Assembly (NCBI RefSeq): GCF_000814765.1
Contig: NZ_JWIC01000006.1
Coordinates: forward strand, 372,001-436,000
Length of the DNA: 64,000 nucleotides
Direction: 5' to 3'
DNA from: Pseudoalteromonas luteoviolacea
GTDB lineage: Bacteria > Pseudomonadota > Gammaproteobacteria > Enterobacterales > Alteromonadaceae
The notes under the pieces were generated by a model. It searched no databases. It was given only the letters and a program-made list of their open reading frames with translations, and was not told the DNA's origin. Shown in pieces: positions 1 to 64,000 of the stretch; the first letter of the stretch is position 1, and every line of letters begins with the position of its first letter. Position numbers and translations under genes: made by a program.

Positions 1-254
1 AGATTGGCTTCGAGCAAAATATATGATTGATCACTAGAGAAGTAGAACTTTCTGGTTTCCTCTAGGTCGTGACCATCCCATTCAGTCAAGCGTAAGTCAT
101 TGACTAATGGAAATTGTAGCGCATTAATGACCGAGCTTTTACCCGTGTTGTTAGGCGCACAGATTGATGCGCTTTTATTTAGTGGGATAACACACTTGGC
201 ATAGCCCGCTGTGTTTAAAAGCGCCAGTTTGCTTAGTCCATATAATTCGCTCAT
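1..254 (-). CDS. mksB: SMC-like ATPase of MksB/JetC type, N-terminal part
   Basis: Only the first 84 codons are in the window; the gene runs off the left edge. The start codon overlaps the stop of the preceding small subunit gene (ATGA), which fixes the start. A Walker A loop is visible as APNNTGKSS (residues 34-42), following a short beta-rich start typical of SMC/RecN-like ATPases. With the two upstream genes it forms the kleisin, small-subunit, SMC order known for MksFEB condensins and for Wadjet JetABC. It would be the DNA-loop-extruding motor of that complex. Whether a JetD/MksG nuclease follows cannot be seen, so chromosome organisation and plasmid defence remain equally possible. Confidence 0.75.
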   Translation of the reverse strand, partial: MSELYGLSKLALLNTAGYAKCVIPLNKSASICAPNNTGKSSVINALQFPLVNDLRLTEWDGHDLEETRKFYFSSDQSYILLEAN

Positions 255-802
255 ACTTCTTCCTCTAGCGCTTCAAAATTATCTTCATTGACTTCCATTA
301 AGGCGTCGATATATCTATAAACTGGTGCCAACAATACAAAACCACGCTCGGTTTCTTTACAAAGGCCTAATCTCAACATTCTTAAAAAGACATCTTTTCT
401 TAAATCTGATCCTGAGAAGATCTCTAATTGATCAAATAAGTGTTTGTTAAGTTGGATGAGGGTTTGCATTAGTTCTAAATCGATTTGCTCATCAAAAAGT
501 GCACGTAAAGGATCTTTGCCTTGGTTTGCGTAATACTCGATGAGGATAAACACGGTTAAAGCGATCGCGCGGCTGATTTTACCCATGTTAGGTGTGCTTT
601 CATCACTAGCAAGGTAATAAAAACCGCGAGCATCATGTTGAAGGTCATGGCCAAGTGCTGCAAACAACGCCTGATAAGCTTCAATGTGCTGATCAAGTTC
701 TTGCCACAGTGTCGTATCTTGTTCGCTAATGTGGTAACCACCAGCAAGCTTTTTATTGATAGCTTGCAGCTGTGTTAGGTCATTTAGATTAATTTGTGTC
801 AT
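251..802 (-). CDS. mksE: MksE/JetB-like condensin small subunit
   Basis: A 183-residue acidic, mostly helical protein, the usual size for the KITE (tandem winged-helix) subunit of MksBEF/JetABC complexes. It lies 13 bp after the kleisin-like gene and overlaps the SMC-like gene by 4 bp, so the three are almost certainly one operon and one complex. The assignment rests mainly on this order and on size; I recognise no short diagnostic motif. In known complexes this subunit binds the kleisin and helps gate DNA. No strong ribosome binding site precedes the ATG, so translational coupling with the gene before it is likely. Confidence 0.7.
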   Translation of the reverse strand: MTQINLNDLTQLQAINKKLAGGYHISEQDTTLWQELDQHIEAYQALFAALGHDLQHDARGFYYLASDESTPNMGKISRAIALTVFILIEYYANQGKDPLRALFDEQIDLELMQTLIQLNKHLFDQLEIFSGSDLRKDVFLRMLRLGLCKETERGFVLLAPVYRYIDALMEVNEDNFEALEEEV

Positions 803-815
803 GGTCTTGTACTTA

Positions 816-2081
816 TTACTTTGCTTTTTCAGCGTCGGATTGAGAGTGTTCCGAAGCGCTAAATGGATACAATTTAATTTTGGTATTTGCTAATTGCATT
901 GACTCTTGAGAATCAGACTGCGTGACCGAGAGAGCAGGGTCGCTGATAAGCTTTTGGTATAAAAACAGCATCTCATCGGCTTCTAAATTCGGGTAGCTGT
1001 CACTTAGAAATCCAAGTAGGGCCGTGCGCTTTTTACCGCTGGTAGAGAATGACTTTCTAACATCCTGATAGTCGGGGATGTTAGGACTTTGGTATGCGGG
1101 TACATCATCGTGATCTGGGAGCTGATATTCTTCATGCTCAAACTCTGCGAGGCTTGCCATGTAAGCAACCATATGGCGTTTTTGACCAAGATTGAAACGT
1201 TGTATATCCGATACAAAATCTGGCTGTACAGGCGTGAGCATGCGGTCGACACCATTTTTACGAATAAGCCCCAATACCTTGGCTGCCTGACGGGTAATTA
1301 ACGTATTGCGCCTGAGCTCTTCACGCAGCGGCATCAGCATATCAGCGCTTTTACTTAAGCTTTCACGACCGATTAAGTGCATGTCTAAAATTCGCGTTCT
1401 CAACTGCTCTAACATACGTTTATCATGTGCGCCACGACCAAGCTGCTCAATTTGACTTATTTGTTCGCTGATCTGTAATTCAATTTGGCTAAAGCACGCT
1501 TGGAAAGGACCATGAATGTCGACCATTTCAAGCATAGGCTCAATATACTCATCGAATGCTTCTATTACAGCTTGATAGCGTCGTTTGAGTGATAAGTTAC
1601 TGTGATCAGATTTTGCTTGCTCAACTAAATTGAGTATTGCGCTTTCGTTGTGTTGATAAAGCTTTACAATTTTTCTGACTCGTTCATCCATTATCCGGCT
1701 GAAACGTCTTAGCTCGCTGTGGTCGCCTTCATTGCCGGCCTGAGAAAGTCGCTCGCCAAGGCGTTGCAAATCTTTCACCAATACAGTGATCTCTTCGGCT
1801 AAACCTAAGTGCTCTTCTTGTAATAAAAAACTTGTAAAATCAGCGACTGCACGATTGATTTCAAGTTGAGAAGACTTGGCCAGTGGAATAATAATTTCTT
1901 GATTTAAGAGTCGATTAGTCTCTTTGTAAATCCGCTCACTTGACCAGTTTGGATTTTTTAATTTTATTAAGTTTTGTACATCTTTTATACTGAAATCAGA
2001 CATTTTAAAGCGTTTAAATAACAGCTCTAAAACACTCCAATGCTCATTTAATGTATTAAGAACTTTTTTAGCTGGGATCAT
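816..2081 (-). CDS. mksF: MksF/JetA-like kleisin subunit
   Basis: A 421-residue protein rich in long charged helices, first gene of the condensin-like operon. Length and position match the kleisin subunit that closes the SMC ring in MksBEF and Wadjet systems. A plausible ribosome site (GGAAAG) lies a few bases before the ATG. The C-terminal 60 residues are low-complexity and polar. The gene is divergent from nhaD, sharing a roughly 160 bp promoter region. Family assignment comes from operon order and helical character rather than a motif I can name, so it should be read as MksF-like. Confidence 0.7.
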   Translation of the reverse strand: MIPAKKVLNTLNEHWSVLELLFKRFKMSDFSIKDVQNLIKLKNPNWSSERIYKETNRLLNQEIIIPLAKSSQLEINRAVADFTSFLLQEEHLGLAEEITVLVKDLQRLGERLSQAGNEGDHSELRRFSRIMDERVRKIVKLYQHNESAILNLVEQAKSDHSNLSLKRRYQAVIEAFDEYIEPMLEMVDIHGPFQACFSQIELQISEQISQIEQLGRGAHDKRMLEQLRTRILDMHLIGRESLSKSADMLMPLREELRRNTLITRQAAKVLGLIRKNGVDRMLTPVQPDFVSDIQRFNLGQKRHMVAYMASLAEFEHEEYQLPDHDDVPAYQSPNIPDYQDVRKSFSTSGKKRTALLGFLSDSYPNLEADEMLFLYQKLISDPALSVTQSDSQESMQLANTKIKLYPFSASEHSQSDAEKAK

Positions 2082-2239
2082 AACTTTCCAGTTTGTATCA
2101 TTTTTGTGACATCACTAGTTCACTAATTTGTCATAAAGTGTAATTAGCGATAGCAGTCACTTGCCCATAGTGTTAGACTCCGCGCCGATTTACATCGCCT
2201 TTTACAAAAATTACATATTATTACAGGTTGTTTACGCGT

Positions 2240-3487
2240 ATGGTCACTTCCATAATCCTAACCCTAATAGCGCTAGCTTTTGTGCTTATCGTTATAGAGG
2301 ATATTATCCATGTAAACAAGGCCAAAACGACGCTTTTTTTTGGCACTTTATGTTGGATTATCGCTTTTATATCTCCAATTCATGGTGAAAGCTCAGAAAC
2401 TATACAACATCAGTTAGATCACAACATTTTAGAAATCGCGACCTTATGGCTTTTTTTAATGGCTGCGATGACCTTTGTAGCTTATTTAAACTCCAAAGGC
2501 TTTATTCAAAATATTGTGCATCGGATCATGCCAGAGCAAATTAGTGAGAGAAAGTTAATGTTTCTCGTCGGTGCATTTGCATTTGTTTTTTCTTCGATTT
2601 CAGACAATATTACAGCGACTTTAATTTCGCTGGCAGTTGTCATGTCCTTGAAGTTGGATGCTAAAAAGCTTGTTAAGTATGCCACATTAATCATATTTAG
2701 CGTAAATTCTGGCGGTGTCTCTTTAATCACTGGTGATGTGACGACCTTAATGATATTTTTGGCTGGTAAAGTCACTATCCCTGATTTATTGCTGTTGGTG
2801 ATGCCCGCTATTGTAAGTGTATTTGCGTTGGCTGCGATGTTATCCATTGGCATGAATGAGCAGTTGTATTTTGCTCGCCAAGAAGTGAGAAGAATCGAAA
2901 AAACAGACATCACCATAGCTGTTATTTTTATGTCTACTGTGCTTGCCACATTGTATTTAAGTGTTCAGTATCAAGTACCGCCCATGCTTACGTTTTTGTT
3001 TGGTTTGTCTTTTATGTTTTTAGTCGCGCAGTTTCTTATGCGTAAAAAAGACGTCAACAAAAAGATTATTGATTACATACGAGAGATAGAATATGACACG
3101 CTGCTTTTCTTTGTAGGTGTGTTGTTGTTAGTGGGCGCACTTAAAGAAGTTGGCGTATTGAGTATGTTTACTGAGTTATATCAATTTTTGGCACCAGAGT
3201 ATGCGAATTACTTAGTCGGGATATTGAGCGCGGCGGTTGATAATGTGCCACTCACAGCAGCTTTACTTAAAGCGCAGATAGAAATGACTCCTCAGCAATG
3301 GTTAACCTTTACGTATGCAACAGGCGTTGGAGGTTCGATGCTTATTATCGGTTCTGCTGCTGGGATTATAGCAATGAGCAAAGTCAAGGCACTGACTTTC
3401 ATGAGTTATTTAAAAATGGTGTTATATCTACTGGTGGCCTACACCATTGGTTATGCGGGTTCATTTTATATGGGACAACTCATTTAA
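2240..3487 (+). CDS. nhaD: NhaD-type Na+/H+ antiporter
   Basis: Inner-membrane protein of about 415 residues with 11-12 hydrophobic segments. Conserved NhaD features are visible: the early segment IVIEDIIHVNKAK, the SSISDNITATL motif near residue 125 and the later AAVDNVPLTAALLKA helix, which together form the ion-binding core of this ion-transporter-superfamily member. It exchanges cytoplasmic Na+ or Li+ for protons, which suits a marine cell. I prefer the ATG at 2240; an in-frame TTG at 2228 would add four residues. An intrinsic terminator follows at 3551. It is divergent from the condensin operon and appears monocistronic. Confidence 0.9.
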   Translation: MVTSIILTLIALAFVLIVIEDIIHVNKAKTTLFFGTLCWIIAFISPIHGESSETIQHQLDHNILEIATLWLFLMAAMTFVAYLNSKGFIQNIVHRIMPEQISERKLMFLVGAFAFVFSSISDNITATLISLAVVMSLKLDAKKLVKYATLIIFSVNSGGVSLITGDVTTLMIFLAGKVTIPDLLLLVMPAIVSVFALAAMLSIGMNEQLYFARQEVRRIEKTDITIAVIFMSTVLATLYLSVQYQVPPMLTFLFGLSFMFLVAQFLMRKKDVNKKIIDYIREIEYDTLLFFVGVLLLVGALKEVGVLSMFTELYQFLAPEYANYLVGILSAAVDNVPLTAALLKAQIEMTPQQWLTFTYATGVGGSMLIIGSAAGIIAMSKVKALTFMSYLKMVLYLLVAYTIGYAGSFYMGQLI

Positions 3488-3550
3488 ATAAATTTTTTGA
3501 TGTCTAGGTACAAAATAGCTTGACACCTAGACGTCTAAAAGATAGTTTTT

Positions 3551-3582
3551 AAAAGCCTGCTCCAGAAGCAGGCTTTTATTTT
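3551..3582 (+). terminator. Intrinsic terminator after nhaD
   Basis: An 11-bp stem, AAAAGCCTGCT paired with AGCAGGCTTTT around a short loop, is followed by T-rich sequence. It lies 64 bp after the nhaD stop and just before the lysine riboswitch, so it isolates nhaD from lysC. A second, weaker inverted repeat (GTCTAGGT / ACCTAGAC, 3502-3532) lies between the stop and this hairpin. Confidence 0.8.
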
Positions 3583-3611
3583 GCTCTTGTTCAGCTTAGA
3601 ACGCGCAAAAT

Positions 3612-3781
3612 AAACAGAAGAGGTGCGATGCTTAGGTAGCTTGTTAGAGGACACGACATCCAAAGACAGCAAGTGAGGGAAGTATTCGCCGAGGAAAGTG
3701 ATTGGTCGTCACAATGACTTTTCGGTTTACGGGGTTGAATCCCTGGAACTGTCACCGATTATTGGTGGAGAGCTTCTGGCA
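3612..3781 (+). ncRNA. Lysine riboswitch (L box)
   Basis: The stretch has the conserved lysine aptamer blocks in order: AGAGGTGCG at the P1/P2 junction, GTGAGGGAAG and CGCCGAGG in the P2-P3 region, GTGATTGG, CGGTTTACGGGGTTGAATCCC, and CTGTCACCG then GGTGGAGAGC closing with CTTCTGG, which pairs with the CAGAAG at the 5' end to make P1. The block order closely follows the E. coli lysC leader as I remember it. It lies directly upstream of lysC and would shut off aspartokinase when lysine is abundant. Confidence 0.93.
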
Positions 3782-3822
3782 GTGGTTTTTCAATGTAGTT
3801 CTGCATCCTCTTGCCAATGAGT

Positions 3823-3864
3823 TCTCCTTATTTTTTTGACAGCACTCATGTTGTCACAAGGAGA
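3823..3864 (+). promoter_or_regulatory. Possible RBS-sequestering hairpin of the lysine riboswitch
   Basis: The lysC ribosome binding site AAGGAGA (3858-3864) is perfectly complementary to TCTCCTT (3823-3829). Inside, TGACA (3837-3841) pairs with TGTCA (3852-3856). This nested hairpin would hide the ribosome site and is a likely expression platform acting on translation. No classic poly-U terminator lies between aptamer and gene, which fits translational rather than transcriptional control. Confidence 0.6.
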
Positions 3865-3868
3865 TAAA

Positions 3869-5215
3869 ATGAATTCCCAGTATGTAGTTGCTAAGTTTGG
3901 TGGTACAAGTGTTGCCGACTACACAGCTATGCATCGTTGTGCGCAAATAATAAATGATGACCCGAGTGTTCGAGTAGTCGTAGTCAGTGCCAGTGCAGGT
4001 GTTACCAATCATCTAGTTGAGTTGGTACAACAAAAGGCCGATGAGACTCAGCGACAAATACTGGTTGACGCGGTAATGCAAATTCAGCAGCGTATTTTGG
4101 AACATGTGACACTTGATGCGGATTTACAGTCTGGTTTTGACGACACATACAAAGAGTTCAAAGAAATAGCGCTGTTACCTGCTTTAAGCACACAACAATG
4201 CGATGAAGTATTGAGCTTTGGTGAGCGTTTCTCATCCTATATTTTTACCCAAGTGCTGCGTAACTTAGGCGTTAGTTCAGTGCGTTTTGACATCAGAGAA
4301 GTTTTAAAGACTGATGATAATTTCTCTAAGGCAACACCAGATATTGCCGCAACAGCAGCCGCATCGTCAGAATACTTAAAGCCATTGCTTGAGGAGCACG
4401 TTGTGGTGACCCAAGGGTTTATTGGCAGTGACAAATATGGACAAACGACCACACTTGGCCGCGGTGGTTCTGATTACAGTGCTGCGCTTATTGCAGAAGC
4501 AATCAACGCACACAGTGTTCATATATGGACAGATGTGGTTGGCATATTTAGCACAGATCCTAGGTTATGCAGCAAAGCAAAACCAATTGCTAGGTTGAGC
4601 TTTGACGAAGCTGCTGAAATGGCAACTTTCGGTGCAAAAGTGTTGCATCCAGCAACGATTCTTCCTGCAAGTCGCAAAGGCATTTCGGTATTTGTTGGTT
4701 CGAGCAAAGCACCTGAGCAAGGGGGAACTTGGATTGAAAAAGAAACACAATCACAATCTGGTATCAGAGCTGTTACACAACGTAAAAATCAAATCCTATT
4801 GACTTTGAAGAGCCCTGAAATGCTGCTAGCAAGCGGCTTTTTAGCAAAAATATTTACCATACTCAGTAACTATAATATTTCCGTCGACCTTGTTACGACT
4901 TCTGAAATCAGCGTTGCGTTAACATTAGACAACGCGCCAAATGCTTCGCGTCCGGAATTGGATCAAGCTTGCCTTGATGAGCTAGGTGAATTTTGTCACG
5001 TGTCAGTCGAAAATAATCTCACACTAGTTGCCATGATAGGCTCAGAGATTCAGTTGAGAGGAGGAGATGACTGCTTGGTTGATGTGTTATCTGAATTTGA
5101 TATTCGTTTGATTTGTCATGGAGCCAGCCGTCATAACTTATGTTTCTTAGTTGAACAGTCGAAATCGGATTCAGTGGTAAAAGCAATTCATCAAAAATTA
5201 TTAGAAGCAGCATAA
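3869..5215 (+). CDS. lysC: Lysine-sensitive aspartokinase LysC
   Basis: Phosphorylates L-aspartate with ATP, the first step of the diaminopimelate/lysine branch. The start is set at the ATG preceded by AAGGAGA with 4-base spacing; this gives 449 residues, the same length as E. coli LysC, whereas the longer open frame has no ribosome site. Visible motifs are the nucleotide-binding VAKFGGTSVAD (7-17), the FGERFSSY region, and TTLGRGGSDYSAA in the catalytic domain. The last ~150 residues form the ACT regulatory pair expected for a lysine-inhibited enzyme. Not fused to homoserine dehydrogenase. Preceded by a lysine riboswitch, so both synthesis and activity should respond to lysine. Confidence 0.95.
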   Translation: MNSQYVVAKFGGTSVADYTAMHRCAQIINDDPSVRVVVVSASAGVTNHLVELVQQKADETQRQILVDAVMQIQQRILEHVTLDADLQSGFDDTYKEFKEIALLPALSTQQCDEVLSFGERFSSYIFTQVLRNLGVSSVRFDIREVLKTDDNFSKATPDIAATAAASSEYLKPLLEEHVVVTQGFIGSDKYGQTTTLGRGGSDYSAALIAEAINAHSVHIWTDVVGIFSTDPRLCSKAKPIARLSFDEAAEMATFGAKVLHPATILPASRKGISVFVGSSKAPEQGGTWIEKETQSQSGIRAVTQRKNQILLTLKSPEMLLASGFLAKIFTILSNYNISVDLVTTSEISVALTLDNAPNASRPELDQACLDELGEFCHVSVENNLTLVAMIGSEIQLRGGDDCLVDVLSEFDIRLICHGASRHNLCFLVEQSKSDSVVKAIHQKLLEAA

Positions 5216-5230
5216 ACGTGTCTTAATTGA

Positions 5231-5262
5231 AGAGAGTATACCCGTGTTCCGTATACTCTCTC
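5231..5262 (+). terminator. Hairpin after lysC
   Basis: GAGAGTATAC pairs with GTATACTCTC around a 9-base loop, 15 bp after the lysC stop. It lacks a long T tract, so termination may be weak or the hairpin may protect the mRNA 3' end. Confidence 0.55.
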
Positions 5263-5376
5263 TAGATATTGCCGGAAATACATAACTTTATAACAAATAT
5301 TAATGATAAAGTTGCAATAATAGGCGTAAAGTGACAAGCTTATCCAAGAGGAGAGTTTTTACACTGAGGGTGACTT

Positions 5377-5907
5377 ATGCAGTATCAAGATATTTACGAG
5401 TTTTGGTTTGTTACATGCTCCGAGCAAGATTGGTGGCAAAAATCTTCTGCATTTGATCAGAAAGTAAAAAGTCAATTTTCAATTCTCCACAAAATGGCAC
5501 ACAACGGTGAACTTGAAAAGTGGCGTGAAACGCCCGTTGGTTCTTTGTGCGAGATTATCGTATTAGATCAATTTCCAAGAAATATGTATCGTGATACACC
5601 CCAAGCTTTTGCCAGTGATGCATTGGCCTTGAGTCTATCACAACAGGCTATAGAGAAGGGTTTTGATAAAGCATTGAATGATACCGAAGTTGGCTTTTTG
5701 TATATGCCTTTCATGCATAGTGAGAGTGCCGTTATTCATCGTCAAGCGGAGGTTTTGTTTAGGGAACTTCCTGGTTACGAGTTTGAATTAGCACATAAAA
5801 CGATTATTGATAGATTTGGGCGTTATCCGCACAGAAATGATATTCTTGGTCGCGTTTCAACAGATGAAGAGTTGGAGTTTTTGCAGCAGCCTGGTTCGAG
5901 CTTTTAA
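5377..5907 (+). CDS. DUF924 family protein
   Basis: A 176-residue soluble protein with the DUF924 pattern: FWF near the N terminus, a WW pair, then DQFPRNMYRDTPQAFASD (about residues 62-79), followed by LYMPFMHSES and GRYPHRNDILGR. The fold is an all-helical TPR-like bundle; the biochemical role of the family is not established. It stands alone between lysC and the broken symporter gene, with an AAGAGGAGA-type ribosome site some 25 bp upstream and weaker sequence nearer the ATG. The family call is firm; function is unknown. Confidence 0.88.
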   Translation: MQYQDIYEFWFVTCSEQDWWQKSSAFDQKVKSQFSILHKMAHNGELEKWRETPVGSLCEIIVLDQFPRNMYRDTPQAFASDALALSLSQQAIEKGFDKALNDTEVGFLYMPFMHSESAVIHRQAEVLFRELPGYEFELAHKTIIDRFGRYPHRNDILGRVSTDEELEFLQQPGSSF

Positions 5908-6028
5908 CTGTTGTTTTTAAATCACCAATCCACTTTTGGAGTTCCTGTATCGGGGTTGTAGTGCTCGCATTCTTCGTTTAAAAAGGTATAATCGCTGGCC
6001 ACAACAATAATTATATTTGTGTTCAATT

Positions 6029-7353
6029 ATGGCTCAGGTACGTGATGGTTTTCAAAGCCGACTTGGCTTTGTTCTTGCGGCGGCAGGTGCTGCTGTTGGT
6101 TTAGGTAATATTTGGGCTTCCCTACGCAAGCTGCCAATCATGGCGGTGGTGCATTTTTACTCGCATATTTTATAGTTATCTTTTTATTGGCGTTGCCTGC
6201 TTTATACACCGAGCTTTATCTCGGTCATCAAGCGCAAGCAAACCCTGTTAAAGCATTAAAACAAGCATGGCAAGAAAAGCAACCACGGGTGGGTGCTACA
6301 GCAGGCTATGTGGGGTTAGCTGGTGCCATTGTGATGCTGAGTTTTTACTCTATTGTGGCGGGGTGGATGCTCGCACATTCTATTGAGCCCGTCACCTCTA
6401 TGTTAGGCTTAGAGGCTGCTAGCCAGTTTTTGACTGGTGACTCTACACATAGAAACTTTATTTTCACGCCTTTAATGTTGCTACTAACAGCTGCGATTAT
6501 TCTCAAAGGCGTGAAATCGGGTATTGAGACGTGGTCACGTCGTTTAATGCCTTTGTTACTGTTACTTTTATGCTGTTTGATTGCCTATATGGCGACACTG
6601 GAAGGCGCTGAAGAGGGCTTTAGAGCATACTTAGTGCCTGATTTTAGCAAAATCACAGATCCTGACTTAATCATCGCGGCAATGGGTCAAGCGTTCTTTT
6701 CTTTATCGCTCGGTGTAGGTTGTATGATGATTTACGGCTCATATTTAAAACCAAATGAAAATCTACCAAAGCTGACTTTTAGCGTTGCTATGCTAGACAC
6801 AGGCGTGGCATTTTTAGCAGGCTTATTGATTATCCCTGCCATTTTTGTTGCGCAGCAAAATGGCGTTGAAGTATTTCAAGATGGCAAGCTAGCAGGAGAA
6901 GGGCGGCTTATTTTTGCAATTCTACCTGAGCTTTTCTCAAGTATGGGCCAAATTGGTATTTGGGTTGGTTTAACATTTTTTGTATTAATGTCAATTGCTT
7001 CTCTGACCTCGACAATTTCGTCAACAGAAATACCTGTCTCATTCTTAGTTGAAAATCACGGTATGGAACGAAAGAGCGCGACTTGGGTGGTGACGTTGGT
7101 TATTTTACTTTGCTCTAGTTTGATCATCTTGAATTTCGACTGGCTGTTTGGTTTAGTGATTTCGGTGTTTACTCGCTACCAGCTTCCTCTGATGGGCTTG
7201 TTCTACTTTGTGACAGTTGGTTGGATGTGGAAACGCGGTAATAAATTGACCGAAAATGCAACCGGTTTACAATACTGGTTTGCACAATACCTTCGTTTTG
7301 TCTGCCCTGTCTTAATGACGGCAGTATTTGTCAATGTTGTTGTAAACAAATAA
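6029..7353 (+). pseudogene. NSS-family Na+-dependent transporter, frameshifted
   Basis: Two reading frames together encode one neurotransmitter:sodium symporter of about 441 residues. The ATG at 6029 opens MAQVRDGFQSRLGFVLAA through the TM1 motif AVGLGNIW; the frame then shifts after W29 and the rest (GFPTQAANHGGGAF and ten further membrane segments) continues in another frame from about 6112. One G appears to be missing from the GGG at 6114-6116, where the family would need GGGG. Without correction translation stops at 6172. TM1 holds the Na+ and substrate sites, so the uncorrected protein cannot work. It could be a real pseudogene or a homopolymer sequencing error; the downstream frame is otherwise intact. 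Confidence 0.85.
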
Positions 7354-7368
7354 GTTAAGTTTTGAAGG

Positions 7369-7397
7369 AAAAAGCGCAGCCTGGCTGCGCTTTTTTT
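7369..7397. terminator. Bidirectional terminator between NSS gene and ldhA
   Basis: AAAAAGCGCAGC and GCTGCGCTTTTTTT form a GC-rich stem with a CTG loop and A/T tracts on both sides. It lies between the convergent symporter gene and ldhA and can stop transcripts from both. Confidence 0.85.
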
Positions 7398-7407
7398 GTA
7401 TTTAGAT

Positions 7408-8385
7408 TCACACAATATTGGGTGTATGAGTTTTATGCTTGAGTGCGTATAGGTTTTTAACCGTCGTCATGGCGATTTCAGTTAATGCTTCTTGAGTAAA
7501 GAAACCTTGGTGACCTGTGATTAACACGTTGGGAAAGCCACTTAGTCTTACAAAGGTATCATCTTGGATAATTTCTTCACTACGGTCTTTGAAGAAAAGC
7601 TCTGATTCTTGCTCGTATACGTCAAGACCTAAATAACCGATTTTTCTTGCTTTTAGAGCGGCAATACAGGCGTGTGTATCAATTAATGCACCACGACTGG
7701 TGTTAATCAACATAACGCCTGATTTCATTGTATTAAAGGCGGCTTCATCGATTAAGTGGTGTGTCGTTTCAGTGAGGGGGCAATGCAGGGAAATAATGTC
7801 GCTTTGTTCTAACAGCATCTCTAAAGAAACTTGTGTGTAAGAGCCCTCACCGATATTTGGATCATATACAAGCGTGTGTGCACCAAACCCATTTAAAATA
7901 GAAACAAGCGCTTGGCCTATTTTTCCACAGCCAATGAGACCGACTGTTTTGTTATGAATGTTAAACCCTAATAAACCGTTGAGATCAAAGTTTTCCTCTC
8001 TCACACGGTTATAAGCCTTATGCGTTTTTCTTGATAATGTCAGGATAAGTGCCATGCAATGTTCAGCAACTGCTTCGGGGCTGTATGAGGGAACCCTGAC
8101 TACTTGAATCCCTAGTGCATGTGCAGATTCGATATCCACATTGTTATAACCTGCGCACCTCAATGCGACAAATTTAACCCCAAGCTCTGCCAAGTCACTC
8201 AACACGCAGGCGTTAAGATCATCGTTTACAAAGACGCACACGGCGTCATAGCCTGAAGCCAAAAATACGGTATCTCTATTTAAGCTATTTTCTATATAGC
8301 TTATCTCAATACCACTAAATTTTGAGATAGCGCTGGAAAAAAATGGGTGTTCATATTTTTGCGAACTGAAGAGTGCTACTTTCAT
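7408..8385 (-). CDS. ldhA: Fermentative D-lactate dehydrogenase
   Basis: NADH-dependent reduction of pyruvate to D-lactate in the cytoplasm. The 325-residue sequence closely tracks E. coli LdhA: FVNDDLNACVLSDLAELGVK, ALRCAGYNNVD, VVRVPSYSPEAVAEH, the Rossmann motif GLIGCGKIG, ISLHCPLTETTHHL, the catalytic arginine segment INTSRGALID, the glutamate in DVYEQE, and the catalytic histidine in LITGHQGFFT. The start lies inside the preceding glutathione peroxidase gene with an AGGG ribosome site, giving a 35-bp overlap, so the two are co-transcribed. Ends at a shared terminator. Confidence 0.93.
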   Translation of the reverse strand: MKVALFSSQKYEHPFFSSAISKFSGIEISYIENSLNRDTVFLASGYDAVCVFVNDDLNACVLSDLAELGVKFVALRCAGYNNVDIESAHALGIQVVRVPSYSPEAVAEHCMALILTLSRKTHKAYNRVREENFDLNGLLGFNIHNKTVGLIGCGKIGQALVSILNGFGAHTLVYDPNIGEGSYTQVSLEMLLEQSDIISLHCPLTETTHHLIDEAAFNTMKSGVMLINTSRGALIDTHACIAALKARKIGYLGLDVYEQESELFFKDRSEEIIQDDTFVRLSGFPNVLITGHQGFFTQEALTEIAMTTVKNLYALKHKTHTPNIV

Positions 8386-8866
8386 CTTGCAACTGACCCT
8401 CGATGATCTGCTTTAAAGACTCTGGTTTGGTACGTGGTGCATAGCGAGAGAGCAGTTCACCATCTGTACCAATTAAAAACTTAGTGTAATTCCACTTTAT
8501 CGCACGATTCTGTGCAATGCCACGAGTATGTGACTTCAGATAATTAAATAAAGGGTGAGCATCGGGCCCGTTTACTAACGTTTTTTCTGCAATTTTAAAG
8601 CTTAAGTTAAAGTGTGATTGGTAAAACTCTTTAAGCATTTCGTTTTCTAACGGCTCATTTTTACCAAACTGATTACATGGAAATGCAATGATCTCTAGCC
8701 CTTTTTTGTTATATTTACGATACATTTTTTCTAGGGCGGTAAGCTGTGGTGTAAAACTGCATTTGCTGGCTATGTTCACCAAAATAACAGGCCTGTCTTT
8801 TAACGACTTTAAAGCAAGCGTCTCACCTGTAAGTAATTTAACACTGTATCTGTAAATATTTTCCAT
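8351..8866 (-). CDS. Glutathione peroxidase family protein (BtuE/BsaA-like)
   Basis: A 171-residue thiol peroxidase that reduces hydrogen peroxide or lipid hydroperoxides, in bacteria usually with thioredoxin. The catalytic tetrad is visible: C36 in NIASKCSFTPQ, Q66 in FPCNQFGKNEP, and W/N in KWNYTKFLI. It carries cysteine rather than selenocysteine. The C terminus extends 35 bp into ldhA, which is unusual for this pair and implies co-expression of an oxidant-defence enzyme with fermentative lactate dehydrogenase. No signal peptide, so cytoplasmic. Confidence 0.92.
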   Translation of the reverse strand: MENIYRYSVKLLTGETLALKSLKDRPVILVNIASKCSFTPQLTALEKMYRKYNKKGLEIIAFPCNQFGKNEPLENEMLKEFYQSHFNLSFKIAEKTLVNGPDAHPLFNYLKSHTRGIAQNRAIKWNYTKFLIGTDGELLSRYAPRTKPESLKQIIEGQLQDESSTLQFAKI

Positions 8867-9066
8867 GCTGCAAGGTTCCGTGCATATAACGAGTTCTATT
8901 AATGTTCTTCATGTGGCGCTTTTGTATAGTCCACTGACTGCTTTTGAGGTGAAATCCCCTCCATTGTTAAAGCATAGCAGTCATTTTGGTCAATTTTATG
9001 TCAAGTCAGTTTAAAATTAACGGAAAGTACACAATTGCAGGTAGGTTTGATTTTGAATGTAGGAAA

Positions 9067-9086
9067 AGTGCCACGGGTGTGGCACT
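9067..9086 (-). terminator. Terminator after the 3-hydroxyisobutyrate-dehydrogenase-like gene
   Basis: AGTGCCAC and GTGGCACT form an 8-bp stem with a 4-base loop; on the minus strand it is followed by TTTTCCT. It lies just past the stop of the minus-strand gene ending at 9095. Confidence 0.75.
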
Positions 9087-9094
9087 GAAATGGG

Positions 9095-9970
9095 TTAAAC
9101 TAAGCGCTTGAGTAAACTTGAGGTATCCCAGCGGTTTCCGCCCATTTTTTGCACATCAGCATAGAATTGGTCGACTAATGCTGTTAAAGGTAGAGTAGAG
9201 CCATTCTTTTTTGCTTCATCTAGCGCAATAGCTAAGTCTTTTCGCATCCAGTCAACGGCAAAACCATGCTCGTAATGGTCATCCAACATACTCTTATGGC
9301 GGTTTTCCATTTGCCAGCTACCCGCTGCACCTTTTGAAATGACTTCAACAACAGCTTCGCAATCAATATTGGCATTTTGACCAAATTGCAAAGCTTCAGC
9401 GAGGCCTTGAACAACACCTGCAATACAAATTTGATTCATCATTTTTGCTATCTGACCTGAGCCCACATCGCCAAGTAGCTTAGAGAAGCGTGCATAAGTT
9501 GCCATGACGGGCTCAACTTGATCATATATGTCTTTGTTACCACCACACATAATGGTGAGTTGACCGTTAACGGCGCCGGCTTCTCCGCCAGAGACTGGGG
9601 CATCAATAAAACCGATATTTTGAGCTTCACACGCTGAGAACAGCTCGCGAGCAACATCAGCAGATGCTGTGGTGTGGTCAACTAAAATGGTATTTTCTTT
9701 CATTGATTTTAACACGCCGTCTGCACCCGTAGTGACTTCACGCAGATCGTCGTCATTACCTACACATACAAATACAATATCTGCGTTGCTAGCGGCAAGT
9801 GCTGGTGTAGTTGCAAGTTGACCCGAGTATGTGTCTAGCCAAGCCTGTGCTTTGCTCGTAGTACGGTTATATACGGTGACATTATATCCTTGATTTGCTA
9901 AGTGACCAGCCATTGGGAATCCCATTACACCAAGACCAACAAAAGCAACATTTTTTTTATTTGAAGTCAT
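9095..9970 (-). CDS. NAD(P)-dependent beta-hydroxyacid dehydrogenase (3-hydroxyisobutyrate dehydrogenase family)
   Basis: 291 residues, the family's usual length. The N-terminal Rossmann motif VAFVGLGVMGFPMAGHL is followed by the substrate-binding DAPVSGGEAGA and the catalytic lysine in GQIAKMMNQ. Family members oxidise 3-hydroxyisobutyrate or reduce tartronate semialdehyde; the substrate cannot be told from sequence, and no valine or glyoxylate pathway genes are adjacent. It sits alone between the glutathione peroxidase-ldhA pair and a dicarboxylate/amino-acid symporter, with its own terminator, and faces the same way as both. Cytoplasmic. Confidence 0.88.
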   Translation of the reverse strand: MTSNKKNVAFVGLGVMGFPMAGHLANQGYNVTVYNRTTSKAQAWLDTYSGQLATTPALAASNADIVFVCVGNDDDLREVTTGADGVLKSMKENTILVDHTTASADVARELFSACEAQNIGFIDAPVSGGEAGAVNGQLTIMCGGNKDIYDQVEPVMATYARFSKLLGDVGSGQIAKMMNQICIAGVVQGLAEALQFGQNANIDCEAVVEVISKGAAGSWQMENRHKSMLDDHYEHGFAVDWMRKDLAIALDEAKKNGSTLPLTALVDQFYADVQKMGGNRWDTSSLLKRLV

Positions 9971-10082
9971 ATTTTACAATCCAGTTGTGGCGAATGACTC
10001 GATTGTAACTTAAGTAGAGGATTTGTGGCTGAATATTTTGCATGAAGATGTGAATAGGTCATGCTTTTAAATGGAAAAGTTA

Positions 10083-10117
10083 ATGTAGAGTAGCTTCAGT
10101 ATTAAGCTACTCTACAT
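10083..10117 (-). terminator. Terminator after the DAACS symporter gene
   Basis: A perfect 14-bp inverted repeat, ATGTAGAGTAGCTT with AAGCTACTCTACAT and a 7-base spacer, lies 9 bp past the stop of the symporter gene. On the minus strand it runs into AACTTTTCC. Confidence 0.75.
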
Positions 10118-10126
10118 GTTATGCAG

Positions 10127-11461
10127 TTAAGATTTGGTTGTACTTAAGTTTTCCTCAAGCTCTTTTGCTGCATTTGGGTCATTAAATACTGAGTGATCTA
10201 ATTCACCTTCAGATTTAGCGACAACGCAAGTTACCATACAATCACCAGTGACATTCACAGCGGTGCGGGTCATATCTAATAATCTATCTACACCCATGAT
10301 AATGGCGATGCCCTCTACAGGCAGACCAACTTGGTTTAACACCATTGCCAGCATGATTAATCCAACGCCAGGCACACCGGCTGTTCCTACAGATGCTAAT
10401 GTCGCGGTTAAAATAACCATGAGGTAATCACTTAAGGTTAAGTCTACAGCAAATACCTGCGCGATGAACACGGTTGCGACACCTTGCATGATTGCGGTGC
10501 CATCCATATTAATGGTCGCACCAAGTGGTACCGTGAAAGACGCCACAGAGTTTTTTGCACCCAGCTTTTTAGTTGCAGTCTCTAGCGTAACTGGCATGGT
10601 TGCACTTGAACTCGAAGTACTAAACGCAAACATACAGGCATCTTTCATTTTCGTTAAGAAAATGATTGGATTGAGACCTGTTAGGGTCTTAAGCAAAACG
10701 GCGTAATTGACAAGTGCATGGAAGAACAGTGCCGCGACAACCACTAAGAAGTATTTACCCAGTTCGACAATGAGCCCCATTTGAATATCAGTAAATAGCT
10801 TAGCCATTAAACAAAATACACCATAAGGCGCTAAGTTCATCAGCAAGGTAACCAGTTTAAGGATAACGGTATTTAAGTCATCAAATACAGCTGCAACGCG
10901 CTTACCTGGTTCACCACTGAGTGCCATCGCGATACCGAAAAGCAGGGCAAACACGATGACTTGTAACATATTGCCACTGGCCATTGCGTCAATCGGGTTG
11001 GTTGGGAACATACCAATGATGACTTGCGCAAGCGTTGGCGCTTCTTTGGCATCAAAGCTGCTTGTTGTTGGCATATCAATGCCAGCACCTGGGCTAACTA
11101 ACAGTGCTAGGGAAATCGCAACAGTGATGGCAATGGCTGTAGTCGTTAGATAGAGTAAAATCGATTTTCCGCCTAAACGACCTAACTTTTTGGGGTCACT
11201 TAAACTGCATGTTCCACAGACCAGTGATATAAATACCAAAGGTACGACTAGCATCTTTAAACTTGCTATAAAAATCTGTCCGCCAACGTGGAATATCCCA
11301 TCGACGAAAAAGCCTCTAACAGGAAATTCCGCAAACCCTAGTGGGATTAGAAACTCTGGTTCACCTGCAAGGATTTGCTGCAGAATTATACCGACACCAA
11401 TACCCGCAATCATGGCTATCATGATACGGGTTGTGAGGCTAAATTTATTTTTATCAGTCAT
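10127..11461 (-). CDS. Dicarboxylate/amino acid:cation symporter (DAACS family)
   Basis: A 444-residue inner-membrane carrier with about eight helices and two re-entrant hairpins. Family hallmarks are clear: the serine-rich HP1 tip SSSSAT, the TM7 motif NMDGT, the HP2 segment GTAGVPG and, in TM8, DRLLDMTRTAVNVTGD with the arginine and aspartate that bind substrate carboxylates and amino groups. It imports glutamate, aspartate or C4-dicarboxylates with Na+ or H+. The TM8 D...R...N.TGD pattern is that of amino-acid carriers of the family, but the substrate is not certain. Monocistronic with its own terminator; divergent from the Ig-repeat lipoprotein. Confidence 0.9.
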   Translation of the reverse strand: MTDKNKFSLTTRIMIAMIAGIGVGIILQQILAGEPEFLIPLGFAEFPVRGFFVDGIFHVGGQIFIASLKMLVVPLVFISLVCGTCSLSDPKKLGRLGGKSILLYLTTTAIAITVAISLALLVSPGAGIDMPTTSSFDAKEAPTLAQVIIGMFPTNPIDAMASGNMLQVIVFALLFGIAMALSGEPGKRVAAVFDDLNTVILKLVTLLMNLAPYGVFCLMAKLFTDIQMGLIVELGKYFLVVVAALFFHALVNYAVLLKTLTGLNPIIFLTKMKDACMFAFSTSSSSATMPVTLETATKKLGAKNSVASFTVPLGATINMDGTAIMQGVATVFIAQVFAVDLTLSDYLMVILTATLASVGTAGVPGVGLIMLAMVLNQVGLPVEGIAIIMGVDRLLDMTRTAVNVTGDCMVTCVVAKSEGELDHSVFNDPNAAKELEENLSTTKS

Positions 11462-11638
11462 TGTTTTGGAGACGCCCTAAAACTTCTTGTTGTTAAAATG
11501 GTTATAGCCTAACAGGATGGCTCAAAATGAACAAAAAAAATTGTCTTCTACTACGAAAAAATTGTGATGTTTTGTCTGGTTTTGAGTTAACATTGTGCAA
11601 ATAACTCTAATTTTAAATTGTGCGAGGGAGAACTGCGG

Positions 11639-14600
11639 ATGTTTTCAATGCGTTGGTTTAGCACCATATTTATGATATTCCTTCTAACAGCCTGTGGCGG
11701 AGGTGGCTCAATTGAGAAAAGCTCCTCTGGTGACGGCGGTACTGATACAGACGATTATGCACTTGCATTAAGTCTTAACTCTCCAAGTGGTTCTTCCGAG
11801 CTAAGTGTTTCAAATCCGATTCAAGTTCAGGCCAAAGTAACCAAAGATGGTCAAGCTCAAGCTGATAGGTTAGTCAAATTTGTTGGGGATGAATTCTCTG
11901 AATTTAATGGCTCGTCATCAGTTCTAACCAATAGTGAAGGTATTGCTATTGTTGGCATCGTTGCAAACAGTAACCAAGGGGCAGGTGCCATAACCGCATC
12001 TTTTGATGTGAATAGCCAAACTCTTACCCAAAGTATCGAATACGCAGCGATGGGCGATGGGGGCATTCAAATTGCACTTGAGTTTAAAGATGCCAGTGGT
12101 AATGAAATCAATACTGAAAACAAACTGGCTGGAGAAAATGCGGCAACAGTGATGGCGACTTTGACAAATAATGGAGTCGCTCTATCTAACCAGTTATTGA
12201 CCTTCACATTTGACGAACTGATCAGCACAACCAGCAATGGTAAAATCGTCACGAACGCCAATGGTCAAGCCAGTGTGCAAGTTAATGCCACGCAGCAAGT
12301 TGGTGCGGGGACTATTTCTGTCACTTATGAAGATGCGTCAACAGCCTTAAATTTTGCGTCTGATGGTTATGAGTTCTTCAATCGGCAAGTTTATGATTTG
12401 TCTGTTGTGGGATTAGACGCGCAAGGTCAAGAAACCAGTGAGTTATCTCTTAATACACCAATCGCTATTCGCGCCACGTTGACGCTTAATGGTAAGCCTG
12501 TCGCTGATGAGCCACTCACGTTCAGTGTTGATAAAGCACTTATCGGCACTGTGACAAACGTATTGAAGACAGACAGTAACGGTTCTGTGACATTCAACCT
12601 AATTGATAATAATGAATCTGGTGTGGGGGTATTAAATGTATCCTTTGATGCGCCTGGCGATGTTGAAGATGTGTCTTCCGCATTTAGCTTTGAAAGTGAA
12701 GGAGATGGCGGTTTACAGCTGGGTGTATCTATTACAGATTCAAACGGTGCGGTTATCTCTGATCAAAACAGGCTTGGTACAGGAAAAAATGGCTCTGTCA
12801 CAATCTTGCTTGAAGATAACGGTCAGCCTTTGTCCGACGTGATAGTGACTGTAAATGGAGGTACTAAAGCGGTAACAATTCCTTCAGATGGCAAAGTGGC
12901 GACTAATCAACAGGGGAAAGCGATTTTGACACTTGTGCCTAATACGTTGTCTGGCGTTGATACACTGACTGTAACTTATGCGACTGAGTCAGAAACGGTG
13001 ACTCGTACTGTAAATTATCATTCTAATGGTGATGAATTTTTCGGTATAGAAAAGTATGAAATTGCACTTACTGGTGAAACCGCAAGCGGTGCAACTTCAA
13101 ATCAGTTGTCATTTTCGAACCCACTTACAGTCCGTGCTTTATTGACGCTCAACGGCTCGCCTGTATCTGGTCAAAACATCAATTTCACGGTTAATGACAA
13201 AGGCTTGTTATCGAGCAGTGTTTTGGAAACTGGTACGGACGGCTTTGCTGCGGTGGTATTAAGTGAAAACAATGTTGATGGTGCGGGGGTTGTCACTGCA
13301 ACTTATACGACAGAAGATAATGTCGTTATCACGAAGGCGTTTAATTTTATCAGTGCCGGTGACGGTGGATTGCAAATGACGTTGACGGTTAACGACCAAA
13401 CCACTGATAAAAACCCGATAAGTCAACAAAATCCGCTTAACGGCACGACTCGAGGCATGATTGAAGTTACGCTTTCTAATAATGGCACTTTGGTGAGCGG
13501 AGCAATTGTTAACGTGGCCGCTGGTGGAAAAGCAGTAACGGTACCTTCAGATGGGCAAGCCGTGACCCAATCCAATGGGCAAGCATCTTTAGAGCTTGTC
13601 GCTAATAAAGAGACTGGCATAGGTCAACTGTCTGCTACTTATACCGATCCGGTCACCTCGGAGACTGTAACTGAGCAGTATATCTATTATTCAGAGGGAG
13701 ATCCTGACTTCAGTGACTCTGAGTTTGAGTTATCAATTGTTGCACGCAACGCCTCGGGCATTGAATCGAACGAGCTATCAGGTGACTCTGAATTGACGCT
13801 AAGTGCGACTCTATTACAAAACGGTTCTGCGTTTGAAAATCAGCTAATCCAATTTTCAGTCAATGAATTTGGTACTTTAGACCCTCAATCTGGCTCTGTT
13901 TTAACAAATTCATCTGGCGTTGCCGTTATTAAGTTAAAAGACAATTCGGTACAAGGGGCGGGCAGAGTGACTGCCACGTTTACCTCAAGCAGTGGCGTGA
14001 ATGTATCACGCAGTTTCAACTTTAATAGCCAAGGCGATGGCGGCTTACTATTGGTTATTGAGTCAATCATAGGTAGTAACGGCCAGGCAATTTCACAAGA
14101 TAATGTGATTAGCAAAGACCAAATAGGCGTAGTCACAGCACGGTTGACGGAAGATGGGCAACCGGTGACCAAGTCACTGGTTACGTTCACGGTAGATGAC
14201 GTTGCAACTATGGATCCGGAAAGTGGACGTGCAGAGACTGATAGTGAAGGTAGGGCTCAGGTTAATTTATTGACAACACGTGTTGCGGGTGTCGGTGAAG
14301 TCTTTGCTGAGTATGAAGGACTGAGAACGAACAATGCCTTGTTCCACTCTAAAGGTGATGCTGAAACGATAGATGGCAATTACAGTTTTGATATTCAGTT
14401 GCTGACAGGTTGTAACGATGATTGGGATTCGGTTCGAAATGATATCAATAACCCGATAGATCCCATTACTGGCGGTTGTACTATTGTGACAAGTGTAGAT
14501 TCAAGTGTGATCCCTGAGTTATTTATTCGCATAACACCTGTAACAGATGATGCAGAAGACGTTGACAATCAAATCATTGAAATCACCACTGATAAAGGGC

Positions 14601-16891
14601 AGGTGTTGCCTAGTTCAGGTAAAGTACTCACAGATGTCAATGGAATTGCGTTACTGAAATTACAGCCCGGCGACAGTGACGGTGCTGGGACAATTAGTGT
14701 GAGTTTTGATAATGAAACAGCCACGGAGAACTTCTCCGTGGGTATACAAGAATTGTATTTGCAGTTGACAGCAGAATTACCATCTTCGCCAACGTCTGAG
14801 CAACCTCTGCCTGAATTAGATTCAGGTGACAGCTTCATTATTACGGCGCAAGTTTATACGGATGAAGCATTGACTCAACTGTATCAACAACCCGTTGATA
14901 TTGGCTTTTCGTCAATTTGTGCAAGCCAACAGCCAGCTGGCACATTAGCTACAATTGACAGTCCTGTTCGTTCGCAAGCTGGTGTGGCAACTTCAACGTA
15001 TAGAGCAAGTGGTTGTAATGGTAATGATACAATCACAGCGAGTATCTCAGCTGCTGATCCAGCCAGTTATGCATTCTTCGTTAATACTGCACCTGTGCAG
15101 TCATTGAAGTTTATAAGTGCAAGTAACCGCTTTATCGGCCTACCACCGGCAACAGGAGGTGTACCGGTAACATCTACGATTACATTCCAGTTGATTGATA
15201 CTGACGATAACCCGTTGCGTCAAAAGCAAATTGAATTTAGATTTGCGGATTTGACTGGGGAAGCGACTTTAAATACGTATAAAGGCAACACAGACAGCAA
15301 TGGTGAGGCAAAGACCTTAATTGAAGGCGGTGTGGTCCCTGGTGGGCTGGTTGTTGAAGCGTGTTACCTGCCAGATGATGCTATCGAAGCCGCAGCGCAA
15401 AACCTGCAATTTCCTACCTGCTGGCAGTCGAAGATTGACCAATGTACAGCCGATCCTAGCCTAGAGTTTTGTGAGTTACCAGATAACTTATCTAACGGGT
15501 TTACGCTTATCCCAGCTGGAGATCAAGTCAATGCGGTTTCCTCTGGTGTTATATTATCGTCGGGTGTGCCTGACCAAGATAGTTTTGATGCAGCGCCGGA
15601 CAAGTTTATTCTTAATACTCAAAACTATATAGGTGTCACGGCAAATATTAGCGTTTTCTTTGGCGATCAGTTTAATCAGCTCTCTAAAGATGACCTAGTT
15701 GCAAATGTGCAAGCTGAAGCGGGGGTTATCGGCAATATTGACGGTTCAGGTGGTGATGAATCTTATCAATGCTTTGCGGATAAAGGGCGTTGCCAAGTGC
15801 AATGGCGCTCTCAAGGTGAATTGCCATTTACGGACCCTAAATGGCTTAACCGAATCGGTGATGTGTGTGACACTTATAAAGGTGCCCCTGTGCCATGTAT
15901 AGGAGACTATCCAGAGACAGTGACCGACGGTGGTGTAACTAGAACAGTGGTGCGCGGTGCGCGTGTGACGATACTTGCGACAGCAAAAGGGCAAGAAAAT
16001 TTCCACGATAAGCCGTCTACAGATACGATACCACGCAAGAATGGCCTATTTGATATTGGTGAGTTTCAGCCGCTGAATGATGATTTACCTGAAGCGTTTG
16101 CCGACTTTAATGGTAATAACCAATTTGATGCGGTTGATTGTGTAGCAAATAATGACGACCCAGCTACAGATCCTTGTGAGCCAACACTGAGTAACGGTGG
16201 ACACAACGAATTTTATTTAGATGCCAACAATAATGGCGTGTACGATGGGCTGCCGGATGACCCTACAATGGGCATATACAATGGTTTACTGTGTGGTCAG
16301 GCTGCTGAAGTAGCTGGACAGTGCAGTAAGGATTTAGTCGATATTAGGAAACAATTTGAAATTGTTGCGTCAAGCGATGTGGTTTATACGCGTTTTGTCG
16401 TCAATAAATCTCATATTGATGGTGGAACCTGTAGCAACGATGTCGGTAGAATTGATCCTGGAGATCTAGATTCAGACATTGTGACTTTCCCTAAGGAAGG
16501 TTTATTTGGGCTAGAGGACACTGAAAATGCCAATTATTGTGATATTGATGGCATCATGCTCGGCGACTTTGATAATGATAATGAGAATGAAACTGACTCA
16601 GTCACGGTTGAAATTTACTTTTCAGATTTATATGGCAACTCATTGCCTGAAGGAACTGAAATTAACATCGCTACAACCAATGGCGTAGTAAATATCATTG
16701 AATTATCTAGTACTGTATACTCTAGTGGTGGCTTTGACCGTGGTAAAGCGGTTGTTCAAGTGACGCCAGAGACGTCAGCGAATAGCCAAGATACTGGTAA
16801 CTTAACGATTACGTTTGAAATTCCCAGTCCATCGGATGATGGAGAAACTATCACGAGAACCAAGTCAATAATTATCCAAGACAACGGTTAA
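11639..16891 (+). CDS. Giant Ig-repeat surface lipoprotein
   Basis: A 1750-residue lipoprotein starting at the ATG that follows GAGGGAGA. The signal peptide ends in the lipobox LLTAC, with the lipid-modified cysteine at residue 19, then a Gly/Ser linker. From about residue 40 to 1000 there are roughly nine tandem bacterial Ig-like (invasin type) domains of about 110 residues. Their boundaries alternate between a GDGG(L/I)Q motif (about 139, 355, 575, 799) and an EFF...Y(D/E)(L/I)S-type motif (about 244, 465, 688). The C-terminal third is different: cysteine-containing and with Asp/Asn-rich, calcium-loop-like stretches (DFNGNNQFD near 1488, DANNNGVYDG near 1528, DFDNDNENETD near 1641). Likely a cell-surface adhesin or structural protein. 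Monocistronic, with a strong terminator. Confidence 0.85.
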   Translation: MFSMRWFSTIFMIFLLTACGGGGSIEKSSSGDGGTDTDDYALALSLNSPSGSSELSVSNPIQVQAKVTKDGQAQADRLVKFVGDEFSEFNGSSSVLTNSEGIAIVGIVANSNQGAGAITASFDVNSQTLTQSIEYAAMGDGGIQIALEFKDASGNEINTENKLAGENAATVMATLTNNGVALSNQLLTFTFDELISTTSNGKIVTNANGQASVQVNATQQVGAGTISVTYEDASTALNFASDGYEFFNRQVYDLSVVGLDAQGQETSELSLNTPIAIRATLTLNGKPVADEPLTFSVDKALIGTVTNVLKTDSNGSVTFNLIDNNESGVGVLNVSFDAPGDVEDVSSAFSFESEGDGGLQLGVSITDSNGAVISDQNRLGTGKNGSVTILLEDNGQPLSDVIVTVNGGTKAVTIPSDGKVATNQQGKAILTLVPNTLSGVDTLTVTYATESETVTRTVNYHSNGDEFFGIEKYEIALTGETASGATSNQLSFSNPLTVRALLTLNGSPVSGQNINFTVNDKGLLSSSVLETGTDGFAAVVLSENNVDGAGVVTATYTTEDNVVITKAFNFISAGDGGLQMTLTVNDQTTDKNPISQQNPLNGTTRGMIEVTLSNNGTLVSGAIVNVAAGGKAVTVPSDGQAVTQSNGQASLELVANKETGIGQLSATYTDPVTSETVTEQYIYYSEGDPDFSDSEFELSIVARNASGIESNELSGDSELTLSATLLQNGSAFENQLIQFSVNEFGTLDPQSGSVLTNSSGVAVIKLKDNSVQGAGRVTATFTSSSGVNVSRSFNFNSQGDGGLLLVIESIIGSNGQAISQDNVISKDQIGVVTARLTEDGQPVTKSLVTFTVDDVATMDPESGRAETDSEGRAQVNLLTTRVAGVGEVFAEYEGLRTNNALFHSKGDAETIDGNYSFDIQLLTGCNDDWDSVRNDINNPIDPITGGCTIVTSVDSSVIPELFIRITPVTDDAEDVDNQIIEITTDKGQVLPSSGKVLTDVNGIALLKLQPGDSDGAGTISVSFDNETATENFSVGIQELYLQLTAELPSSPTSEQPLPELDSGDSFIITAQVYTDEALTQLYQQPVDIGFSSICASQQPAGTLATIDSPVRSQAGVATSTYRASGCNGNDTITASISAADPASYAFFVNTAPVQSLKFISASNRFIGLPPATGGVPVTSTITFQLIDTDDNPLRQKQIEFRFADLTGEATLNTYKGNTDSNGEAKTLIEGGVVPGGLVVEACYLPDDAIEAAAQNLQFPTCWQSKIDQCTADPSLEFCELPDNLSNGFTLIPAGDQVNAVSSGVILSSGVPDQDSFDAAPDKFILNTQNYIGVTANISVFFGDQFNQLSKDDLVANVQAEAGVIGNIDGSGGDESYQCFADKGRCQVQWRSQGELPFTDPKWLNRIGDVCDTYKGAPVPCIGDYPETVTDGGVTRTVVRGARVTILATAKGQENFHDKPSTDTIPRKNGLFDIGEFQPLNDDLPEAFADFNGNNQFDAVDCVANNDDPATDPCEPTLSNGGHNEFYLDANNNGVYDGLPDDPTMGIYNGLLCGQAAEVAGQCSKDLVDIRKQFEIVASSDVVYTRFVVNKSHIDGGTCSNDVGRIDPGDLDSDIVTFPKEGLFGLEDTENANYCDIDGIMLGDFDNDNENETDSVTVEIYFSDLYGNSLPEGTEINIATTNGVVNIIELSSTVYSSGGFDRGKAVVQVTPETSANSQDTGNLTITFEIPSPSDDGETITRTKSIIIQDNG

Positions 16892-16902
16892 GATTGTGAG
16901 TG

Positions 16903-16930
16903 AAAAGGGCCTTTTTTAAGGCCCTTTTTT
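16903..16930 (+). terminator. Terminator after the Ig-repeat lipoprotein
   Basis: AAAAGGGCCTT and AAGGCCCTTTT form an 11-bp stem with a TTTT loop and a following T run, 11 bp after the stop codon. Confidence 0.9.
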
Positions 16931-17146
16931 ATTAACGCTTGAATTTCCTCATATATCCGCTATATTCGCCTTTTTAATGAGTCCAGAGATGCAATTGAGC
17001 AAAATAGCAGCAAACATTGCTTAATAAATCGCTGTTCAGATAAAAGTTAGAATGAAAAGCTTGTAACAATAGGTGTTTGTGGATATACCTATAAATAATA
17101 ACGCCCAATGGGGCACAACAGACAGAATTAGTCAAAATAGGCAAAT

Positions 17147-19780
17147 ATGGGCAAATCGCTAGTAATCGTAGAGTCTCCCGCAAAGGCCAAAACTATTAAT
17201 AAGTATTTGGGAAAAGACTACATTGTGAAATCCAGTGTGGGTCATGTTCGTGATCTACCCACGTCAGGTGCGGGCAAAACCAAAGGTGTTGCTACTAAGT
17301 CTCCGGCTGAAGTACGTAAAATGTCACCTGAAGAAAAGGCGGCATATCGCAAACAAAAGGACTACGCTAATTTAGTTGCAAGAATGGGTATAGACCCAGA
17401 GAAAGGCTGGGAACCGCATTATGAAGTGTTACCTGGCAAAGAAAAAGTTGTTCAAGAGCTCACTAAGCTTGCACAGGATGCTGACCATATCTATCTCGCA
17501 ACCGATTTGGATAGAGAGGGAGAAGCAATTGCATGGCACCTTGAAGAGATCATTGGTGGTGATGCATCTAAGTATAAGCGTGTGGTATTTAATGAGATAA
17601 CAAAAAATGCCATTCAGCAGGCGTTTGAAGCACCAGGACAACTCAATACGGATATGGTTTATGCACAACAGGCGCGTCGATTCCTAGACCGTGTTGTTGG
17701 CTTCATGGTTTCACCATTGCTGTGGCAAAAAGTTGCGAGAGGCTTATCTGCGGGCCGTGTACAGTCAGTTGCTGTTCGTTTGTTGGTTGAGCGTGAACGC
17801 GAAATTAAAGCTTTTATTCCTGAAGAGTTCTGGGATATCCATGCAGACACTAAGCTGGCGGCGACGGATGTAAGATTTGCTGTTACTAAATACCAAGGCC
17901 AAGCATTTAAGCCTGTAAACGAAAAAGAAGCGCTTAAAGCGGTTTCAGAAATTGAAAACGCAAGCTTGTCAGTTGTTAAAGTCGAAGAAAAGCCAAGTAA
18001 AAGTAAGCCGAGTGCGCCTTTTATTACTTCAACAATGCAGCAAGCAGCGAGTACACGTTTAGGCTATGGCGTAAAGAAAACCATGATGTTGGCTCAGCGT
18101 TTATATGAGGCTGGCTTCATTACGTATATGCGTACTGACTCGACAAACTTGTCTAATGACGCTGTAGAAATGTGTCGTGACTACATTCAAGGCAACTTTG
18201 GCGACAAGTATTTACCTAAAGCACCAATTAAATACAGTGCGAAAGGCAATGCACAAGAAGCACACGAAGCAATTCGTCCTTCTGATGTAAACGTGTTGTC
18301 GGGACATGTTGAAGGTGTTGATGCAGATGCTAAAAAGCTATATGAGCTGATCTGGCGTCAGTTCGTTGCATGTCAAATGACTCCAGCGGAATATGACCTA
18401 ACTAATATTACGCTAGGGGCCAATGATTACACGCTTAAAGCACGTGGTCGAGTACTGAGATTTGATGGTTGGACAAAGGTGCAACCCGCTGTTCGTAAGA
18501 AGAGCGAAGAAGAGCAAGCTCTGCCGGCTGTGACAGTTGGTGACAGCGTTGACCTTGTAGGTCTAGATCCTAAGCAGCACTTTACTAAGCCACCAGCAAG
18601 GTACAGTGAAGCAAGTTTAGTTAAAGAGCTTGAAAAACGTGGTATTGGTCGTCCTTCGACATACGCAGCTATTATTTCGACAATTCAAGAACGCGGTTAT
18701 GTACGTGTTGAGAATAGACGCTTCTTTGCAGAAAAGATGGGCGAAATCGTCACAGATCGTTTAGTTGAGAACTTTAATGATCTAATGAATTTTGATTTTA
18801 CCGCCAAAATGGAAGGTCGTCTTGATGACATCGCCGAGGGCGAGCGAGAGTGGACACAAGTATTAGATAAGTTTTATGCAGACTTTTCAAATCAACTTGA
18901 GTTAGCTGGCCAAGATGAAGCCGAAGGTGGCATGCGTCAAAATGTCATGGTTGAAACAGATATTGACTGCCCTACGTGTGGTAGAAAAATGGGTATTCGT
19001 ACTGCTTCAACGGGAGTATTCTTAGGGTGTACTGGTTATAACTTACCACCAAAAGAGCGTTGTACGACGACAATGAATCTGATCTCTGGCGATGAAGCAA
19101 TCGATGCGGATGTTGAAGATGCTGAAACAGAGAGCCTTAGACAAAAGAAACGCTGCCCAATCTGCGAAACAGCGATGGACTCATACTTAATTGATGAGAC
19201 TCGTAAAATTCATGTTTGTGGTAATAACCCTGCATGTGGCGGTTATGTCGTGGAGCAGGGCACATTCAAGATTAAGGGCTACGATGGTCCTGTCATTGAA
19301 TGTGACAAGTGCGGTGCAGACATGCAGCTTAAGTCAGGTCGTTTTGGTAAGTACTTTGGCTGTACTAAAGAAGAGTGTAAAAATACCCGTAAGTTATTGA
19401 AAAATGGTGAGCCTGCGCCACCAAAAGAAGATCCGGTTCCGTTACCAGAGCTAGAGTGTGAGAAGTCAGATGCACACTTTGTCCTTCGCGATGGTGCGTC
19501 AGGTATTTTCTTAGCAGCGCATACTTTCCCTAAATCAAGGGAGACACGAGCGCCAAAAGTTGCTGAACTGAAGAGATTTAGAGATCGAATTTCTCCGAAG
19601 TTTTATTATTTGGCAGATGCGCCAGAAAAAGATGGTGACGGTAATTTAGCGGTTGTGAGATATTCTCGTAAAACAAAGACACAATATGTCATGACGGAAG
19701 TTGAAGGGAAAGCCACTGGCTGGAAAGCAACGTTTGTTGAAGGCAAATGGGTCGAAGAAGAGAAAAAGCGCAAGAAGTAA
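17147..19780 (+). CDS. topA: DNA topoisomerase I
   Basis: Type IA topoisomerase of 877 residues that relaxes negative supercoils. The Toprim domain shows E9 in [10 protein letters not shown] and the DLDREGEA motif (D120, D122). The catalytic tyrosine is Y327 in [13 protein letters not shown]. The C-terminal part carries several Cys4 zinc ribbons (for example [27 protein letters not shown]), followed by a basic tail ending in KKRKK. Length and domain order match gammaproteobacterial TopA (E. coli 865). It stands alone between terminators. Confidence 0.97.
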
Positions 19781-19785
19781 TGAGT

Positions 19786-19811
19786 AAAGGCCAGCAAATG
19801 CTGGCCTTTTA
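19786..19811 (+). terminator. Terminator after topA
   Basis: AAAGGCCAGC pairs with GCTGGCCTTT around a 4-base loop, followed by a T-rich run, 5 bp past the topA stop. Confidence 0.9.
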
Positions 19812-19903
19812 CTTTATACCGATTGACACAATGTCAGAACAGCCCAGCCAAAGATCACTTCTTAAGTTAGCCACAATATAGACTCTCCGTGTTGCATCTA
19901 AAT

Positions 19904-19977
19904 TGGAAACGCTTCCAGTTGACTTGCCAAAGCCTGCCCTCTATCCTAACGCCGACTGTATTAATCGGTTAATACAG
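19904..19977 (+). promoter_or_regulatory. Two palindromic operator-like sites before the hydrolase-ABC operon
   Basis: First, TGGAAACGCTTCCA (19904-19917), a near-perfect palindrome with a CG centre as in LacI/GalR-family operators. Second, a perfect 9-bp inverted repeat CTGTATTAA / TTAATACAG (19956-19977) with a 4-base centre, of the kind bound by TetR- or MarR-type repressors. Both lie between the topA terminator and the start at 20033. No regulator gene is adjacent, so the binding proteins are unknown. Confidence 0.45.
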
Positions 19978-20032
19978 GAAAATATCAGCAAAAAAATAAC
20001 AATACTTGTTGATTAGAATAAGGAAAACAGTA

Positions 20033-21529
20033 ATGAATAAGTACGGCAGTCATTTCGTTAAGTTGATTGGTCAAAGCTTAACATCCCTTGCCATTGTCTA
20101 TTCAGGGGTATCTTTCGCACAACAAAACAACACGCTTGAAGCCTGTTATGTTGAAGGCCTTGCAGATCGTTTAATGTGTGGCTCTGTGAGTCAGCCATTG
20201 TCGAAAAAGTCACCTTCTGAGAATATCGATATCCATTTTGCTGTCATCCCTGCGATAAAGCAATTACATCCCAAAGAAGCGGTACTCGCATTCGCTGGTG
20301 GGCCTGGACAGTCAGCCATCGAAGTCGCATCCATTTTTGCTCGAAATTTAAAATACGCTCGAGAGAATCGAGATATCATTCTAGTCGATCAACGCGGGAC
20401 AGGTAAGTCGAAACTATTGCAATGTGACACAGGTACAATTGAAGAGCAATTTGCGTTTAACGATCACGCTTTGTCATTCGTCACATTCACAAAAGAAGAA
20501 ACCAGCGTATGTAAAGCACAGTTAGAAGTAGATCTATCCCACTTTACTACTGTTGCTGCGGCCAGCGACTTTGAAGCCGTTAGATTGGCATTAGGCTATG
20601 AGAAATTGCATTTATACGGCGCGTCTTATGGCACTCGTATTGCGCAAGAATATCTGCGTCAGTACCCAAGTTCTGTATTAAGTGCAACTTTAGATGGTGT
20701 CGTGCCTATGCAGCAGAGCCTTGTTGCGATAGGCGATGCCATAGATAGTGCACTTAACGAAGTGTTCTTAGATTGTATGGCGGATAAAGCATGTTTAGAA
20801 CAATACCCCACTTTGGCTGATGATTATCAAGCTTTGTTGCTGCAACTAAAAAATGAGCCAATAACGGTAACAGTCAGGCACCCGAGAACACATAAAGAGA
20901 TCACTCTTGTGATCACTGAAAGCAAATTGCGTGGTGCTGTCAGAATGGCGCTATATGGTCATACATCTCGTTCTTTAATCCCACTAGTTATTGATTCTGC
21001 CAAAAAAGGAAACTATCACCCGTTAGTTGGCCTACTCGGAAATGAACAGACTGTAGGTAGTATTGCAATGGGCATGCATAGTGCGATTACTTGTGGTGAG
21101 GATTGGCCTGTTTTAACGCAGTCTGACAGACAAAAATACGGTCAATCTTATTTCGGTAAGATGATGATTGAATCACTTGATATGGTTTGTCCAATTTGGC
21201 AGGTAGAGCCTGTTGAGCACGATTTTTACAAACCAGTTAAGACCAATATTCCTATTTTGTTGTTATCCGGTGGGCTTGATCCTGCCACTCCTCCTAGCTG
21301 GGCAGATCTCGCGATGGTGAGCTTTAGTAACGCGAAACACCTAGTTTCACCTTCTGCGACACATGGGGTTGCGTCACAGACATGCGCAAATAAAGTCATT
21401 GGGCAATTCATTAATACCTTGGCGTTTTCTGAACTCACTACGGATTGTCTCGATAAAGATAACAGAAAACAATATTTTATGAATATTAATGGACCCGTAG
21501 CTAATCACAGTAATGAGCATAAAAAATGA
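20033..21529 (+). CDS. Secreted alpha/beta hydrolase, S33 peptidase-like
   Basis: A 498-residue protein starting at the ATG after AAGGA. It has a signal peptide (cleavage probably after VSFA, near residue 29), so it acts in the periplasm or outside. The fold is alpha/beta hydrolase of the proline-iminopeptidase/tripeptidyl-aminopeptidase type: the oxyanion segment FAGGPGQS (about 87-94), VDQRGTGKS, the nucleophile S198 in YGASYGT, the acid in LSGGLDPATPP and the histidine in SATHGVA. It probably removes short N-terminal peptides. Its stop overlaps the start of an ABC ATPase gene (ATGA), so hydrolase and exporter form one operon, suggesting a shared substrate such as a toxic peptide; this link is inference. 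Confidence 0.85.
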   Translation: MNKYGSHFVKLIGQSLTSLAIVYSGVSFAQQNNTLEACYVEGLADRLMCGSVSQPLSKKSPSENIDIHFAVIPAIKQLHPKEAVLAFAGGPGQSAIEVASIFARNLKYARENRDIILVDQRGTGKSKLLQCDTGTIEEQFAFNDHALSFVTFTKEETSVCKAQLEVDLSHFTTVAAASDFEAVRLALGYEKLHLYGASYGTRIAQEYLRQYPSSVLSATLDGVVPMQQSLVAIGDAIDSALNEVFLDCMADKACLEQYPTLADDYQALLLQLKNEPITVTVRHPRTHKEITLVITESKLRGAVRMALYGHTSRSLIPLVIDSAKKGNYHPLVGLLGNEQTVGSIAMGMHSAITCGEDWPVLTQSDRQKYGQSYFGKMMIESLDMVCPIWQVEPVEHDFYKPVKTNIPILLLSGGLDPATPPSWADLAMVSFSNAKHLVSPSATHGVASQTCANKVIGQFINTLAFSELTTDCLDKDNRKQYFMNINGPVANHSNEHKK

Positions 21530-22260
21530 TTGAAGTATTCGAATTAGAAAAGAAAATCGGCTCAGTACAAGCGCTGAACAAACTTAGCTTTCGTGCTGAT
21601 GATGGAAAAATTACCGGCCTACTGGGACCAAATGGGGCAGGTAAAACAACGTGTCTTAGAACGGTATTTGGACTGCTCCAAGCCGATAGTGGTTATGCAA
21701 AAATAGATAACATTGATGTGTATACAGATCCTATGGCCGCAAAACAGCAGCTTGGGTTGTTCCCTGATCCATGTGGATTATATGAGCGTCTGACGCCGAG
21801 GGAGTATGTACAGTTTTTTGCTGAGCTAAGCGGTCTTGGGAAACACGCTGCAGCAAAAGCAACTCAAAGTGTACTTGAAAAGCTACAAATGACAGATATT
21901 GCAGATCGAAAGTGTAAGGGCTTTTCACAAGGTCAGCGGATGAAGACCGCATTAGCACAAGCCATTGTGCATCAGCCTACCAATATTATTTTGGATGAAC
22001 CGACTCGTGGTCTAGATGTAATGAGTACGCGTATTTTAAGAGACTTACTTCTGATGCTCAAAGAGCAGGGGCATTGTGTATTGTTTTCCAGCCATGTTAT
22101 GCAAGAGGTCGCAGCACTGTGTGATCATGTTGTGGTCATGGCTGACGGTAAAGTAGTGGCTGAAGGCTCACCACAAGCGCTATGTGAACAGACACAAAAG
22201 GATACGCTAGAAGAAGCCTTTATCGCATTGATAGGTTCAGATGAGGGACTCGCAGCATGA
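21526..22260 (+). CDS. natA: ABC transporter ATP-binding protein, NatA-like
   Basis: A 244-residue ATPase with Walker A GPNGAGKTT (34-42), signature GFSQGQRMK (the canonical LSGGQ is FSQGQ, as in the NatA/CcmA group), Walker B IILDEPTRGLD, and the switch histidine in FSSHVMQE. It overlaps the hydrolase gene before it and the permease gene after it by 4 bp each, so the three are translated together. It energises the NatB-like permease; NatAB in Bacillus exports Na+, but related pairs export other solutes, so the symbol is by similarity only. Confidence 0.85.
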   Translation: MIEVFELEKKIGSVQALNKLSFRADDGKITGLLGPNGAGKTTCLRTVFGLLQADSGYAKIDNIDVYTDPMAAKQQLGLFPDPCGLYERLTPREYVQFFAELSGLGKHAAAKATQSVLEKLQMTDIADRKCKGFSQGQRMKTALAQAIVHQPTNIILDEPTRGLDVMSTRILRDLLLMLKEQGHCVLFSSHVMQEVAALCDHVVVMADGKVVAEGSPQALCEQTQKDTLEEAFIALIGSDEGLAA

Positions 22261-23393
22261 TGAGGCTAGTACAGGTTTTATATAAAAAAGAGATGATAGA
22301 TGCGAGTCGTGATAAACGCTCGGTGATGGCGGGTTTGTATTATGCGATTGGTGCTCCGATAGTGATGTGCTTGCTGTTTACAATTCTACTAAAACAGCTG
22401 AGCTCTCCTGAAGCACTTAAAATTAGCATTGAAAATCCAGACGCAGCGCCTAATCTCGTCGCTTATTTAGATGGATTTGATATTAGTCATAGTGATGATG
22501 ACAGTGTTAAACCGATTAAACTCGTTATTGATTTAAAATACGCAGAAGACATGTCCGAAGGGCGAAGTGCACTGGTCACCATTATTGCGGACAAGTCTGA
22601 TAATAAGCTGATTAAATCCGTGCGAAGGCTTGAGGGGGTTCTAGCAAGGTACAATTCGGAAGTGGCTGGGCTCAGGTTAATTAGTCGAGGTATTGACCCA
22701 AGTATTATGCGTGCAGTTAATGTCCAAACTCAAGATCAAGCAACCCCTGATTCAAAAGGAGGCATGTTCCTGGGCATTGCAACGCTCTCAATTATTATCG
22801 CGTTATTTTACTCCGCAATGAATTTGGCTATTGATACCAGTGCTGGGGAAAGAGAGCGAAATTCACTGGCACTGTTACTCAGTCACCCTTTGAGCAGCAC
22901 ACAGATTGTACTTGCAAAAGTCACTGCGATTGCCAGCTACTCTATGATTGGCCTTGTGTTAGTGCTTATTGTGTCAAAATTTGCTTATGGCATGGTGCCA
23001 TGGGAGCAACTAGGCTTTAGTATTAACCTAGACTTGATGTTTATTCTATTTTGCACACTCATTGGCCTGCCAATTGCCTTGATGTCAGCCAGTTTATTGG
23101 TGTTTGTATCGTTTATGGCTAAATCTTTCAAAGAGGCGCAATCTTATGTGGCGTTTGTTTTGTTCGTGCCGATTGGCTTAAGTATGATGACCACATATGA
23201 CATTGCAACCGACTATGTGCAGTGGGCACCTATTGCGGCTCAGCAATATGCAATGATTGAAGTAATTAAAGGGAATGAGTTGCCCTTGTTGCAAGTAATT
23301 TTATCATCGTTAAGTACGTTGGGGCTATTTGCGTTATTCACTATGTTAAGTAGCAAAATGCTTAAAAGTGAAAAGGTTGTTTTTGGACTTTAA
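22257..23393 (+). CDS. natB: ABC transporter permease, NatB-like
   Basis: A 378-residue membrane protein of ABC-2 type. It has one N-terminal helix (about 25-45), a large extracytoplasmic domain (about 50-165), and then five further helices, the plan of NatB permeases. The segment AGERERNSLALLLSHPLSS after the second helix is the typical ABC-2 coupling region. It starts inside the ATPase stop codon and ends the operon. With the NatA-like ATPase it forms an exporter; substrate unknown. A weak inverted repeat (about 23402-23427) may end the transcript. Confidence 0.85.
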   Translation: MMRLVQVLYKKEMIDASRDKRSVMAGLYYAIGAPIVMCLLFTILLKQLSSPEALKISIENPDAAPNLVAYLDGFDISHSDDDSVKPIKLVIDLKYAEDMSEGRSALVTIIADKSDNKLIKSVRRLEGVLARYNSEVAGLRLISRGIDPSIMRAVNVQTQDQATPDSKGGMFLGIATLSIIIALFYSAMNLAIDTSAGERERNSLALLLSHPLSSTQIVLAKVTAIASYSMIGLVLVLIVSKFAYGMVPWEQLGFSINLDLMFILFCTLIGLPIALMSASLLVFVSFMAKSFKEAQSYVAFVLFVPIGLSMMTTYDIATDYVQWAPIAAQQYAMIEVIKGNELPLLQVILSSLSTLGLFALFTMLSSKMLKSEKVVFGL

Positions 23394-23507
23394 GGCGACT
23401 TGGTTGGGCATACTTTATGCTCAACCCGCTTCTCCAATAGAGCAAAACCGAAAGCTTGTGGCTTAACTAATTATAGTCTGTATTCCTTGATACAGTTTAA
23501 ACTCATC

Positions 23508-25514
23508 TTAAACAGCGCAAACCACTCGATTTCTGCCTGACTTCTTAGCTTGATATAGAGCGACATCTAATTTGCTGTATATTTTGTCCAGGCTTTGTGG
23601 CGATGTTTTATAGTAATAAGTTGAAAAGCTCGCCGTAATATGAATTGTCTCTCCAGATTCTGCTTCAATGGGAAGTTTGCTGAGTTCCTCTCTGAATTTC
23701 TCAATGACATTTTCGTTATGAGAATGTACTAAATTGGGTAAGAATAGCATGAACTCTTCACCGCCAAAGCGAGACAAAAGGGCACTCTTGCCAAAAAAGT
23801 GTTTGGCAAGCATTGCGGTTTGTTTTAAGGCTGTATCTCCGGTTGGGTGACCGTATTCATCGTTAACTTGTTTGAAATGATCTAAGTCGAATAGCACCAA
23901 ACAATGCTGCTTGCCTATCGCTGGGACGGCAGAGCGCGACACGACATTGAGGAAAGTACTTCGAGTTAGCGCGCCAGTTAAATTGTCATGTTGTGCCCGA
24001 TATTTGTGCTTAGAGTACCCTCTTAAGCTGATGAACAGCAGTAACAATGAAAATAGAATGATGATGGCTTGAAACTGCTGGCGCTCCTCTAGCTGAGAAA
24101 TTTGGGCGAGTTGCTTGTTATTATGCTTTTCTAGCCGAATATTCTCCAGCTGCTGTGCTGTGACTTCAAGTTCAGATTCCAATGCCAACATTGCATGCAT
24201 GGTCTTATGGGTATTAAATTGCTCTTTTTGCGCGACTAATTCACTTTGTAATGTATAAGCTTGCTCATAGTTGGATTGCAGCGCGTATAGATCTGATAGT
24301 AACTCTAAGCTGTGAATTAAGTGGGTTTTGTCGCTCACATTGCTTGATAGGTTGTAGGCCAAAGTTGCTTGGCTAATCGCATCCTCATATTGGCCAATAG
24401 CTCGCATATTTTCAGCCGCTTGCAAGCGAATGTCTGTGATTAAATTAATGTTATTCGTTAAGCTAATTTTAGATAATGCGCGTTCAAGTGCAATGTTAGC
24501 AAGATCGATTTTTTGTGTATTGGTATACACCTTCGCTTTTTGTACAAGGGTATATGCTTGGCGATAAGGGTTGTCGAATTTGACGTAGTACTGATGCGCT
24601 TGATTTAGCCACTGCAATGCAGTTTCATAGTTTTGTGCCTTGTTAGCAACAATTCCCAGATTTAACATCGTCAATGCAACCTTAAACTCATTGTTTTGTA
24701 CTTTTCTTAAGGCTAGCGATTTTTCTAGGTATTTGGTTGCGTCATTGTAATTACCAATTTCTAAATAAGTCAGGGCTAAATTATTATAATAAGGTGCTTT
24801 GTTACCTTCATAATTGGCGTTTGCAATGGCTTGTTTGTAAGTTTCAATTGCCTGAGCATGATCACCTAAAAAGTTAGCATTCAGAGCTTTCGCATTGTGT
24901 AAAGAGTTCAAACCCCAAAATGGTTTATCAAGGGCATTTGCGTTGCGCTCTACTTCTTTAATATGGTGTTCGAGTTGTATGTAGTTCGCTAATGTAATCT
25001 TCGCGTTGATATAAAATAATTCAACGGTTGCTATTAGTGCGGGGTCGTCAGTTGTATAAGCACGCGTAATTGCCTGTTTAAAAGCATGCATGGTTTGCTC
25101 ATACTCATTGTCATGCGCACTGTGTAAAGCGGTAACAAGGTTTTCTAAGATCTGGTCATATACATTCTTGTCATAGTTGATGAGCATACTCAAGGTGTGC
25201 TCTTTTTTTAATGCGAGTGCAGTTCTAGCAAGTGTTGCACCAATATAGACTCGTTTTGCACTGGGGTCCGTAGACTTTATTTCCTCACTTAAGAACTCGA
25301 ATGCAGAGTGGGTATCTTGCGCGCGTAACATGTCATAGGTTTGTTGCCATGTGCTGTGTGTGCTGCTGAATACGGGGAAATTAATTACTAATGCGAGTGC
25401 AAGTACAACAAATAAGCGCAAAGATTTAGCCTTTGAAATAAAATAATTGCAAATAGTAACATAATAGCTTGGTGCTTTTACAGCCAAAACCTTGTTATCA
25501 TTTGTAACTAGCAT
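23508..25514 (-). CDS. TPR-repeat diguanylate cyclase
   Basis: A sensor-type enzyme making cyclic di-GMP. After an N-terminal hydrophobic segment (LFVVLALALVINFPVFSS) come tetratricopeptide repeats across roughly residues 40-430, a coiled coil, one membrane helix near 490, and a C-terminal GGDEF domain with intact active site (SRFGGEEFMLFLP). The TPR part is probably periplasmic. The start is uncertain: the ATG at 25514 abuts the terminator of the gene before and has no ribosome site. A TTG at 25421 is preceded by AAAGG with good spacing and would place the signal peptide at the very N terminus. Same orientation as the truncated RND gene but separated by a terminator. Confidence 0.85.
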   Translation of the reverse strand: MLVTNDNKVLAVKAPSYYVTICNYFISKAKSLRLFVVLALALVINFPVFSSTHSTWQQTYDMLRAQDTHSAFEFLSEEIKSTDPSAKRVYIGATLARTALALKKEHTLSMLINYDKNVYDQILENLVTALHSAHDNEYEQTMHAFKQAITRAYTTDDPALIATVELFYINAKITLANYIQLEHHIKEVERNANALDKPFWGLNSLHNAKALNANFLGDHAQAIETYKQAIANANYEGNKAPYYNNLALTYLEIGNYNDATKYLEKSLALRKVQNNEFKVALTMLNLGIVANKAQNYETALQWLNQAHQYYVKFDNPYRQAYTLVQKAKVYTNTQKIDLANIALERALSKISLTNNINLITDIRLQAAENMRAIGQYEDAISQATLAYNLSSNVSDKTHLIHSLELLSDLYALQSNYEQAYTLQSELVAQKEQFNTHKTMHAMLALESELEVTAQQLENIRLEKHNNKQLAQISQLEERQQFQAIIILFSLLLLFISLRGYSKHKYRAQHDNLTGALTRSTFLNVVSRSAVPAIGKQHCLVLFDLDHFKQVNDEYGHPTGDTALKQTAMLAKHFFGKSALLSRFGGEEFMLFLPNLVHSHNENVIEKFREELSKLPIEAESGETIHITASFSTYYYKTSPQSLDKIYSKLDVALYQAKKSGRNRVVCAV

Positions 25515-25522
25515 GCGGTAAA

Positions 25523-25554
25523 ACAATAAACGCCAGTATACTGGCGTTTATTGT
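25523..25554 (-). terminator. Terminator after the RND efflux gene
   Basis: A perfect palindrome with 14-bp arms (ACAATAAACGCCAG / CTGGCGTTTATTGT) lies 7 bp past the RND stop. Its distal arm reaches to within 9 bp of the first ATG of the diguanylate cyclase gene. Confidence 0.8.
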
Positions 25555-25560
25555 GAAGTG

Positions 25561-28023
25561 TTAGGCTAGGTCTTCTTGTGTGTCCGTGTGGTCGCGTTTA
25601 TGATGCGCTGCGATTTCAGTGGCCAGCTCTTGTTTCGAGCGTTTCTCGGTAAACTTTCTTGTGGTTAACCAGTAAAAAAATAGTGGTACGAAGAATACCG
25701 CTAAGAAGGTAGCAGCCATCATACCACCCATCACACCGGTGCCAACGCTGTGCCTAGCGCCAGCCCCAGCACCAGAACTGAGAACGAGCGGCACCACGCC
25801 TAATATAAACGCCAGTGATGTCATTATGATGGGGCGGAACCTTAGTCTGGCAGCCTCAAGTGCAGCAGCGCTGGCACTCCAGCCTTGTTGGTGTTTCATC
25901 AGAGCGTATTCGACAATTAAAATGGCATTTTTACTAGCAAGCCCGAGAAGGGTAACAAGACCAATTTGGAAATACACGTCATTGGTAAGACCTGCTATCC
26001 AAATTGAGACAAGTGCGCCAAAGGTGCCAAATGGCAGTGCTAATAAAACGGATATCGGTAAAGACCATCGTTCGTACAAAGCGGCAAGAATTAAAAACAC
26101 CATGACAACGGCTAGACCAAGCGCAAGCCCAGTTGTGCCAGAACTTCGTTTTTCTTGGAATGCAGACGCAGTCCACTCAAACGTCATATCTGGTGGAAGT
26201 ACCTCAGCTGCAATGCGCTCGATTTCAGCGATCGCCTGTCCTGAACTATAGCCTGGCGCCGCATTCCCCATTAACTTGACTGCTGACAGGTTGTTATATC
26301 TGTGTAAGCTTTCAGGACCGCGAGAAAACTCTATGTCAGTAAACGCAGAGATGGGAACCATATCTCCTTGATTGTTCTTTACATAAATGCGGCCAACATC
26401 TTGTGGTGACATTCTAAATTGAGCCTCTGCAGACATGATGACCTGCCATGAGCGACCAAATTTATTGAAATCATTCACATAGTAATTACCTAGGTTTGCT
26501 GCAAGCGCATTAAATGCAGCGTTAATATTCACGCCCATCGCTCTGGCTTGCTCTCTGTCCATATGCACTTGGAGTTGCGGTGCATCAGGTCGCCATAGTG
26601 TTTGTAATCCCCCCAAAATAGGGCTTTGCTGAGCTGCATTCATCATTAGCTGCATACCTTGCTTTAACTTTTCAGGGTCGGCACCTGTCTTGTTTTGTAA
26701 GTAAAACTCAAAACCACCAGTAGAGCCTAAACCAAAGATTGCAGGAGGGTTAAAAGCGAGGACTAATGCTTCTTTGATGTGAGCTGTTTTCATAAACAGC
26801 TCACCCACAAGTGCCTTTGAGTCAACTTCACGTTCATCCCAATGCTTTTGTGTAATGAATAAGGTCGCAGCATTATTTTTATAGCCACCCCCTAAAAAGT
26901 CAAAACCGGTGAATGCAACAACATTCTCGTTTGCAGGGTTTGACTGCGCAGCTTCAATAACTTGTTTTGTCACCTCTGTCGTGCGCTCAAGAGACGTTCC
27001 ATCAGGTAAGAAAACAGCGCTGATGTAAAACCCTTGATCTTCATCTGGTACGAGTGAGCCTGGCGTTTTTTGCCACATAAAGATGGTTGTACCAACCATC
27101 GCTGACATGAGTACAAAACCCAGTGCGCCGCGACGGATCATAAAGCTCACTGAACCGACATACTTACCTGTAATGCGGGTAAACCAATCATTAAACCATA
27201 AGAAGAATCGTGCGGTTTGTTTATCTTCATGTTTTAAAATCAAAACACATAGGGCAGGCGTCATTGTCAATGCAACTACACCTGATAAACTGACAGAGAT
27301 TGAGATGGTAATGGCAAACTGTCGGAATAGTTCACCGGTTAACCCGCCTAAAAAGGCGATAGGAATAAACACCGAGCATAATACGAGTACAATTGCGACC
27401 ACAGGACCACTGACTTCTTCCATCGCTTTGTAAGCGGCTTCTCGGGCGCTGACATGTTGCTCATGCATGATACGCTCGACGTTTTCCAATACAACGATGG
27501 CATCGTCAACGACAATACCAATTGAAAGTACCATACCGAATAGGGTCAAAGTATTGATTGAATAACCCAGCATGTACAGACCTGCAAAAGTCCCAATTAA
27601 AGATACAGGTACGGCGAGCGTTGGAATTAAAGTCGCACGCCAGTTTTGTAAAAACAGGTATACTACTAAGAAAACCAGCACCATGGCTTCACCAAGTGTG
27701 ATTAAGACTTCGCGAATAGATACTTCTACAAAGCGTGTTGTATCGTAAGAATTGATGTGAGCAAGGCCTTGTGGAAATTGTGCTTTTAGCTTTTCAATTT
27801 CAGCTTCAACTTCATTGGCTACATCTAACGCATTGGCGCCAGGTTGTAAGAAGATACCCAGTAATACAGCATCTTTGCCATTGATAGTCCCGTTGAAGTT
27901 ATAATCTTTTGAACCGAGTTCAACACGTGCAATGTCTTTGAGTCTTAAAGTTGAGCCATCTGCATTCGTGTAACGCGCGCTTTGAAATTGGAAAAAAGTA
28001 CGTTTGAATTTAGACATACTCAT
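25561..28023 (-). pseudogene. AcrB-type RND efflux permease, 5'-truncated at the prophage end
   Basis: The 820-residue frame matches AcrB-type pumps from about AcrB residue 255 to the end: NADGSTLRLKD, YDTTRFVEVSIREV, the TM4 proton-relay aspartates in VVDDAIVVLENVE, the central loop, and the C-terminal half through GVMGGMMAATFLAVF. Family members are about 1030-1050 residues, so TM1 and most of the first porter domain are missing. The present start (ATG with AAAGGTGGG before it) supplies only about a dozen unrelated residues. The prophage tail-fibre gene ends 33 bp upstream, and no periplasmic adaptor (AcrA-type) gene is next to it, as would be normal. Almost certainly non-functional as a pump. 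The remaining frame is clean, suggesting a recent event. Confidence 0.8.
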
Positions 28024-28055
28024 TCCCACCTTTAATTATGTTAAATAAAAACTGT

Positions 28056-30812
28056 TTATTCTTTTAGCCAACCAAGCGGAGTAGTTGAGATAGATACTCC
28101 AAAGCGAACTTTAAAACCATTGTTATCTATCATTGAATTTTGCTTATCAGAAAACTGAAGCTTATCGTCATCTCCCCACGAAGCACCATCAAAGCGCAAT
28201 TCTTTATAGTAATACTTTATATATGCCTTGCCTTTATGAGAGCATTTTGAAGTTATGAATTTAACTGCAGAAGATGTTTTTAATTGCGAATTCAGTCCTG
28301 CTGAGTGATGAGTAACAATACTTTCATGTTCTTCATTAACTGAATACGATGTGATCACATATTCACTGCTTCCAACATTTGCAATGGCAGGCTTGTTAAT
28401 CAAGCTATGCGCTAAATGTTTACTATCTAAACCCGCTACCTGCACAAAACTTGGTTTCAATAGAAGAGTTGATGTTGTTGGTTGAGTTAGGTTGGCTAAC
28501 GTACTGTACAGCAAAACAGTAATAGAGTTAGTAGGAGCTACAAACGTTACTGAGCCAGATGTATTATCAACAATATTGCTAATACCAAGTGGGGACCATG
28601 TTTCACCTAAATCCGAAGAAATTGCTCCTGAAATGTCTCCTGCAATTGGCTTTGACACTATAAATGATTTCTCTGTACTGTCGGGCGGTGTAGGGATCCA
28701 CTTACCAACCCAGCCGCCTTTTAAAGTATCACAACGAACTATTTGCTCAGGGTGGCCTATTACGTCACAATTAAGATACTCACCAGAAAAACCATCAAAC
28801 AAACTTATCTTTACAATGTAGCATTTATCAGTTTTATTTAAGCTCCCTACATAACTTCCAGCATCTTGAGTAATCACGTTGGTTTCATAACTTTGCAATT
28901 TGATATGGCCGCTTTCGGCGTGTAACGCACCATAGCCAATATACCCAGTATTCGGTTGGACAACGATAACGCTAGATCCGGATTCAAAGCCCAATGCGAC
29001 AAAGTCTATTAATGTGCCGGAGTTGTTTTGTCCTGATTTAAAATATACGTTACTGTTTACGTTGTAATGTGCAAAGTAGAAATGCGTGGCTGTCAAAAAT
29101 TGCATATGAAACTGATTTTCATATCCGCGCCATTGCCCCGACTTGATGAGAGTGTCTGCTTTATGAATTGATTCAGTACATACAGGCAATGAAGAATAGC
29201 GCATATCTTTGCAAACCCCACCGCACCCCTCCGCATATATAACACTATGCACTTTGCCATCTGGCCTGCCTGTAGTCGATACATCTTGCCCCCAATCCTC
29301 ATGACCAAATCCATCAGTGCCAAATGAGAAACAATCTTTGGTAGCAGTTGGGTTTTTATATTTTGGTTCAAACCACTTTGCAGAGCCATTTTTTGATGCG
29401 CTGTAAAAACGACTAGTTCCATTTGGGTTAAAAGATGGGTGATAAATACCAGAGTTCAGTCTATTCACTTCCCCGCAAACTAGAAAATATGTTTCGTGCA
29501 GTTCGCTTGTAAACACTCCTTTGTTTTCATTGTTGGAATTAGACTCATAAATCGCTGCAAGCTCACTATTCGAAGTCGCCTTGACTTTGACGGTAGAACT
29601 ATTATTCCCATCGAACGATAAATGTGAGTGAGCTGTTGAATCAATGTGGCTCCAGTTACTATTACCTGAACCTTGAAATGAGCGACCGCGAACACTCCAT
29701 TGGTAAAATTTACCACTCAAATCATCAAAATAAATATTATTCTTTGGGTCGCTTGCGATAGCGATACGCTGTGATTCGCTGGCAGTTTGCCAATTAATCC
29801 CTTTGCCGACACTTAAATCATCTCCTTCAAACCAAGCAAAATACGCTGCAGGGCGGATAGTATCCAAACTTGTTGCAACTCCATTAATTTCATTGGCTTG
29901 ACTTTGGATAACCCCGTACTTGTAGACAAAAGGGTCGGCATCATTAATTTCCCTTGAAAACAACTCAAAACCGAACATATCACAGCGCTCTGTGACTACT
30001 TTATTCGAATCTGTTTCACTTGCAAAAGCGACATCAGATGCAGCGTGAACAACACTTAGCCCTGTTGCACCATCGTAAGTTCGCAAGCCTTTTTCAGCCG
30101 GTGGCAACTTGATTGTATTGAACGCTTCGCCAATATTGCAAAGCTGTGATAAATGAGTGATGACGCCAGCTATGTGTAGAACAGGCTCATCAGTAGGTGA
30201 GGCCCCCGCATGTGAATAACTAGCACCTAATTGTAAAACATTCAGCTCAGTAGTTTGTTCATAAAGCCCCTCATTGACAGATTTAGCAGAAGCCAAATGT
30301 TTACCAAAATGCACAAAACCACCTGCCGCATACTTTTCCAGATTTTGCTGCCTACGCGCTTCAAATTCGACTTTCCGCATCGCCCAAGGGTAGGGATTTA
30401 CAGCGTCAATTTCGTTTTGCATTTGCCTGAGTGTTTTGACTGTTTGCGTATTTCCATCTAAATCACTGAATTGCACAGATCCTGTTTTTGTTTGCCAATC
30501 CAACATGGATTTGTAATTATCATTAACCATTTTGGATGCATTATTGAGTGCAGAGACTGCGGTATTAAAATCCCCTGAAGTGGGCAAAACCACACAAGGC
30601 ACTTGGCTTTGTGTGGCGTTTGGCCAAGGCTTAATGAGTTCGATGAATGTGCCATGGGTTGTCACGTAAGCTTTGGATATTTCGACAGGGGCAAATGCAC
30701 CCAGTACTAATGCATCGCTTGCTCGTATGTTCGCAACGCTCTGATTATCATTGATTTTGATGATATTACTGCCATTTGTGGCGTTTGAATTTGTAGAGTT
30801 AAACCAGGTCAT
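28056..30812 (-). CDS. Phage tail fibre or tail-tip protein
   Basis: A 918-residue protein following the J-like gene by 6 bp, the usual place for a tail fibre. The N-terminal 100 residues (MTWFNSTNSNATNGSN..., then a region with TQTVKTLRQMQNEIDA) look like a virion-attachment domain. The long middle and C-terminal parts are Ser/Asn/Gly/Tyr-rich beta sequence with many short cysteine-containing stretches, as in receptor-binding fibres. I do not recognise a specific adhesin or enzyme domain. Its stop is only tens of bases from the presumed phage end. Likely determines host receptor choice together with J. Confidence 0.7.
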   Translation of the reverse strand: MTWFNSTNSNATNGSNIIKINDNQSVANIRASDALVLGAFAPVEISKAYVTTHGTFIELIKPWPNATQSQVPCVVLPTSGDFNTAVSALNNASKMVNDNYKSMLDWQTKTGSVQFSDLDGNTQTVKTLRQMQNEIDAVNPYPWAMRKVEFEARRQQNLEKYAAGGFVHFGKHLASAKSVNEGLYEQTTELNVLQLGASYSHAGASPTDEPVLHIAGVITHLSQLCNIGEAFNTIKLPPAEKGLRTYDGATGLSVVHAASDVAFASETDSNKVVTERCDMFGFELFSREINDADPFVYKYGVIQSQANEINGVATSLDTIRPAAYFAWFEGDDLSVGKGINWQTASESQRIAIASDPKNNIYFDDLSGKFYQWSVRGRSFQGSGNSNWSHIDSTAHSHLSFDGNNSSTVKVKATSNSELAAIYESNSNNENKGVFTSELHETYFLVCGEVNRLNSGIYHPSFNPNGTSRFYSASKNGSAKWFEPKYKNPTATKDCFSFGTDGFGHEDWGQDVSTTGRPDGKVHSVIYAEGCGGVCKDMRYSSLPVCTESIHKADTLIKSGQWRGYENQFHMQFLTATHFYFAHYNVNSNVYFKSGQNNSGTLIDFVALGFESGSSVIVVQPNTGYIGYGALHAESGHIKLQSYETNVITQDAGSYVGSLNKTDKCYIVKISLFDGFSGEYLNCDVIGHPEQIVRCDTLKGGWVGKWIPTPPDSTEKSFIVSKPIAGDISGAISSDLGETWSPLGISNIVDNTSGSVTFVAPTNSITVLLYSTLANLTQPTTSTLLLKPSFVQVAGLDSKHLAHSLINKPAIANVGSSEYVITSYSVNEEHESIVTHHSAGLNSQLKTSSAVKFITSKCSHKGKAYIKYYYKELRFDGASWGDDDKLQFSDKQNSMIDNNGFKVRFGVSISTTPLGWLKE

Positions 30813-30818
30813 TTTTTA

Positions 30819-33800
30819 TTATCCTCGTAAGTAGATGACTGCGATTTTTTTAATTTGCGTTGATGATGTGAATGTCACTGAATGCCGAGCTTGGGCGATA
30901 GTGAAGGGGCGTTCATAGTCTTGTTCTGCTTGGCGCATCGCTTTGCCAGGCAGGTCACTTGAACAGAGGTAGTCCCCAGATTCGATGTTGCCGCCTTGGC
31001 CACACACATTGAGTAGACCTTCACCAAGCGCGTTAAACTCAATGATGTCGTGGCTATCTTTATACTGATTAAATTTAAGTGAGCCTTTAAAGCCTCTTAG
31101 CCCTTCGGGAAGATTTTCATTAGTTAGTGCTTTACGGCTAACGTAAATACCACGCACGTTACGTTGTGCGCATTTGGTGGAGGGCACCATTTTAAAGATG
31201 GCATTTGAGATATCGGACATATTGACGAGCACATCATCACACACGATATCGCCTGGTGTTAACTGTATAAGTTTCGAGATTAGACCTTCGTGCAAACCCG
31301 TAAAAGGTTTAAAACCTTTACCGGCATACACTTTTAGGGGCGTCCACAGTGCAGTTGCCCCATTATTGTTGGCTCTGACATCAATGACGTTATTATTACC
31401 GCCAGTACCAACAGCACGAATTGCGTGTTTACCGCCGCTAACTTCCAATCCATTGCCGTAGTTACTGCCAAGCACTAAAGCCGTTGAAAGCGTTGAGCCA
31501 CCTAAATTTGCAATAATTGCAGCTCTACCAATTCGACTCGCGTTGACGTTTATAACATCAACACTTGTATTATCAGCACTGACTAAAAGGCGACCACTAA
31601 ACGTGCCTGTAGCTGCTGCTAATTCATGCGCAATAACAGTACCGTCTACCAGTTGATTGCCATGCACATGTAAAGCAAAGGGGAGCCAATGCGTTCCGTT
31701 CCAACTTTTTGTTGTTTGGACGCTTGGTTCGTCTTCTTTATACAGCGTGACCACATCATAATGGACCGCTCGCCCTGCGGTGCATGCGGCGTGGGCTAAT
31801 GCGTCTGTCCAAACACCGTTAGAAGTTGATGTTACAAAACGACCAGCTCCCCGAGCCCCATTTTGACCATTAGTGCCGTTGGTTCCAGAGTCTCCCTTAT
31901 CACCTTTTTCGCCTTTACTTCCACTTTCACCTTTATCCCCTTTGTTTCCCTTGTCACCTTTTGCACCAGGCAAGCCGTCTTGACCATCTTTTCCATCAAG
32001 GCCCCGAATATCTTGCTCTGAGTCAATCACGAAATCACCAAGCTCTAATCGACCTCGAAATACATGAACTGGATTTTGCGGGTCGCGGTTATCAATGTAG
32101 GATGTAGGGACGAATGTCTCTCCAACCATGACGCCTTGACGGATGACATCGCCAACTAAATCCAAATTACCGATTTGCCCATCGTTCAAACCAACTACAC
32201 CAGTGGCACGATCCTGATTGTTTATCAAAAAACCACCACGAGCGATAAGCCTACCGTCTTGGGTTTCAAACGCTTGACGAATATCAGAAATGCTGGCTTT
32301 GTCGCCTCTGGCATTTTCAATTTGCAACTTACGAATGAATTCAGCGAGTGGGCCGTCTACCCAACTATGGCCTGCAGCCACACACAGGGTGGCATCGGTC
32401 TCACTCGTGAGATTGCCTTGTGCATCGATGCAATATCCAACGGCAGCGCGGGTGTAAGTAATAGCGCTTGCTAAAGTAGCCGTGTCGTCTTGCTCGATTT
32501 TGGCAACCAAGTCTTGGCGTTGAGTGGCCATAGCTGAGTCTAGGTTAGAAATAAGCTGAGTCGTTTCTTGAAAAGCCGTCTCAGTGTTAGCTGCGAACGC
32601 GGTGAATACTTGGTCTCGCACCAAGTTTGCTTGGTCTATATCTGCAATAGCTTCGGTTACGTCACTAAACGAAGCTTTTGTTGATTGCGTGAAAGCCGCA
32701 AAACGCTCATCACGCGAAAGAGACGCTTGGCGTTCGTTGGCAAATGCTTTGGCAACGGATGTGATAATTGCACGGTTTTGCTTATGTATGGCACCCAGCT
32801 CCATTGTGTAACTGGCAACACTTTCCAGCTCATTGGTTGTCGCTTTTAGTTGGTCTTGCGCCAATGCCAATTTGACATCTAATTGCTGCAGCTCGTTGTT
32901 TTGAAGTAGTGTGTTATAGGCGGTGATAACCTCATTGAGACTATTTTCATCAGCGCCTAATTGCAAACCTTGAACTTGCACGATATTACGGTTTATCTCG
33001 CCTTGAATGGCATCGAGTGTATTAGACACGTTCGAGAACTTTTCATCCACACCGTCTTGCTGGGCATTAAATACGGTAATTTGGTCTTTGATATAACCAG
33101 CTGCGCCCGCGATAAAACGCTCTGCGGCGTTGGCTTTCTCTAACGTGCCATTGTCGTAAAATGACTGTAGCGCGGTGGTGACTCCGTAAGTCGCATCAAA
33201 GGTGCTGATCGCTTGGTTCACTTGACTGGAAGTTTGATAGCCTCGGCTATCGACCATCAGCGTTGCCAGATTCATTGAGCGCTCAACCACAGGGCCATCT
33301 ACCCACGTATGGCCAGCTAATTCACAGGCGGTGGCATCTTCAATATCAACTCGATTGCCATCACCGTCTATGCAGTAGCCAGTGATGGCACGAGAAAAGT
33401 CTTTGGCTTCAGCAATAGACCTTTGACCTTCTTTGGTAATTTCAGCGCGCAGTGTTTCTGAACGCTCAGCACTTGCTTGGCGCTCATTAGCAAAAGCTCT
33501 GCCGAGAATATCAATACTGGCGGCACTTTGATTGTGCAGTGCAATCAGTTTGGTAGATTGTGAGGATAGGGCGCTTACCTCATTTGTGACTGCAGTTAAT
33601 TTATCTTCTGCATGGGCAAGGGTGATAGACTGCTCAGCCAAAGCGTTATCACGTAAAAGTTGGCTATATGCGTCTAGTACTTCATTTAAATTTTTGTCGG
33701 CTAAATCAAGCTGAATGCCTTGGATTTGCGTGACCGATTGTTGTATTTCTCCCGCCAGCGCATCTATGTTTTGCTCGGCCGTAGCGAGTTTTTGGTTTAT

Positions 33801-36800
33801 ACCGCCTTCTTCATTTAGGTAGCCAATGACTCGGTTTCGAATAGTAGCATTTGCGCCATCAATCCAGGTCTGGGCGGCATTGGCTTTGATGATGACATCA
33901 TTGTCGTCGAGTGCTTGGAGAACCGCACTGATACTGTACTGTGTATTAAACGAATCAATCAGTGTTTGGACGTTACTTTGAGTTTGAAAGCCTTGATTTG
34001 ATACCCACGCGGTGGTGGCATATTGACCCATACGGCCCGTACCGGCATCGAGTTCTTGTTCTATAACCGTGGTTCGACTTGTTATATCTTTAAGCGCTAA
34101 ATCGTTTGCCCCGCGCTTGCCGATTTCAATAAAATCAAGGTCGCAATGGCCCAGAGAGAATTGTAGCCAAGTGATAATACCGCTATAGCCTGCCGTGCCA
34201 GTTGCATCAATTTGGATGACTTCCCAATCAAAACTAGTAGGTTCAGGTAAAAACAGTTCGCCATTATTGAATTGGATATGACCTAACCAGGTGCTGTTTT
34301 GATGTTTGCGCACGCGTAGCCTGAACATCGGATTGTCGATAGCATCGAGAGAAATGGTAGGGCTATTTAGCGTATTTTTACACACCAAATACCCCAATGC
34401 ATGATGACTCTCAATCCCAGTAAAACCCTCAGCGCTGCTGTTGAATTGCCAGCTATATGCTGGGGTTAGCGCTGCGATGGCCCCGGCAATGTGGGCATCG
34501 ACTTCTGTGTGAGTTGCACGCTGTGTAATTTGGCCTGCCTGCAGCTCGATTTGAGCGGTCGCATCAACGAGCTTTTCTTCAGCCTGCTTTATGCGTCGAG
34601 ACTCAAAATTGATGCGTGCGTGGGCACCGTCTATCTGGCTGACCGCCTCATTAAACTGGGTGTCGGTATAAGAATATGCCCGATTCACGATAGTGCCAGA
34701 CTCAGCATCCACAAATACCGCAGCGTCAATAAGCCGCTCATTATTGAGCGTGCGTCGCTCGTACTCATGACGAAAGTTGGTGTATCCAGCTGTCACATCT
34801 AAGACGCTTTTTTGCATATCAGTCACAGCCAAAGCGGTTTCATCCAGCTTGATTTTATTCAGTGCTATCTGCGTTGGGATACCATCGACAATCGATGTAT
34901 CTAAAATCTTAGTGACATCTTCCAAACCCTGTATCTGCTCGATGTTTTTAGCAACAAGCGAGGGCAAGTTGTTGTCCGTTTCAGGCCGCAATCTATCAAC
35001 TTGGGTGTTCAAGTCGTTGATGAGGTCTTGTGCTTCCTGGCTTAACTTAGCCAGCGGTATGTCGTTAATAAACTCAGTTAAATCTACCTCTGTGGTTGAA
35101 GCAGATATCTGCACCCAGTCACTGTTGCCAAGGTGGTTTACTGCACGACATTGAAAGTGATACTCAGTCTTCGACTGTAAGCCAATGCGGTTGTAGATTT
35201 GCACAAAAGCGGTGTCGCTTTGTTGAGGTGCGTCATTAGAGCCCAAGAACTGCCACTCAAACTGGGTGCCTATCCCAATAGCGGGTAAAGTGGCGGTAAG
35301 CGTGATTTGGTTATAGTCTGCAACAAAGGATATCCGGGGGTTAGTCGGCGCTGAAACAGTAAATTGAATGGCCACCGATTTAGAGCGCTGACCGAATATG
35401 TTTCTGGCAAAGACTTTTGCCGTATAGGTGCCAAGAGCGAGTTTGGGAATAACAACTTGCGTATAGGTTACGGACTCTTTATACACACGCGTGTCATTCG
35501 TGCTGTAAAACTCCACATCGAATTCGTGTACCGCCAGCGGAGCGGGGTGGGTCCATTTAACAATGCCATTGCCATCTCCATCCATCTCCACACGCGCTTG
35601 CTCAATTGGGGACGGTTTGCCAATCACATAATCACTGTTTGGGGTGATATCAGACGCTCCTGGCACTAAATCATCTGCCCACAAAAGCGGGCTGTCTTCC
35701 ACGCATGTCAGTGTTATACCGCCATCTAGCCGAAAGCGCCTTGCAACAACGCGATAGACTTTTCGATTAATACGCTCGTTGGGCAAGTCCACATACACAG
35801 TGCGTCCCACAGCAGCACGCAGTGCTTTATGCTTTAGTGGCAGCTCAATAGAGCCCAAGCGAGTTTGCTCAAGGTGAATGGTCGCCAAACGCTGAGCAGC
35901 CGTGGCACTGCGAACAAAGGGTAGAGAAATGCTGGTTTCTAATGGTTGATTATCTTTTTCAATGTAGCCTTCAGCGCGCACAGGCGGTGCATCGGTGCGT
36001 TCATAATGCTGATTAGGGTCGGTAAAGGTGGCACGGACAATATTGGCTCTATCACGTAGGTCCGCATGCCACTTGATTTTAACGTTGCCCATCACATCCG
36101 ATTGATTAATCTTATACGTGGGATTGCCATACCAAGCACCAACGCGTACAAACCATTGACCCATTTGGCGGAATATCTTGCCTGCAAAGCAGCGCTCAAG
36201 CTGGCCTAACACTTCAATGGGCTTGCTGGTAAACCGAAAGGTCCCGTTGCAGGTGTAGCGAGGCTCATACCTATCAACGCCGTCACTGTCTTGATAGATG
36301 GCGTTTTCATCACACACATTGGCTGCAGCTATCCACCAGTTGAGTGGAATACGATGATAGGGCACTTCGTGGGCCCCATAGAATCGAATGTAGTGCAGGG
36401 CGCAGAGTACTGCGTTTTGTGACCAGGTCCAAGTTGTTGCATCATCCGGGGTTTGCTCACTATCACGGGGGTCCCAAATACGCGAGCCGCGTATTAAAAA
36501 CTCACAATCGGAAATACCATCGGGGAAGACTTCACGATTGTTTTCAAGCTCGATAAACACATGGGCTTGCCCATAACCCACATGTTTACTGGTCCAGCCC
36601 GCCATCTTAAAAACAGCTTTACTATTGGCAGACGTATGATTGCCATCAGACAATGCATAGTCCCAGCTTTCGGCTGGGTAGTCACTTAGCGGCTTATTGG
36701 CAATATACACATCTTCTAAGGCATCGATGGGCGCACCGTTTATAAGCACGATCAACTGCACCCAGTTTTTCTCACCACGTTCAACCGTTGCTTGATGCGC

Positions 36801-37013
36801 AATCACGCCCCCAACGCGGTCACGACCGAACGTGATACGCCTTGGCTGGTCAATTCCTTTTTGCAAGCCCTTGGCCAGCGTTGCATAGTCTTCTTCAGGT
36901 ATCTCTGGGCTCATACTGTCCCAGAGTGCGCCCACGGTTTCATCCCAGATTTTTTCGCCGATATCTAAAATCGGGTCGGCAATATCTTCAATAACATCGG
37001 CAACTTTACCCAT
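30819..37013 (-). CDS. J-like host-specificity / central tail fibre protein
   Basis: About 2064 residues. The ATG at 37013 is preceded by GTGAGG and overlaps the upstream stop by 8 bp. The N-terminal third resembles lambda-J-type baseplate hub proteins (GKIFRQMGQWFVRVGAWY; VRATFTDPNQHYE). Fibronectin-III-like sequence follows (about 500-680), then long coiled-coil-rich regions with two copies of a module ending in a CIDxxGN...GHxWVDGP motif. A collagen-like Gly-X-Y run lies at about residues 1670-1725, and a C-terminal domain of phage tail type follows. It should form the trimeric tail tip that contacts the host. Confidence 0.85.
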   Translation of the reverse strand: MGKVADVIEDIADPILDIGEKIWDETVGALWDSMSPEIPEEDYATLAKGLQKGIDQPRRITFGRDRVGGVIAHQATVERGEKNWVQLIVLINGAPIDALEDVYIANKPLSDYPAESWDYALSDGNHTSANSKAVFKMAGWTSKHVGYGQAHVFIELENNREVFPDGISDCEFLIRGSRIWDPRDSEQTPDDATTWTWSQNAVLCALHYIRFYGAHEVPYHRIPLNWWIAAANVCDENAIYQDSDGVDRYEPRYTCNGTFRFTSKPIEVLGQLERCFAGKIFRQMGQWFVRVGAWYGNPTYKINQSDVMGNVKIKWHADLRDRANIVRATFTDPNQHYERTDAPPVRAEGYIEKDNQPLETSISLPFVRSATAAQRLATIHLEQTRLGSIELPLKHKALRAAVGRTVYVDLPNERINRKVYRVVARRFRLDGGITLTCVEDSPLLWADDLVPGASDITPNSDYVIGKPSPIEQARVEMDGDGNGIVKWTHPAPLAVHEFDVEFYSTNDTRVYKESVTYTQVVIPKLALGTYTAKVFARNIFGQRSKSVAIQFTVSAPTNPRISFVADYNQITLTATLPAIGIGTQFEWQFLGSNDAPQQSDTAFVQIYNRIGLQSKTEYHFQCRAVNHLGNSDWVQISASTTEVDLTEFINDIPLAKLSQEAQDLINDLNTQVDRLRPETDNNLPSLVAKNIEQIQGLEDVTKILDTSIVDGIPTQIALNKIKLDETALAVTDMQKSVLDVTAGYTNFRHEYERRTLNNERLIDAAVFVDAESGTIVNRAYSYTDTQFNEAVSQIDGAHARINFESRRIKQAEEKLVDATAQIELQAGQITQRATHTEVDAHIAGAIAALTPAYSWQFNSSAEGFTGIESHHALGYLVCKNTLNSPTISLDAIDNPMFRLRVRKHQNSTWLGHIQFNNGELFLPEPTSFDWEVIQIDATGTAGYSGIITWLQFSLGHCDLDFIEIGKRGANDLALKDITSRTTVIEQELDAGTGRMGQYATTAWVSNQGFQTQSNVQTLIDSFNTQYSISAVLQALDDNDVIIKANAAQTWIDGANATIRNRVIGYLNEEGGINQKLATAEQNIDALAGEIQQSVTQIQGIQLDLADKNLNEVLDAYSQLLRDNALAEQSITLAHAEDKLTAVTNEVSALSSQSTKLIALHNQSAASIDILGRAFANERQASAERSETLRAEITKEGQRSIAEAKDFSRAITGYCIDGDGNRVDIEDATACELAGHTWVDGPVVERSMNLATLMVDSRGYQTSSQVNQAISTFDATYGVTTALQSFYDNGTLEKANAAERFIAGAAGYIKDQITVFNAQQDGVDEKFSNVSNTLDAIQGEINRNIVQVQGLQLGADENSLNEVITAYNTLLQNNELQQLDVKLALAQDQLKATTNELESVASYTMELGAIHKQNRAIITSVAKAFANERQASLSRDERFAAFTQSTKASFSDVTEAIADIDQANLVRDQVFTAFAANTETAFQETTQLISNLDSAMATQRQDLVAKIEQDDTATLASAITYTRAAVGYCIDAQGNLTSETDATLCVAAGHSWVDGPLAEFIRKLQIENARGDKASISDIRQAFETQDGRLIARGGFLINNQDRATGVVGLNDGQIGNLDLVGDVIRQGVMVGETFVPTSYIDNRDPQNPVHVFRGRLELGDFVIDSEQDIRGLDGKDGQDGLPGAKGDKGNKGDKGESGSKGEKGDKGDSGTNGTNGQNGARGAGRFVTSTSNGVWTDALAHAACTAGRAVHYDVVTLYKEDEPSVQTTKSWNGTHWLPFALHVHGNQLVDGTVIAHELAAATGTFSGRLLVSADNTSVDVINVNASRIGRAAIIANLGGSTLSTALVLGSNYGNGLEVSGGKHAIRAVGTGGNNNVIDVRANNNGATALWTPLKVYAGKGFKPFTGLHEGLISKLIQLTPGDIVCDDVLVNMSDISNAIFKMVPSTKCAQRNVRGIYVSRKALTNENLPEGLRGFKGSLKFNQYKDSHDIIEFNALGEGLLNVCGQGGNIESGDYLCSSDLPGKAMRQAEQDYERPFTIAQARHSVTFTSSTQIKKIAVIYLRG
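31846..32010 (-). repeat. Collagen-like Gly-X-Y tract in the J-like protein
   Basis: About 18 Gly-X-Y triplets (GKDGQDGLPGAKGDKG, later KGEKGDKGDSGTNGTNG) form a predicted collagen triple helix. Such tracts are known trimerising spacers in phage tail fibres. Confidence 0.85.
32352..34015 (-). repeat. Two divergent copies of a 240-300 residue module in the J-like protein
   Basis: Copy 1 (about 34015-33294) and copy 2 (about 33262-32352) share the order: (Q/Y)QT-S-V---I--F---Y, NAA--(W/F)I-GA, DA--GEI---V-Q(I/V)QG(I/L)QL, LNEV--AY--LL--N, AFANERQAS and GYCID--GN---D-T-C--AGH(T/S)WVDGP. Copy 2 has an extra insertion of about 60 residues. The pattern indicates tandem duplication inside the fibre shaft. 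Confidence 0.75.
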
Positions 37014-37446
37014 GTGACACCTCACTTTCAGAGCAAGGTAACACTTGAGAAAAGCAGCAATTGACCGCGCTCATTTCTAGCGCGCTTAAGCCAATATTCG
37101 TGACACAATAGACATAGCCAAGGGCCACAATGCCGCCTATCAATTCACCCTCATATTCAACCAAGGCGACATCACCGCGCTGAGCATAGGATGTTTCAAT
37201 GGACTTTAAATGGTGTTTAAACACACTTTCAATACTATTAAACCCTAAGCGAGTTAAACGACGTTTTGCGCCAATGGCCGTGCTGTAATGACCCCGAAAG
37301 TCTTGCGCTACATCAACCCCGTTTCGGGCAAGGAGCCAATCAGCAACGAACAGGCAGCAATCAAATTTACCCCATGCAAACGGCTTGTTTTCGCACGAAT
37401 CTAAATAGCGCTGGAATATAATCGGGCGAGAATTAAGGCAGTGCAT
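37006..37446 (-). CDS. Phage tail-tip assembly protein (DUF6950-like)
   Basis: 146 residues counted from the ATG at 37446, which has GAGAGGG six bases before it and overlaps the preceding stop by 14 bp. The longer frame to 37563 has no ribosome site. It contains FAWGKFDCCLFVADWLL, the Cys/Asp motif of the DUF6950 family, which resembles NlpC/P60-like proteins found between distal tail genes and J. The region after it (YAQRGDVALVEYEG) fits a small beta barrel. It probably helps assemble the tail tip or processes peptidoglycan peptides during entry; activity is not established. Confidence 0.7.
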   Translation of the reverse strand: MHCLNSRPIIFQRYLDSCENKPFAWGKFDCCLFVADWLLARNGVDVAQDFRGHYSTAIGAKRRLTRLGFNSIESVFKHHLKSIETSYAQRGDVALVEYEGELIGGIVALGYVYCVTNIGLSALEMSAVNCCFSQVLPCSESEVSHG

Positions 37447-38020
37447 AACCATCCCTCTCACCAATTGGAGCGCCTGGCTGTGTGTCTGGTAACACAGTTC
37501 CAGTTGCCTCAGCATGCTCATTAAAAAACATGTCGTCTGGATATAACGCTGTTTGCGTCGCATGGTTCCAACGTTGATGTAAACGCGATTGCTTCCAACG
37601 CTCAGACTCGCCAGCCACTGACAAGCTCACTTTACTGACTTGGCCGCGCTCTACATCACACGCCACGATATAACCGCTTTCTAATAGCTGAGACTGATTA
37701 ACACGATAATGTTTGTCGACCGTGGCCAAATAGATTTCAACACCCACGCCAATGGGGTCATTCTCGGCGACTTCAGCTAACACAGTTTCGTTTTGCGTGT
37801 GTAGCATTAAGCGAATACGTGCCGCATCATTTTTATCGTTTGCAGGGATTTCACCAATACGACCAAGCATACCTAAGCCATGCCAGGTGTAACCTAAGAA
37901 CCGACGCTGGCCCACACCGGTATGTAATAACACATCGCCACTTTTAAACGCCAAGCGCACAAAGTAACGGGGGCGGCAATTTGCAAGCTCGGCCACCAAC
38001 GCGGAATTTAATGCTTCCAT
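37433..38020 (-). CDS. Phage tail protein, DUF2163 / baseplate-hub-like
   Basis: A 195-residue beta-rich protein in the distal tail operon, one base after the preceding gene and overlapping the next. Segments such as RYFVRLAFKSGDVLLHTGVG and YIVACDVERGQVSKVSLSV fit the DUF2163-type family of minor tail proteins that lie upstream of NlpC-like and J genes. Presumably part of the adaptor between the tail tube and tip. Confidence 0.65.
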   Translation of the reverse strand: MEALNSALVAELANCRPRYFVRLAFKSGDVLLHTGVGQRRFLGYTWHGLGMLGRIGEIPANDKNDAARIRLMLHTQNETVLAEVAENDPIGVGVEIYLATVDKHYRVNQSQLLESGYIVACDVERGQVSKVSLSVAGESERWKQSRLHQRWNHATQTALYPDDMFFNEHAEATGTVLPDTQPGAPIGERDGYALP

Positions 38021-38021
38021 A

Positions 38022-38627
38022 CTAAAACGCCTCTCTGCCTTTGATTTTCCATGAGGTCACAAAGCCGTTTTTCACCTGCGCCTCAGCCAACCCTTGCTTG
38101 TTATCAAGTAACCTAAAAACACCTTCAGGGCGCTTAAAATAGACTGGCGTATTGCTCGCTGGGATTTGACGCAAAGGCGATTCAAACTCAAGCTCGCACT
38201 CACCTTGGCTATCAACCACCACATCCGAAGTAAGAATCTTAAGCTCGGCGTTTTCGCCCGTACCAATCTGAATGCGGTTACCGGCTTTGGCATACACGCT
38301 ATTCACTGGTAAACCAGTAACTTTCAGCAAATTACCGTCCTGGAAAGAGCTAGTAACGCGGGCAAAACTGTCCAAGTCATCTTGTAAAAACCGATAGTCA
38401 AAACACAAGAACCGACCAACTGAACCACGGCACTTGGCCAAGAACGCATCCAACGCCAAGGCATCGGCCTCTAACACGTTGGTCAGCTCAATCTCAAACT
38501 CCCAATACGCACCTTCGTGGTCATACACCTCGGAGGCATTATTGGTTTTACTCACATGCAAGTGACTATTAGGAACCAGCCGAAAAACACAGCTTTTTGG
38601 GGGCTTAGGTAGGGGAAGGTGCTCCAT
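38022..38627 (-). CDS. Phage distal tail protein (DUF2460-like)
   Basis: A 201-residue mostly beta protein, first of the distal tail gene cluster on the minus strand. It includes GAYWEFEIELTNV and a CRGSVGRFLCFDYRF segment of the kind seen in phage distal tail proteins. Position between tape measure and DUF2163-like gene supports a role in tail tip assembly. A cargo cassette separates it from the tape measure gene. Confidence 0.65.
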   Translation of the reverse strand: MEHLPLPKPPKSCVFRLVPNSHLHVSKTNNASEVYDHEGAYWEFEIELTNVLEADALALDAFLAKCRGSVGRFLCFDYRFLQDDLDSFARVTSSFQDGNLLKVTGLPVNSVYAKAGNRIQIGTGENAELKILTSDVVVDSQGECELEFESPLRQIPASNTPVYFKRPEGVFRLLDNKQGLAEAQVKNGFVTSWKIKGREAF

Positions 38628-38716
38628 ATTTTTTATCGCTCTTTGCTTTACTGTGTGAGCGAGTTTAAAAAATTAGGAGCGGGGATTTAGGTGGAAAATG
38701 TTTTACGTTGTGTGCT

Positions 38717-39988
38717 CTATTTGATTCCGAGCTTTTCAAAAATCCTTATTCTGCGTTGTTTATCCGGCCATGCATTGAAGTAAAGAAAGATATTACTAAG
38801 CTGGTGATCTGTAAATGTAGCTGTCAATTCATGCCTAATATGCTCTAATGCCAAAGCTTCGGCATGTTCAGCTATTGAAATAAAACTCGTTAACGTGCGG
38901 GTTATGTTAGTTTCTAAAGAGTCGATTGAATTCAAGTTCGCTTCTGATGCATTCCAAAGCATAATGTCAAAGGCTAAATCCAAATGTCCGCTATTAACCC
39001 AGTATGAAGACTTTCGTCTCAGTCCGCTATTTCCAGTATTCAAATGTTCCAACCAGCTTTGCTGTTGAACTCGGTAAATAATATAGTTACTTATATCAAT
39101 AAGGTCACGCTCTAAACTCTTATTGTCTACTATTGTCATTGGTATTGAGGCAGAAGTACCACTTTTAAAGTCTTTTGAACCCTTGACAAGGTTTAGAAGC
39201 TTGCCAACATGTTCAGGTATATATGCTAATTTTCTATCTACTTGCATAGCAACAATTTCCGCATATGATTTGGATGCGTTTTGAGCACAATAGTGCTTCA
39301 ACTCCATCAATTTTTTTAGTAATAACTCATACTGAAACTTTGCTGTATCTAATTTTTGCTGGTTTTTCAACTGCTCCTTCGTCTCATGCAACTCTGACTT
39401 ACTTGTTTGCCAGGTTAGGAAAATCAAAAACGATGTAATGGCTAACAACGGTGGGGTCAATAAATTATTAAAGTATGTAGCTGTATCTACCCAGGATTTA
39501 TGGGGTGCATCAAGGTCAAGGTCAAAGCGATAGAAGTACACTGTGAGCGCACCAAAGAAGATTGATGCCAAAGTAAGTAGGTATATTAAACCGGCAAGTC
39601 CATAGTGCTTATCTCTTTTCTTAGTGTAATAGATTAGAGATACAAAAAGCAAAGCTAAACACAACACTGTTAATTCAATTAATGTGTGTTCTCCAGCTAA
39701 ACATTTATCTTTCAGTAAAAAACACGATAACTTTTGATTGTTAGGTGTTTTGACGGCAAAAAAGTGAAGTAATATCAAGGCAATAAATAGATACAACACG
39801 CATGCTGATATAACATTTATTTTCCTCTTATGTGAGTCATTTAGAGACGCAAACCAAGCAGGCTGTGGTAACTCTCTTTTTGAACACAATATTTCAATAA
39901 AAAAGTCTCTATGTAAATAAATGAGACCCGTTAAGCCAGGCGAAATTACAATCAAAGCGAATAGAATGTAAAAATGGAGTTCGTTCAT
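38717..39988 (-). CDS. Membrane protein resembling phage abortive infection proteins
   Basis: 423 residues, with four to five predicted membrane helices in the first half (about 5-25, 58-78, 105-122, 130-152, 173-192). A soluble coiled coil follows (SELHETKEQLKNQQKLD), then a helical C-terminal half. This plan (helix pair, LTPPLLAITSFLIFLTWQ, then a coiled coil) resembles the family called putative phage abortive infection protein (putAbiC). The similarity is from memory and not proven. It has a good AAGGA ribosome site and lies inside the tail module but is clearly not a virion gene. AT-rich compared with flanking tail genes. Possible superinfection exclusion or defence cargo. Confidence 0.6.
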   Translation of the reverse strand: MNELHFYILFALIVISPGLTGLIYLHRDFFIEILCSKRELPQPAWFASLNDSHKRKINVISACVLYLFIALILLHFFAVKTPNNQKLSCFLLKDKCLAGEHTLIELTVLCLALLFVSLIYYTKKRDKHYGLAGLIYLLTLASIFFGALTVYFYRFDLDLDAPHKSWVDTATYFNNLLTPPLLAITSFLIFLTWQTSKSELHETKEQLKNQQKLDTAKFQYELLLKKLMELKHYCAQNASKSYAEIVAMQVDRKLAYIPEHVGKLLNLVKGSKDFKSGTSASIPMTIVDNKSLERDLIDISNYIIYRVQQQSWLEHLNTGNSGLRRKSSYWVNSGHLDLAFDIMLWNASEANLNSIDSLETNITRTLTSFISIAEHAEALALEHIRHELTATFTDHQLSNIFLYFNAWPDKQRRIRIFEKLGIK

Positions 39989-40648
39989 AAATATCCTTCT
40001 CGACTCTTAAGGTTCGTGTTTAGCAATTCTAGAAACCCATTTTATATGAGGTCAAAATTGACCTCTTACTTGACCTCAATAGGCTTGTTGCACAAAATAC
40101 AACAACTGTATATATAACCAGTTTTATTATGCCTATAATTCGATATCTACACAATTTTGGAAATCTCTATTTGGGAAGTGATGGTCTTGCTTCGCCTACC
40201 AAATGTATTACGGCTGACTACGTCCGGTGTACACTTTTTTATGGCGGTTTTAGATTAGAGAATTTACTTACACGTTTAGAACCAAACAATTCAACCCTGT
40301 TGCAGTTCATAGATTAGACGCTGAAATTGAATTAGCGTAAGAGGTGACAATGTTGGTATTTTCATTGAGGGTTGTGTTAACCATTGTAATGAATGATAGA
40401 GGCTTTCCGCTTCTAGAGCTTAGTTACTGCAAATCAGATAAAAAATTCTAGGGACAGTAGCTTACTAATCATATTAACGATAAATTTATTATGATTAGTA
40501 GTTAAAATGCACCCAATATGCACTATATCAAAACAAATAATACACCGTGTTTACACTCAGCAAATTTCATGCAACGATTGTGTGGTTACTTATCTAGTAT
40601 TTGTCAAAGATTAAATTGACGAAGAGATTCATTGATTAGGAGAGTTAA
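39989..40648. other. 660-bp non-coding region with an operator-like repeat cluster
   Basis: Divergent control region between the putAbiC-like gene and the two plus-strand genes. It contains GAGGTCAA-AA-TTGACCTC (40048-40065), a perfect inverted repeat, and 5 bp further a third copy TTGACCTCAA (40070-40079). The third copy could also serve as a -35 box for a plus-strand promoter. Nothing else recognisable; a 62-codon open frame at 40129 has no ribosome site. Confidence 0.5.
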
Positions 40649-40909
40649 TTGAAATCTTCAAAAGTAAACGCAGGTGATTGGATCAAAGTCGGCGAGACAG
40701 GTATTGATGCCTACGTATTTCATGTTCATAGTGAAGATGAAATCTCGGCTGGATACTATCAAAACAAAGAAAAAGCTATAAGGGAGGACTTTGTCTGGGA
40801 TGGTCAAAGGTGGCAATTTAAAACAATGATGCCATGTGGTTTATATCTGAGAGGTCATGACGCTACGATTGTTAAAAATGGTCCTTACTTCAACAAACCC
40901 TTTAAATAG
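40649..40909 (+). CDS. Unrecognised 86-residue protein of the tail-module cassette
   Basis: Starts at TTG, supported by AGGAG seven bases before it; no in-frame ATG serves. Small soluble protein with aromatic-rich beta pattern (DFVWDGQRWQFKTMMPCGLYL). No family recognised. It precedes the 312-residue gene by 76 bp on the same strand and probably belongs to the same transcript, divergent from the membrane protein gene. Confidence 0.6.
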   Translation: MKSSKVNAGDWIKVGETGIDAYVFHVHSEDEISAGYYQNKEKAIREDFVWDGQRWQFKTMMPCGLYLRGHDATIVKNGPYFNKPFK

Positions 40910-40985
40910 TAAGATGGGATTAAAATCGTAACTTTGTGTCACCATAGTATAAGAATTCCATAGTAATAATTTTAAGGAGAACACA

Positions 40986-41924
40986 ATGGCATCATTGGAA
41001 GAAGCATATAGCACTGAGTATCAGGAAATCATTGATCCTGAGTTAGCATATGATCTCTATTGGGCAGGCATCATAACTGATAAGTCAGCTTTTGAGTGCC
41101 CTGGTGATAAATGCGATGCAAAGGTTACATGCATAAACCTCGACCAGGAAAAACAGGATATGCGTCAGTCTCCGCATTTCAGAGGATACAACCATTCTGA
41201 CAGTTGTGACGCAACATTTGGCCAAGATCGCCCCCCTGGTGAAGAGTCACCTCAAACACCTGCTCAATCAAAATTTGTAAAAAGTGACGTAATATCTGAT
41301 ATCTTTCACTTAAAGCGTCCAAAAAATCAATTCGCAAAGAAAGACCCAAAAGGTATAGACCCAACGAAGGAAAAGAAAAAAAGTCGTCGAAGGGGAAGGA
41401 ATATAACAGGGGATGAACTCTACGGAGGTTCTAAATATTACTCTGTCCGCTCTCTAGTGTCTAAGTTTATTCGATATCGAAAAAATGACTCATTAACCGA
41501 ATACAACGTTAATATTAATGGCAAAGATGTTAGCTACAAGTCATTGTTCAAAGGAGTTTATCAACAGCCTTTGGAGGCATTACCTGATGAAAACTTAATT
41601 TATTGGGGAGTTGCGTTTATTGATTACTTGGACAAGCAAAAATGCTACAAGATTAGTTTTGTTCAAACATTAGAACATAATGGAGACAATTTACGACCTT
41701 CATTTTTTGTATCTGAAAATATGATTGCTGACTACCCAGTAAAAAACCTTGTAGTTAAAAGGTTAAACAAATTGTCTAAAGAAAAAGATAAAAGAGCATT
41801 TATTTTCATCTATTCAAAACCCCGCTTTGCTGGAGGAAAATATATTAACTTTCAACTAGATAGTCTAGACTATCTTGAAATACGCTACTTGGATCTTTTT
41901 GAAGAGCTGGTAAAGAAGACATAA
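40986..41924 (+). CDS. Unrecognised protein with N-terminal zinc-finger-like motif
   Basis: 312 residues, good ribosome site (AAGGAG, 6-base spacing). Near residues 39-76 it has CPGDKCDAKVTC and then HFRGYNHSDSC, a Cys/His cluster that could bind zinc. This is followed by a basic linker (KEKKKSRRRGRNITG) and a C-terminal alpha/beta domain (residues about 145-310, including LIYWGVAFIDYLDKQKCYKIS). No family recognised. The plan of a zinc motif, a basic linker and a globular domain suggests a nucleic-acid-directed protein. It ends 21 bp before, and is convergent with, the tape measure gene. AT-rich cargo. Confidence 0.65.
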   Translation: MASLEEAYSTEYQEIIDPELAYDLYWAGIITDKSAFECPGDKCDAKVTCINLDQEKQDMRQSPHFRGYNHSDSCDATFGQDRPPGEESPQTPAQSKFVKSDVISDIFHLKRPKNQFAKKDPKGIDPTKEKKKSRRRGRNITGDELYGGSKYYSVRSLVSKFIRYRKNDSLTEYNVNINGKDVSYKSLFKGVYQQPLEALPDENLIYWGVAFIDYLDKQKCYKISFVQTLEHNGDNLRPSFFVSENMIADYPVKNLVVKRLNKLSKEKDKRAFIFIYSKPRFAGGKYINFQLDSLDYLEIRYLDLFEELVKKT

Positions 41925-41945
41925 TAACCTGACTTTTCCTTCAGC

Positions 41946-44900
41946 TTACACCACGCTCCTAATAGCTCTAAACACAGCACCACGGGAGTTCACGCTCTCA
42001 ACAAATACAGCCTCTATCTGCCGAGTCAAGTTTGCACCAATGACATTGCCTTGCTCGGCATTGGCTGCGCCTTCTACTGTGATCTGATTCGTAATATTAA
42101 ACACCACATTTTGACCTGCACTTTGTCTGTTACCAGCATTGTAGTGTCTGGCCATGTGGCTAATTTCAACGTTTTGCTTTGGTGAAAGGACGCGTTCACC
42201 GCGTTGTAGTACATAGGTGCTTTCGTTTGGTACGTAGTCTAAACCACCATGTGCGATACCTGCTGGTTGCTGCGCCTTTATCATACGCACTTGTTGTAAC
42301 CCCATGGCTACGGCGGCGGCTGCTGCAGCGGCACCAAGGGCAGGGCCAACGACTGGAATAGGGGCTAATGCTGCATAAGCCCCCGTTGCGGATTCATAGG
42401 TCTTAATCATCGCTTGAGTGATTGAAAACGCTTTATACAGTTTAAACGCGGTTTTACTTTGGCCTGCCATGGCTTTAAAGCCTGCTGCACCAAGGCCGAC
42501 AACAGCGGACGTTTTCTCGCGGGCGTTTTTAGTCTCCCAGTTTGCAAACTGCGTGAGATGTTGTTGCATCGCACCGGTATTGCGGGTGCGGGCTTGCATT
42601 AAACGCTCCTGGTGCGCGTATTCATCCGCTTCGCGCTGACTATGGAAGCCTCTCGCCGCGTTCAGCTCTTGCTGGCGCTCTAGGTCTCGAATTTGATTAT
42701 CAGCGTTGTGTTTGATTTCGCCGACTTCATCGTTAGCAGCAAGGCCGAGCATGCTGCGCCGTTTTGCATCAATACGTGCTTGTTGCTTTGCTTCTTCTAC
42801 TGCAAGCTGGTTATTGTAGCTGGCCAGTGCTTCACGGTTTGCATAGCCTTTGATTTGCGCTATGCGGTCTTCTAGCTCTGCACGTAAATCGTTTTTACGC
42901 TTCTCCACTGCTTGGTTTTGTATACGTGTTTTTTCGGCTTCATGCTTGTCTGCTAGTGCTTGTTGGTCTGCGTGAAGCTTGGCGTCTAGCTGCTTCAAAA
43001 TTGCATCGTATTTGGCTTTATTGCCCAGGTCATTTTCACGGGCTTGTATGACCATATCTTTACGTTTTTCATAGCTGGCTTTTAGCCTGGCTTCTTCATC
43101 CAGTAGCGAGAGTTGCAGCTGCTGAATGTTTTGGGGCAGGGCGTTTGTTGCTTGTTTTGAGTTTTCAGCGATTTGCTTCCAGTCCAGTGCTTTGAGGTTT
43201 TGCTGCAGGTTTGCTGCCTGTGCGGCGGTTTTCATTGACTCACTGCGCAGTTTTGCTTGCTCGTTGATGTAACGCTCAATACCTGCAATTTGATTTTGAT
43301 AGGTGAACTTGGCGCGGTCACTGCCCGCATTATTCATTTGTTGGCGCAACTGCTTAATACGTTTATACGCGTTTTGAATGTTGTTTGTGTAGTTGATTGT
43401 TTGCTTTGACGCAGAGGCTATTTGCGCTTTAGCGCTGACGTTATTGACGGAATCGAACGCATCACCCAAATCATACAAATGTGTTTCAAGTCGTTTCGAG
43501 CTGGTACTAGCTTTGTCGCCTTGGGTCGCAAAGTAGGCGATGGCCAAACCTGCAGTAACAGCTAACCCAACTGGGCCACCTAGCATGCCCATTGCACCGC
43601 CAAGCACTCGGCTGGATAACGCTGCGCGTTTAGACACGACAGTATAAGTGGCAGTTGCTGCGTTTAGGTTGGTTTGTGCAAGTGTCGCCCGTTGATTAGC
43701 AAGGGCCAGTTGATGAATGGCTTTTGTTCTAAGGGCTGTATTGCTAGCCATCGCGAGTTGGCGCTGAGCTGCAGCTTGCTCTTGAATTGCCCGTCTGTGT
43801 TCTTCTGCGGCTAAACGTTGATTGGACGCAGCTAGCTGTAGGTCTGCTTGCAGTGCTTTGTGTTTTGCCATCGTCGTGGCGGTAAATGCCGCTGTCGCTT
43901 TAGCTGCACCGCCTGCAAGCTTACCACCGAGTACGATTGCCAAAGTTGTGGCTGAGGTTGTTAGTCCTTCAACCAGTTCTTGGTTTTCGCGCAGTTCTCG
44001 CATACCTGCAGTGACGGCATCGGCTACGCCTGTCACAGCAAAGTTAACTGGCTTTTCATACTCACGAATAAGGCGCTGATATTCATTACTCATCTCTGCG
44101 AACGACGCATTGATTTTACCCTCAGTGGCTTCAGCTGCGCCTGCATATTCGTTTAACGCTTTAATTAAATAGCGTTTAAACATTTGGCTGGTTATGCGGC
44201 CATCGTTGACCAGTTGCCTAAAACCACCTGCAGCAACACCCGCCGCTTTATCAAGCTTTTGCAAAAGCCCTGGTAAAGGCTCGGTGACCTGGTTAAGTTC
44301 CTCGGCTCGCAATACGCCTGCGGTCATACCTTGCGTCATACCAAACAGCGATTGCTCAAGCTGTATATTGCTTGCGCCCGTTTTGGCGGCGGCATTGGCC
44401 ATGCCTTCTAAGATTGCTTTGCCTTGTGTTTGAGTCACAATACCTGCTTGTTGCAGGTTGAGGATTTTAGAGTAGGAGTCTGAAAGGGTCGTGTAATACG
44501 TATTGAGTCTATTAGCCGCTTCAAATAGATAGCTTTGTACTTGTTTGTATTCGCGGGTAGAATCGGTCAACCCTTGCAGCCGAGTATCTAATTGCTGCGC
44601 TGCGCCTGTATCGCGAATAAACATGGCCGCAGTACCAATGGATGCAACGCCTGCGAGGGTTATTCCCAATTGCTCATAGCCGCTTTGTAGAACCCCCAGC
44701 TGTTTACCCATTGCAGACTGTTGCTGCATCACTTTTGTCTGACTTGTACCTAGTCTCTGATTTGCGGCCACCTGATTTTGGATTGTCTGTGGTACGCGAT
44801 TTAAGGTGTGGATATGTTGGTGAGCGCTTGAAGCGGCCATTTTACTCATGGCAGCTTGCTGTTGCAGTACTTTAGCTTGGCTTTCACCCAAACGTTGATT

Positions 44901-45302
44901 TGCTGCTATTTGATTTTTAATAGCATCAGATAAGCGGTTTAAGTCATTAATCGTTTTGTTAGTGCCAGACGTCACCGCTTTGCTCATGGCCGTTTGTTGC
45001 TGCATCACTTTCGCTTGGCTTGCACCTAAGCGCTGATTGGCCTTGACCTGATTTTGAATGGCACCCGGTAATCGGTTTAAGTCTTGAAGGTTTTGATTAG
45101 TGCCCGTTGAAACAGCTTTACTAACTGCTGTTTGACTCTTCGCGACTTTGGACTGACTTTCACTTAAGCGTTGATTCGCGCCGACCTGACTTTGAATTGC
45201 TCCCGGCAGGCGATTTAGGTCCTGAAGATTTTTAGCTGTCCCTGTTGTTACCGCTTTACCGTCGTATCGTATACGTAAGGCCAAATTCAGTTGGTTTTTC
45301 AT
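41946..45302 (-). CDS. Tail tape measure protein
   Basis: An 1118-residue protein with long helical, Gln/Ala-rich sequence. It has the tape-measure TMP core at about 240-420 (RLQGLTDSTREYKQVQSYLF, ILNLQQAGIVTQTQGKAILEG, LNQVTEPLPGLLQKLDKAA), hydrophobic helices at about 570-590 (LGGAMGMLGGPVGLAVTAGL), and a C-terminal hydrophobic stretch (GAYAALAPIPVVGPALGAA). Its length should set tail length. The first 203 residues include four 46-residue repeats. It overlaps the chaperone T-like frame by 47 bp. Confidence 0.92.
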   Translation of the reverse strand: MKNQLNLALRIRYDGKAVTTGTAKNLQDLNRLPGAIQSQVGANQRLSESQSKVAKSQTAVSKAVSTGTNQNLQDLNRLPGAIQNQVKANQRLGASQAKVMQQQTAMSKAVTSGTNKTINDLNRLSDAIKNQIAANQRLGESQAKVLQQQAAMSKMAASSAHQHIHTLNRVPQTIQNQVAANQRLGTSQTKVMQQQSAMGKQLGVLQSGYEQLGITLAGVASIGTAAMFIRDTGAAQQLDTRLQGLTDSTREYKQVQSYLFEAANRLNTYYTTLSDSYSKILNLQQAGIVTQTQGKAILEGMANAAAKTGASNIQLEQSLFGMTQGMTAGVLRAEELNQVTEPLPGLLQKLDKAAGVAAGGFRQLVNDGRITSQMFKRYLIKALNEYAGAAEATEGKINASFAEMSNEYQRLIREYEKPVNFAVTGVADAVTAGMRELRENQELVEGLTTSATTLAIVLGGKLAGGAAKATAAFTATTMAKHKALQADLQLAASNQRLAAEEHRRAIQEQAAAQRQLAMASNTALRTKAIHQLALANQRATLAQTNLNAATATYTVVSKRAALSSRVLGGAMGMLGGPVGLAVTAGLAIAYFATQGDKASTSSKRLETHLYDLGDAFDSVNNVSAKAQIASASKQTINYTNNIQNAYKRIKQLRQQMNNAGSDRAKFTYQNQIAGIERYINEQAKLRSESMKTAAQAANLQQNLKALDWKQIAENSKQATNALPQNIQQLQLSLLDEEARLKASYEKRKDMVIQARENDLGNKAKYDAILKQLDAKLHADQQALADKHEAEKTRIQNQAVEKRKNDLRAELEDRIAQIKGYANREALASYNNQLAVEEAKQQARIDAKRRSMLGLAANDEVGEIKHNADNQIRDLERQQELNAARGFHSQREADEYAHQERLMQARTRNTGAMQQHLTQFANWETKNAREKTSAVVGLGAAGFKAMAGQSKTAFKLYKAFSITQAMIKTYESATGAYAALAPIPVVGPALGAAAAAAAVAMGLQQVRMIKAQQPAGIAHGGLDYVPNESTYVLQRGERVLSPKQNVEISHMARHYNAGNRQSAGQNVVFNITNQITVEGAANAEQGNVIGANLTRQIEAVFVESVNSRGAVFRAIRSVV
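44694..45245 (-). repeat. Four tandem 46-residue repeats in the tape measure N terminus
   Basis: Residues 20-65, 66-111, 112-157 and 158-203 share the frame (T/S)(G/S)x-(N/H)xx-LNR(L/V)--I--QV-ANQRL--SQ-KV--QQ-A(V/M)-K, each exactly 46 residues (138 bp). The copies have diverged at DNA level, so the duplication is not recent. Confidence 0.9.
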
Positions 45303-45663
45303 CAGTCTGCCTCAAGAGCTTTATTATTGTTCGTTCTAGATATTGGAGCTTGTCAAAATCAGTGGGGGTCAGGGCAATACCTGCATAACGCCAAGCGATT
45401 TCAGCCCTGGCATAATCAAGGGCGAGTTCGACCCCATCTTTGCAGTACTGCCATTGTGTATTTGCTCTTGAAAGCGCTTTAACCGCATTCCAATTTTGTG
45501 GGAGTACGTATAAATCTGCTTTGCTTTTTACTGGCTCAACCGGCGCACCAAAATGGGCTAAATCGTCATCCAAGTGTTTGCTATTTGTTGCTAAGTCGCC
45601 CACAAACCACCTAGCAACATCGATTAGTTTTTTTCTTGGACTCGATATTGCGCGTTTATACAC
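45256..45663 (-). CDS. Tail assembly chaperone, T-like downstream frame (DUF1799-like)
   Basis: A 135-codon frame between the G-like chaperone and the tape measure. LYVLPQNWNAVKALSRANTQW matches the DUF1799 pattern (ENW...A.TQW). A GTG could start it at 45663, but no clear ribosome site is present. More likely it is expressed mainly as the second half of a -1 frameshift fusion from the upstream gene at the A AAA AAC site, as in lambda gpG-gpGT. Confidence 0.75.
   Translation of the reverse strand: MYKRAISSPRKKLIDVARWFVGDLATNSKHLDDDLAHFGAPVEPVKSKADLYVLPQNWNAVKALSRANTQWQYCKDGVELALDYARAEIAWRYAGIALTPTDFDKLQYLERTIIKLLRQTDEKPTEFGLTYTIRR
45587..45633 (-). promoter_or_regulatory. Programmed -1 ribosomal frameshift signal
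   Basis: On the minus strand the G-like frame ends GAA AAA AAC TAA, containing the canonical slippery heptamer A AAA AAC (45633-45627) immediately before the stop. Eight bases downstream a perfect 7-bp stem GTTGCTA / TAGCAAC (45618-45612 with 45593-45587, 18-base loop) can act as stimulator. A -1 slip enters the DUF1799-like frame without a stop. Confidence 0.8.
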
Positions 45664-45950
45664 TCTGCAGATAACCGCCCAGTAATACCGCCAAATTCCA
45701 GCATTTCGTGAAGCACGTCTTTTGAAAAAGGGATACTTTTTCCCTCATCTACAAAGTCGTCCCAACCTACAAGTAATTGTTCAACGATGACTTTATCTGT
45801 GGTGCTGTGTGGGTCGGTCAGCTTTTCAATGTCGCTATCTGGCACCAACTTGATGTGTGCGTTGAATTTAAACTCCACACCGCCGTATTCAAAATGAAGT
45901 GGTGCGTGAATGGTGGCGTCTTTTAATTGCTCTAATTTTTTTAATTTCAT
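45624..45950 (-). CDS. Tail assembly chaperone, G-like
   Basis: About 108 residues from the ATG at 45950 (a GTG three codons earlier is also open). Acidic, beta then helical, with EKLTDPHSTTDKVIVEQLLVGWDDF, typical of small tail chaperones that coat the tape measure protein before tube assembly. It lies directly after the tail tube gene and ends at a slippery site leading into the next frame. Not found in the finished virion in related phages. Confidence 0.75.
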   Translation of the reverse strand: MKLKKLEQLKDATIHAPLHFEYGGVEFKFNAHIKLVPDSDIEKLTDPHSTTDKVIVEQLLVGWDDFVDEGKSIPFSKDVLHEMLEFGGITGRLSAECINAQYRVQEKN

Positions 45951-45955
45951 AAGGA

Positions 45956-46852
45956 TCACTCAAATACTAAGGTTAATTCGTCATAGCCACTGTCTGAAGG
46001 CACCAGCTTGCCGTCCAGTTCGTAGCCTGTGAGCTCGCTTTCTAAGCTGGCATACTTGGGCGTGGGCATTTGAAAGCGTCCTAACAAAGTCACTTTGTTA
46101 CCTGCGCTTTGGCCATGGTTAAACTCAAAGTTTTGGATACTGCCAGCGAGCTCAAATGGGTTGAAAATGGATAATGAATCACTGGTGACAGTGATATTCG
46201 CCGTGGACTCATGACCTGTGATGAGGATTTCTTCGTGATTAATGGCGCGGTCAAACACAACGTTATTACCCACATCGATAGTCAACTTGTGTAATGTGCG
46301 TGATAGACCATTTAACTTAAATGCACTGCTATTGGTCACACCCAGTGTTGAAGGTTTTTTCCAACGAGACCAATCCGTGGCAGGCGGGCCGCTTGATTGT
46401 ACCGGCGCACTGAATAGGCCTTTAAATTGCCAGTTAATCATTGGCTGACCTTTTTCAAGGTTAATGCTGAACGTGCCTAACATCTCAGAGATTTGATGTG
46501 TGTTTTGGCCAAAGCGCATTAAACACGTGGCTTTAGTAGCCGCGCCTTTGGTGAAGGTGACTGCATTGGCGCTAGATACTTGTACCATGCCACACGCTAA
46601 TAAAAGAGGTGCAAGCGCCGGCGCAGAGCCCGCACTACCACTCATGGCCAGTGGCGTTTTAAAGTTCAGTGTCACATGCTCGCCATAGATAATTTCAAGG
46701 CTAGAACCTGAATGAGCGCGCTCAACTTCGTCTTTTTCGGTTTCAGCTTCGATGTTAAATTCAACTTCACTGGCGTATATTGCATGATTGCCTGTCAGCG
46801 TGGTCCCGAGTGAGTCTGCCATTATTAAACGGTCTTTAAATCGCCAAGTCAT
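45956..46852 (-). CDS. Major tail tube protein
   Basis: 298 residues, beta-rich, with the pattern of siphophage tail tube proteins of Mu-like phages: VEFNIEAETEKDEVERAHSG at the front, LAPLLLACGM, then MINWQFKGLF and a C-terminal FELAGSIQNFEFNHGQ. It starts in the stop of the small gene before it (ATGA overlap). Polymerises around the tape measure to form the tube. Confidence 0.8.
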   Translation of the reverse strand: MTWRFKDRLIMADSLGTTLTGNHAIYASEVEFNIEAETEKDEVERAHSGSSLEIIYGEHVTLNFKTPLAMSGSAGSAPALAPLLLACGMVQVSSANAVTFTKGAATKATCLMRFGQNTHQISEMLGTFSINLEKGQPMINWQFKGLFSAPVQSSGPPATDWSRWKKPSTLGVTNSSAFKLNGLSRTLHKLTIDVGNNVVFDRAINHEEILITGHESTANITVTSDSLSIFNPFELAGSIQNFEFNHGQSAGNKVTLLGRFQMPTPKYASLESELTGYELDGKLVPSDSGYDELTLVFE

Positions 46853-46998
46853 GATGATGCTCCTGGTTTAACGGTGTCACCATCCAGTACGAATGCACCA
46901 GCGGCATGACTGCGATTGCCGTTTTGCTTCAATGCTTGCTGTACTTGATTGGCTATTTGACTAGGACTGAGCTTTTTAGGTTGTTTGTCTTCTTTCAT
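46849..46998 (-). CDS. Small phage protein between neck and tube genes
   Basis: 49 residues from the ATG at 46998, preceded by AAGGAA. A longer frame to 47049 lacks a ribosome site. Basic, helical (PSQIANQVQQALKQNGNRS). It overlaps its neighbours by 4 bp on both sides, so it is certainly translated in the tail operon. No family recognised. Confidence 0.6.
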   Translation of the reverse strand: MKEDKQPKKLSPSQIANQVQQALKQNGNRSHAAGAFVLDGDTVKPGASS

Positions 46999-47432
46999 GT
47001 TGGTTCCTTGGTGTTGACTGTAATGTGCCCACTTACTGAAAACTGGCACTGATAAATGAGGTTTTTTGTCTGTTGGTTCAGCTCGACCATGCGGCCCCTG
47101 TGTAATTTGATGGGTTCATAAGGTGCGACAGTAAGGCCAGCAAGCGCCGCTTTTACGCGCTCGCGCAGCTGTTCAATTTGTGCGTCGGTTTGCCTGTTGG
47201 CGATATGACAGGGGACAACTATCATGACCGCAAACAGTTCAGTAACGGCGTACTCATCCTGGCCTGTTATGCTGTTTGTTGGCTGGTAGTCTTCATCCAA
47301 CGGCAAAACGTACAACAAAGGGCTGTGCACGGGTTTGCTTCGCGCTTGATTAAAGTCAGGGGCAAAGCCTACTTTGGCAATTCGTGCTTTAGTCAACGCG
47401 CTTTCAATGTGGTTTAAATCGAAATTAAACAT
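46995..47432 (-). CDS. Phage tail completion protein (Gp37/DUF1834-like)
   Basis: 145 residues. LLYVLPLDEDYQPTNSITGQDEYAVTELF and the later IANRQTDAQIEQLRERVKAAL fit the Gp37-type family found in Mu-like prophages between the gpG-like protein and the tube. Ribosome site GGAG upstream. Probably a tail terminator or neck protein. Confidence 0.72.
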   Translation of the reverse strand: MFNFDLNHIESALTKARIAKVGFAPDFNQARSKPVHSPLLYVLPLDEDYQPTNSITGQDEYAVTELFAVMIVVPCHIANRQTDAQIEQLRERVKAALAGLTVAPYEPIKLHRGRMVELNQQTKNLIYQCQFSVSGHITVNTKEPT

Positions 47433-47446
47433 GCTTTAAACTCCGT

Positions 47447-47869
47447 TTAAACAAGCCAACTAGTGAGCGTTTCAACAATGGCACCGGCTTGATATTGCTC
47501 AATACCAATAATCGGGCGAGCAGGGAGTGTAACCGCATGGCCACGGCCCGTCTTGCCGCCAAAATGGTGAATGGCGGCATAATCCTCGCCCAAGCCATGC
47601 ACCAATTCATCGCCTTCAACGTTATGGGTAACTGAGCCTGCAAGGTTACGTTGGTCAGTCAGAGTTAAACCTCTACGTTCTTTGGCTGCTTCTGATTGCT
47701 CCCACCGACTACCATCTGGCGCAAGTTCATTTAAAAAGCGGGTCGTGACATCCATATCTAGAAAGGCCCCGATATCATCCAGCACATCTTCAGGAACTTG
47801 GCTTTTATGGTTGAGCACTTGTAACTTCTCTAACGCATCGCCCGAGATATCAATGAATACGCCCGCCAC
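47447..47869 (-). CDS. Phage virion morphogenesis protein (Mu gpG-like)
   Basis: 140 residues, GTG start with GAGGTA upstream. FLNELAPDGSRWEQSEAAKERRGLTL followed by HHFGGKTGRG and ARPIIGIEQ is the standard pattern of the virion morphogenesis family (Mu gpG; tail completion). Links head and tail in assembly. Confidence 0.85.
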   Translation of the reverse strand: MAGVFIDISGDALEKLQVLNHKSQVPEDVLDDIGAFLDMDVTTRFLNELAPDGSRWEQSEAAKERRGLTLTDQRNLAGSVTHNVEGDELVHGLGEDYAAIHHFGGKTGRGHAVTLPARPIIGIEQYQAGAIVETLTSWLV

Positions 47870-47872
47870 GGT

Positions 47873-48343
47873 TTAGTACCTCGCCCAATCAAAATTGCTA
47901 GAAACAGGCTTGGTTTGAATAGGCCCAGAGGCAACTGGTGACGGAGTTTTGATTTGAATGGTTCCCGCCTCAATTTTACCAAGCTCTTGCATGGCGTTTT
48001 TACGTCTGACCATTAAGCCTTCGTCAGCGTCGTTGTTGCACAGTTCGTAGCGCATGAGATCTGCGGCAATGCCAAGAAGGGGAGAGGTATCAATCTCGGC
48101 TTGTGTCAGTTCAAGCTTGGCCACGTAACCCGCAATCGTGTTATTTACATTGGTCGAGGCAGTTTCAAACCAATTTAAAAGGGTGGTTTGAATGTCTGTT
48201 TCAGGCGTGGCTAATAGCGCGTTCTCTATGTCTTCTGCTGTGATTTCTTGCGAACCGTAAGCAAGTGAAAAGCGGCCATTCGCGTACTCAACCAACTGAT
48301 TGACACCCAAGGTATTTACTGTGTGTTGTGTATTTACAAACAT
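47873..48343 (-). CDS. DUF1320 (Mu gp36-like) head-tail connector protein
   Basis: 156 residues, with AGYVAKLELTQAEIDTSPLLGIAADLMRYELC, the DUF1320 hallmark of Mu-like phages. The C-terminal 25 residues are proline-rich and probably disordered. AAGGAAAG ribosome site. Lies between major capsid and gpG-like genes as in Mu-type genomes. Confidence 0.87.
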   Translation of the reverse strand: MFVNTQHTVNTLGVNQLVEYANGRFSLAYGSQEITAEDIENALLATPETDIQTTLLNWFETASTNVNNTIAGYVAKLELTQAEIDTSPLLGIAADLMRYELCNNDADEGLMVRRKNAMQELGKIEAGTIQIKTPSPVASGPIQTKPVSSNFDWARY

Positions 48344-48393
48344 AGGTCTTTCCTTATTTATAAAGGGGCCGAAGCCCCATAGGGAGTTAATAA

Positions 48394-49332
48394 TTAGGGT
48401 TTAAGTAGATTGGTTAAAATCATGCCGTAGTCTTTTGCGATAGAGAGCTCTTTGACTTTTTCGCCCACCATCACTTCAATAGCACCATCAAGGCCAGCTG
48501 CTACATCGCGCCTGCCAGAAATTCTGTCGCCAAACTGGGCAGTAAAGGCAAAAGTCATACGGCCATTACTGGCACTGGCTAAGGGGTCAGAGCGGGTAAA
48601 GCTAATGTGGTCATTGCCCCATGCCTCAACAAAGCTCGGGGTTTCGCCTTTTTTGGCTGTGTTTACCCAAGCCTCACCCACGTGCACTTTATCTATACCC
48701 AGCGTGTCCTGAATAAACCCGATTGGTACGAGGCCGCTATCACCTAACGAGCCGTTATACGCTTTAATCACATGCTTACATGAGCGGAGCTTAGTTAGGA
48801 TTTTGCGGGGCAACGTCATGTGATTTGGCGTTACTAACATGTCATCGATGAGCTCTTGAAAGAACTGCAAGATATCGAGACTGTCATCATCCAAATACTT
48901 TAAATTGTTCTTACCTAGTTCTCGGTGGTAGCCATAGTTAGTAGGGTTTTTAAATAGCTCTGCCACACGGACTTCACGCGCCAAAAGCATTAAGTCTGAG
49001 ATACCTTCTGTGGCATGGTGCAACGGGTTGTAATTATGTGGTGCTTCTTTAATGTCTGAATTTGGCACTACATCCGAAAGACCGTGGTCTTCGCAAGATG
49101 CACTACCTTCTTCTGTGGTAAATTCAACCTGATTAATGGCAGACTTACGGCCAACGCGCGTATTTGGAATGGTCATACGCTCTGCTTTATCGTACGTTCG
49201 ATACTCAAATGTGCGCTTACCGACAGGCATACGAGGGCAGACTTCATCCGCAATCATACGTCTATTTCGATAGGCAATAGCAATGGCTGTTTGCTCTATA
49301 TCAGGGGTAAAGGGCATTCCGTGACTCATCAT
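48394..49332 (-). CDS. Major capsid protein
   Basis: 312 residues, downstream of the protease and decoration genes and upstream of DUF1320, the place of the major head protein in transposable phages. Internal features include AIAYRNRRMIADEVCPRMPVG and a central MTLPRKILTKL, resembling the capsid proteins of B3/D3112-type siphophages of this group. Two adjacent ATG codons follow AGGAGTGAG; the second (49329) has better spacing. Confidence 0.82.
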   Translation of the reverse strand: MMSHGMPFTPDIEQTAIAIAYRNRRMIADEVCPRMPVGKRTFEYRTYDKAERMTIPNTRVGRKSAINQVEFTTEEGSASCEDHGLSDVVPNSDIKEAPHNYNPLHHATEGISDLMLLAREVRVAELFKNPTNYGYHRELGKNNLKYLDDDSLDILQFFQELIDDMLVTPNHMTLPRKILTKLRSCKHVIKAYNGSLGDSGLVPIGFIQDTLGIDKVHVGEAWVNTAKKGETPSFVEAWGNDHISFTRSDPLASASNGRMTFAFTAQFGDRISGRRDVAAGLDGAIEVMVGEKVKELSIAKDYGMILTNLLKP

Positions 49333-49339
49333 CTCACTC

Positions 49340-49720
49340 CTATTTCACGATTAACTGTGGGGTAACAGTGGTTGTGCCAATGGTCCCGAGCTTGCCGCTT
49401 TCTTGGGCAACGCCCAAGGTCCATACTTCGGCATCTTCAGCTTTGGCGCTCATATCCAACTTAACGGCACGGCCTTCAGTGTCAGGAACCAGCGTATCTC
49501 CTGCGAGAATGTCACCGCCGTACTCAACACTGGCCAGTTGAGTCATAACGACATCAACACGCCCAGATATGTTCTTACCCCATTCAGTCACGCCTGCAAT
49601 GGCAATATCGCTACCAGAGGCTTGAGTTACTTCAAAGTCAGCGCCGGTATACACCGCCACTCTGAACTTCCCAACTTCACCAGAAGCCGTGTAGTTTTGA
49701 ATAAATCCAGGATTAGCCAT
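49340..49720 (-). CDS. Capsid decoration protein (DUF2190-like)
   Basis: 126 residues from the ATG at 49720, which follows AAAGGAGG and overlaps the protease stop by 8 bp. Small beta-barrel type sequence (YGGDILAGDTLVPDTEGRAV) with the composition of cement proteins that trim the major capsid. Family call by pattern and position. Confidence 0.7.
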   Translation of the reverse strand: MANPGFIQNYTASGEVGKFRVAVYTGADFEVTQASGSDIAIAGVTEWGKNISGRVDVVMTQLASVEYGGDILAGDTLVPDTEGRAVKLDMSAKAEDAEVWTLGVAQESGKLGTIGTTTVTPQLIVK

Positions 49721-50873
49721 TGTTAGCCTCCTTTTGTACGTGACCGAGTGCGTCACTCACGCTAACCGTAATGCCTTTTTGAGACTGAGCATGTTGATAC
49801 TCCAAAGCCTTTGCAGCCAGCGCATCAGCCGAGTTATCAATTTCTGTCTCGTCGCTGTCGTCTCCACGGCTAAAGTCTTTGGTAAGTCCGGCTTGCTCAG
49901 GTAATGAGAGCAGCAAAGTTTTAAAGAACTCGGCTGGCTTGGCCGACGAGGTTTGATTGCCATCGCTAGCAGCAAATTCAAATGTATTGGCACTGTCTGT
50001 TTCAAGGTGTGCCATGAATTCGGCCAAACCGTCTGTTTTGGTGATACGCGGGGCATTGCCACCATTGACCTTGGTATCAATAAACGTTTGCGCATCAAAC
50101 TTACGTTGATTGAATTCATGCTGGGCGTTTTTTGCGTTCGCCGCGTCCAGTTGCGCCTGCAATGCTTTCTCGGCTTCGGTGGGTTCGTTTTTAGTTTTGT
50201 CACTCACTTCTAGTTCCTCGGGGTTATTGGTAGGGGCGCTAAAGGCATGATTGCCATAGCGCTGTTTGTCTTGTTCGTGTTCAGCGATGATGGTTTTGCG
50301 GATAAGCCAGTCGGCTTCCCAGTTTGGGATGAGTCGGTTTGCGGTCTCTAGGTCATGCTGCTCAATAACCCACTCACGGAAATTACCCATAAAGTCGGTA
50401 AGTAAACGCGCAGTTTGCATGGCAACATCTTCTATACGCTCGCTTGCTTCACTGGCAGCAAACTCAAATACTGCGCCTTTTGTTTCATCGTTAAATTGCC
50501 AAGGCATGCCAGCAACAGCAGGGGCTTTGCCACCCAAGTAACCAACGTGACCTAAAAAGTAGTTACCTGGTTCGCCTTCTAAACGAACACTGCGGTTTGG
50601 GTAACGCTTTGCTTCGACTGCTTCTGCAAACTCAGCGGCCACGTCTTCGGCTTTAGCAAACAACTTACCGTCTTCGACTTTTAAGTCACTTACCCAACCC
50701 CATGCGGGGTCGTTAGTCTTAGGGTGGCCAATGACCAAAGGGCTAGTCTTGGGGATAAAGTTTGTGACCACAGAGTCTAAATCTGCGGCGGTAAACTCCT
50801 GTGTATTTCCGTTTGAATCGGTGTGGGTGCCAGCGGTAAAAATCTCATACCAGTCAAACTCAGTGTTTTCCAT
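49713..50873 (-). CDS. Mu gpI-like prohead protease and scaffold
   Basis: 386 residues. The N-terminal half carries the family pattern: FTAGTHTDSNG, SPLVIGHPKTNDPAWGWV, KRYPNRSVRLEG and LGHVGYLGGKAPAV. The C-terminal half is Glu/Ala-rich coiled coil serving as internal scaffold. It cleaves scaffold and capsid N termini during head maturation. This is the first structural gene on the minus strand; portal, terminase and gpF genes that normally precede it are absent from here. Confidence 0.9.
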   Translation of the reverse strand: MENTEFDWYEIFTAGTHTDSNGNTQEFTAADLDSVVTNFIPKTSPLVIGHPKTNDPAWGWVSDLKVEDGKLFAKAEDVAAEFAEAVEAKRYPNRSVRLEGEPGNYFLGHVGYLGGKAPAVAGMPWQFNDETKGAVFEFAASEASERIEDVAMQTARLLTDFMGNFREWVIEQHDLETANRLIPNWEADWLIRKTIIAEHEQDKQRYGNHAFSAPTNNPEELEVSDKTKNEPTEAEKALQAQLDAANAKNAQHEFNQRKFDAQTFIDTKVNGGNAPRITKTDGLAEFMAHLETDSANTFEFAASDGNQTSSAKPAEFFKTLLLSLPEQAGLTKDFSRGDDSDETEIDNSADALAAKALEYQHAQSQKGITVSVSDALGHVQKEANNG

Positions 50874-51172
50874 TGTGGGTGCTCATCGTTGAATCAATGA
50901 GCTCAGAGTAACGAGGGAGGAATAGAAAGTTAGGCGTAAAATGTTTTACATATAAGTTAATTAGAGCAATTTAATAGATTAAACAGGCAATCAATTTGGA
51001 TCAACAAATTCCTATCTTCGTACATGTTTTCTAATAAAAAACCCAACAATTTAGTGCTGAACCTGACTTTTCCAGCCTGGTGAATAAAACCCCTTGATTG
51101 TCTGTTGACATATTTATTACATTTAATTTGCCGCCAAAGTCCGGCGCGATAATTTTTATTTAAGGAAAAAGT
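50874..51172. other. Intergenic region at the junction of structural and cargo blocks
   Basis: About 300 bp, AT-rich, between divergent genes. The right end holds a good ribosome site (AAGGAAAAAGT) for the plus-strand gene. I see no tRNA, terminator or repeat. It is the point where gpF and portal genes would be expected and are missing. Confidence 0.5.
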
Positions 51173-51580
51173 ATGTATAAAAAAACGATGCACACAAGCA
51201 GGTTCATGGAGTTAATAGGCCTTTTAGGCGTGCTATTTTTAATCCCGTTTTTACAGTTTCAAATTAATGAAATTGCTAGCTATGAAGACAAGTATCACAG
51301 AGAGGAGATAAAGGCCGTTACTCGACAGGTATATAACGATGTACAAAAGCTGATTTGTGAGCAGCTAGGCGAACAAGCTGGTAATCATGATTGCACCAAA
51401 GGTGTCTATCAAGATGGAGTCGTTAAGGTCGCGATTGAAGCGCAAGAAGAATTTGCTGAATTTCGTGCTGAGTTTGTTAGAGATTATTGGATTACGGTGG
51501 GCATTTTTGGGTTTGTTATTTTGACTGCAGCATATATTGGATTCAGGCGAGAGTACCGTCTTCAAGCTAAAGAAAAATAA
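51173..51580 (+). CDS. Small two-helix membrane protein, prophage cargo
   Basis: 135 residues with a membrane helix at about 15-33 (IGLLGVLFLIPFLQF) and another at about 105-123 (WITVGIFGFVILTAAYIGF). Between them is an acidic, helical loop with two cysteines (LICEQLG...HDCTKG) that could form a disulfide in the periplasm. No family recognised. Could be a superinfection exclusion or envelope protein. A hairpin follows at 51599. Confidence 0.6.
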   Translation: MYKKTMHTSRFMELIGLLGVLFLIPFLQFQINEIASYEDKYHREEIKAVTRQVYNDVQKLICEQLGEQAGNHDCTKGVYQDGVVKVAIEAQEEFAEFRAEFVRDYWITVGIFGFVILTAAYIGFRREYRLQAKEK

Positions 51581-51898
51581 ACCTAAAGCAGGAACTATGG
51601 TAACTTTCACCCGCAAAGTTACCACCTAAACCAGAAACAGACCTTAAAACCAAACTGGGATAGTGTTTAGAAGGTGTTTAACAGACTCTCAGATTGTTTA
51701 ACCCACTTTTAAATAAGCTACCCTACATAAAATTCCACTTAAACGCTTAGAGCGGCTTACAAGCTTGAAAAGCACATAATTGGTAACTTATTAAGCTACA
51801 TTTACCAAAAGCGTAAAATCCTACTCATTGCAGGTACACTTATCGCAGTGTTAATATGGTTTTAATTAAATGCCATTGTTAGTAACAAAGGAGTCGGC
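51581..51898 (+). other. 318-bp gap with a hairpin
   Basis: Contains a perfect 9-bp inverted repeat GGTAACTTT / AAAGTTACC (51599-51623, 7-base loop), just past the preceding stop and without a T tract. An open frame ending in a hydrophobic stretch runs to about 51865 but has no start codon. The region ends in AAAGGAG, the ribosome site of the next gene. Confidence 0.5.
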
Positions 51899-52582
51899 AT
51901 GTCTAAGTTATTTGCGCTCATTCTATTTTTTATCTCTAGTTCAACATTTGCCATAGTACCACCATACGAACCAGGCGATTCTATTTCAGACCCTGTTGCG
52001 TTCTCAAAGCTCTCGCCCGAAGAACAAGCTAAAGTCGAAGTACTCAGAGTAGAGCGAGAACGGCACATGGCCACAGTGACATTTTGGCTCATTGTGATAG
52101 CAACCATAGGAACGCTTTGCCACTTACTTTTTGAAGGTTACAGAGCTGGGAAGTTTGATCGCTTTCTGCGTATCTCTTTTAAATATTCTTGGCTTCGATA
52201 TCGAGACCCCGAGCAGTTCATAATGGAAATGACGATATTCGTATCGCTACAACTTGAAGACCCTCCATCACAGAGGATCTTCTCTAATGTCATAAGAAAC
52301 TATTTCACTGCGCTTCACTCTGTAGTACATAAAGACAAAATTAAAGATGATGAGTTACATGACCAACTAGTTGCGCTTGGAAAAAAGCTTCATTACCAAA
52401 GCCAATTTTGGATTTCAGATAAAAATTCGAATGTAGATACTTCAGATAGCAGATTCACTTCAATACACCTTGAATTTATGAAGACCATAGAATTGATGTC
52501 AGAAAAAATTAGTTACTTTGAATCTGTCGAAAAGCAGTACGTTAAGTTTTTCTCTGAGGGAACAATCAAGCTTCGTATGTGA
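51899..52582 (+). CDS. Unrecognised membrane-anchored protein, prophage cargo
   Basis: 227 residues with a strong AAAGGAG ribosome site. It opens with a signal peptide (LFALILFFISSSTFA), has a short periplasmic segment, one membrane helix at about 60-78 (TFWLIVIATIGTLCHLLF), and then a cytoplasmic helical domain of 145 residues. The topology resembles the neighbouring two-helix protein. No family recognised. Same strand and 318 bp after that gene. Confidence 0.6.
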   Translation: MSKLFALILFFISSSTFAIVPPYEPGDSISDPVAFSKLSPEEQAKVEVLRVERERHMATVTFWLIVIATIGTLCHLLFEGYRAGKFDRFLRISFKYSWLRYRDPEQFIMEMTIFVSLQLEDPPSQRIFSNVIRNYFTALHSVVHKDKIKDDELHDQLVALGKKLHYQSQFWISDKNSNVDTSDSRFTSIHLEFMKTIELMSEKISYFESVEKQYVKFFSEGTIKLRM

Positions 52583-52707
52583 CAATATTCTTGATATTGA
52601 ATTTGTCTCTTTTCTTTTTTGTGTAAATACTTAATAAAGTGCTGCTTAATTACCACAGCGCTACAAACAGGACCACCTGAATTTATGATAAAAGGGAGCT
52701 AGAACAT

Positions 52708-52905
52708 ATGAAAGAGCAAGAAGGACAACCAATTGAAATATGCAATGAGTCATTTAACGAAGCATTAAACTCGGGTAAGTCTATTACTCAAACCAATAAA
52801 ACTGAAAATATGATTATTTATGATCTTACAATCTCAGGGGTTAAAGTGAGTGTAGAACTTGCACCCAAACATTCATTGAGCCTTTCGCTCGCTGACAACA
52901 AATAA
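52708..52905 (+). CDS. Unrecognised 65-residue protein, prophage cargo
   Basis: Preceded by AAAGGGAG at slightly long spacing. Small soluble protein, polar first half and a beta pair (MIIYDLTISGVKVSVEL). Last of three plus-strand cargo genes; its stop lies in the first arm of the shared terminator. Confidence 0.5.
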   Translation: MKEQEGQPIEICNESFNEALNSGKSITQTNKTENMIIYDLTISGVKVSVELAPKHSLSLSLADNK

Positions 52906-52924
52906 AAGCCGCAGGTGCGGCTTT
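52905..52924. terminator. Bidirectional terminator between cargo genes
   Basis: AAAGCCGC / GCGGCTTT with a 4-base loop. On the minus strand it runs into TTATTTGTT and would end the repressor-linked cargo operon; on the plus strand it ends the small cargo genes. Confidence 0.75.
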
Positions 52925-52949
52925 GTCCTTTAATTAGTGTTTTTGCTAA

Positions 52950-53426
52950 CTAACCCTCAAGAATACGTAATTCACTGTATGTTTCATCCAGCTCCACAAC
53001 CTCGCACTCTTTGACTGTTTCTGCAACAAATCCGTTTATCATTTTTAAATTGGTCCAAGAATACCAAGCATCATCTGACTTTCTTCCAGAAGACCTTAAA
53101 CTATCCTCAATAAAGAGGATTTTTTCTTCTCCCGTTTGCCTCGGCGAAATATCTAAGAGTGAACCATTTTCTTTTATAACAGCGTGAAATTCAGCCTCTA
53201 TAAAAGACTTTTTTGGATCTTCCCAAATCTGCCAACCATAAACTACTTTAGCGCCAGTTTTCTTGCTCTCCAATTCACAGTTATTGAAACAGTAGCCTGC
53301 ACGATAACTTTTGTCGCGTGCTGTTAACCTCAAAAACGTGGAGTTCTTGTGATCTAAGTTTAATTCTTGAATTAATGATTTTACTCGCCCATTGATTTTT
53401 TTAGGCGTTTTTGGTTTTAAATGCAT
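52950..53426 (-). CDS. Unrecognised 158-residue protein, last of the lysogeny-linked operon
   Basis: Soluble protein containing VVYGWQIWEDPKKSFIEAEFHAV, a motif I have seen in uncharacterised bacterial proteins, and a preceding GYCFNNCE cysteine pair. Function unknown. It follows the YecR-like lipoprotein gene by 87 bp on the same strand and precedes the terminator. No obvious ribosome site. Confidence 0.6.
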   Translation of the reverse strand: MHLKPKTPKKINGRVKSLIQELNLDHKNSTFLRLTARDKSYRAGYCFNNCELESKKTGAKVVYGWQIWEDPKKSFIEAEFHAVIKENGSLLDISPRQTGEEKILFIEDSLRSSGRKSDDAWYSWTNLKMINGFVAETVKECEVVELDETYSELRILEG

Positions 53427-53513
53427 ATTTATATCTAGACTTCTTTAACTTATTTTACGAGAGCCAAAACAAAGCTATCGTTTGCTCTCGTACTTTTTCT
53501 ACTTCAAAAAAGA

Positions 53514-53828
53514 CTACTGTTGGCCAGTACACTGGTACTCTTTTGTAACCAACCAAGAGTTACAACCATTGGCCGACGGGGAATTACAGTTTTTTGTTAT
53601 TCCGCCGAACGCCTCTGCGCTTGAATAACCCCATGCCTGACACCGTTTTGACGCGAGTCTTATTGCTTGCTCTTCATTTACTGTAGGCGACTCAAATAAC
53701 CCATATTGATAAGAAAGCTTTACTGTACCGTCAGATTTACTTCCGCCTGTAGCAGACCAGTCTTTTTGAGTCGACATACAACCCGTTGCGAATAAAGCTA
53801 CTAGTGATACCATCAATGCTTTTTTCAT
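53514..53828 (-). CDS. YecR-like lipoprotein
   Basis: 104 residues with lipobox LFATGC (cysteine at 17) and the YecR-family pattern: WSATGGSKSDGTVKLSYQYGLFE, then EEQAIRLASKRCQAWGYSSAEAFGG. The mature part has several cysteines likely to be disulfide-bonded. YecR in enterics is a flagellar-regulon lipoprotein of unknown job; here it sits in prophage cargo. Ribosome site GAGGAG. Confidence 0.85.
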   Translation of the reverse strand: MKKALMVSLVALFATGCMSTQKDWSATGGSKSDGTVKLSYQYGLFESPTVNEEQAIRLASKRCQAWGYSSAEAFGGITKNCNSPSANGCNSWLVTKEYQCTGQQ

Positions 53829-53891
53829 TTCTATTTTCTCCTCGTCCTGTGAGTGCAGAGTTATTAGGCTGGACGTTAAACCTAATAATCA

Positions 53892-56588
53892 TCAAATCCT
53901 TTCAATAAGCTTTTTATTATCGCTACTTTCGCCAACGGGCCTGTTTCGCTCGATAATTGGAAACACCATGCGGATCGTAGAGCCTTTTTTTGAAGCTTTG
54001 ATACTAAACTTAGTTTTGTACACTTTGGCAATTTGCTTCATGTTGTAAAACCCAGAGCCAAAATTTAGCTTGTCCAATAGAGTGATGCCTCGGCCATCAT
54101 CTTCAACACATACTTCAATGGTTTTATGTTGCAATATTAAGCTAGCGTTTACGTTCTTGGCTCTCGAATGCTTTATTGCATTTCTTACAGAGTGATATAA
54201 AACCAAGTAAATATCGTGCTCTAGTTGGTTATCGAATCTCTCATCTCCAACTGTAGATTTAATTTTTACGTTCATAGCTAGCTGCATTGAAGCATGTATT
54301 TGCAATATATTAATACCAGCGGATAAAGGCTGCTTTCCTAAACTGGCAATGTCATGAGCTATTGGTTCTAACTTTTCTATGATGTAGGCCATTTTGACCA
54401 ACCCTTCCGTTAGCATCGTATCATTCCCGCTGCTGCAAAGTGATTTAGCATCAACCATATTCACGTATGCTTCAGTTACATTAGATTGTTGGAAGTGTTT
54501 TTGATTTCTACGATACACACTGTGAAAACTCTGCACCCATTTATAGACTAAATAGAAAGCTGATATACTTAAAATGAACGTAAGTAATAAATATATAGCC
54601 AAAGCTGCATTCGATTTATAAAAAGGAGCTATAACCTCAAACATATACTCAGTTACATCACTTATTTCATTTCCCTGGATGTATCTAAACCTCAAAGTAT
54701 GAGTTTTTTCTTTGAGCTCACTTAAAGTCAATATGGCTGAGTCTAGTTGAATCCAATCACTTCCGTTATGGCTATATTGATAAGTGCCTTTTTTCTCAGA
54801 CACAAAGTCAAAAGATGAGATCGCAACCTTAAGCTTACCATCACCGAGAGAGAGAAATTCAGGCTCAGGAAGTAGGCCTAATTCAGATTCTATAAACACT
54901 ATTTTGGGCTGTATAGGTTTATCATCAATTGACTTGGGTATTTCAATAAGACCTTTATCACTTACAGCTATGAGCTTATCACCAACAAGCTTTATACTGC
55001 TGGTGCTAAATGAGTCTTGTAAAGTACCTTGTATTGCAATTGTATAGTTATGCGCATTGCTTACTTTGTGAAGACCATTCGTCGTTTTTATAAAAAGCTC
55101 TTCCCTTGTTACATTCAATTCGACTATATAGCTAGGGGAGGGAACTGATTGCCATGTATTATCAATTTTCTTGAACAAGCCTTTTCCATAAGTTGACAAA
55201 AACAGCTCGTTATTAAGCTCCGCAACATCCGTAACCATTACAGATTGTTCAAAATCCAAAATAGAATTTCCTGAACGGTCTGCAACGATTAACCCACTAG
55301 CAGTACTTATATATGTTTTTCCAGAATGCCTATCAACATTTAAAACCTCCAAGGACGGAAGCGAATTATTGTATTGTGATGAATCAAGTTGAGTGAAGTG
55401 ACTACTGAAAAGTTTTACCCCTTCGCTGTTAGTGGCCAAGTAAAGACTGTTCTCAATTACCGATGCATTAATGACATGACTATCAATTAGCCTTGTTACG
55501 GTTTTTGCTGCAACATTAACCTTGAAAGCTCCCAAGCTTGTAGAAACAATTAGGTGACCACTAAAAAGTTCGAATGAATTTATTGAATAGTTCATTTTTG
55601 GCATTTTTTCGATTAGCCAGCCAACTTTAATAAACTCGTTATTAACATATTTATATATCCCTTTACTCGTACCTATCCATATTTCACCATTTACATACTC
55701 AATAGCATTGTATTGAGAGTCTAAATGAAGGTCCGCAATTTTATTTTGGCCATCAACACGTACAAAGCTGTTTATACCTACTCCCCATAAGGTATTACTT
55801 TTATCTACGAATAAGTTACGGTAAGACATTGGTTGGCTCGCAATGTTTTTACGTTTTATTTTTAAGGTATTTATGTTCAACTCACTCACATTGCCAGCAC
55901 TGGTATAATACAACTGATCAGGTGGTATGAAGGTAAGGTTCTCAGCTGAGCTGATGTCCTCATTTTTTATTGATGATTGTTGACCATTAGAGTAATAATA
56001 CAATGTTGAATTAATGCTATACGCTACACCATGTGGTGTCGCTTCTAAGTTTCCTTTATGTACTCGACCATTTTCCAGCTTTCTTACACCTAATTCAGAG
56101 TACACATACAACCCATCTTCACTTAGAAAATATACATGCCCATAGCCAGAGTCTATATCAAACAACTTGATATCTTTATTAAATATAGTGTGCGCTAATC
56201 CGTTATTTACGTTAACTTTTACAATCTGCGTGTCCATCATAGCGAAGATGCTGTTGTTGTTTACAGCCAACTTATACGCACCAATGTCAGATACCTTTGT
56301 TGCTTGATAGCCATTTAAATTAACTTTCCAAAGCTCTCCATTTTGGTACAAAGCAATTAAATAGTTAAGCTCAGGCATAAACTGTACATCTATGACCATC
56401 CCATTAGGCAACTGCGTAAATCTACTCATGCTCGTAAAATGTTCACCATCGTAGCGGTAAACTCCATCATGAGAAGAAAAATACATCAGTTGCCTTTCAT
56501 CTTGTGCAACTGTATTTAAATGTTTCATTTGCATAGACAAACAGTTTGCACTGAGCACTAGCGCAAATAGGAAAAATAGACCACGCAT
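53892..56588 (-). CDS. Propeller-type sensor kinase without obvious H-box
   Basis: 898 residues. A signal peptide (GLFFLFALVLSANCLS) is followed by a long beta-propeller sensor (about 25-590; recurring YRYDGEHFTSM, LYVYSELGVRKLENG, IWIGTSKGIYKYVNNEF). A Y_Y_Y-like domain (about 600-660), one membrane helix (about 668-690) and a C-terminal HATPase follow, with N-box NAIKHSRAKN, G1 DDGRGI and GFYNMKQIA. The region between helix and ATPase has no clear DesK/NarX- or HisKA-type phospho-acceptor motif; only AHDIA is a weak candidate. No response regulator gene is adjacent. It is an unusual cargo for a prophage and lies downstream of the CI-like repressor. Confidence 0.8.
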   Translation of the reverse strand: MRGLFFLFALVLSANCLSMQMKHLNTVAQDERQLMYFSSHDGVYRYDGEHFTSMSRFTQLPNGMVIDVQFMPELNYLIALYQNGELWKVNLNGYQATKVSDIGAYKLAVNNNSIFAMMDTQIVKVNVNNGLAHTIFNKDIKLFDIDSGYGHVYFLSEDGLYVYSELGVRKLENGRVHKGNLEATPHGVAYSINSTLYYYSNGQQSSIKNEDISSAENLTFIPPDQLYYTSAGNVSELNINTLKIKRKNIASQPMSYRNLFVDKSNTLWGVGINSFVRVDGQNKIADLHLDSQYNAIEYVNGEIWIGTSKGIYKYVNNEFIKVGWLIEKMPKMNYSINSFELFSGHLIVSTSLGAFKVNVAAKTVTRLIDSHVINASVIENSLYLATNSEGVKLFSSHFTQLDSSQYNNSLPSLEVLNVDRHSGKTYISTASGLIVADRSGNSILDFEQSVMVTDVAELNNELFLSTYGKGLFKKIDNTWQSVPSPSYIVELNVTREELFIKTTNGLHKVSNAHNYTIAIQGTLQDSFSTSSIKLVGDKLIAVSDKGLIEIPKSIDDKPIQPKIVFIESELGLLPEPEFLSLGDGKLKVAISSFDFVSEKKGTYQYSHNGSDWIQLDSAILTLSELKEKTHTLRFRYIQGNEISDVTEYMFEVIAPFYKSNAALAIYLLLTFILSISAFYLVYKWVQSFHSVYRRNQKHFQQSNVTEAYVNMVDAKSLCSSGNDTMLTEGLVKMAYIIEKLEPIAHDIASLGKQPLSAGINILQIHASMQLAMNVKIKSTVGDERFDNQLEHDIYLVLYHSVRNAIKHSRAKNVNASLILQHKTIEVCVEDDGRGITLLDKLNFGSGFYNMKQIAKVYKTKFSIKASKKGSTIRMVFPIIERNRPVGESSDNKKLIERI

Positions 56589-56655
56589 AATATTATATCC
56601 GTTAATGATCGGCCCTCATGTAAAGGGCCTCACGTCCTAGTTCTTTATTGATTAT

Positions 56656-57183
56656 TTATTGTACTTGGTGAGGGTTATGTATTTTAGTCCCACATCCTGC
56701 CGCTAACACTGGCACAAATGTGTCTATGGAAGTTTCACTAACATCTTGACTGTCACCATTATATGAACCCAGTGTATCACGAGTTAACACTTTGTGAACT
56801 TTGTTGGTGTATTTATTTTGCCAAACGACAGGTTGCTCTCTTGGAGCAATTACAAATAAGTAGGTTGGTTTTCTTGGGTCGGACTCGTGTTTTTTATTAT
56901 TCCAAGCGTCCATCACTTGTTTACCGAACTGTTCTCCATACAAATGTGTATAAGCGGCTGCAAGTATTTTTGCACCGGAATCGCTCATGATCATCATTGC
57001 AGTATCTTGGTAGTCACTACCACAATCAAATGAAACATCTACATTCATTAGTCTACCATCAGGTAAAAGTAGATCTGCATTCATATGTTGTACACGAGCT
57101 CGGTCAGGTAATGGTTCAATGGCTTGTGTGTTTGATGCCAAAGCCCCAGCTAGTAGTGCGAAAATTCCCGAAAGTAATTTCAT
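56656..57183 (-). CDS. Secreted protein downstream of the repressor
   Basis: 175 residues with a signal peptide (FALLAGALASNTQA) and a mature domain with two cysteines (SFDCGSDY and AAGCGTK) that may pair. The gene starts 11 bp after the repressor stop with an AAGGA ribosome site, so it is probably co-transcribed with the repressor and expressed in lysogens. No family recognised. Being periplasmic, it could be the ligand or partner of the propeller sensor encoded next. Confidence 0.65.
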   Translation of the reverse strand: MKLLSGIFALLAGALASNTQAIEPLPDRARVQHMNADLLLPDGRLMNVDVSFDCGSDYQDTAMMIMSDSGAKILAAAYTHLYGEQFGKQVMDAWNNKKHESDPRKPTYLFVIAPREQPVVWQNKYTNKVHKVLTRDTLGSYNGDSQDVSETSIDTFVPVLAAGCGTKIHNPHQVQ

Positions 57184-57194
57184 TTTATCGTCCT

Positions 57195-57665
57195 TTAAGC
57201 CATGTATAGAGCTCCCTCCGCGGCTGTTTTTACCATGACCTCATTGAATTGATATTCAAATGTTTTTTCAAACAACATCGGTCTCAGTTTACCACGAATG
57301 AATAATTCCCTATCAGCGGGCAAGTTTTTTACAAACATTAAGTCATCAAGTATTTTTTCCACCAATGCATTTGCAGCAACAGCATCAGATACGTCAAAGG
57401 CTTGGGTTTTATCTTGTGACTCCACACCTTGGTTATTATCCCGTTCTACATTCACACCAAATACATGGTTGAGATCGATTTTCCGATCTGCGCAAGTTTT
57501 CACGATTCCTTCCCAAGGCAAAGATTGCCTATTTCTTGCGTTCCTGACAGCTGAAGGGGATAAACCTAAAATTTCAGATAGTGCACTATCGCTTGTTACA
57601 TTGAGCAATTTATACAAACGTTCGTACACAGCCTCAATATCAAAATTAACGGTTTCAGATAACAT
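57195..57665 (-). CDS. CI-type phage repressor
   Basis: 156 residues with an N-terminal helix-turn-helix of the phage CI repressor family (DSALSEILGLSPSAVRNARNRQSLPWEGIVKTC) followed by a short C-terminal helical domain; no LexA-like protease domain, so induction would not be by RecA cleavage. Good AAAGGTG ribosome site. Divergent from the Ner-like gene across an operator region and upstream of the cargo operon. Maintains lysogeny by blocking early transcription. Confidence 0.85.
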   Translation of the reverse strand: MLSETVNFDIEAVYERLYKLLNVTSDSALSEILGLSPSAVRNARNRQSLPWEGIVKTCADRKIDLNHVFGVNVERDNNQGVESQDKTQAFDVSDAVAANALVEKILDDLMFVKNLPADRELFIRGKLRPMLFEKTFEYQFNEVMVKTAAEGALYMA

Positions 57666-57798
57666 AGCACACCTTTAATACATATGTATAGTAAAATATA
57701 TTTGTATCATTTTACTGTAAATAACTTGACTCCGATTGATACAGGTGTATTGTTTATGTGTAGTTTAAATATACAAATGAACCAATGGAGTCATACAA
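57666..57798. promoter_or_regulatory. Lysogeny switch region with repeated operators
   Basis: Between repressor and Ner-like genes lie copies of ATACA-NN-TGTAT: ATACATATGTAT (57678-57689, perfect), ATATATTTGTAT (57696-57707) and ATACAGGTGTAT (57739-57750, perfect). Half-sites ATACAAATGA occur at 57771 and 57793. The third operator lies between a -35 TTGACT (57726) and a -10 TATTGT (57748) of the probable early promoter. The first two cover a plausible leftward promoter. Confidence 0.75.
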
Positions 57799-58110
57799 AT
57801 GAGTAACTCTCAAAAGTTAACATCTCGTGAGATTATAGAAAAGTTAAAACCGAAAGATATTTGCTTAACAGACATAGCTGAAGCCCTTGAACTTAGTCCT
57901 AGTCACGTTTCTAGAATAGCGTCAGGTGATGCAAAATCTCTTCGTGTCGCACAAGCAATTTGCAACGCTCTAGAAATGCCAATCCATGAAGTATTTGGCA
58001 AATCCTATGAACCTAAAAATAGAGGCCCGAGAAAAAGCCAAATTGTCAAAGCCATTAGGCAGGGCACACCAATACCTCCTCCTCTAACAATTACACAGCC
58101 CTCAGAGTAG
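57799..58110 (+). CDS. Ner-like early regulator
   Basis: 103 residues, with a Ner/Nlp-type helix-turn-helix at about 20-65 (DICLTDIAEALELSPSHVSRIASG; KSLRVAQAICNALEM) and a proline-rich tail. First gene of the plus-strand early operon. In Mu-like phages Ner turns down both early and repressor promoters to commit to lysis. The last operator half-site overlaps its start codon. Confidence 0.82.
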   Translation: MSNSQKLTSREIIEKLKPKDICLTDIAEALELSPSHVSRIASGDAKSLRVAQAICNALEMPIHEVFGKSYEPKNRGPRKSQIVKAIRQGTPIPPPLTITQPSE

Positions 58111-58138
58111 AGACAGGTTTATTTAAGGAGATTTTTAC

Positions 58139-58561
58139 ATGTCTAATAATGAAAAGTTCGACAGCGTTTTTAGTTGCCATACACCACCCGATTGCGTGGT
58201 TTTACACCAGTTTATACACTGCGTTAACGCTTGTATGCGTCGCTGCGGCTACACTCGTACTGGGCTGGCGGAAAGAATGAATGAAGCATTAAAAGTGCAT
58301 CAAATTGAAGTAGATGAAGGTAAATTGAATAAATGGTTCGCTCCAAGCCAGCCTACAGCTATGCCAATCCATTACCTACCAGCGTTACTGTGGGCTGTTA
58401 AAAGTACGGAACCTGCTGATGTTTTACTTGCTCCATTAATGTATACGGCTGTAAATGAGCGAGCCCTTAAGCTCAAAGAAGTTTCTGAGTACGAAGTTCA
58501 GATCAGGAAGTTACAGCAAGAAAAAGAGTCACTCCTCGACGATATCAAAATCGATACTTAA
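58139..58561 (+). CDS. Early phage protein, possible DNA-binding
   Basis: 140 residues, AAGGAG ribosome site. Helical, with CGYTRTGLAERMNEALKVHQ and EGKLNKWFAPSQPTAMPIHYLPALLWAV resembling a helix-turn-helix plus anchor, and a C-terminal coiled coil (VQIRKLQQEKESLLDDI). Family not recognised. Lies 28 bp after the Ner-like gene in the same operon. Confidence 0.7.
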   Translation: MSNNEKFDSVFSCHTPPDCVVLHQFIHCVNACMRRCGYTRTGLAERMNEALKVHQIEVDEGKLNKWFAPSQPTAMPIHYLPALLWAVKSTEPADVLLAPLMYTAVNERALKLKEVSEYEVQIRKLQQEKESLLDDIKIDT

Positions 58562-58578
58562 TTTTGAGGTTTATACCT

Positions 58579-58629
58579 ATGCCTATCAAAGACCAAGATC
58601 TGCCTAAAATTTGGAGCTCCTATGTCTAA
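58579..58629 (+). CDS. Possible 16-codon leader peptide
   Basis: ATG with GAGG ten bases before it opens MPIKDQDLPKIWSSYV and stops inside the start of the next gene (TATGTCTAA overlap). Could couple translation of the DUF3102-like gene, or be chance. Confidence 0.3.
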   Translation: MPIKDQDLPKIWSSYV

Positions 58630-59533
58630 TCAGCATGTAAAGGAACTAGTAAACCAAGAGTCTCAAAATGAAATCAATCATCAGATTGCTCAGATAGATT
58701 CTCCACTTAACATTGTGATGCCAAGCACAATAGAAGAGGCGATGGACCGTGTTGTTTTTCTCGCAAATAGACAATTTACTGACAATGCCGAAATGGGGTT
58801 TCTCTTACTTAAAATCAAAGCTGAGACAGATCACGGGAAATTCAATTCTCTGCTACATGAGCGAGGTATTCATCGCCGTACAGCAAGTAGGACTATGGCA
58901 ATAGCAAAAATGCTAAATGGGCTACCAAAATCCAAAGTGGACACAGTGTCCCTTTTGAATTTTAGTCAAAGACAGCTTACAGAGCTTGCAAAAGTTCCTA
59001 TAGAGACTCTTAAAGAGCTAGATGATCAAGATTACGAAATCTTAGCTGAAACCTCTGGAAGTGCTATCAAGCAACAAGTTGCAGATCTGATGAAGGAACG
59101 TGACGGCTTTCAGGAAGCAGCAGCTAAGGCCATCAACGAACTTGAACATGAAAAGCTGCGTAAAGTGCCTTCTGTTCGGTTCGACATGCCTGTGTTTATA
59201 AGCGAAATGCGCAAGGACGCGATTTGTAATACGGAGCTTTTAGATGAAGCACTGGTAAATACGATCACGCAAGTGGGCCAGCTTTGCGATAACCGACAAT
59301 TGGACTTTGATACCCGCGTGAGCGCAGCGCAAGTTTTGCACCACACCTGGGCCGCGATATATAGCCAAGTTGGCAATATTCTTGAGCGTTTAAGTGGCGA
59401 ATTCTCGGGTCATATTGAAGGCATTGAACACCTACCAAAATTTACCAAAGCAGAGTGGCAATACGTAGATACTGAACGTAGTCGGCTACTTGAACAATTT
59501 CTTTTAGAAAAACAAAGCAAGGAGGTACGCTAA
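58622..59533 (+). CDS. DUF3102-like early protein
   Basis: 303 residues. The segment GFLLLKIKAETDHGKFNSLLHERGIHRRTASRTMAIAKML (residues about 59-97) matches the DUF3102 pattern of helical proteins common in phages and plasmids. The rest is helical with a coiled-coil-like middle. GGAG ribosome site. Its stop overlaps the transposase start (TAATG). Role in transposition or replication is plausible but unknown. Confidence 0.7.
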   Translation: MSNQHVKELVNQESQNEINHQIAQIDSPLNIVMPSTIEEAMDRVVFLANRQFTDNAEMGFLLLKIKAETDHGKFNSLLHERGIHRRTASRTMAIAKMLNGLPKSKVDTVSLLNFSQRQLTELAKVPIETLKELDDQDYEILAETSGSAIKQQVADLMKERDGFQEAAAKAINELEHEKLRKVPSVRFDMPVFISEMRKDAICNTELLDEALVNTITQVGQLCDNRQLDFDTRVSAAQVLHHTWAAIYSQVGNILERLSGEFSGHIEGIEHLPKFTKAEWQYVDTERSRLLEQFLLEKQSKEVR

Positions 59534-61179
59534 TGCATCCTGCTGTTATTAAATTCAATAGTTTAAAGCTCGCAGACAGTGATATCACTTGGGCTAATGC
59601 GACTGATAAAGCACGTAAAACAGCGCAGAATAGGACCATTTTTGTTAAGCATTTGCTGTCTAGTGGCTTAAGCATTGATAAAGCAAGACAAGCTCTTGTG
59701 ACTGCATTGGACCAGCACTTGGTTACGCCTGCATTACACCAGGCAATAAGTTATTTAGGCAAAGTGCCAACACGAGCCACGGCACATAACTGGGTAAAAG
59801 CCTATAAAGAAAAGGGCACTGAGGGGTTACTACCTAACAATAAAGGGAGGGTTGCAGCACCGCCGCCATGGGCTGCAAAAGCGCTCGAAATTTATCATAG
59901 TCCTAACTCTTTAAGCTTTGCGTTTGTAGCAAGGGACCTAAATAAAATGGGCTATAAAGTCGATGCGGCCCAAGTGAGGCGTTTTATAAACTCTATGCCC
60001 CACGAGCTAGGCCCACAAAGCCCGTATCGGGTCGGCACTAAAATCTATGCTGATAAACACAAAGATTTTAAGTTGCGAACGACAAAGAATATACCCGCCG
60101 GATTCATATATAACGGTGATGGCCACACAATAGATGTGCACCTTGAGCACACCGAAAGTGGCGAGTCATTTAGGTATGAGTTAACGGCATTTCAAGATGT
60201 TCGCAGCCGAAAAATAGTCGCTTGGGATTTGAGTATTGCTGAGAACTCGTTAGCAACACTACGAGCACTGACTGACTCAATAAAAGACTTAAATCATAAG
60301 CCTTATTTGATTTATGTTGATAACGGCTCTGGCTACAAAAACCACATGATGTGCGATGAAAACTGTGGTGTGTATACCCAGTTAGATATTGAGCCTATTT
60401 TTGCAATCCCTGGGAACGCGCGTGCTAAATGGATTGAGCGTTTTTTTCGAAACATGGAAGAAAACGTGGGTAAACGCTTCGAGACATATTGTGGCCGTGG
60501 CCATGATAACCGCCACTTGCTTAAAGTGCTCAAAGAAGTGAAACAAGGCAAGCGCAGTTTACCCACACTAGAAGATTGGATTGCCGAGTTTGAAGCCTGG
60601 CTTGAGGAGTATCACAACAGTGAGCACCCAGAAGAAAAGGGCAAAACGCGCAATCAAGTCTGGGAAGAAAGCTTTGAGCAAAGTATCCCTGAAACCATCA
60701 ATTTTGAGTATTTACCTAAGACCATTGTAAACGTACGCAAAGGTCAAATTAGGTTCGATAACCGCATCTATTCAGCTGACTTTTTATATCAGTTTAATGG
60801 CAAACAGCTAGTTGCTGGCTACAGCATGAAGTCATCTGAGCGCATACACCTGTACGAAGTGACGGGCGAGTTTTTAATGTATGCCTTTCTTAAAAGCAAG
60901 GTTAAGGCTGTGCCTGATTCTCGTATCGACCAACGTAGGCTTGAACGTAAAGAGAATCGCAAAAAGCGCTTGACTAAAGAAATCCAAAAAATTGAGCGTG
61001 AAGACTCTCTCACACGCATTGTGGATGTTGAAGAAGTCGAGCTCATTGAAGCTGAGACAAAAACACTGCCACTCAAGGAGCCTGAGCGCCTTGATATGGA
61101 TATTGCAGACTTTGTGATTGAGCCAATACCAACACCGAAGCAACCCAACTCTATCGACTTATTTGGAGAAGACCAATGA
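59533..61179 (+). CDS. MuA-type transposase
   Basis: 548 residues. N-terminal winged-helix/HTH region (about 20-105), then an RNase-H-like core with the DDE triad D196 (NGDGH), D263 (YVDNGSG) and E302 (KWIERFF), and a C-terminal non-specific DNA-binding/activation domain with a highly charged tail. Starts in the stop of the previous gene and overlaps the MuB gene by 4 bp. Cuts phage ends and joins them to target DNA for integration and replicative transposition. Shorter than Mu A (663), lacking part of the end-binding domain as in other family members. Confidence 0.93.
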   Translation: MHPAVIKFNSLKLADSDITWANATDKARKTAQNRTIFVKHLLSSGLSIDKARQALVTALDQHLVTPALHQAISYLGKVPTRATAHNWVKAYKEKGTEGLLPNNKGRVAAPPPWAAKALEIYHSPNSLSFAFVARDLNKMGYKVDAAQVRRFINSMPHELGPQSPYRVGTKIYADKHKDFKLRTTKNIPAGFIYNGDGHTIDVHLEHTESGESFRYELTAFQDVRSRKIVAWDLSIAENSLATLRALTDSIKDLNHKPYLIYVDNGSGYKNHMMCDENCGVYTQLDIEPIFAIPGNARAKWIERFFRNMEENVGKRFETYCGRGHDNRHLLKVLKEVKQGKRSLPTLEDWIAEFEAWLEEYHNSEHPEEKGKTRNQVWEESFEQSIPETINFEYLPKTIVNVRKGQIRFDNRIYSADFLYQFNGKQLVAGYSMKSSERIHLYEVTGEFLMYAFLKSKVKAVPDSRIDQRRLERKENRKKRLTKEIQKIEREDSLTRIVDVEEVELIEAETKTLPLKEPERLDMDIADFVIEPIPTPKQPNSIDLFGEDQ

Positions 61180-62411
61180 ACTTTACTGAGCACTATAGCG
61201 AACTGCAGCAAAAACAAACCAACCTCGTAAACGCAGAAATTGAGTTTTATAACTTAGGCCCAGAGGACTATACATGCGGCTTTAACTTAGAAGATGTAAA
61301 AACTGTATTGGCAGGCAAGTCACCAATTAATCCTAAGAAGATTATCAATGCAGTATGGGAACTGTGCTTTGGTGACTGCGACCCAAAGGCGTTTTCAGAA
61401 GAAAGTGGCTTTAGTCCCGTTTATAAAGAAGATGATAAGTTGATGGTTGCGCGTATTAAGAAGCGTATGCGAGCCTCTGATATTAGCGGGCAAGGCATAA
61501 CCAGCGCAGACTTAGCGCGCAAAATGGGCCGCACAGCAGGCTTTATTAGCCAACTATTAAACGGAAAATACACAGCAAACCCCACACAGCATCTACATGA
61601 CATTTTTGCACAAGTATCACCGATAGATACCAGCGAAGTTGAGGTAACAAATATCGCTGAAGAAGAGCGTATACGTCTTCGCTACGGTGAATACCCATTC
61701 GTCGAAACCAGTATTTCTAAAACCATTAATGTGTCTTGCCAACAAGCAAGAGAGCGCCGCCGTATTTCTGTTTTTGCAGGTCAAGCTGGCCTTGGAAAGA
61801 GTATGGCCGCAAAGCAGTATGCTGAACAACACAGTGACGACACGATACTGATTGAAGGCTCTGAGCTCACAACTGTGACTGAAATATTAGAAACGCTTTG
61901 TATTGCATTGAGTCTTACGCCCAAAACATCTGGCTCACGTAACGTTAAAGCAATTTGTAAGGCGCTGCGTGGCTCTGACAAGTTAATCATCTTAGACGAA
62001 GCAGATAAGTGTAAACCGAATTCTTTGGACCCGCTAAGAACCATATCTGACCAAGCCTATGTTGGCGTGATGCTGATTGGCAACCTTGAGTTAGACGAAC
62101 GTATTCAAACCAACCCTAGATACAACCTTATTCGAAGTCGTGTGAGCTTTTTCTATAAACCTCTAGGCGAAGTGCCAGTGAACGATTTAAAAAGCATTTT
62201 TTATGGCTTAACGAGGAACACCGTGCCTGTTGAAGACGACAGCGACACATTTTGGAATTGGTTGCACAAGCGTGTCGAAGGTAATGCTAGAACACTCGGA
62301 GACAATCTGCTCCCCCATGTGCTTACGCAATTTTATAAGTACCCAGAGCGCAAGTTTAATCAAACCATGGTGAATCAAATCCTCACCACGTATTTGAATA
62401 AACCGTATTAA
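61176..62411 (+). CDS. MuB-type transposition ATPase
   Basis: 411 residues. An HTH-like segment (about 105-135, TSADLARKMGRTAGFISQLLNG) precedes the AAA+ core with Walker A GQAGLGKS (202-209) and Walker B LIILDEAD (270-277). The C-terminal domain (about 335-411) resembles MuB-C. It binds target DNA, delivers it to the transposase and gives target immunity. Larger than Mu B (312) by an N-terminal extension of about 90 residues. Confidence 0.9.
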   Translation: MNFTEHYSELQQKQTNLVNAEIEFYNLGPEDYTCGFNLEDVKTVLAGKSPINPKKIINAVWELCFGDCDPKAFSEESGFSPVYKEDDKLMVARIKKRMRASDISGQGITSADLARKMGRTAGFISQLLNGKYTANPTQHLHDIFAQVSPIDTSEVEVTNIAEEERIRLRYGEYPFVETSISKTINVSCQQARERRRISVFAGQAGLGKSMAAKQYAEQHSDDTILIEGSELTTVTEILETLCIALSLTPKTSGSRNVKAICKALRGSDKLIILDEADKCKPNSLDPLRTISDQAYVGVMLIGNLELDERIQTNPRYNLIRSRVSFFYKPLGEVPVNDLKSIFYGLTRNTVPVEDDSDTFWNWLHKRVEGNARTLGDNLLPHVLTQFYKYPERKFNQTMVNQILTTYLNKPY

Positions 62412-62842
62412 TCGAAGCTAAACGGACATGGAACCAGGTAATCGAAAGGCCAAATCCCTTCTTTAGTGAGGTGGCAATTTTGCTGTATTTCGCTCCAACT
62501 AAAGATTTGATCGGGTTTTGTATCTTCCAGTTCTAACAAAGTTGAATTGACCAAAGGAGTTAGTAATGAAACAGCCTCAGACAAAACATGCATGCAAGCT
62601 AAGCGAATTTTTAACTGATGAACAGATTGCGGTGATCTGCAGGAGGCAGAATTCGCCTTGTATAAAAATTCCTTTACGTGTTCGGCATGCTCGTCGCGCC
62701 AGGTTTCAAAGTCGAAATAATCAACGCCATCAAGCTCAAGTCGAAGTTGATCAACCTCATCTTGAGAAAACGCATTCTCCATCTGAGACAGGAGATCAGT
62801 CGCATAAGAAAGATACTTTCGATGATTAGGGTATCGAATCAT
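62408..62842 (-). CDS. Unrecognised protein on the opposite strand of the early operon
   Basis: 144 residues with ordinary protein composition (LLSQMENAFSQDEVDQLRLEL; KIRLACMHVLSEAVSLL). Its stop overlaps the MuB stop tail to tail. It is the only gene here facing against early transcription. A hairpin lies upstream at 62869. An overlapping plus-strand frame with a strong ribosome site exists but reads as a shadow, so this choice carries some risk. Confidence 0.6.
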   Translation of the reverse strand: MIRYPNHRKYLSYATDLLSQMENAFSQDEVDQLRLELDGVDYFDFETWRDEHAEHVKEFLYKANSASCRSPQSVHQLKIRLACMHVLSEAVSLLTPLVNSTLLELEDTKPDQIFSWSEIQQNCHLTKEGIWPFDYLVPCPFSFD

Positions 62843-62868
62843 TTTATTAAATCCCTTTTTTGTAAAGC

Positions 62869-62890
62869 GAGCCTAGCGGCAACTAGGCTC
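62869..62890. other. Hairpin between early genes
   Basis: GAGCCTAG / CTAGGCTC, 8-bp perfect stem with a 6-base loop, in the 70-bp gap before the gene at 62913. No T tract on the plus strand; it may be a weak terminator, processing site or protein-binding site. Confidence 0.5.
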
Positions 62891-62912
62891 ATCATTAAAT
62901 AAGGAAAACACC

Positions 62913-63269
62913 ATGATAAGAGTGAAAATTTATCAGCCCATATTCGGCGGTCATTTTGTCCTAAATGACACGCTGACCGATCAACATATGCTCAATGTGC
63001 TCGCCATGAACGACCCAAAAGGACGTATTCTGGATAGCGTAGAAGGCAACGTTGCCGTGGCTTTTTGCATCTTCCTTGGGGAAAGGTTATACGAGTGCAA
63101 GCAATTAGTGAAGGTAAAACAACAGGTAAGTTTTACCACGCTTTTTACCCGTCTATATTCAAACGTCGCAAAAATCTGTATCGACGATACAAAGCCCTGG
63201 GACTTCGAGTTAGAAGAATTTGCTGTATTCCCGAATCACCAAGTTTCTCAAGTGGAGCGTGCAGCATGA
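62913..63269 (+). CDS. Early phage protein, unrecognised
   Basis: 118 residues, ribosome site AAGGAAAAC. Alpha/beta sequence (IFGGHFVLNDTLTDQHMLNVLAMN). Its stop overlaps the GemA start by 4 bp, so it belongs to the early operon. No family recognised. Confidence 0.65.
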   Translation: MIRVKIYQPIFGGHFVLNDTLTDQHMLNVLAMNDPKGRILDSVEGNVAVAFCIFLGERLYECKQLVKVKQQVSFTTLFTRLYSNVAKICIDDTKPWDFELEEFAVFPNHQVSQVERAA

Positions 63270-63652
63270 ACCCGATGATTAAAGCAATAAAAGCAGCACA
63301 ACGCGCAGCCGGTATAGATCAGGTATGCCATGTAAAAAACGTTAAACAGATCAGCGGTGGTCTCACAAATAGTTGTACTGGCCTTACTAAGAACCAACAA
63401 AAGGCATTATTACGGCGTTATCAGTATATGGCGCCAAAGTATGAAATGCCAAAGCAATTGAAATTGATTTACTCGTTGTGGGGGCAATTGGCCAGTGCAG
63501 GGAAAGTCGAAAAAGACTCAAAACAGGCATGTGATGCTTTTTGTGAGAAGTATTGCAATGGACTGCGCTTGTATAAAGCTGAGAGCCATTGGTCCGCCAT
63601 TATAGAAATCCTGAAGCAATGGTTACATCGTGGAGGGCCAGATCATGCCTAG
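63266..63652 (+). CDS. GemA (Mu gp16-like) regulatory protein
   Basis: 128 residues from the ATG at 63266, which overlaps the preceding stop (ATGA). A longer frame from 63065 would overlap the previous gene widely and is not needed. LIYSLWGQLASAGKVEKDSKQACDAFCEKYCNGL and the C-terminal AIIEILKQWL are the DUF1018/GemA pattern. In Mu it modulates host gyrase-related gene expression in the semi-essential early region. Confidence 0.85.
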   Translation: MNPMIKAIKAAQRAAGIDQVCHVKNVKQISGGLTNSCTGLTKNQQKALLRRYQYMAPKYEMPKQLKLIYSLWGQLASAGKVEKDSKQACDAFCEKYCNGLRLYKAESHWSAIIEILKQWLHRGGPDHA

Positions 63653-63836
63653 AGGTGAATCTATCGTGATCAACCCCGACAGACCGCTCTATGAAGAGGC
63701 CGAGTACGACAACCTGCCATTGGAAATTAGGCGTGTTGGCAAGCTAAGAACCAAGTGGGATGAAGTTCGTGAAATGAAAGCGGCTTCGAATGAGCATAGT
63801 TTGGAATCGTTGCTAGAGGAACTTGAAAATGGCTGA
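63645..63836 (+). CDS. Small early phage protein
   Basis: 63 residues from the ATG at 63645 with GGAGGG seven bases upstream; an earlier in-frame ATG at 63630 has none. Charged, helical (VREMKAASNEHSLESLLEELENG). Overlaps GemA by 8 bp and the Mor-like gene by 8 bp. Unrecognised. Confidence 0.65.
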   Translation: MPRGESIVINPDRPLYEEAEYDNLPLEIRRVGKLRTKWDEVREMKAASNEHSLESLLEELENG

Positions 63837-64000
63837 GCATGATATTGACCTGAGCTTGTTACCGCATGGTGTGCGTAAGTTCGTCGAAGTTCTTGGGGTT
63901 GAGAGGGCTGTTTCTTTATTAAAGCAGCATCAGCTAAGGATGATGTATATCCCGCTAAACCCAAAACCAGAACACGAATTTTGCCAGGTCTTTGGTACTG
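63829..64000 (+). CDS. Mor-type middle transcription activator, N-terminal part
   Basis: First 57 codons before the window end: MAEHDIDLSLLPHGVRK, then LGVERAVSLLKQHQ and RMMYIPLNPKPEH. The order LLP...V...IG/LGVE.A..LL...G/Q...YIP matches the Mor/C family dimerisation region of Mu-like phages. It would activate the middle/late promoter. The helix-turn-helix lies outside the window. Confidence 0.75.
   Translation, partial: MAEHDIDLSLLPHGVRKFVEVLGVERAVSLLKQHQLRMMYIPLNPKPEHEFCQVFGT

Follow-up and report, generated by a model that had tools for sequence, protein, structure and literature searches.

Why do the genes for an exported protein and a large membrane sensor lie directly behind the repressor gene of a Mu-like prophage, and do their products act on that repressor? 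We addressed this question at a locus of Pseudoalteromonas luteoviolacea, working from a window of 64,000 nucleotides (the whole stretch of DNA that was analysed, from a genome of 6.06 Mb) in which the prophage is inserted within an RND transporter gene. An earlier note had proposed that a CI-type repressor heads an operon with four further genes, encoding a secreted protein (here sec175), a propeller sensor lacking an obvious H-box, a YecR-like lipoprotein and a 158-residue protein, closed by a terminator, and that these may form a signal-sensing or lysogenic-conversion module, perhaps one that gates induction. The open reading frames and coordinates that it gave were all correct (Table 1), and the observation is confirmed; its interpretation is partly supported. 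Two of the outcomes that it named as refuting, a HisKA match and missing linkage to phage repressors, did not turn up.

Table 1. Features of the prophage and its immunity region, in window positions unless another record is named.
Feature	Position	Strand	Basis or remark
RND transporter, 3' part	25561-28029		named by reading
Terminator-like hairpin ending the strand's gene run	52905-52924	-	hairpin scan
158-aa protein, variable cargo, no assigned function	52950-53426	-	PHROG 37148
YecR-like lipoprotein, variable cargo	53514-53828	-	PF13992, E 2e-25
Sensor, 898 aa	53892-56588	-	signal peptide, propellers, Y_Y_Y-like domain, one TM helix, HATPase
sec175, exported 175-aa protein	56656-57183	-	signal peptide by reading
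CI156, phage repressor, 156 aa, N-terminal CI-type HTH	57195-57665	-	Pfam Phage_CI_repr
Control region, CI to cro	57666-57798	.	two exact ATACAnnTGTAT palindromes
Cro-type HTH repressor, divergent	57799-58110	+	within exchanged block
140-aa regulator	58139-58561	+	PHROG 2345 match
MuA- and MuB-like genes	59533-62411		named by position and reading
RND transporter, 5' part	L033 10801-11625 (about window 71.8-72.6 kb)		by reading

Both sec175 and the sensor gene are found directly behind the repressor on the same strand. The sec175 frame starts 11 bp past the repressor stop in the window; in the 34 module loci compared, which contain 27 distinct sensors, this gap ranges from -50 to 19 bp. The repressor, CI156, matches the Phage_CI_repr HTH at E 7e-4 and 20.4 bits (cut-off 22). 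The YecR-like gene, the 158-residue frame and the terminator-like hairpin are also present; the terminator scanner reported 11 such sites in the scanned stretch versus 5.0 (sd 2.3) in shuffles. The palindromes between the repressor and cro, at 57678 and 57739, are candidate operators as judged from their letters.

To follow the module in other genomes, we annotated later loci with HMMs trained on the window together with the initial 20 relatives. Among 108 Pseudoalteromonas genomes, one per species, sec175 occurred at 21 loci in 21 genomes, 14 of them directly behind an intact CI156 and seven behind a decayed one. Searching from the repressor gave a matching picture, with sec175 directly downstream of 14 of the 15 strong CI156 matches (E < 1e-50). 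The fifteenth (G049) belongs to a Mu-like prophage with an S24 repressor, and neither sec175 nor the sensor was matched within its fetched 20 kb. A search with the sensor matched 62 of the 108 genomes, mostly over short stretches resembling propellers or ATPases. Beyond Pseudoalteromonas sec175 is uncommon: of 394 genomes sampled from the order, eight have it (two of these being Pseudoalteromonas), and a wider sec175 profile matched 2 of 369 sampled genomes of the class, one being the window's own.

The same linkage was found among viral records in IMG/VR. Starting from sec175, CI156 was upstream at 26/26 loci and the sensor was present at 24, the other two (L108 and L114) being contig ends. 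Starting from the CI156 profile, 20 of 21 loci were linked. In the remaining locus, L140, an S24 repressor fills the usual slot and a lone CI156 homolog lies elsewhere; this extra CI is identical to the G049 CI156. Three records (L106, L108 and L110) carry the module with no match to MuA of this type; in L110 a transposase-like ORF of another kind was recognised by reading, and the L107 contig stops short of this region. The wider sec175 profile gave no new phage type in IMG/VR, judging by a match list of 25 loci that were not re-annotated. In L192, an integrase prophage of another family, the pair is preceded by a 262-aa ORF that looks HTH-like by eye; because it had no Pfam match, it was not counted as a repressor. 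Counts across these collections are not additive because the collections share strains, and the genus genomes are the fairer sample since viral-labelled records favour phage contexts.

We next compared the module with whatever else occupies the same position. A pattern search for MuA relatives in IMG/VR, which was not exhaustive, gave 46 Mu-like loci, and the repressor slot was visible in 43 (L152, L167 and L169 are cut before it). CI156 with sec175 filled 26 slots, an S24 (LexA-like) repressor 14, and another short repressor three. Every CI156-holding slot carried sec175 (26/26), and the sensor was seen in 25 of these; the remaining contig, L155, ends in sec175. An S24 CI together with the pair was found in 0/43 slots, within fetched flanks of up to 8 kb. 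The third slot type encodes a 140-aa XRE repressor (L171-L173, 83-100% identical to L171); the one tested had no S24 domain, and no pair lies beside them. In this census the YecR gene stands behind the sensor in 3 of the 25 modules and the 158-aa gene in one, with L176 showing only 239 bp past the sensor. The secreted protein and the sensor are thus conservedly linked to CI, as the earlier note had supposed, and these two further genes, which it had included, were dropped as module parts. The conserved unit is CI156, sec175 and the sensor only, narrower than proposed, and the YecR and 158-aa genes are variable cargo.

Different repressors occupy the slot on near-identical backbones. On a MuA tree of 42 rows, which left out L189 (MuA split) and the three cut loci, the module label needs six changes, six of them forced by starred branches. 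Near-identical MuA occurs in L173 (XRE), L174 (S24), and L176 and L184 (module). When L184 and L174 were compared as DNA, the flanks were 97.2% and 90.9% identical around a differing block from 1971 to 7584 of L184. This block begins about 450 bp past the sensor stop, includes the sensor, and ends about half-way through o303. The right edge ranges from o140 into o303 over the 11 pairs compared, and the 140-aa regulator lies within the block or at its edge in these pairs. The left edge rests on L184/L174, the left flank being unaligned over a long stretch in several pairs. As a control, the gene directly beside the S24 repressor, picked mechanically among ORFs, fell into 8 families over 14 phages. 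Because S24 neighbours are variable and the block is exchanged as a whole, we assign sec175 and the sensor to the CI156 cassette rather than to a general cargo site.

CI156 differs in its domains from the S24 repressors of these phages. The Phage_CI_repr HTH was detected in 14/14 members of the CI156 family (E<=0.1), and a Pfam search found no S24 domain in any of the 14. The S24 domain was found where expected, PF00717 matching 4/4 tested repressors of sister phages, and the letters GDSM and FVKRI are present in all 14 S24 repressors. The letters GxSM appear in 9 of 67 CI156 matches (from overlapping collections), and in two aligned rows that show them they read GISM and fall within the HTH.

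The sensor was described as a large propeller/HATPase membrane protein, and our results agree with this. HATPase_c matched above its cut-off in the window sensor and was detected in 22 of the 27 members searched (E<=0.01), with no match in L186 and L192. Y_Y_Y and Reg_prop were matched in 10/27 and 7/27 members (E<=0.01), neither of them in the window sensor. The predicted model (pLDDT 83, pTM 0.52) contains a signal peptide, two propellers, a Y_Y_Y-like domain, a transmembrane helix, short helices and the ATPase domain. The membrane segment would lie at about 660-682, as read from a modelled helix at 660-699, and the propellers would then face the periplasm. The closest PDB folds are the periplasmic domains of BT4663 (E 1e-29), BT4673 and BT3049. 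Beyond the HATPase and propeller families, Pfam and PHROG gave chance matches only. The sensor had no tblastn match in 50,697 annotated phage records, and its frame is split in two of the 25 modules (L182 and L189).

The absence of a clear phospho-acceptor histidine, which a HisKA profile search had been suggested to check, was borne out. No HisKA family matched the window sensor (E<=1) or any of the 27 members including it (E<=0.01), and the same profiles detected HisKA_3 twice elsewhere in the window's genome. No conserved histidine precedes the N-box in 21 aligned sensors, and likewise none in the alignment of Colwellia-type sensors. The G boxes of the window sensor are intact, and its N-box reads YHxxxN, with His where the host HisKA_3 kinase L223 (the sole contrast aligned) has Glu, at what we take to be the catalytic-base position. 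The ATPase domain matches the C-terminal parts of HPK7-type NCBIfam models far below their cut-offs. ATP-binding boxes are degenerate in Colwellia-type sensors and have been lost in some phage members too (as in L186). A partner response regulator is absent from the window operon, as had been noted. With no HisKA match and no conserved histidine, we dropped the sensor as a canonical kinase.

sec175 could not be placed in a known family, and this candidate reading was dropped: it had no match in Pfam, NCBIfam, PHROG or PADLOC and no sequence match in the PDB, and Pfam searches of 27 members returned scattered weak matches in one or two members each. Cys54 and Cys164 are invariant in 20 aligned Pseudoalteromonas members, and the protein has a DPRKPT motif. 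Because the predicted model is of middling quality (pLDDT 68) and had no fold match at E<=0.001 in the PDB or BFVD, we read no function from it.

Within P. luteoviolacea-type modules, parts of the repressor and of the sensor have been shuffled. We compared ten such modules, two of which duplicate others. The CI N-terminal domain comes in three types and the sensor periplasmic part in two (55-57% identity between, 87-100% within), and all four combinations of CI types I/II with sensor types P1/P2 occur (L054, L097, L055 and L095). The rest is nearly constant, with identities of 94-100% for the CI C-terminal domain, 85-100% for sec175 and 81-100% for the sensor cytosolic part. Break points fall near CI residue 65 and at sensor residue 720-780, varying by pair. 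cro only partly tracks the CI N-terminal type, types II and III sharing cro at 92-94% (76-79% for L094). As raw coefficients over 33 related rows, identity matrices correlate at r = 0.91 between the CI C-terminal domain and the sensor cytosolic part, 0.78 between the two CI domains, and 0.66 between the CI C-terminal domain and MuA; o140, which is not itself a proposed partner, reaches 0.94 against the sensor cytosolic part. This pattern is consistent with a constant coupling core whose input and output can be swapped. However, close linkage of homologous DNA could yield a similar picture, and o140 tracks the core too. In L100 and L101 the sensor is nearly identical and CI and MuA differ, so the sensor and CI can recombine apart.

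We propose that envelope signals reach CI156, a repressor without an SOS-cleavage domain, through the sensor, a reading to which we give slightly less than an even chance and which takes up the suggestion that the module gates induction. On this view Mu-like phages carry an immunity cassette that wires a repressor lacking that domain to the cell envelope. CI156 would keep the lytic promoters shut, and the lysogen would make sec175 and the sensor from what looks like the CI156 transcript. sec175 would be exported, and the sensor would expose its propellers to the periplasm and its ATPase-like domain to the cytosol. The cue would be periplasmic or extracellular and might be sensed jointly with sec175; it may alter the cytosolic domain, which would act on the CI156 C-terminal domain and tip the CI/Cro switch. 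Since the searches revealed no H-box, we would expect signalling by a change of conformation (binding or release) and not by a His-Asp phosphorelay. Signalling from sensor to CI is favoured because CI156 is the cytosolic product that always stands beside the pair in intact phage cassettes. To our knowledge, the triggers of prophages whose repressors have no cleavage domain are mostly unknown. One study reports a correlation between S24 in Mu-like repressors and mitomycin C inducibility (PMC8541194), and since CI156 is without S24, it may need another trigger. The fuller version of this proposal, that a non-phosphorelay transmembrane sensor and an exported partner directly control a phage repressor as an envelope-gated lysogeny switch replacing SOS cleavage, with swappable periplasmic input and DNA-binding output around a constant coupling core, is more tentative still, and we regard it as plausible but somewhat doubtful.

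The pair also persists where the repressor has been lost. In seven of the 21 genus loci, sec175 and the sensor have only CI remnants upstream, detected by tblastn on 700 bp each at E values of 2e-15 to 0.003 that refer to that small target. Searching the whole genomes recovered the CI remnant in three of the seven (E<=0.001), and none of the seven gave an intact CI156. Five of the loci form a group that shares an LN*VFTV stop (5/5), so CI had probably been inactivated before they diverged. In this group dN/dS is 0.05-0.10 for the sensor and 0.05-0.36 for sec175; in a second CI-decayed group (L048/L049) it is 0.10 and 0.17. On a pair tree made by a quick method, the solo loci need three changes, at least two on starred branches. 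The pair is also present at 22 loci on Colwellia-type chromosomes (L067-L088), where the fetched flanks matched neither CI156 nor MuA; it sits before miaB (named by reading) in the five inspected. Nine aligned sec175 proteins of this type have, by reading, no hydrophobic start or evident signal peptide and are without Cys54. In phages sec175 and the sensor are under purifying selection: over nine close pairs, dN/dS is 0.04-0.13 for the periplasmic part of the sensor and 0.03-0.16 for its cytosolic part (eight pairs each), and 0.02-0.59 for sec175. An arms race in the periplasmic part was considered and set aside, with no sign of one in eight of the nine pairs and the ninth saturated. Because the pair stays under selection after CI decay, it does something without CI. 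These CI-less pairs are the strongest evidence against a role confined to CI, and two other explanations remain live because of them.

One is that the pair protects the lysogen by superinfection exclusion or abortive infection, as lambda rexA-rexB do from behind cI, with the sensor detecting an envelope disturbance caused by an incoming phage and sec175 or the membrane protein blocking the intruder. The pair occupies the same position as rexAB, it was kept intact after CI decay in two groups that stand apart on the pair tree, and the periplasmic part exists in alternative types, all of which would suit such a role. However, no window protein matched PADLOC, we recognised no toxic effector, and the low periplasmic dN/dS is not what an arms race would leave. 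A general defence pair should also move between cassettes, yet this one is in 0/17 S24 or XRE slots. We consider exclusion improbable on this evidence, though it need not compete with our proposal. Lambda Rex proteins are reported to exclude phage and also to interact with CI and Cro, biasing the switch to the lytic side (PMC11077077). Given this dual activity, exclusion and signalling from sensor to CI may both hold.

The other is a self-contained sensor that serves the host (lysogenic conversion), for example by reading polysaccharide like the Bacteroides hybrid sensors and acting on a host protein, with CI only supplying lysogen-specific transcription. The BT4663, BT4673 and BT3049 folds, the retention of the pair without CI and its place beside miaB in the inspected Colwellia-type loci all speak for this. 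It has to contend with the lack of a response regulator or other output adjoining in the window operon, with the tie of the pair to one repressor lineage on phages, and with the loss of ATP-binding boxes in Colwellia and some phages, which leaves its output obscure; we judge it unlikely. Ordinary cargo, riding with one immunity-cassette lineage through physical closeness, would account for the variable genes behind other repressors in the slot, and the YecR and 158-aa genes behave in this way. For the pair itself we think it very unlikely: none of the 26 CI156 slots is without sec175 although sensor identity falls to about 21%, phages that show no match to this MuA (L106, L108 and L110) carry the module as well, and purifying selection on the pair is strong.

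If the sensor does signal to CI156, these phages have a repressor under membrane-sensor control, with natural chimeras that separate the signal-reading part from the operator-reading part. If exclusion is correct, the pair is a new kind of lysogen protection, kept by hosts after phage loss. Near-isogenic phages with an S24 or a sensor cassette, such as L174 and L184, make the question testable under either reading. A search of an open-licence PMC library by title and abstract start turned up no account of a comparable sensor following a phage repressor, and the words 'sensor' and 'histidine kinase' do not occur in the main text of PMC8541194 (Mu-like Shewanella prophages) and PMC5498523 (Pseudoalteromonas phages). 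As far as these searches show, CI156-sec175-sensor is a real, conserved and undescribed variant of the immunity cassette.

Among known systems, lambda cI-rexA-rexB shares the arrangement of two genes that follow a repressor gene and are probably transcribed in the lysogen, with a membrane protein among their products. Neither sec175 nor the sensor matched a RexA or RexB family in Pfam or PHROG, and here the products are a periplasmic propeller sensor with an ATPase-like domain and an exported partner; lambda CI autocleaves, whereas CI156 is without the S24 cleavage domain. A RexAB type reported for Pseudomonas putida is a further repressor-linked precedent (PMC12894663). HPK7-type kinases (NarQ, UhpB, LiaS and MctS) resemble the sensor in their ATPase domain, and most of its N and G boxes are preserved, but the sensor has no H-box, carries His for Glu in the N-box and has no adjoining response regulator. 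The Bacteroides hybrid sensors BT4663 and BT3049 end in receiver and AraC domains. They share the periplasmic propeller and Y_Y_Y architecture, whereas the phage sensor is without a HisKA match and lies in a prophage beside a repressor. The S24 CI repressors of the same Mu-like phages differ in carrying the S24 domain and, as far as the fetched flanks reach, in standing without sec175 and the sensor, but they occupy the identical slot on near-identical backbones.

The prophage in the window splits an RND efflux transporter gene (named by reading), and about 44 kb lie between its two halves, the second of which falls in L033, a locus that covers the region past the right end of the window. Outside the prophage, a 1757-aa ORF at 11618-16891 (+) is, by reading, lipoprotein-like with many similar repeats. 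The prophage tail gene region is interrupted by two extra genes (38717-39988, -; 40986-41924, +), one of whose products is a membrane protein (by reading) and the other a 312-aa protein. Behind the sensor, a strong inverted repeat at 53450-53495 separates the YecR lipoprotein and 158-aa genes, and its + strand side bears a T-rich tail (by reading).

Pairs of sec175 (the 175-aa exported protein) and the 898-aa sensor also occur outside Pseudoalteromonas phages. Those in L067-L088, L193 and L194 lie on Colwellia-type chromosomes, with miaB downstream in all five loci inspected. The ATP-binding boxes of these sensors are degenerate; their sec175 partners, in the nine aligned, lack Cys54 and seem, from sequence, to be cytosolic. 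Two further pairs, in L191 and L192, come from one genome of another family, and the 262-aa ORF adjoining the latter had no Pfam match. Sensor fragments in genomes G037 and G031 were placed in no module, and a search for sec175 in G037 gave no match.

Coordinates of the insertion site and of module-related genes in relatives
Feature	Location	Strand	Remark
RND transporter gene halves	window 25561-28029; L033 10801-11625
sec175-sensor pair	L192 4743-10565		adjoins integrase and 262-aa ORF
sec175-sensor pair	L191 7206-9921		sensor stops short of ATPase domain
Sensor C-terminal fragments	G037 C16:6-782; C17:23788-24579		41% identity; close to contig ends
Sensor C-terminal fragment	G031 C1:2502547-2502672		42-residue piece, 83% identity
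140-aa XRE repressor (example)	L171 5582-6004	-	type present in L171-L173
Lone CI156 homologue	L140 7977-8453	+	cargo of S24-repressor Mu-like phage
Lone CI156 homologue	L255 9301-9777 (= G049 C4)	-	cargo of S24-repressor Mu-like phage
Lone CI156 homologue	L101 13259-13735	-	behind sensor of phage having own CI

On the same Mu-like backbone, L171-L173 carry a third repressor type in the same slot, a 140-aa XRE protein; the one tested had no S24 match. Homologues of CI156, the 156-aa CI-type repressor, also occur alone, and the three copies are near-identical among themselves. Possibly, these lone homologues represent a borrowed repressor that confers immunity to a rival phage.
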